The notes under the pieces are model-generated. The model was not told the DNA's origin. It made no database searches and worked only from the letters and a program-made list of their open reading frames with translations. 21,113 nt of DNA, from positions 1 through 21,113 of the IMG/VR virus record IMGVR_UViG_3300012954_002321; one strand, 5' to 3'. Source of the stretch: a virus. A program made the position numbers and the translations under genes. Below are positions 1 through 21,113 of the stretch, piece after piece; within the stretch, counting starts at the first letter, position 1; every line of letters begins with the position of its first letter.

Positions 1-3000
1 CTCTATAATCTGCCAAATCAGCACTATGCACCAGACTACTAGATTTTACTACAAATGAGTCTGGTTGACCATTATTATTCTCAGGAGCAATTACCTCACC
101 TCTGATATTAAGATTGGAGAAACCTGGGAAAGGTGAGAATGTTGGTTCTGTTCCAGGAGTTTTTCCAACTGAATAGAACGCTCTAATATCCGCATCAATA
201 TTAACGTGGGCAGCAAGGATAATCTTCAGAGAGGATGCAGAATTCTCTAGTACAATCTCTTTAGAAATATATTGGAATGCTGTGGGATCTTCTTCAATGC
301 TATCAACTCTAGGATCAGTTGCATAATCAGTAATCACATCATTAATTCTATTAGATGTAAGAACAGCATTTACTCTTTGAGTATCAATGACTGGAGAAAC
401 TCTTGAGTCCAAACTATTTAAGAACAGTCTCATATTCATTGATTTAGAACCTGGTACTGTTGTTAGGTAAGCATCTTCATTAACTTTAGATGCTATCATT
501 CTTGGAGTATCAAAGTAGTTTTTCTGATTAATTACAAGATCACTAAATCCGGCATTTTGGAATGGGACTTCAGTTCCACTGAAACTCTTAGCAGTTGTTG
601 TTCTGATTTCACCAGTTATTGTTGTTCCAGGAACTGTCAGATTATGAACATTTGGAGTGATTAGTTCAAAAGGCATATTTTGAGTTGCTCTTACATTAGC
701 ACCACCAATAGTTTTACTACGATTGAATTGAAGTTGAGGGAATCCAACATCAGTATTTCTAGCATTTCCAGTATTGGCACTTACATCAATTTTAACTTTA
801 TATGAATCAAATGTAAATGGATCTGCTTCAGTGACATTACTCAATGAATGAGTCGTATTAATGCGATCAAGACTTATTCCACCCAGTTCATACTTAAATA
901 CAGGAGTTCCTATTGGATATGATTTGGGATTAGGTCCTCTAACAATGTTTCCACCGATTGTGTTACCAGATACATTGGTGTACTGAATAATTTCATCTTC
1001 GATCAAGATTAAACCAACATTAGTAGTTCCAACTCCAACACCCTCAAAGGAGGTGAATGTTGCTCCAAGTCCAACAGTTATTCCATCTGTAGAATCTGAT
1101 TGATATGCTGCTGTAAGTGTGGTTGGTTTAATATCAGGTTTAATGCCAGAAAGTTTGACATTGTTCTCAGTGAAATAACCTCCATGGTTTGTATGCTCAA
1201 CGTTCATATGCAAACCATCATTAATAGTAATGATAGATGCAATCTGAACATCTCCACCCGGAGCAGCTGGAAGATCATTATTTAATGTTTGAGCAACTCC
1301 CACACTATTAAAGTATCTCATTGAGTTGCCACCACCAACAACAAAGTTACCTTGAACATTATCAAGAATAAGTTCATTGGTAACACCAATTCCAGTCACC
1401 GTAAGTTTAGCGTCTCTACCGACCGAATTGCTACCCAAAGTAGTGATTCCAAGAACGTCGCCAATTTGATATCCAGATCCACCTGAAGTAATAGTTGCTC
1501 CATTAGAAACAACACTTCCATTTAGAATACTGATTTCTGCAGTTGCACCTCTACCACTTCCGGTCAGGGTAACCAGATTGACACCAGCGTATGTTTGAGA
1601 ACCACTGTCAGGAATATATCCTAGACCAGCGTTAGATACTCCCATCTGTCCTGTTGCTGATCCAGCAGTACCAACTAAATCACCCGTAGCATTAGTTCCA
1701 TTTTGGAAGAATGTATTACCTATTTCGTACCCTGCGTCTGCAACGGTGGTTCCAAGACCAACTCTAATTTTCTTAGCTGAGATAGAAATAGGATCAGGAA
1801 GTAACTTAGCAACCTGAGCATTTCCTTGTGTAAGTTCTGGACTATAGAACTCGACACTTCCACTTCCAACAAAGTCTGCTCTGTAAAGAGTAAACTTAAG
1901 ATCTTCCCATTGACTTGGTTCCCATGTTGTGTTGTTCTGAGACTTGAACAATGATCCAAGATAAGGTTGATTAGAAATAAATGTATCTGATAATAGATCG
2001 TTCTCACCGATTCTAGAGATATAAACTGAATACTTAGTAGAGTTAGATGCTAAGCATATTGCATATTCGGTGCCCCCTTCAACATAGACAGGCGCTTTAA
2101 ATTGAACATTTGTAGCTATCGACCCATCCGAAGAAATTGAAATATCAGATGGATCTAAGACAATTTCAGAACCAGGTAAGACTTTGGTACTTGGAACACC
2201 ATTTACCATAGATCTTATTTGGAAGACCACAGGAATGTCCATGTCATCAACTGTTCTAAAGAACACGTCGCAACTTGTTATAAACACTCCAGTTTCATCT
2301 TCTACTAAGAAGGATTGTGCAAGTGGATCATACCAAGTAACAATCGTTTGAGTCCTTTCTCGTGTAGTGGTATTGGACCTAACAAGTTCAGTTCCAAGAG
2401 ATTGTTCCACGTTTCTTTCTTGGAACTCTCTCTTTTGTTCAATTCTGGCATTTCTAACAGAAAGAATATTTTCTTGAATTGTTTCTAAAGTTCCTGAAGA
2501 TGTGAAATTCTCTTCAGCGATAGTGGTTGCAGCATCTTGATTATTATCAGGATCATTCAGCAACGTAAATGCTTTAGTTCCTGTTTCAAATTTGGGGAAG
2601 TTGACATTATTAGGATCAGGAATAAAGAGACTTCCGATAATAGTTGCGGAAAGGTCTGAGATAAGTCTTACATCAGTTAGAGTTGCTTGTGCTCCACTAG
2701 TTTTTCCTACAAATACCATTCCAGTTTGAACATATCCAAAGAACTCTCCTTGTGCTTGCTCTGATAGAGAAAGCGTATCAACATTTAAAATATTTGAAGT
2801 TGATGAATAATTATTAGAAAGTGGTCGATTTGTATAGGGATTTTGGCGGAATGTTTTAGTGGGGGCGTCATATCCACCCTCTCTATGATTTATTTGTGCA
2901 GCTCTAAATGTAATACGAGGTGCAGCACTAGTAGGATCAGAAAGACCTGTTCTTACAATCCTACCCTCCACAGTTTCTCCAACCTGGAATGTTCCACTGG

Positions 3001-6000
3001 TCATTGAAATTTCAAGGAGTTTGGGTACACAATACTTGGTAACATCTACTCCATCAAAGAAACCATACATTCTTGTAAGTGGTTTCATTTTCTTAGAAAC
3101 AAATTCAATATTTCTAGATCTCATAGTTGCAATAAGATCTCTACTTACAACCCTGTCACCAATAGAACTAGTATCAAATTGCTCAGTGATAATAGATCGT
3201 GTTCCATTTCTGGATTGAACACCTGATTGAGTTCTAGTTACAAATGTTTCTTCAACAACTGAATCAGTTACGGTTCTTCTTTCTGTTCTTGTTCTGCTTC
3301 TACCACCTGGTCCCTGACGATGAATAGTGTTAGGACCACCATTAGTGCTTCTAGTCCTTGTAGTGGTTTCTTCAGTAATTCCACCCCAGTTGGTTTCCCA
3401 AGAATCCCAAATAATAGGTCCAAATCCATTTTGAGGGTCAAGTCTTCCTGCAGCAACTAACTCATCATAAGCTTGTGTATAGTTACCTTCTTGCTGAATG
3501 ATTTTCGCTTCTAAACGGGTTGTATCAACCCAACTATCAGTTGCAGGAGTTAACTCCATGGTGCCGTTCCAGAAACTTATCAGGAAAGGAGTAACGCTCT
3601 CAGTTCTAGTTGCGAATGCTTGAGTTATGTATGAGACCTCGGCATAATCAAGAGTCAACACATCATCACCGATTCTAACATTATTACCTTCAATAGGAGT
3701 TGTGCTAGAGTCCGCATTTGGATCTCTACCAACAACAGGTCCAAGAATCATGTCAACAGCATTAGTATAATGCCTTGGTCTTAGTTCACTATTGCTTCTA
3801 TCAATAGAATTGTTTATGTTAGCTTTAGTATCTTCTTGTGCTAAAAATCCTGAGAAATTATCAACAAAGAAACCAGACTTAAATCTATTCAAACCCTCAG
3901 AGTCAGCGATAAACAAGTTCGCGGTTTCTTTTTCTAGTAAAGAAAGCGTGGTATAAAATTCAAGACTTTTAATTCTATCTTCAAGTTTTTTGATATCTTG
4001 CATACGATATCTTTTATATTGATTAAATGCAAGTTTTGCGTCTTGAACATTAAACAAATATGGGGGTAACTCTACGGTGCAAATTTCAAGTGCATCATCA
4101 ATGGGATTTGGATTTACTGGATCATCAGAAGGTACACCATAAACAACCTGGAAACTTCCGTCTTTAGTAAGAAATACTTTATCAATTCTACCTTGATAAT
4201 ACGCGATATCAGCAGTTATTTGTTCATCGGATGATAATATATTCTGCACAGATTGTCCTGCACCATTAAATACTCTTCCAGCAAACTCAAGAGGAGACCT
4301 TACATCTTCCGCAACAGTATATTCGGAAACTCTTGGTCTTAAATCAATGATATCACTGTTTCTAAAGTTGTTGATTGTTTTGATGTCTTTAGAATAATCG
4401 AAATTTTTGTAAGATTCAACGGTTATAATATCTCCATTATCAGTGGATTCAAAAGAAGCAGATGTAAAGTAAACTTTTAGTTGCTTCACAGGTGGAGAAT
4501 TTTTTGCTTTTCTCTTTATGCTTCCATGTGAATAAATTGTTTCTTCCTGTCCTGTATTAAAGATGTAGTTTGAGGAGATATTAAAACTAGGCGTGTCTAA
4601 TACAGAAACTCTAGCGGTAATATTAGATTCATCAAATGTAATAGTCTCACCCTCAACGAATACAGATTCATTTTTGTAAATGAAAGAAATAGTAGATGCG
4701 TTTACAATCTCAGCAACAAGAGCAATAGAACCACTTGTTTCACCTACTACTTTTTCTCCAATCAATATATCAGCAGTTGTAGTGGATGGACTGATTATAT
4801 TAAGTAAAGACACTTTTGGCGCAGAAGCAGTGGTCGTATCTGCAGATTCAAAGATTCCTTGAATAGAAATGATATCTGGAGAATTCAAAGAAATTACTTC
4901 ATCTTCAACTCTGGTTCCAAAAGGAAAATTACCATGAGTTAGACCGTTGTTGAGTGTCGTTGTTCCAATTCCAGATCCCTCTAGTCTTGATTTATCAACG
5001 ATAATAGATTTGATTCTATTTTTAATTTTAACCTTCGATGTTGGACTTCTTTTTCTTAAGGTTGCAATTAAAGTTGCACCAGTATCGTTAGTTCCCAGAT
5101 TTCTAATTTGTAAAGATTTGGCATCTCCAGCAAACTCAAATCTGTCTGAAGTTAATTGCTCAGTTACTCCATCAGATCTAATAAGAATATATCTTTCATC
5201 ATCAAAGGGAAGGAAAGTCTCATTAGGTCCTGCAGATACAGCAACAGAAAGTTGATTGCTAGTAATATCAACACTAAATGTTTTTTTGATAGTAAATATA
5301 GTTTCGGAAAGATCTACACCTGCTACGTTTGGTTTGGGGCAAGGAGTGAATAAAGTATTATCAGATGAGTCGGCAAGTTCTGATGTAAGAACTTGCAGGT
5401 CAGTGACACTTAAAGTTGTTGCTGGTAAAAATCCACTAGCGATTCCAGAAACAGTAGCAACACCTTCAATGGCAACGCCAGAGGTTGCTACGTTAGTAAC
5501 TCTAGCGATAATAGGATCCTCTGTTAATCCTGCGGTAGTATCAGTATATTTGATTAAATCATTTTCCTTAACAACTGTTCCTGGGAACAAAGCATTGGAA
5601 CTAGTAATCGTGCTGACACCACCAGATTTAGGACTAATTGTAGCAATACCTACTGTAAATTTATTTTCTTGTAGGATATTGGCACTAAAAGTATTAACTC
5701 CAGTAATTCCATCTGCTAAATCTAAAGTGTTTGAGGAACCAAAAATAGATTTGATGTTTGAAATTTTATTTTCTGTTACAGCAATGGCAATTCTTCCATT
5801 CTCAGTTCCGTTAAAGGAAAGTCTTTCATTATTAATGAAGGTTCCGTTAGTTTCATAAACAGTTACTGCTGTCCCTGCGTTTACAGAGTGTCTTAAAAAC
5901 CCAGTAGCACCACTAGAGTTACCTTTTACAAAGGTAGGAATAGATAAAGTATGTGCTTGATTTAAAGTTAATTCAGTTGTAGTCTGTACATCATAAAGAG

Positions 6001-7420
6001 AAATATCCCATTGATTTGTGTTTGCATTAGTAGCACTATAAGTTCCAGATTCTAAAGTAAAGTCATATACTCTTGCAAGACCAATTTCTTTTCCAGGAGC
6101 AGTCTCTGAGTTAACACCAACTCTCTGGTCTCTCAAACTTACAACATAAGTATTTCCGACTCCAATCGTAGGTGCCCTGTAAACACTATTTACTTTAAAG
6201 GTCGCACCTGTATTATAAACAAAGTTTTGATTTTTTAAAGTTTTTGTAGTTCTTGGTTTATCTACATCAATAAAAGTAGTATTAAGAGTTTCAATTTCAT
6301 ATCCCTTTACAAACGCCTTTCCGGGAGAAAACTTATAAAGTGCAAGATTATCAGTTGGTGTTACTCCACCAGGAGTAAATTGACCAGCATTAAATATTCC
6401 ATTATTTCCAAGTTGGTCATTTAAAGCTTCTACTATAGAAACATCAAATGGTCTTACATAATAATCTCCTGATTCATCAAAAGTTCTCCTAGCCATCATA
6501 TCTCGAACATCGAGATAACCAGGACCTCCGCCAAGATCACCTTTTCTAGTCGAAGTTTCTTGAAGAATTCCGTCGATTACCGTTGCAAGTAAGATAAAAT
6601 TATCATCAGCAAAATCATCTAAAGGTTTTTTAAATAAACTTAAACTAATTTTAAGTCTATCAGCACCAGGAGCAGCAAAGTTGTTAAAACCTTGAGAGTT
6701 GTCATTAAGACTCTCATCTAAATCTGCTGTAATAACTTCTTCTTCGACAAAGAATCCAATTCTATAAGTTGAAGTATTACTTAGTTGATCTAGGATCAAA
6801 GTCTCTTTACTTACATTGATAAAATTGCCCCTTACAAAATAAACACCAGAATCTACAGAAAATGCAGAACCAGTGCCAGCAGCGTTGGCGACCAAAGTGC
6901 TTGCAAAAGGAGCTCCAACAGGAATGGTTGTATTTCCAAGTAGTCCAGAAATTATTATTTCATTGCAGGTTAAAGTTTCTGCATCAAAGAAAGTTTGCGT
7001 TGAATTATTAGTTGTACTAGATCCTAAGTAATTAATATAAAGAATCAAATTGCCATTTTCAGCATCTTCTGGTAAAACAACGCTATCAACAACAGCAGTT
7101 ACACCAGATCTGAGTCCAGTTATCTTTGTTCCGATTAGTTGATCCACGTATGCAGATACAGGAACCCCTTGGAAGTTATTTTCTAACTGGATTGCATAAT
7201 ACAATCTAGTATAAGAAGTATTTCCAGGAATTACTTTAGACCCTTCTTTAAAGAAGTGTTGCCCAAATCGTTCAATCTGATTTTGCAGGATTGATTGTAA
7301 GGAAGTTAATTCCCTTGCCTGAACAGGATAACCAGGTTTAAATAATACCTTGTGGTAATCGTTAGCGGGATCAAAATCGTCAAAATATGGCGCTACGTTA
7401 AGATTCGTCTGCTGTGGCAT
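1..7420 (-). CDS. DUF4815-type cyanophage virion structural protein, 3' end beyond window
   Basis: The frame is open from ATG at 7420 to the left edge (2473 codons, no stop seen); an in-frame TAA two codons upstream fixes the start. The N-terminus (VAPYFDDFDP, then KPGYPVQARELTSLQSILQ, residues about 10-45) is what I recognise as the DUF4815 start of T4-like cyanophage virion proteins. Further family landmarks are DLRPRVSEYTVAED (about 1025), a charged possibly coiled segment YKRYRMQDIKKLEDRIKSLE (about 1134-1155), FLISFWNGTMELTPATDSW (about 1275-1295), DPLAQSFLVEDETGVFITS (about 1695) and WEDLKFTLYRADF (about 1830). An Arg/Thr-rich stretch occupies about 1344-1402. The part beyond 1900 has GxGY and EII..RG modules like those of the upstream gp7-type gene. 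There is no signal peptide or membrane segment. It follows gp8 by six bases, the place of genes 9/10 in T4, so a peripheral baseplate or fibre-attachment role is inferred, not shown. Confidence 0.82.
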   Translation of the reverse strand, partial: MPQQTNLNVAPYFDDFDPANDYHKVLFKPGYPVQARELTSLQSILQNQIERFGQHFFKEGSKVIPGNTSYTRLYYAIQLENNFQGVPVSAYVDQLIGTKITGLRSGVTAVVDSVVLPEDAENGNLILYINYLGSSTTNNSTQTFFDAETLTCNEIIISGLLGNTTIPVGAPFASTLVANAAGTGSAFSVDSGVYFVRGNFINVSKETLILDQLSNTSTYRIGFFVEEEVITADLDESLNDNSQGFNNFAAPGADRLKISLSLFKKPLDDFADDNFILLATVIDGILQETSTRKGDLGGGPGYLDVRDMMARRTFDESGDYYVRPFDVSIVEALNDQLGNNGIFNAGQFTPGGVTPTDNLALYKFSPGKAFVKGYEIETLNTTFIDVDKPRTTKTLKNQNFVYNTGATFKVNSVYRAPTIGVGNTYVVSLRDQRVGVNSETAPGKEIGLARVYDFTLESGTYSATNANTNQWDISLYDVQTTTELTLNQAHTLSIPTFVKGNSSGATGFLRHSVNAGTAVTVYETNGTFINNERLSFNGTENGRIAIAVTENKISNIKSIFGSSNTLDLADGITGVNTFSANILQENKFTVGIATISPKSGGVSTITSSNALFPGTVVKENDLIKYTDTTAGLTEDPIIARVTNVATSGVAIEGVATVSGIASGFLPATTLSVTDLQVLTSELADSSDNTLFTPCPKPNVAGVDLSETIFTIKKTFSVDITSNQLSVAVSAGPNETFLPFDDERYILIRSDGVTEQLTSDRFEFAGDAKSLQIRNLGTNDTGATLIATLRKRSPTSKVKIKNRIKSIIVDKSRLEGSGIGTTTLNNGLTHGNFPFGTRVEDEVISLNSPDIISIQGIFESADTTTASAPKVSLLNIISPSTTTADILIGEKVVGETSGSIALVAEIVNASTISFIYKNESVFVEGETITFDESNITARVSVLDTPSFNISSNYIFNTGQEETIYSHGSIKRKAKNSPPVKQLKVYFTSASFESTDNGDIITVESYKNFDYSKDIKTINNFRNSDIIDLRPRVSEYTVAEDVRSPLEFAGRVFNGAGQSVQNILSSDEQITADIAYYQGRIDKVFLTKDGSFQVVYGVPSDDPVNPNPIDDALEICTVELPPYLFNVQDAKLAFNQYKRYRMQDIKKLEDRIKSLEFYTTLSLLEKETANLFIADSEGLNRFKSGFFVDNFSGFLAQEDTKANINNSIDRSNSELRPRHYTNAVDMILGPVVGRDPNADSSTTPIEGNNVRIGDDVLTLDYAEVSYITQAFATRTESVTPFLISFWNGTMELTPATDSWVDTTRLEAKIIQQEGNYTQAYDELVAAGRLDPQNGFGPIIWDSWETNWGGITEETTTRTRSTNGGPNTIHRQGPGGRSRTRTERRTVTDSVVEETFVTRTQSGVQSRNGTRSIITEQFDTSSIGDRVVSRDLIATMRSRNIEFVSKKMKPLTRMYGFFDGVDVTKYCVPKLLEISMTSGTFQVGETVEGRIVRTGLSDPTSAAPRITFRAAQINHREGGYDAPTKTFRQNPYTNRPLSNNYSSTSNILNVDTLSLSEQAQGEFFGYVQTGMVFVGKTSGAQATLTDVRLISDLSATIIGSLFIPDPNNVNFPKFETGTKAFTLLNDPDNNQDAATTIAEENFTSSGTLETIQENILSVRNARIEQKREFQERNVEQSLGTELVRSNTTTRERTQTIVTWYDPLAQSFLVEDETGVFITSCDVFFRTVDDMDIPVVFQIRSMVNGVPSTKVLPGSEIVLDPSDISISSDGSIATNVQFKAPVYVEGGTEYAICLASNSTKYSVYISRIGENDLLSDTFISNQPYLGSLFKSQNNTTWEPSQWEDLKFTLYRADFVGSGSVEFYSPELTQGNAQVAKLLPDPISISAKKIRVGLGTTVADAGYEIGNTFFQNGTNATGDLVGTAGSATGQMGVSNAGLGYIPDSGSQTYAGVNLVTLTGSGRGATAEISILNGSVVSNGATITSGGSGYQIGDVLGITTLGSNSVGRDAKLTVTGIGVTNELILDNVQGNFVVGGGNSMRYFNSVGVAQTLNNDLPAAPGGDVQIASIITINDGLHMNVEHTNHGGYFTENNVKLSGIKPDIKPTTLTAAYQSDSTDGITVGLGATFTSFEGVGVGTTNVGLILIEDEIIQYTNVSGNTIGGNIVRGPNPKSYPIGTPVFKYELGGISLDRINTTHSLSNVTEADPFTFDSYKVKIDVSANTGNARNTDVGFPQLQFNRSKTIGGANVRATQNMPFELITPNVHNLTVPGTTITGEIRTTTAKSFSGTEVPFQNAGFSDLVINQKNYFDTPRMIASKVNEDAYLTTVPGSKSMNMRLFLNSLDSRVSPVIDTQRVNAVLTSNRINDVITDYATDPRVDSIEEDPTAFQYISKEIVLENSASSLKIILAAHVNIDADIRAFYSVGKTPGTEPTFSPFPGFSNLNIRGEVIAPENNNGQPDSFVVKSSSLVHSADLADYR
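893..1012 (-). repeat. EII...RG module in the DUF4815 protein (residues about 2137-2176)
   Basis: LILIEDEIIQYTNVSGNTIG followed by GNIVRGPNPKSYPIGTPVF. This matches a common virion module of the form I-x-x-E-[IL]-[IV]-x-Y...[VI]-x-RG-x-x-G-[ST]-x-x-x-x-H-x-x-G, with the GT step altered. Three related copies lie in the giant wedge protein near 20640-20752, 16185-16315 and 11493-11622. Confidence 0.5.
1442..1650 (-). repeat. GxGY beta module in the DUF4815 protein (residues about 1924-1993)
   Basis: GVSNAGLGYIPDSGSQTYAG followed by TGSGRGATAEISILNGSVVS and ATITSGGSGYQIGDVLGI. It is the same unit as in gp8 and the gp7-type protein, here in the distal part of the protein. Confidence 0.65.
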
Positions 7421-7426
7421 AATTTT

Positions 7427-8980
7427 TTAGAACTGCAAAATAACTTTTATGTCTTCCTTTTGGTTCGACGATCTGGTAATAGATGGTCTATTGTCAACGT
7501 AGATAATATTTCCAGAGTGCTTTTTCACCTCAGGATTGGCAATACCATTCGTAAAACTCTGACCAAGATAGTATGTACGATTATTTATTATGGTAGATAT
7601 ACCAGTAAAGTTGGAATCAATAGTTAAGTTAGACCCAGAAGAAGGTGTAATTGTTAAACTACCACTTCCTGAAGGTGTAGATGTAAACTCCTGTAACTCA
7701 AATCCATATTGAGGTTGAGTTTGAGCGGTTCCAACTGTATTAAACCCGGCCAAACTTCTATCTTGCCAAAACTTCAAAACTCCAGTGGTCTGATCATAAC
7801 TAACAACTCTACCTACAGCAGTCACACCAGTTCCAACTGTTTGGACAAAGTAAGAGTCTGCTGTAAAAGTTGCAGTGCTATATCCTGTTCCAACTAATCT
7901 AAGGGCACCAACTGCAGATGCTTTGTCCAATGTCAAAATAGAAGATGATCCAAACTGTTCTGGATTTTCAACGACTCCAATTCTAGCAATTTGATTTCCA
8001 GTTATAAAATCTGGATTTTCATTATCGTTTTCAATTCTAGAATATAAAAGAACATTATATGCTCCCAACTCTCTGTATATATCTGCACCATGTCCTCCTT
8101 GAGGAGGAATAATTACATCTAAAGTTGGTCTAGTAGTTCCTGTTGGAACTCCGCCAGCGACCAAATCAACATTGCCGTAAGTATAACCAGATCCTTGGTT
8201 AGATACAATAACTTGACCTAATTGTTGATTACCATCAATAACAATAGTACACTCTGCACCAGTTCCATCTCCCTTAATTGGAACACCGGTGTAAGTTACA
8301 TTAGCAGTCCCTAAGCCAGCACCACGATTAGTAATAGTTACAATTTTAATGCTTCCATCAACAGCATTGTCTCTTACTGCTGCATTATCAGTTGAAGTTG
8401 ACCAGTCTCTGGGGACTGGCATATACTGAGTAGATTCAAATTTTACAACTTCACTTGGTTTAATAGTATAAAGATATTTCCAAATATAACCATCACCACT
8501 AGTGCCTGCACTTCTTGGTTCTAAATCGACAAAATCTGGTTCATCCAAAGATGCTTTCCCAGAAGGATTATCAGGATCTGTTCCATTTTGTAAGCAGATA
8601 TACACTCTGAAGTCACTATTCATTACAAAATAGTTTGAAAGATATAATGACGTTGAACCAGAGATCTTAGCTGTGTTAACTCTACTATAGTCGTGACGAT
8701 ACATGTCATACGTAGTTCCAGAACTCCAAGATCTTTTTGAAACTACTTGATTTGCATCAGAAGTATTAATTTTTTTAAGAGCGACCATTGTATCCCAATA
8801 GTCATTCTCTTGATCAAAGTTATCTTTAGGTGCAGGGGGACTGTTATCCCAATCAGTTTGATAATCTGTGGGATTAGGTAACGCGACAAAAGAATAATAT
8901 GAGTTGCTAGAGTTAGATACCCCAGCAACAAAATTCTTGGCGTTTAATATCCTAATCTGATCGGTTATAATGGCAGCCAT
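7427..8980 (-). CDS. 8: Baseplate wedge subunit gp8 (T4-like), enlarged
   Basis: In T4 gp8 joins the gp7-gp10 complex early in baseplate wedge assembly. This 517-residue product keeps recognisable T4 gp8 landmarks at both ends. ILNAKNF lies near the N-terminus (T4 ILNFYNS). SGDGYIWKYLYTIKPSEVV lies around 165-185 (T4 PGDGYVWEYLFEIPPDVS), followed by YMPVPRDW (T4 YIVVPWP). RIGVVENPEQFG lies around 335-346. HSGNIIYVDNRP near the C-terminus matches T4 HSGEMIYMENRP, and both proteins end in a short hydrophobic tail. T4 gp8 is 334 residues. The extra length falls in two places: a GxGY beta module at about 210-297 and a beta-rich segment at about 347-480. An in-frame TAG two codons upstream of the ATG fixes the start. 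It lies 24 bases after the gp7-type gene and 6 bases before the DUF4815 gene. No strong Shine-Dalgarno is visible. The T4 comparison is from memory. Confidence 0.87.
   Translation of the reverse strand: MAAIITDQIRILNAKNFVAGVSNSSNSYYSFVALPNPTDYQTDWDNSPPAPKDNFDQENDYWDTMVALKKINTSDANQVVSKRSWSSGTTYDMYRHDYSRVNTAKISGSTSLYLSNYFVMNSDFRVYICLQNGTDPDNPSGKASLDEPDFVDLEPRSAGTSGDGYIWKYLYTIKPSEVVKFESTQYMPVPRDWSTSTDNAAVRDNAVDGSIKIVTITNRGAGLGTANVTYTGVPIKGDGTGAECTIVIDGNQQLGQVIVSNQGSGYTYGNVDLVAGGVPTGTTRPTLDVIIPPQGGHGADIYRELGAYNVLLYSRIENDNENPDFITGNQIARIGVVENPEQFGSSSILTLDKASAVGALRLVGTGYSTATFTADSYFVQTVGTGVTAVGRVVSYDQTTGVLKFWQDRSLAGFNTVGTAQTQPQYGFELQEFTSTPSGSGSLTITPSSGSNLTIDSNFTGISTIINNRTYYLGQSFTNGIANPEVKKHSGNIIYVDNRPSITRSSNQKEDIKVILQF
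8090..8350 (-). repeat. GxGY beta module inserted in gp8 (residues about 210-297)
   Basis: IKIVTITNRGAGLGTANVTY followed by LGQVIVSNQGSGYTYGNVDL. It lies between the conserved YMPVPRDW and LGAYNVLLYSRI segments of gp8, where T4 gp8 has only a short connection. It is the same kind of unit as in the gp7-type protein. Confidence 0.7.
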
Positions 8981-8998
8981 TTGACGCTAGTTTTTCTT

Positions 8999-9006
8999 TA
9001 TTTATC
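8999..9006 (-). promoter_or_regulatory. Candidate T4-type late promoter, GATAAATA, for gene 8
   Basis: The minus strand reads GATAAATA here, overlapping the TGA stop of the gp7-type gene. It fits the cyanophage late consensus NATAAATA (T4: TATAAATA), which is read by the phage late sigma factor gp55. Transcription would be expected to start a few bases downstream, leaving a short leader before the gp8 ATG at 8980. In AT-rich DNA an 8-base match may occur by chance, but its position in a 24-base gap is suggestive. Confidence 0.5.
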
Positions 9007-12000
9007 AGGAGTTTGCTGTATAATTTTTGGACTTCAAGAAATTAGATCTAACGACCCTTGTTGAAGTAGTTATACCTGAAGTATATGCAGTGTAAGTCTT
9101 TAGTGCAGATCTTACACTGAGATCAATTCTTCCCCAACTAAAATCACCAATACCACCATCGGAAGTTGTGATTCCAGTAAATCCAGATGGAACACTAGTT
9201 GCATCTACAAATAATCTCTTGACCATTGTAGATATCCCAACAACATCTCTTGTAAAAGTTTCTTCACTAGCAACTTCATATATTCCGTCTACAAAAGTAG
9301 ATCCAACTCCAACATTAGAGTTTCTGATTATAAAATAATCATTTGCTTGAATAGAAGAGATTGTTACTGCAGTTCCTGCAACGACGGAGTTTCTAAGGAA
9401 AGAGTCATAGGGAACATGTATATCAAAGATTAATTTTGGTCCAGCAGTAGTTCCAAATCCAACTATGGTGCAATTATCACCAAAATAATTAACTACATTA
9501 CATTCTTCTTCAGTATGTCCTGGAGGAGAAATAAGAACTGTAGGTGTACTTGTATATGTATAACCGACTCCAGGTGAAGTAATCGCAACACCTGTCACAG
9601 TTCCACCAGCACTTATGGTAACTGTACCAAACGCTCTAGATTCGGAAGTATAACCAAAACTTACAGTAGCAGTTGTATACCCAACACCACCATCAGATAT
9701 GACTACAGAGGAGATTGTTCCAAATCCAGAAACAACAGCTGTTGCAGATGCGCCAACCTTTGATTCCTGAGGAATAAATGTAATTTTGTCTTGATGTGTT
9801 AAATCTGCTGCTTCATTTTGAGGATTGAACAGAGGTCTTAGTGTATCAACATATACTACAGTGGAACCTATTCCAACATTTTTGATTATGTAGGAAGTAG
9901 GATTAATAACAGGTTCATAAATTTCTCTATCTTTACCTGTAGGAATACCATTAATAATTTTATCTTCAGTTTGTCTACACCAAATAACTCTTCTCTCTAA
10001 AGTTACATCGTTTGTCAATCCAGGTCCATCATATGGATTTGTAACTACATTACCAGTTGAAATGAGGTCAAGAACACTTCTTTTTTCCTCATCAAGATTT
10101 GGAGTTTGTGTTTCTGGAATATACTGAAGTTGTAAGGTATCGCCTTTTGTAACAGTTTCAATAATATCTTCAAATCTAACATCAGTATCACCATTTCCTT
10201 TGTAAAATAGAATACTAACAGTGTCACCAATTTTTAGTGGTTCAGTAAATGTTAAAGTACTTCCTCCACTAAACTCATATCCAACACCTGGTTCCTGTAA
10301 AATATCGTTAACAAAAATAATTAGTATATCCTGAACGTTAATTTTGGAACCTGGAGAAGCAACAATAGAAGTAACTGCTCCATTTATTTTAAGAGGGAAG
10401 TCTTTTCTTACACCATCAATAAGAACTTCAATATTATCAAGTAACTGTAAAGTTCCAACTGACCATCCTGAAAACTTATCATCTGAAATTTCATTGACAG
10501 TAATTTGAAACTCATTTCCAGAGAAAGATGATGTGGTTGGAATCCCTGTCGTTCCCCCAATAGCAACAGTTAAAATTGCACCATCTCTATATCCATAACC
10601 AGTATTTTTAATTTCAAAATCAATTACACTTGATCCATTTCCAACAACAACATCGATAGTTGCTTCAGTGCCGACTCCAGCGATAGAAGAAGAACTATAG
10701 AATAGTCGCATATCAGAATATGATAAAGGATCATCAAATACCACAAATGGTTGATTTGTATGTGTGAAACCAACACCAGGATTTGTAATGGCGACTCCTG
10801 TAATATGACCGTTACTGATAGTGGCAACTCCAACAAATTGTATATTACCAGTTCCAGTGCTGGAAGTTCCAACACCAACATTAACGGTCTGAATCCCAGA
10901 TCTATATCCAGATCCAGTATTACCAATACTAATGGAAGATATAGTTCCAAATCCAGAGATGATTGCTGTTCCACCAGCAGATATTAGAGGTTGATATCCA
11001 AATCCTTCAGTTGAACCAACGGATACGATTATTCCACCTTTAGGAAAACTTGATATACCAACGTCCGGTCCAAGAGGAGTTTGTGGTGAACTTCCATTAA
11101 ATGAAACAGTGGTGATTCCTGAAGATTCTGATAGAGTATAATCTCCAAGAGTCGATGGAACTTGGAAGATATCATTAATCAAAACAACAGCATTTTCATT
11201 TTCAATGCCAGTTATATTTGAACCAGATTGTTTCAGCGTAAAATCTTTTGTTGTTCCATTAAACTTATCGTTTATATTATCAAAAACATAATTTCGACTA
11301 TATGAATCATTGGAACTACCTGATATTCCAGATCTTATGAATGATCTACCTTGGAAAGTAGAACTTGTGGTAATTCCTACGAAATCTCTTTCATCTGGAG
11401 GATTAGTAGTAGATCCAATAGGTGTATTACCAAAAGGTGCCTCCACAAAGTTAAGGACATTATCAATAATATTGTAGTTTCCAGATATTTTTGTAACTAA
11501 GTCGCCAGTTGCTGCTGCAGCAACTTTAGTTCCTAACCATCCCCTACGAACTCTGATAATGTTAGTGCTACCAATACCAACACCTTCAATCTTCATAATT
11601 TCATCATTAATTTTAATTATGTCCGAACCAAAGAATGATGTTATTCCACTAAATTTAACCAGACTATCAAAGATGGTTACACTAGTTGATAAACCAGTTG
11701 TTACTGATGTAGAGACTATAGGCGATTGTAAAAGATTATCGATAGCAACTATAACCTTTGCATTTTGATTTGTTGCTATAAATCTATGAGATGTTCCAAT
11801 ACCCACACTTTCAAGTTCTACTGCAACAGGAACTGGTTTAAGTGCATTTTCGGCGCTATTTGCAATTTTAATTTTATTATCGTCTACTTTAATGGCAAAA
11901 ATATTCTCTCCAGGTAAGAAGGTTGTATTTGCTGCCCCTGTAAATGATGTTGTCGCGATTCCGATTGCAGATGAAGCAGTTCCCACATGAACATACTCAA

Positions 12001-15000
12001 TTTTTTCACCACTTACATAAAAATGATTTGGAATTGTAATCGTATTATTTGTCAAATCAACTACATTACTGTCATTGCCAACGAAATACCTTTCAAAAAT
12101 CTCATCATTTTTATGAGTCAATCCAAATGATCTCTTAACATCAGACTCAGTTCCACTATAAGAACCAAACTCTCCACCGATAAAAGCATTGGTAAATGTA
12201 ATACCAGTGCCTAACGTAGTATCTTGATTAAGAGTAAGTGCATTCTTAAATACGGTTACCTTAGTTGCAATACTTGGATTTGGAGTAAATAGCAATGAAA
12301 CTGTTCCTGCACTATCAATACTTGTACCAAAAGTTCCTAAACCAACTCCCGTTGAGCATTCCGCGTATTCAGTAAAATACGTGTCATAAGAATTTGATGC
12401 CGTGAGGTAATCATCAACTACAACTATTTCTGAGATTTGATACTCTCCATTAGTGGTGTCAGCAACTTGTGCGATGAAATAAGCAGAGTCGTAATTGTTG
12501 TCATATTGTGATACAGTTGTAACACCTGGCGAACCAGATGCCGATATGGTTGTTGTTCTACCATCAAGTTCAGAGAACTGCAATTTAGTTGTTGTTATTC
12601 CTGAAGTATTTTCAGACAATGCAATCTGAACCGTGTTTATCACACCCGTACTTCCAATACCTACTCCAGGATGGAAATCGATTTCTAAATTACTACCTGA
12701 TATTGCTGCAGAATAAGTGCCAAGTCCAGCGCCACCGTAGGAATCAAATCCTCCAGTTGTCAACTGTCCAAACTCAAGTAGTTCAACATTAGTTCCATCA
12801 TGAGACACACTAAGTTCAACTGTTTCAAATTTATCATTTACTGTAGAATCAGGATTGATAGTTACTAAAACTTTGGCAGAGTTGTAGGTACTTGCAATGG
12901 AAACAATAGTAGCATCGGATCCAGATGTTATTTCTGTAGATGATGTATCTACCTGAATACCACTACCGAAGAAAGAAGTTCCTATTCCTATAGTTGCGAT
13001 CCCACTAATATTGTAAGATAATGTTGTTACATTGTAATCATTGACTACGGACTTAGTTGGGAAGAATAAAAGTTGCCCATCAGTTCCTGTAATAGAGAAG
13101 TCAAAAGAACCTTGATCATATTGAGTTTCGATTCTTCCATATTGGTTCATATATGCTCTTACACCGTCATGAACCAAATCAACTATAAGAAGTTGTCTTT
13201 GTTGTGTAAATCTTTTATCTCTAACATAAGTTACATACTTTACTCCTCTTGATTCAGATATATCAAAAGTATTGACTACACTAAAAGGAGTAGATCTAGG
13301 TTCACTGTTAAATTGACCACTTATATCGTCAATGGACAAAACTCTGTTTCCAATAGACTCAAAGTAATCCAACAAAATTCTGTTAGAAAATATCATTTCA
13401 TTGGACATTGTGCCAGAGTTGATATTATTCTCTCTTACTAAATCAAAATCATTAACACAATTAAGATCAATAACTTCTTGTATATCATTTACGGATACAA
13501 TGCCATCAGTAAGGGATGTAGCTCCAGACCCAACCACCATCGAATTTTCATTAGTGCTTTCCAGTTGGTAATCAGAGAATTTCTTATAACCTAATGTATG
13601 ATTAGTTGATGAAACAACATCATTCCAAGTATCAAATGGAATTCCAGATCTAAGAGAATATGAGAATCTTTGATAATAGAAATTATCTTGAACTCTTTGA
13701 AGAGAATAGTTGAGTTCTCCAGATTCATTTTGCCATCCTCTAATAACTTTAGAAGATGCATTAAAATCAAAATAGGATTCAAAAGAAGTTATAGTTGAGG
13801 CAATACTAACAAACTTAGACGATCTACCAGTTATTTTTTCATCAACTTTAAAATTATCATCTGATGATACTCTTATAATTGAGGTTACTGGATTCCAATC
13901 CTCAACAACTCCAGTTGCAGAATCAGATGTAACAGTTTCTCCAATAATGTAATCGTTAAGAACTAGATTTGGCTCAAAGATAGGAAAATGTTTTTGTGCT
14001 GTAATTCTACCTGAAGAATTCACTTCATCAAAAGAACCAGGAAATTCATCATCATTGAATAGATTGGACATGTTGAATGTAACAGATCCAATACCACCAA
14101 GATTCTGACTTACTTCAGTTAACTCAAATAACTTGTAGTTATATCCGGCAGAGTTATAATTTTTTCCAGTAGATCCGACTCCAACACTAACATTTTCAAT
14201 AAGAACTTTATCACCAACAATAAAGGGGAAACTATTTAATGTAGAGAATCCCACATTCATTGTAACTATAACATCTTTAGTTGCAGGCAAGTATTCAATT
14301 GTACTAATGCCTACACCGGAGTCAGTTCTAGTTGGAATGATTGTAGGAGGTACGTTGGATATTCCATTTGTATTTTTAAGAATCCTAATATTAGATTCTC
14401 CAAGTCTCATTTCAAGATCTACGTCATTAACTGGTAGTTGTGTTTTACCGTCAATAACAATTAGTTTTGGAGTGATAGAGAAACCTCTTCCAAAAGAGGT
14501 AATACCAACGCTATCAAATACTGCTAATGGTTCAATGCGAATAGTTTGTGGGAATAGTAATCTTGGTTTTAGGGTGCTATCGGATGGAAGGTTGAATCCA
14601 ATATCCTGAGTTGAAGTAGATTTAAGAGAACCAATGGTAGAACTCTGTGCCTCTAAAATAGCACCAGAACCGATTCCAGTGTTTACCTTGGTAATAGATG
14701 GGAGTTCATAATAATCATTACCTTCATTTAAAATTTCAATCCTAGCGATTGGACCAGTTGTGTGGTCGCAATCAGTCATGTATGTGAGTTCTGATATAGA
14801 TGATGCATAGGATACGCTTTCTGGAGGATTGGGAAGATCGTATGAGAAAGAAGTTGAAGAATCAATTTTTATCCTATGATTACCCGAATATTGACTATTT
14901 TTTATTTTTATTTGGTTTCCAGAAATTACATCAGTATCGACATTTACATCTGACTTGATTGTTGGCAGACTTGCATTATATACTAAATCAAACTTATAGA

Positions 15001-18000
15001 ATAAATCATCGGGTAAATTTGAACTTACAGATAAAACTGCTTTTCCACCAGCAGATCCTACCTGACCTGATCTAGTATATTCAAATACATTGCTATTATT
15101 GGATTTGTTAAAAGGAACTTTAAAATCTTTATCTCTATAAAGATTTAAATCAAATGCAGGGTAGTTGGATCCCAATACAGAATATCCAAGAGAGGAGTCT
15201 GAAAGATCAAAAGTAACGGTCGAGTCTTTGTATAAAGTTATTGAAGGATTGATGGGGTTAATATTTCCTCCATCAGATCCAGTGTCAGCGATTGAAACTG
15301 TGACAGGAATATCTCTCGTAGCATCATAATATGTGTTAGACAACTTAAAGTTGTTTTCATCAACTTTAGAGATATAATAAATTTTTTCGTTAGTTAATCC
15401 GTTAGCTACATTACTACCAACATCTACATTATAAATTACCTTTTCTCCACCTTCAAACTCATGACTTTGAACAAAGATTGTTCCAGTTGAGGTGTTAATG
15501 CCAGTTGAAGAGAATCCAAGAGGATTTACAATAATATTTCTATTATAATCATTATATTTTACGACTACATTTTTATTTGTTCTGGGATTTACTGATATAT
15601 CAACTCTATGTTTTGGACTAATACCATGTGTTTCAGCTGTACTTACTGTTACAGTATTTTTCTTAATCTGTGCAGTTATTACAGTATGATTAGTAGTAAA
15701 ACTATGGGTATTACCTACACCTACACCTTTAAAGAATAATGTCGATGAATTCCTATGAGATGCAGCGACTCCAACAAAAGTCCCCGTTGTTCCGAGACCA
15801 ACTCTTACAGTTGCAATTCCAATAAGATCATCATCTATTTTTGCGACAAAAACTTTTTGTCCGTCAGATAAAGTTGCTCCAAGACCAACATTAGTTTCAT
15901 CTTCTACGTATAGACCTACTCCACCAGTTCCTGGTGAATATGTCAACTGATCGCCAGTTTTAAATTTATGATTTTTAAAGAAGAGAGATTTAGTTGGAAT
16001 AAACTTTTGAGTAATTCCTGCGCCTGGATTGGCAAAAGAAAGAGTTGAACCAATACCAATTCCAGCAGTGGTCCCTAATCCAACAGTTTCAGAGGGATCA
16101 AAATAAACTTGTTCATTTCTTGTAAACTCATAGGTTGAGGTAATACCAGTTAATATATCAAAATTTCTTGAATCTTCAAGTAGTAACTTACCAATAGTGT
16201 GTCCAGTAGAAACAGTTCCTCGAACTGATCTTAGAACTCTAAATCTTGAGTTTTCAAAATCAACGTTTAAGACTTTTACTTTTTCTGTGCCAATCTCTAA
16301 GACATCATTTACCTTTGTGGAGAGAATATTACCAGTCACACTAAAGTGAGTAACAAGACCAGTAACACCCTCAGTGCCAATTGCAACTGCTGTTGTTCCG
16401 ACACCAGCAAGACGAAGGCGATTTGAGGAAATTCCTACAGAATAAGATCCTTCAATTCCAGTGCCATTTGTTGAAAGTCCAGTTATAGAAACTATATCAG
16501 AACGTAAGAACTCATGAGGATTATCACAAACAACCTCATAAACTCCAGACGTTTTTGGATATATTTCTACATCAGTGATAGAACTTGAAGCAACACTTAT
16601 ATTAGTAATAGATTTACCTTTTACTCTACTAATTTTTGCATAAGCACTGTTTCCGCCAGTTCCTTCATTATCGAATACTAAAGTTTCTCCAACTTTGTAG
16701 TTAGTTCCACCTGTCAAGATACCTATGGCGTCAATTGATCCTGGTACGACAGCATTGATTTTTGCAGTTTGACTAAACTTATTTGGAATGAAAAGATATG
16801 AATATAACTGAGTTTCTCCCTCAATCAAATTCAATGGATCAGTATTTCTACGAAGATCACTTTCTTCAAAATTAAAGTCATCCTGATTTGAAGATCCAGC
16901 AAAATTAAACTCATTAGGAATTGAATGATAGTTATCCCCAATAATATATGGGAAAACGGGTTTCTTATATTTTTCAAATACTCCAGATTGCTCAGTTTGC
17001 AAATCATTAACTGTCATGAAATATGCATAAGTTCCTTTTGGATATTCGGGAGTTATACAAAATCTTCCATTATTTTCATCAAGAACAGTTTCATCAGTTA
17101 CATTTTTGTGAGTATAGTCCTCAATAAAAAATCCTTCTGGAAATACTGATAATGGTGGTCTTTCAGATTTTAAATCAAGAGAATACCCAGTCTTCATCTG
17201 AGATATTACGCCGCCACTTCTAGTGGTATAAGCGTATGGACCATAAATTGGATTGCCATCATAAGCAAATCCTAAAATAGGAGAATGTTGATCTGAATCA
17301 ACTTCAATACTACTTACTTTACGAAGATCACTTTCACCATAAAGTATATTTGCCTCAGAATCTACAGAAAAATTACTCTCTCTTAGAATCCTAGGTGCGT
17401 ATAAATGAGCAAACTGTAGTTCATATTTACCTGATATAACTACACCATCGTCTTTAGTAAAGAATGGCAAATTCTTTTCAAATGCATTTACTCTCCAGGT
17501 TTTAAGATTTGAGTAGAATCTTGGTGGTAGTTCAGAATCAATTGAGGTTTGAACATCAATAGAAGTGTTTGATATGTCAAATCCGCCACCAGGTTCAGAA
17601 ACTATTACTTCTGACAAACTTCCATTTGAAATAATGGGCACTAAAACTGCGCCTTGACCATCACCATTGATAACTAAATCGGGAGGAGTATCATATCCAT
17701 ATCCAGAATTTAAAATAATAACTTGTGTAATTTTTCCATTGTTTATGATAGGTTTAACTTGAGCATTTTTTCCACCATTAATTGTAATCGTAGGTTGACG
17801 ATCAAGATTAATAACTTCAGATGATCCATAACCAACACCTTCATTTTCAATATGAACAGATGTTATTGTGCCACGTACTATTGGTTCAACTGATGCCTTA
17901 AATGTTTCTGTGCCAACAGAGGAAATACCAACCTCGCCAGAGAGAGTAGCAGTAATCTCTGGATAGTTAAAGATATGAGTTCCTACACCTACAGAGGTAA

Positions 18001-21000
18001 TATTTTCATATTGTTTAGTTCTATAGAAAAATTCCTTATCTGAACTAACTCCAACAGCAGAAAGTTTGAATGAATCTTTGTCTACTGTTGTTACATAGTA
18101 TTCTGTATTATTGGATAAACCTTCAGCAACAGTTCCTTCTACAGTATACTTAACAGTTTCACCGTCTTTGTAATCATGATTTTTAATACTGATAACATTG
18201 GAAGAAGTATTGATTCCTGATATAGATGCGGTTTTCTTTTTAGATTCATATCCACTTCCGCCAGTAACTATATTAATTGAAGATACTATTGATTTTTTGT
18301 TTACACTCTGAAGAGCATGTTTACCAACGCCAAATCCAGTTAAGGAAATAGTGTTAATGCCAGATACAGCACTAGCTTGTGTTGGATGCAATCTAACAGT
18401 TGTATTATCGACAGTTGATACAAAATATAATGCACTTGTGTCCAGACCGACTATAGGTTGATAATCAAAAGTTTTATACGCTACTTGCTCTGCATTTCTA
18501 AATTTGTGGAATGTTGCGAAACCAATGGTATCATTAACTAAAGAAACTTTATCAGATGCTTGATCCGCAAAAAATTCTGGGGCGTGGTCAATCAACTTCA
18601 TGTTGACAATACCAAATGCACCTTGTCCATTTCCACCTTCAATTTTTAAAGTTGGTTTAGACAAATAATCAAATCCACCTTCAAGCACCCTTACTTCTTT
18701 AACAGAACCAGAAACAGAAAGATGACCAGTTGCTCCAGAACCAACAGGATCACTAATAATCAAATTTGGAACATTTATAACATCAATATTATTAGAAGGA
18801 AATAAGATATCAACGCTTTCTATAGCACCATATTTAACAGTATCTTTTGATTTATAATTTAAAACTTCTACTCCATTTATTAATATACCAGTGGTTCCTG
18901 GTGTGGTCGAAGTTTTTGTTCCTTGATTAAGAGGAGCAGATATTTTTCTTAAAAGTTTTTGTGGTTTTAATGTTTTTTCAAAATTAACGTAAGGTATGAT
19001 AGTGCTGTCAGTTACAGTTGTGCTACTATCAACTGATACGTATCTTTGATTGTAGATATCATCATTACTTTTTGCAAATTTTAAAGTAAAACCATCAACT
19101 CTTTCAACAAAATACAGTCCATCAGCAAACAAACCTGCATTTCGTGCTGTTCTTGTTTTTACTGTTCCATCAGAATCGATGTATTTTTGATCAAAAGTAC
19201 TTGCTGCATAATAAATTGCTTCACCAGTATAATATCCATGCTCTACTCCTGGACTTATTTTAAACTCAGTTCCTTCAAAGGTTCCAGAAAAAGTTATTTT
19301 TCTTTGAGTTACCTGAATGGGTTGAGCATTATAACTGGGGATAGACGGAGAGGCAACAATATAACTTCCATCATCAGTTTTATATAAGTTGTCAACACCA
19401 GTTGAGAACTGATTAATTTTTGAAAACGTGTTAGATAATCCTTTTTGAATTTTTCTTTGTATTTTACTTACTTGAGATTCTTCTAATTTTCCTTGACCTC
19501 TTACTCTAAAACTTTTCTCATTATCAATAGATATTACAACAGAACTTAGTTTTGTATTATCTTTTAAGATAACAAAAATAGCGTTACCGACTTTTAAATA
19601 ATGTTTAGAGTTTAATGTAACACTATAAGTAAAATCTGACTTATCAAGTAATTCAACACTGTCTACACCATAAATCGAAGCTACATTGTATTCCCATCCT
19701 CTAGTTAGAAAATTATTTTCAGAAACTCCGTAAGTGGTGACATTTGCAGTTGTTCCTTTTTTAAGGGACAAAGTATTTTCTGGTAGTTTAGGTGATGTTT
19801 TAAGTACAGAGGATATTCTAACTTTTATTAGTTCGTTTTGATCTAACTTTGATCTACCATATGTAAAGGTGTTAATACCAACTGTGGATGCATCATTGAT
19901 ATTTTTAGTGAGATTTGTTACTCCAAAAAATTGAGTTAATGATTTTGAAGTGTAAGATACTACACCAGTAGTTGTATCCGAATAAGTAACATACAACTCA
20001 CCAGTAGTTCCAAAACCAACAGTAGAATCAACATCAATAATAGTTGATCCAGAAGAAACTGCTCCAATGATTCTTGTTGATGGTTCTACACTGAAAGCAC
20101 CATACTCTACACCTTCAACAATAATATCTCTATTATATCCACCATCAAAATTTAATTTATAATATGATTGCCCAAATCCAACCTCAATCTTTTCCACAGA
20201 GGTGATTGGCGCATATGATTTTCTAATCTTATCATCAAACTTATATGCATCTTGATATAAAGTTGCAGTATCTAAATTTTCTGGATTACCCTCAATTGGT
20301 TCCACGATCAACTGATTTACTATTTCATACCTAGCATTAGATGGAGTAAACAAAAACTCCGATGGTCTAATAACTGTTACATCTTCATTATATAATGCTT
20401 TGAATAAAATTTTGAACGATTCGTCAGTTCCTTTACTGAGATAAAAATCTTTGGACTGTTTTAAGAAAATATTTTGATTAAGATCTTTGTCAAGGGTTCT
20501 GTTTTGTAATCCAGGGAGAAGTTGATTTTTTGTTTTAAGAAGAAATTCTTTTAAAAATACAACACTTAGATTTTCAATAACAGATCCATCATTATGGTCA
20601 TCTGCTTCACTTTCTTCAAATACCAATTCGCTATTGTTTACACCACTCTTATATGAAGTGATTCCAACAAAACCTCTTTTACAACCTGTAAACGAATAAT
20701 CAGTCTTACCTCTATACGTGATTATTTCATTATCAATTTTTATTAATCCGTAAGTATCTGGAAATCCTACAGTTCCAGTGGGAGATGATACCGGATCTAC
20801 TTTGATTGTTTTATCATAAAAATTAAGATCATCTTGCAAAATAACAGATTCAACTATATTCGCTGAATTGTCTAACTTGATGTATTCATCGATATTCTGG
20901 ATTAAATCAGCAGGTCCACTTTGATATTCCTGTCCAAGATAGTACTGCTTTAAAAAGGAGGATACTAATGGATAATCTTCTTGCACATATGCAGGAAGTT

Positions 21001-21043
21001 GACTGGAAACAACACTATTAAGTTGAACTCTGTTTTTTGACAT
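9005..21043 (-). CDS. 7: Giant gp7-type baseplate wedge protein (4012 aa)
   Basis: This is a single open frame of 4012 codons. The ATG is fixed by an in-frame TAA three codons upstream. T4 gp7 is the backbone of the baseplate wedge and has 1032 residues. Segments here resemble its C-terminal part: LPAYVQEDYPLVSSFLKQYY (15-34), QSKDFYLSKGTDESFKILFK (194-213, T4 RSYDFYSTKGIEASYKFLFK), and a separate block at about 2355-2490 with RVQDNFYYQRFSYSLRSGIP and NHTLGYKKF (T4 YINRSRSYYVMKIKSNLP, HPVGFGF). Between and after these lie many beta modules: GxGY repeats, HxFxxGE...VDxxxFKL repeats, EII..RG repeats, a YHYH-like domain (1240-1345), and dozens of G[VIL]G[ST]T turns. The C-terminal part has two fibre-like modules (VVLINDIFQVP, IIFVNDILQEP). 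There are no membrane segments or signal peptide. Its position between a probable gene 6 end and gene 8 matches T4. Alternatively it is a cyanophage-specific structural protein that merely shares motifs with gp7. Confidence 0.78.
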   Translation of the reverse strand: MSKNRVQLNSVVSSQLPAYVQEDYPLVSSFLKQYYLGQEYQSGPADLIQNIDEYIKLDNSANIVESVILQDDLNFYDKTIKVDPVSSPTGTVGFPDTYGLIKIDNEIITYRGKTDYSFTGCKRGFVGITSYKSGVNNSELVFEESEADDHNDGSVIENLSVVFLKEFLLKTKNQLLPGLQNRTLDKDLNQNIFLKQSKDFYLSKGTDESFKILFKALYNEDVTVIRPSEFLFTPSNARYEIVNQLIVEPIEGNPENLDTATLYQDAYKFDDKIRKSYAPITSVEKIEVGFGQSYYKLNFDGGYNRDIIVEGVEYGAFSVEPSTRIIGAVSSGSTIIDVDSTVGFGTTGELYVTYSDTTTGVVSYTSKSLTQFFGVTNLTKNINDASTVGINTFTYGRSKLDQNELIKVRISSVLKTSPKLPENTLSLKKGTTANVTTYGVSENNFLTRGWEYNVASIYGVDSVELLDKSDFTYSVTLNSKHYLKVGNAIFVILKDNTKLSSVVISIDNEKSFRVRGQGKLEESQVSKIQRKIQKGLSNTFSKINQFSTGVDNLYKTDDGSYIVASPSIPSYNAQPIQVTQRKITFSGTFEGTEFKISPGVEHGYYTGEAIYYAASTFDQKYIDSDGTVKTRTARNAGLFADGLYFVERVDGFTLKFAKSNDDIYNQRYVSVDSSTTVTDSTIIPYVNFEKTLKPQKLLRKISAPLNQGTKTSTTPGTTGILINGVEVLNYKSKDTVKYGAIESVDILFPSNNIDVINVPNLIISDPVGSGATGHLSVSGSVKEVRVLEGGFDYLSKPTLKIEGGNGQGAFGIVNMKLIDHAPEFFADQASDKVSLVNDTIGFATFHKFRNAEQVAYKTFDYQPIVGLDTSALYFVSTVDNTTVRLHPTQASAVSGINTISLTGFGVGKHALQSVNKKSIVSSINIVTGGSGYESKKKTASISGINTSSNVISIKNHDYKDGETVKYTVEGTVAEGLSNNTEYYVTTVDKDSFKLSAVGVSSDKEFFYRTKQYENITSVGVGTHIFNYPEITATLSGEVGISSVGTETFKASVEPIVRGTITSVHIENEGVGYGSSEVINLDRQPTITINGGKNAQVKPIINNGKITQVIILNSGYGYDTPPDLVINGDGQGAVLVPIISNGSLSEVIVSEPGGGFDISNTSIDVQTSIDSELPPRFYSNLKTWRVNAFEKNLPFFTKDDGVVISGKYELQFAHLYAPRILRESNFSVDSEANILYGESDLRKVSSIEVDSDQHSPILGFAYDGNPIYGPYAYTTRSGGVISQMKTGYSLDLKSERPPLSVFPEGFFIEDYTHKNVTDETVLDENNGRFCITPEYPKGTYAYFMTVNDLQTEQSGVFEKYKKPVFPYIIGDNYHSIPNEFNFAGSSNQDDFNFEESDLRRNTDPLNLIEGETQLYSYLFIPNKFSQTAKINAVVPGSIDAIGILTGGTNYKVGETLVFDNEGTGGNSAYAKISRVKGKSITNISVASSSITDVEIYPKTSGVYEVVCDNPHEFLRSDIVSITGLSTNGTGIEGSYSVGISSNRLRLAGVGTTAVAIGTEGVTGLVTHFSVTGNILSTKVNDVLEIGTEKVKVLNVDFENSRFRVLRSVRGTVSTGHTIGKLLLEDSRNFDILTGITSTYEFTRNEQVYFDPSETVGLGTTAGIGIGSTLSFANPGAGITQKFIPTKSLFFKNHKFKTGDQLTYSPGTGGVGLYVEDETNVGLGATLSDGQKVFVAKIDDDLIGIATVRVGLGTTGTFVGVAASHRNSSTLFFKGVGVGNTHSFTTNHTVITAQIKKNTVTVSTAETHGISPKHRVDISVNPRTNKNVVVKYNDYNRNIIVNPLGFSSTGINTSTGTIFVQSHEFEGGEKVIYNVDVGSNVANGLTNEKIYYISKVDENNFKLSNTYYDATRDIPVTVSIADTGSDGGNINPINPSITLYKDSTVTFDLSDSSLGYSVLGSNYPAFDLNLYRDKDFKVPFNKSNNSNVFEYTRSGQVGSAGGKAVLSVSSNLPDDLFYKFDLVYNASLPTIKSDVNVDTDVISGNQIKIKNSQYSGNHRIKIDSSTSFSYDLPNPPESVSYASSISELTYMTDCDHTTGPIARIEILNEGNDYYELPSITKVNTGIGSGAILEAQSSTIGSLKSTSTQDIGFNLPSDSTLKPRLLFPQTIRIEPLAVFDSVGITSFGRGFSITPKLIVIDGKTQLPVNDVDLEMRLGESNIRILKNTNGISNVPPTIIPTRTDSGVGISTIEYLPATKDVIVTMNVGFSTLNSFPFIVGDKVLIENVSVGVGSTGKNYNSAGYNYKLFELTEVSQNLGGIGSVTFNMSNLFNDDEFPGSFDEVNSSGRITAQKHFPIFEPNLVLNDYIIGETVTSDSATGVVEDWNPVTSIIRVSSDDNFKVDEKITGRSSKFVSIASTITSFESYFDFNASSKVIRGWQNESGELNYSLQRVQDNFYYQRFSYSLRSGIPFDTWNDVVSSTNHTLGYKKFSDYQLESTNENSMVVGSGATSLTDGIVSVNDIQEVIDLNCVNDFDLVRENNINSGTMSNEMIFSNRILLDYFESIGNRVLSIDDISGQFNSEPRSTPFSVVNTFDISESRGVKYVTYVRDKRFTQQRQLLIVDLVHDGVRAYMNQYGRIETQYDQGSFDFSITGTDGQLLFFPTKSVVNDYNVTTLSYNISGIATIGIGTSFFGSGIQVDTSSTEITSGSDATIVSIASTYNSAKVLVTINPDSTVNDKFETVELSVSHDGTNVELLEFGQLTTGGFDSYGGAGLGTYSAAISGSNLEIDFHPGVGIGSTGVINTVQIALSENTSGITTTKLQFSELDGRTTTISASGSPGVTTVSQYDNNYDSAYFIAQVADTTNGEYQISEIVVVDDYLTASNSYDTYFTEYAECSTGVGLGTFGTSIDSAGTVSLLFTPNPSIATKVTVFKNALTLNQDTTLGTGITFTNAFIGGEFGSYSGTESDVKRSFGLTHKNDEIFERYFVGNDSNVVDLTNNTITIPNHFYVSGEKIEYVHVGTASSAIGIATTSFTGAANTTFLPGENIFAIKVDDNKIKIANSAENALKPVPVAVELESVGIGTSHRFIATNQNAKVIVAIDNLLQSPIVSTSVTTGLSTSVTIFDSLVKFSGITSFFGSDIIKINDEIMKIEGVGIGSTNIIRVRRGWLGTKVAAAATGDLVTKISGNYNIIDNVLNFVEAPFGNTPIGSTTNPPDERDFVGITTSSTFQGRSFIRSGISGSSNDSYSRNYVFDNINDKFNGTTKDFTLKQSGSNITGIENENAVVLINDIFQVPSTLGDYTLSESSGITTVSFNGSSPQTPLGPDVGISSFPKGGIIVSVGSTEGFGYQPLISAGGTAIISGFGTISSISIGNTGSGYRSGIQTVNVGVGTSSTGTGNIQFVGVATISNGHITGVAITNPGVGFTHTNQPFVVFDDPLSYSDMRLFYSSSSIAGVGTEATIDVVVGNGSSVIDFEIKNTGYGYRDGAILTVAIGGTTGIPTTSSFSGNEFQITVNEISDDKFSGWSVGTLQLLDNIEVLIDGVRKDFPLKINGAVTSIVASPGSKINVQDILIIFVNDILQEPGVGYEFSGGSTLTFTEPLKIGDTVSILFYKGNGDTDVRFEDIIETVTKGDTLQLQYIPETQTPNLDEEKRSVLDLISTGNVVTNPYDGPGLTNDVTLERRVIWCRQTEDKIINGIPTGKDREIYEPVINPTSYIIKNVGIGSTVVYVDTLRPLFNPQNEAADLTHQDKITFIPQESKVGASATAVVSGFGTISSVVISDGGVGYTTATVSFGYTSESRAFGTVTISAGGTVTGVAITSPGVGYTYTSTPTVLISPPGHTEEECNVVNYFGDNCTIVGFGTTAGPKLIFDIHVPYDSFLRNSVVAGTAVTISSIQANDYFIIRNSNVGVGSTFVDGIYEVASEETFTRDVVGISTMVKRLFVDATSVPSGFTGITTSDGGIGDFSWGRIDLSVRSALKTYTAYTSGITTSTRVVRSNFLKSKNYTANS
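9521..9724 (-). repeat. GxGY beta repeat pair near the C-terminus of the giant wedge protein (residues 3774-3841)
   Basis: ISSVVISDGGVGYTTATVSF followed by GTVTGVAITSPGVGYTYTST and PTVLISPP. It closely resembles the pair at 3364-3437 (ISSISIGNTGSGY / GVAITNPGVGF), which suggests duplication within the gene. Confidence 0.72.
10733..10954 (-). repeat. GxGY beta repeat pair in the giant wedge protein (residues 3364-3437)
   Basis: ISSISIGNTGSGYRSGIQTV followed by GHITGVAITNPGVGFTHTNQ and PFVVFDDP. This is the same two-strand unit as the central cluster, here followed at about 3473 by a further copy (IDFEIKNTGYGYRDG). Confidence 0.7.
11840..12050 (-). repeat. HxxxxGE...VDxxxFKL beta module, distal divergent copy
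   Basis: NTITIPNHFYVSGEKIEYVH, then LPGENIFAIKVDDNKIKIAN. It keeps the NHxxxxGExIxY and KVDDxxIKI landmarks but has a longer loop with an internal GIATTSFTG segment. Confidence 0.55.
13574..13981 (-). other. gp7-like block B (residues about 2355-2490 of the giant wedge protein)
   Basis: A run of LNDYIIGETVTSDSATGVVE, then VDEKITGRSSKFVSI, then RVQDNFYYQRFSYSLRSGIP, FDTWNDVV and NHTLGYKKF. In T4 gp7 the stretch just after the SYDFYSTKG region reads EDLVGQTIYTATGRC, later NNIDYINRSRSYYVMKIKS, SRWKSDVI and HPVGFGF. Order and spacing within the block agree, so it appears to be the continuation of block A displaced by about 2,200 residues. Confidence 0.5.
15325..15490 (-). repeat. HxxxxGE...VDxxxFKL beta module, second clear copy
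   Basis: GTIFVQSHEFEGGEKVIYNV, then NGLTNEKIYYISKVDENNFK and L. It aligns by eye with the copy at 18055-18215 through HxFxxGExVxY, the GLxNxxxYY step and VDxxxFKLS. Confidence 0.65.
17009..17326 (-). other. YHYH-like domain inside the giant wedge protein (residues about 1240-1345)
   Basis: The segment has, in order, HSPILGFAYDGNPIYGPYAY (H1253, DGNPIYGP 1262-1269), LDENNGR (1321-1327) and TPEYPKGTYAYFMT (about 1331-1343). This matches the usual order of the YHYH family: an H-x(n)-DGxPIYGP core, LDxxNG, then the YHY motif. The terminal YHYH signature itself is degenerate here (YAYF), so the histidines of the name motif are missing. Its function in virions is unknown to me. Confidence 0.6.
17576..17881 (-). 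repeat. Tandem GxGY beta repeats in the giant wedge protein (residues 1055-1156)
   Basis: Three successive copies: ITSVHIENEGVGYG, ITQVIILNSGYGYDTPPDLV and LSEVIVSEPGGGFD, separated by NGGKNAQVKPIINNG and NGDGQGAVLVPIISNG. The unit is roughly: small-x-V-x-[VI]-x-x-x-G-x-G-[YF]-x-x-x-P-x-[VL], then G-x-G-A...I-x-x-G. Isolated copies also occur near 778-816, 915-935, 1435-1475, 2100-2141 and 3473-3496. Confidence 0.75.
18055..18215 (-). repeat. HxxxxGE...VDxxxFKL beta module, copy in the giant wedge protein (residues about 943-996)
   Basis: SNVISIKNHDYKDGETVKYT, then GLSNNTEYYVTTVDKDSFKL. It is among the clearest copies of a module found about seven times in this protein. Other copies lie near 19060-19285, 18373-18560, 16395-16540, 15805-16000, 15325-15490 and 11840-12050. 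Confidence 0.65.
20339..21001 (-). other. gp7-like block A (residues 15-235 of the giant wedge protein)
   Basis: PAYVQEDYPLVSSFLKQYY followed, after an EII..RG module at about 98-135, by QNIFLKQSKDFYLSKGTDES and ILFKALYNEDVTVIRP. T4 gp7 has an equivalent run in its C-terminal third: DSNFEAFCEAYIQYL, later SYDFYSTKGIEASYKFLFK and VLYNEEVEIEI. This is the most conserved-looking part of the protein and the chief reason for the gp7 call. The T4 sequence is recalled, not aligned here. Confidence 0.65.
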
Positions 21044-21049
21044 TTTATG

Positions 21050-21057
21050 AATTTATC
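21050..21057 (-). promoter_or_regulatory. Weak late-promoter-like element, GATAAATT, before the gp7-type gene
   Basis: One mismatch (last base) from NATAAATA. It lies only six bases before the ATG at 21043, so any transcript from it would be nearly leaderless for this gene. It contains the in-frame TAA that delimits the start. Weakly supported. Confidence 0.2.
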
Positions 21058-21080
21058 GTCTGTTAGTGGTTGTAGTAGTA

Positions 21081-21113
21081 TTAGTATCCAGATCCGCCAC
21101 CAGAGGATCCTGA
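21081..21113 (-). CDS. C-terminal end of upstream gene, possibly baseplate wedge gp6
   Basis: Reading in from the right edge, ten sense codons give the Ser/Gly-rich tail SGSSGGGSGY, followed by TAA at 21083-21081. The next ATG is 37 bases away. A Gly/Ser tail ending in an aromatic residue fits a phage structural protein. The assignment to gene 6 rests only on gene order (6-7-8 in T4) and is an inference. Too little is present to test it. Confidence 0.5.
   Translation of the reverse strand, partial: SGSSGGGSGY

Follow-up and report, generated by a model that had tools for sequence, protein, structure and literature searches.

A 4,012-residue gp7-like baseplate wedge protein whose core blocks are separated by about 2,200 residues

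The window analyzed here is a stretch of viral DNA of 21,113 nucleotides (IMG/VR record IMGVR_UViG_3300012954_002321, positions 1 to 21,113). It contains three genes, all on the minus strand, which encode a 4,012-aa protein, a 517-aa gp8, and a VrlC/DUF4815 protein:

9005 to 21043, minus strand: gp7-like baseplate wedge protein, 4,012 aa, a single open frame (phrog_2885 'baseplate wedge subunit', E 0)
7427 to 8980, minus strand: gp8 baseplate wedge protein, 517 aa (PF09215, E 1.2e-16; phrog_438, E 8.7e-166)
2 to 7420, minus strand: VrlC-like/DUF4815 protein of at least 2,473 aa, which runs off the window (PF16075, E 9.3e-49; phrog_358; at the position of VrlC in S-SM2)

A second contig from the same virus (L060) shares 99.5% identity with the window across 17,319 bases and carries gp25 and gp6 immediately upstream of the gp7-like gene; the gene is thus placed between gp6, known from L060, and gp8, which lies downstream of it in the window. 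The isolated cyanophage S-SM2 has the order gp25-gp6-gp7-gp8-VrlC, and this order fits a T4-like wedge. Its homologue (ADO97439.1, 4,156 aa), located between gp6 and gp8, was already annotated as gp7 'baseplate wedge initiator', so the protein family was known by annotation, and several relatives carry the gp7 label in GenBank. Some PHROG labels for the family look wrong: phrog_3465 ('head closure Hc2') spans the gp7 of HTVC008M (L010:11727-14777) end to end, and phrog_4406 and phrog_701 ('head and packaging') match cyanophage gp7. As the window is a 21-kb virus record, its very long open frame might be an artefact of metagenome assembly or fusion; we consider this extremely improbable, because the second contig is nearly identical, the isolated phages S-SM2 and Bellamy carry the same gene, and 41 complete giant ORFs were found.

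Within the 4,012-aa protein we distinguished three conserved blocks and the sequence that separates or follows them:

20858 to 21043, minus strand: N-terminal helical block, residues 1-62, proposed counterpart of the T4 gp7 helical domain at 643-689
20567 to 20857, minus strand: insert slot 1, residues 63-159 (97 residues), from the helical block to block A
20348 to 20566, minus strand: block A of the gp7 core, residues 160-232 (profile and tblastn matches)
20180 to 20347, minus strand: start of the domain V slot (slot 2), residues 233-288, common to HTVC008M-like and compact gp7s (hhalign)
14750 to 20179, minus strand: main expansion within slot 2, residues 289-2098, with repeats of a module found in shorter proteins
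17006 to 17302, minus strand: YHYH domain, residues 1248-1346, covering profile positions 87-183 of 193 (PF14240, E 1.1e-22)
13736 to 14749, minus strand: end of slot 2, residues 2099-2436, common to HTVC008M-like gp7 (hhalign)
13553 to 13735, minus strand: block B of the gp7 core, residues 2437-2497 (profile matches)
9008 to 13552, minus strand: C-terminal tail (slot 3), residues 2498-4012, with further module copies near 3311-3486 and 3749-3839

Blocks A and B are present in one copy each, with A first. A preliminary description of this DNA had proposed that two neighboring stretches of T4 gp7 are widely separated here, and the positions bear this out. In the window protein, FYLSKGTDESFKILF, the block A motif, begins at residue 200, and DNFYYQRFSYSLRS..., the motif of block B, at 2453, while the same two stretches occupy residues 731-749 and 858-890 of T4 gp7, 108 residues apart. 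Measured between the HMM-defined blocks, the gap is 2,204 residues in the window protein versus 100 in T4, and 1,515 residues follow block B versus 142 in T4, in agreement with the insertion of about 2,200 residues and the further 1,500 downstream that had been proposed. For the block A region (window 20324-20596), DUF735 (PF05246) was a further match, at E 0.0016 and below that family's cut-off.

When the whole window protein was compared with the PDB by plain phmmer, block A alone was matched, in KP1 gp7 (E 0.0092). With tblastn, block A found 1,759 phage records at E <=0.01, T4-likes included. The records retrieved with block B, 375 at E 1e-5 and 490 when E was allowed up to 1, came mostly from cyanophages, with Stenotrophomonas, Sinorhizobium, Pelagibacter, and Nitratidesulfovibrio phages also present in the wider list (E up to 1). 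Profiles were needed to detect the T4 link of block B. We searched 177,635 PDB sequences with a two-block profile combining compact, pelagiphage-like, and giant proteins and containing zero Straboviridae rows. T4 gp7 ranked first (E 5.8e-10) and KP1 gp7 second (E 1.9e-9), both with colinear A and B; in T4 the matched stretches were 725-759 and 807-892, the second of which had E 0.6 by itself. Compared with Straboviridae gp7 by hhalign, block A reached a probability of 97.3% (at 726-759) and block B 67.1% (at 866-892), and block B built from giants only reached 41.6%. All three profiles scored above the best of 100 column shuffles (76.8 versus 27.6 for A, 37.1 versus 26.1 for B, and 33.3 versus 23.2 for the giants-only B). 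The window protein has a block A corresponding to T4 residues of about 694-763 and, downstream of it, a block B corresponding to about 858-892. On these profile comparisons, both the gp7 identity and the match of each block to gp7 that the preliminary description had suggested were recovered, and the assignment of the window protein as a gp7 core is well supported.

Block B alone gave a weak match, although at the expected position in gp7, and we considered whether only block A derives from gp7, block B being an unrelated end-module common to structural proteins of marine phages, in which case there would be no split. The block B profile by itself had KP1 gp7 as its top PDB sequence at E 0.15, with T4 gp7 unlisted at E up to 10; its giants-only hhalign value is the low one given above; and against Pfam wedge families block B alone found no match for the window, for S-8S53, or for T4's own block B. 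Still, this top PDB sequence is a gp7, as is the one match obtained when the T4 genome was searched in six frames (residues 865-892 of gene 7, E 0.0019), both at the expected residues, and the block B scores lay above every column shuffle. In addition, block B fragments of P-SSM4, HTVC008M, SRB7757, and BUCT-ZZ01 matched PF23786 (E 4e-5 to 0.0016, each under the cut-off), a family that contains both blocks, A around 154-230 and B around 231-281 of its 284 positions. The PF23786 Baseplate_wedge cut-off (27 bits) was passed by SRB7757, BUCT-ZZ01, YB07, phiN3, HTVC008M, and the compact L026 protein, and was not reached by the window protein (14.6 bits). In compact relatives, a single protein of 503-607 aa contains both blocks, with 104-269 residues between them, and its core aligns to T4 gp7; an alignment of five compact relatives with six Straboviridae gp7s along the core has nine invariant columns, which run through both blocks. 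In a reverse test on a small set (14 proteins plus decoys), a Straboviridae core profile aligned without a break to residues 9-283 of the 586-aa SRB7757 protein and matched the window protein at block A; block B of the window, S-SM2, and S-8S53 was not found directly in this set. Outside Straboviridae, the two blocks fell into separate ORFs only in cut or frame-broken genes. An unrelated origin of block B is therefore quite unlikely in our estimation, and we treat A and B as two parts of one gp7 core.

The helical block HMM matched the N terminus of all 16 non-Straboviridae gp7s, eight of which were its seeds, and it gave a weak colinear match to T4 gp7 at 645-692 (probability 4.4%, E 0.009), in the PF21428 region (T4 643-689). 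When a profile of T4 gp7 residues 1-635 was run against 15 non-Straboviridae proteins, no match rose above those of shuffled decoys. This is consistent with the earlier proposal that the T4 N-terminal part is absent, here for about 635 residues without a detectable counterpart, and it makes the window protein a homologue of the gp7 core, not of a full T4-type gp7. In T4 gp7, Pfam places domain V (PF21427) between the two blocks, at 766-861, and domain VI (PF21456) after block B, at 920-1012. With E values up to 1 allowed, neither family appeared for the window, and other sequence fills both positions. The preliminary description had the core 'opened' by the insertion. The long insertion between the blocks is there, but the opening is not a fresh one, because T4 already has domain V at this place: a pre-existing slot is about 22 times larger here.

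We also compared a structure model of the compact L026 protein, built from an alignment of 41 rows (three whole proteins, 19 block A fragments, and 19 block B fragments). The model was weak (pLDDT 57.1, pTM 0.42). In Foldseek its top three matches were T4 and KP1 baseplate chains of 1,004-1,031 residues, which we took as gp7 (best E 1.7e-4), and the same chains were the top three in VIA-align (Z 8.0, 7.8, and 7.4; rmsd 12.2, 11.2, and 10.9 Å). The best structural match spanned both blocks and the stretch between them (residues 718-887 of the T4 baseplate chain) with an rmsd of 12 Å. The next VIA-align rows were unrelated, with Z up to 6.4, and a Z near 8 can arise by chance; the predicted similarity to gp7 chains may be taken as support, not proof. 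A weak VIA-align row was chain 8kea_d of cyanophage A-1(L) (Z 4.4), a chain that the available text of the A-1(L) paper (PMC10966104) does not identify. A model of a natural 997-aa HTVC-like protein (L044, 12 rows) was unusable (pLDDT 37.4, pTM 0.24).

Slot sizes were compared in a reference set of 22 gp7 proteins (16 non-Straboviridae and six Straboviridae), most of which were seeds of the A model and seven of the B model, with S-CREM2 in neither. Block A precedes block B in all 22. The A-B gap is 95-100 residues in the six Straboviridae, 104 in SRB7757, 199 in BUCT-ZZ01, 269 in YB07 and Yut2, 520 in HTVC008M, 800 in phiN3, 1,639 in S-CREM2, 2,143-2,227 in S-SRM01, ACG-2014f, S-8S53, the window, S-SM2, Bellamy, and P-SSM2, 2,721 in S-RIM2, and 2,812 in P-SSM4. 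In nature, the slot comes in sizes of about 100, 200, 260-270, 510-540, 800, 1,640, 2,140-2,250, and 2,720-2,810 residues. Eight of the ten named cyanophage proteins besides the window's have a gap >2,100, the exceptions being S-CREM2 and BUCT-ZZ01; the 2,200-residue version is frequent among cyanophages and not peculiar to the window phage. Slot 1 has no insert in YB07, SRB7757, BUCT-ZZ01, and phiN3, measures 95-103 residues in the window, HTVC008M, S-CREM2, and six other giants, and reaches about 600 in P-SSM4 and S-RIM2. The stretch after block B ranges from 15 to 3,717 residues in the 16 non-Straboviridae proteins, the value for S-RIM2 being a lower bound because its gene is cut at the locus end. 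S-CREM2 and phiN3 have large A-B gaps with almost no tail, so the slots expand independently. Natural compact gp7s of 466-607 aa carry the same core, and the largest gp7 fetched, that of P-SSM4, has 7,312 aa.

A scan of 5,340 ORFs of at least 60 aa from 139 fetched loci identified 101 with block A, 120 with block B, 86 with both, and none with either block twice. The 15 ORFs with A only comprised five from Straboviridae, in which B was below threshold, nine cut by a contig end, and one from L029; among the 34 with B only, 33 were cut by a contig end and one was again from L029. In this HTVC-like contig (L029:4751-5423) the gp7 gene is frame-broken between the blocks, and A and B lie in successive frames. 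The A-B gap exceeded 2,000 residues in 56 ORFs and fell within 2,144-2,252 in 54 of them (mean 2,207, s.d. 19), while the tails of 40 complete giants were 1,435-2,670 residues long (s.d. 252). The narrow length range is partly a matter of kinship, because most giants were retrieved for resembling block B of the window (the best 80 of 126); nor are the loci independent, several being near-identical and L060 being the window's own virus. The more distant S-8S53, ACG-2014f, S-SRM01, and P-SSM2 still keep the gap range, but S-RIM2 and P-SSM4 do not. Searching viral contigs with the SRB7757 protein and genome contigs with the compact L026 protein gave nothing new, and the L025 and L026 searches recovered their own contigs alone.

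Both ends of slot 2 are related to shorter gp7s. By hhalign, HTVC residues 1-289 aligned to window residues 1-288 (E 2e-13) and HTVC 495-822 to window 2099-2505 (E 3.8e-14), and compact gp7 residues 79-189 aligned to window 188-297. Between the two HTVC-matching ends lie 1,810 window residues with no single colinear counterpart in HTVC008M-like gp7. Within this expansion HTVC modules were matched repeatedly, at window residues 734-813, 1050-1214, and 1429-1476; HTVC 355-595 together with compact 208-374 recurred in the window protein at about 734, 1050, 1429, 2094, 3311, and 3749, the weaker of these matches having probabilities of 29-77%. These repeated matches make it look as if the protein grew in part by multiplying a module that the slot already held. 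The repeats emerged with profiles; self-BLAST of the window protein found none at E 1e-3, and seven pieces of the protein outside the blocks found nothing in Pfam under E 0.1 except YHYH. The filling of the slots is likely to consist of beta modules, judging from the repeat matches and low-confidence models. In compact gp7s (YB07, L006:6803-8314; L026:2454-3854) the A-B slot contains a GxGYxxGD module similar to the T4 tail sheath protein gp18 in its domain I (below the curated cut-off of PF22639, at E 3.6e-5 and 1.4e-4; PDB tail sheath chains, E 0.003-0.05). The gp8 of the window (7427-8980) has a GxGY-type motif in its middle, around residues 215-270, with a weak phrog_460 match (205-268, E 0.11), and such a module may be common to neighboring wedge proteins.

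The YHYH domain scored 81.4 bits against a curated cut-off of 25 bits, with the second half of the profile alone. Counted by a short motif, YHYH was present in the A-B slot of 54 of the 56 giants and was not found in S-SRM01 and ACG-2014f. A published prediction describes the domain as a metal-dependent, tail-associated hydrolase (PMC7824862, in the portion consulted). An alternative reading takes the insert and tail as host-recognition arms, that is, receptor-binding or hydrolytic modules including YHYH mounted on a gp7 core. There is a possible parallel in Vibrio phage XM1, where an unresolved core-domain loop (80-106) and the C terminus (201-242) of gp17 each anchor six tail spikes, as described in the accessible text of PMC10457771. 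In 20 giants, one of which is L060, identity to the window is even, at 37-62% per 100 residues along the protein and 37-60% within the insert, and the length of the insert has an s.d. of about 1%, unlike host-range modules. An evenly conserved insert of near-fixed length, in a set of giants most of which are kin to the window, argues for a built part of the baseplate and not a host-range tip. We regard host-recognition arms as a possibility worth keeping, though a distinctly less likely one than a structural role for the insert and tail.

Our preferred reading, to which we assign a probability of roughly 70%, is that the gene encodes the gp7 of a Kyanoviridae-type cyanophage in which a conserved core has been expanded at three slots, with the insert looping out and the insert and tail together forming an outer layer. 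The sequence supports a conserved core made of the helical block, A, and B, corresponding to T4 gp7 at about 643-892, the T4 link of the helical block being weak. It also supports extra sequence at the three slots: 97 residues ahead of A, 2,204 in the T4 domain V slot that separates A from B, and 1,515 after B on the domain VI side. The long insert occupies the A-B slot and is partly made of repeats of a module that shorter relatives hold there too. Such a core would act as T4 gp7 does, holding gp6 and gp8 in the wedge, with A and B joined in one domain and the insert looped out from it. By analogy with XM1, the two large expansions would project from the wedge periphery, where they may contact cells, stiffen the baseplate, or do both. 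Because their length and sequence are conserved and not hypervariable, we infer that insert and tail may form a fixed, ordered outer layer of the baseplate that includes the YHYH domain.

More broadly, the A-B gap could be a general expansion dock, holding from 100 to 2,800 residues, in T4-related myophages, and the giant gp7 of cyanophages and pelagiphages together with VrlC could build a whole outer layer replacing the gp10-gp11-gp12 pins, in a differently triggered baseplate. This wider proposal is speculative, and we think it somewhat doubtful. We searched nine non-Straboviridae genomes for the T4 families concerned. The gp8 family was present in all nine (seven over the cut-off), the gp11 and gp10 C-terminal families in none, and the gp9/10 N-terminal domain was missing from eight. 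The single gp9/10 N-terminal match was in P-SSM4 (L014:25478-26707), in the gene directly after gp7. The idea that the gp7 insert replaces the gp10-gp11 pins was lowered, since phiN3 and HTVC008M also do without the gp11 and gp10 C-terminal families at a gp7 of about 1,000 aa; pin loss alone is not tied to the giant form.

In the portions consulted of earlier papers, T4 gp7 was reported absent from pelagimyophages and cyanomyophages and apparently substituted by VrlC (PMC7029224), an earlier comparison placed gp7 among the non-cyanophage core genes (PMC3037559), and its identities to other phages were tabulated as 4-11% (PMC5349666). Virions of S-CREM2 contained its 1,937-aa homologue, represented by 91 unique peptides (PMC10665884, in the portion consulted). 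Our searches of the open-licence PMC literature turned up no account of a split gp7 core. Contrary to the published absence, the 1,016-aa HTVC008M protein and the giants retain the gp7 core, and VrlC is a separate gene. The retained core places marine T4-like phages in the same wedge plan, and differences between baseplates become testable, with natural proteins available at many intermediate sizes.

T4 gp7 (NP_049765.1, 1,032 aa; PDB 5IV5, 5HX2) is a monomer present in six copies per tail that forms part of the wedge and adjoins gp6, gp8, gp9, and gp10 (PMC3004832, in the portion consulted). Like the window protein, it has A then B and gp6 and gp8 as neighbors, and its helical region before A may correspond to the helical block; it differs in having only 100 residues between A and B and 142 after B, and in a 635-residue N-terminal part without a match here. 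XM1 gp17 (242 aa) is presented in the accessible text of PMC10457771 as the orthologue of T4 gp7, and there a loop of 27 residues interrupts the core domain. The natural compact forms from Stenotrophomonas phage YB07 (503 aa), Nitratidesulfovibrio phage SRB7757 (586 aa), and Synechococcus phage BUCT-ZZ01 (607 aa) have the same three blocks, but with A-B gaps of 269, 104, and 199 residues, respectively, and no slot-1 insert; the YB07 and BUCT-ZZ01 genes directly follow an annotated gp6/wedge gene, and the SRB7757 record carries no annotations. The 'putative structural protein' of Pelagibacter phage HTVC008M (AGE60389.1, 1,016 aa) shares the position and block order of the window protein and matches both ends of its slot 2, but its A-B gap is 520 residues, its tail 202 residues, and it has no YHYH motif. 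S-SM2 gp7 is the same in layout, lying after gp25-gp6 and before gp8-VrlC, with a helical block, A, and B, and with slots of 96, 2,216, and 1,649 residues; it differs from the window in sequence alone, at 64.5-66.9% DNA identity where the two align.
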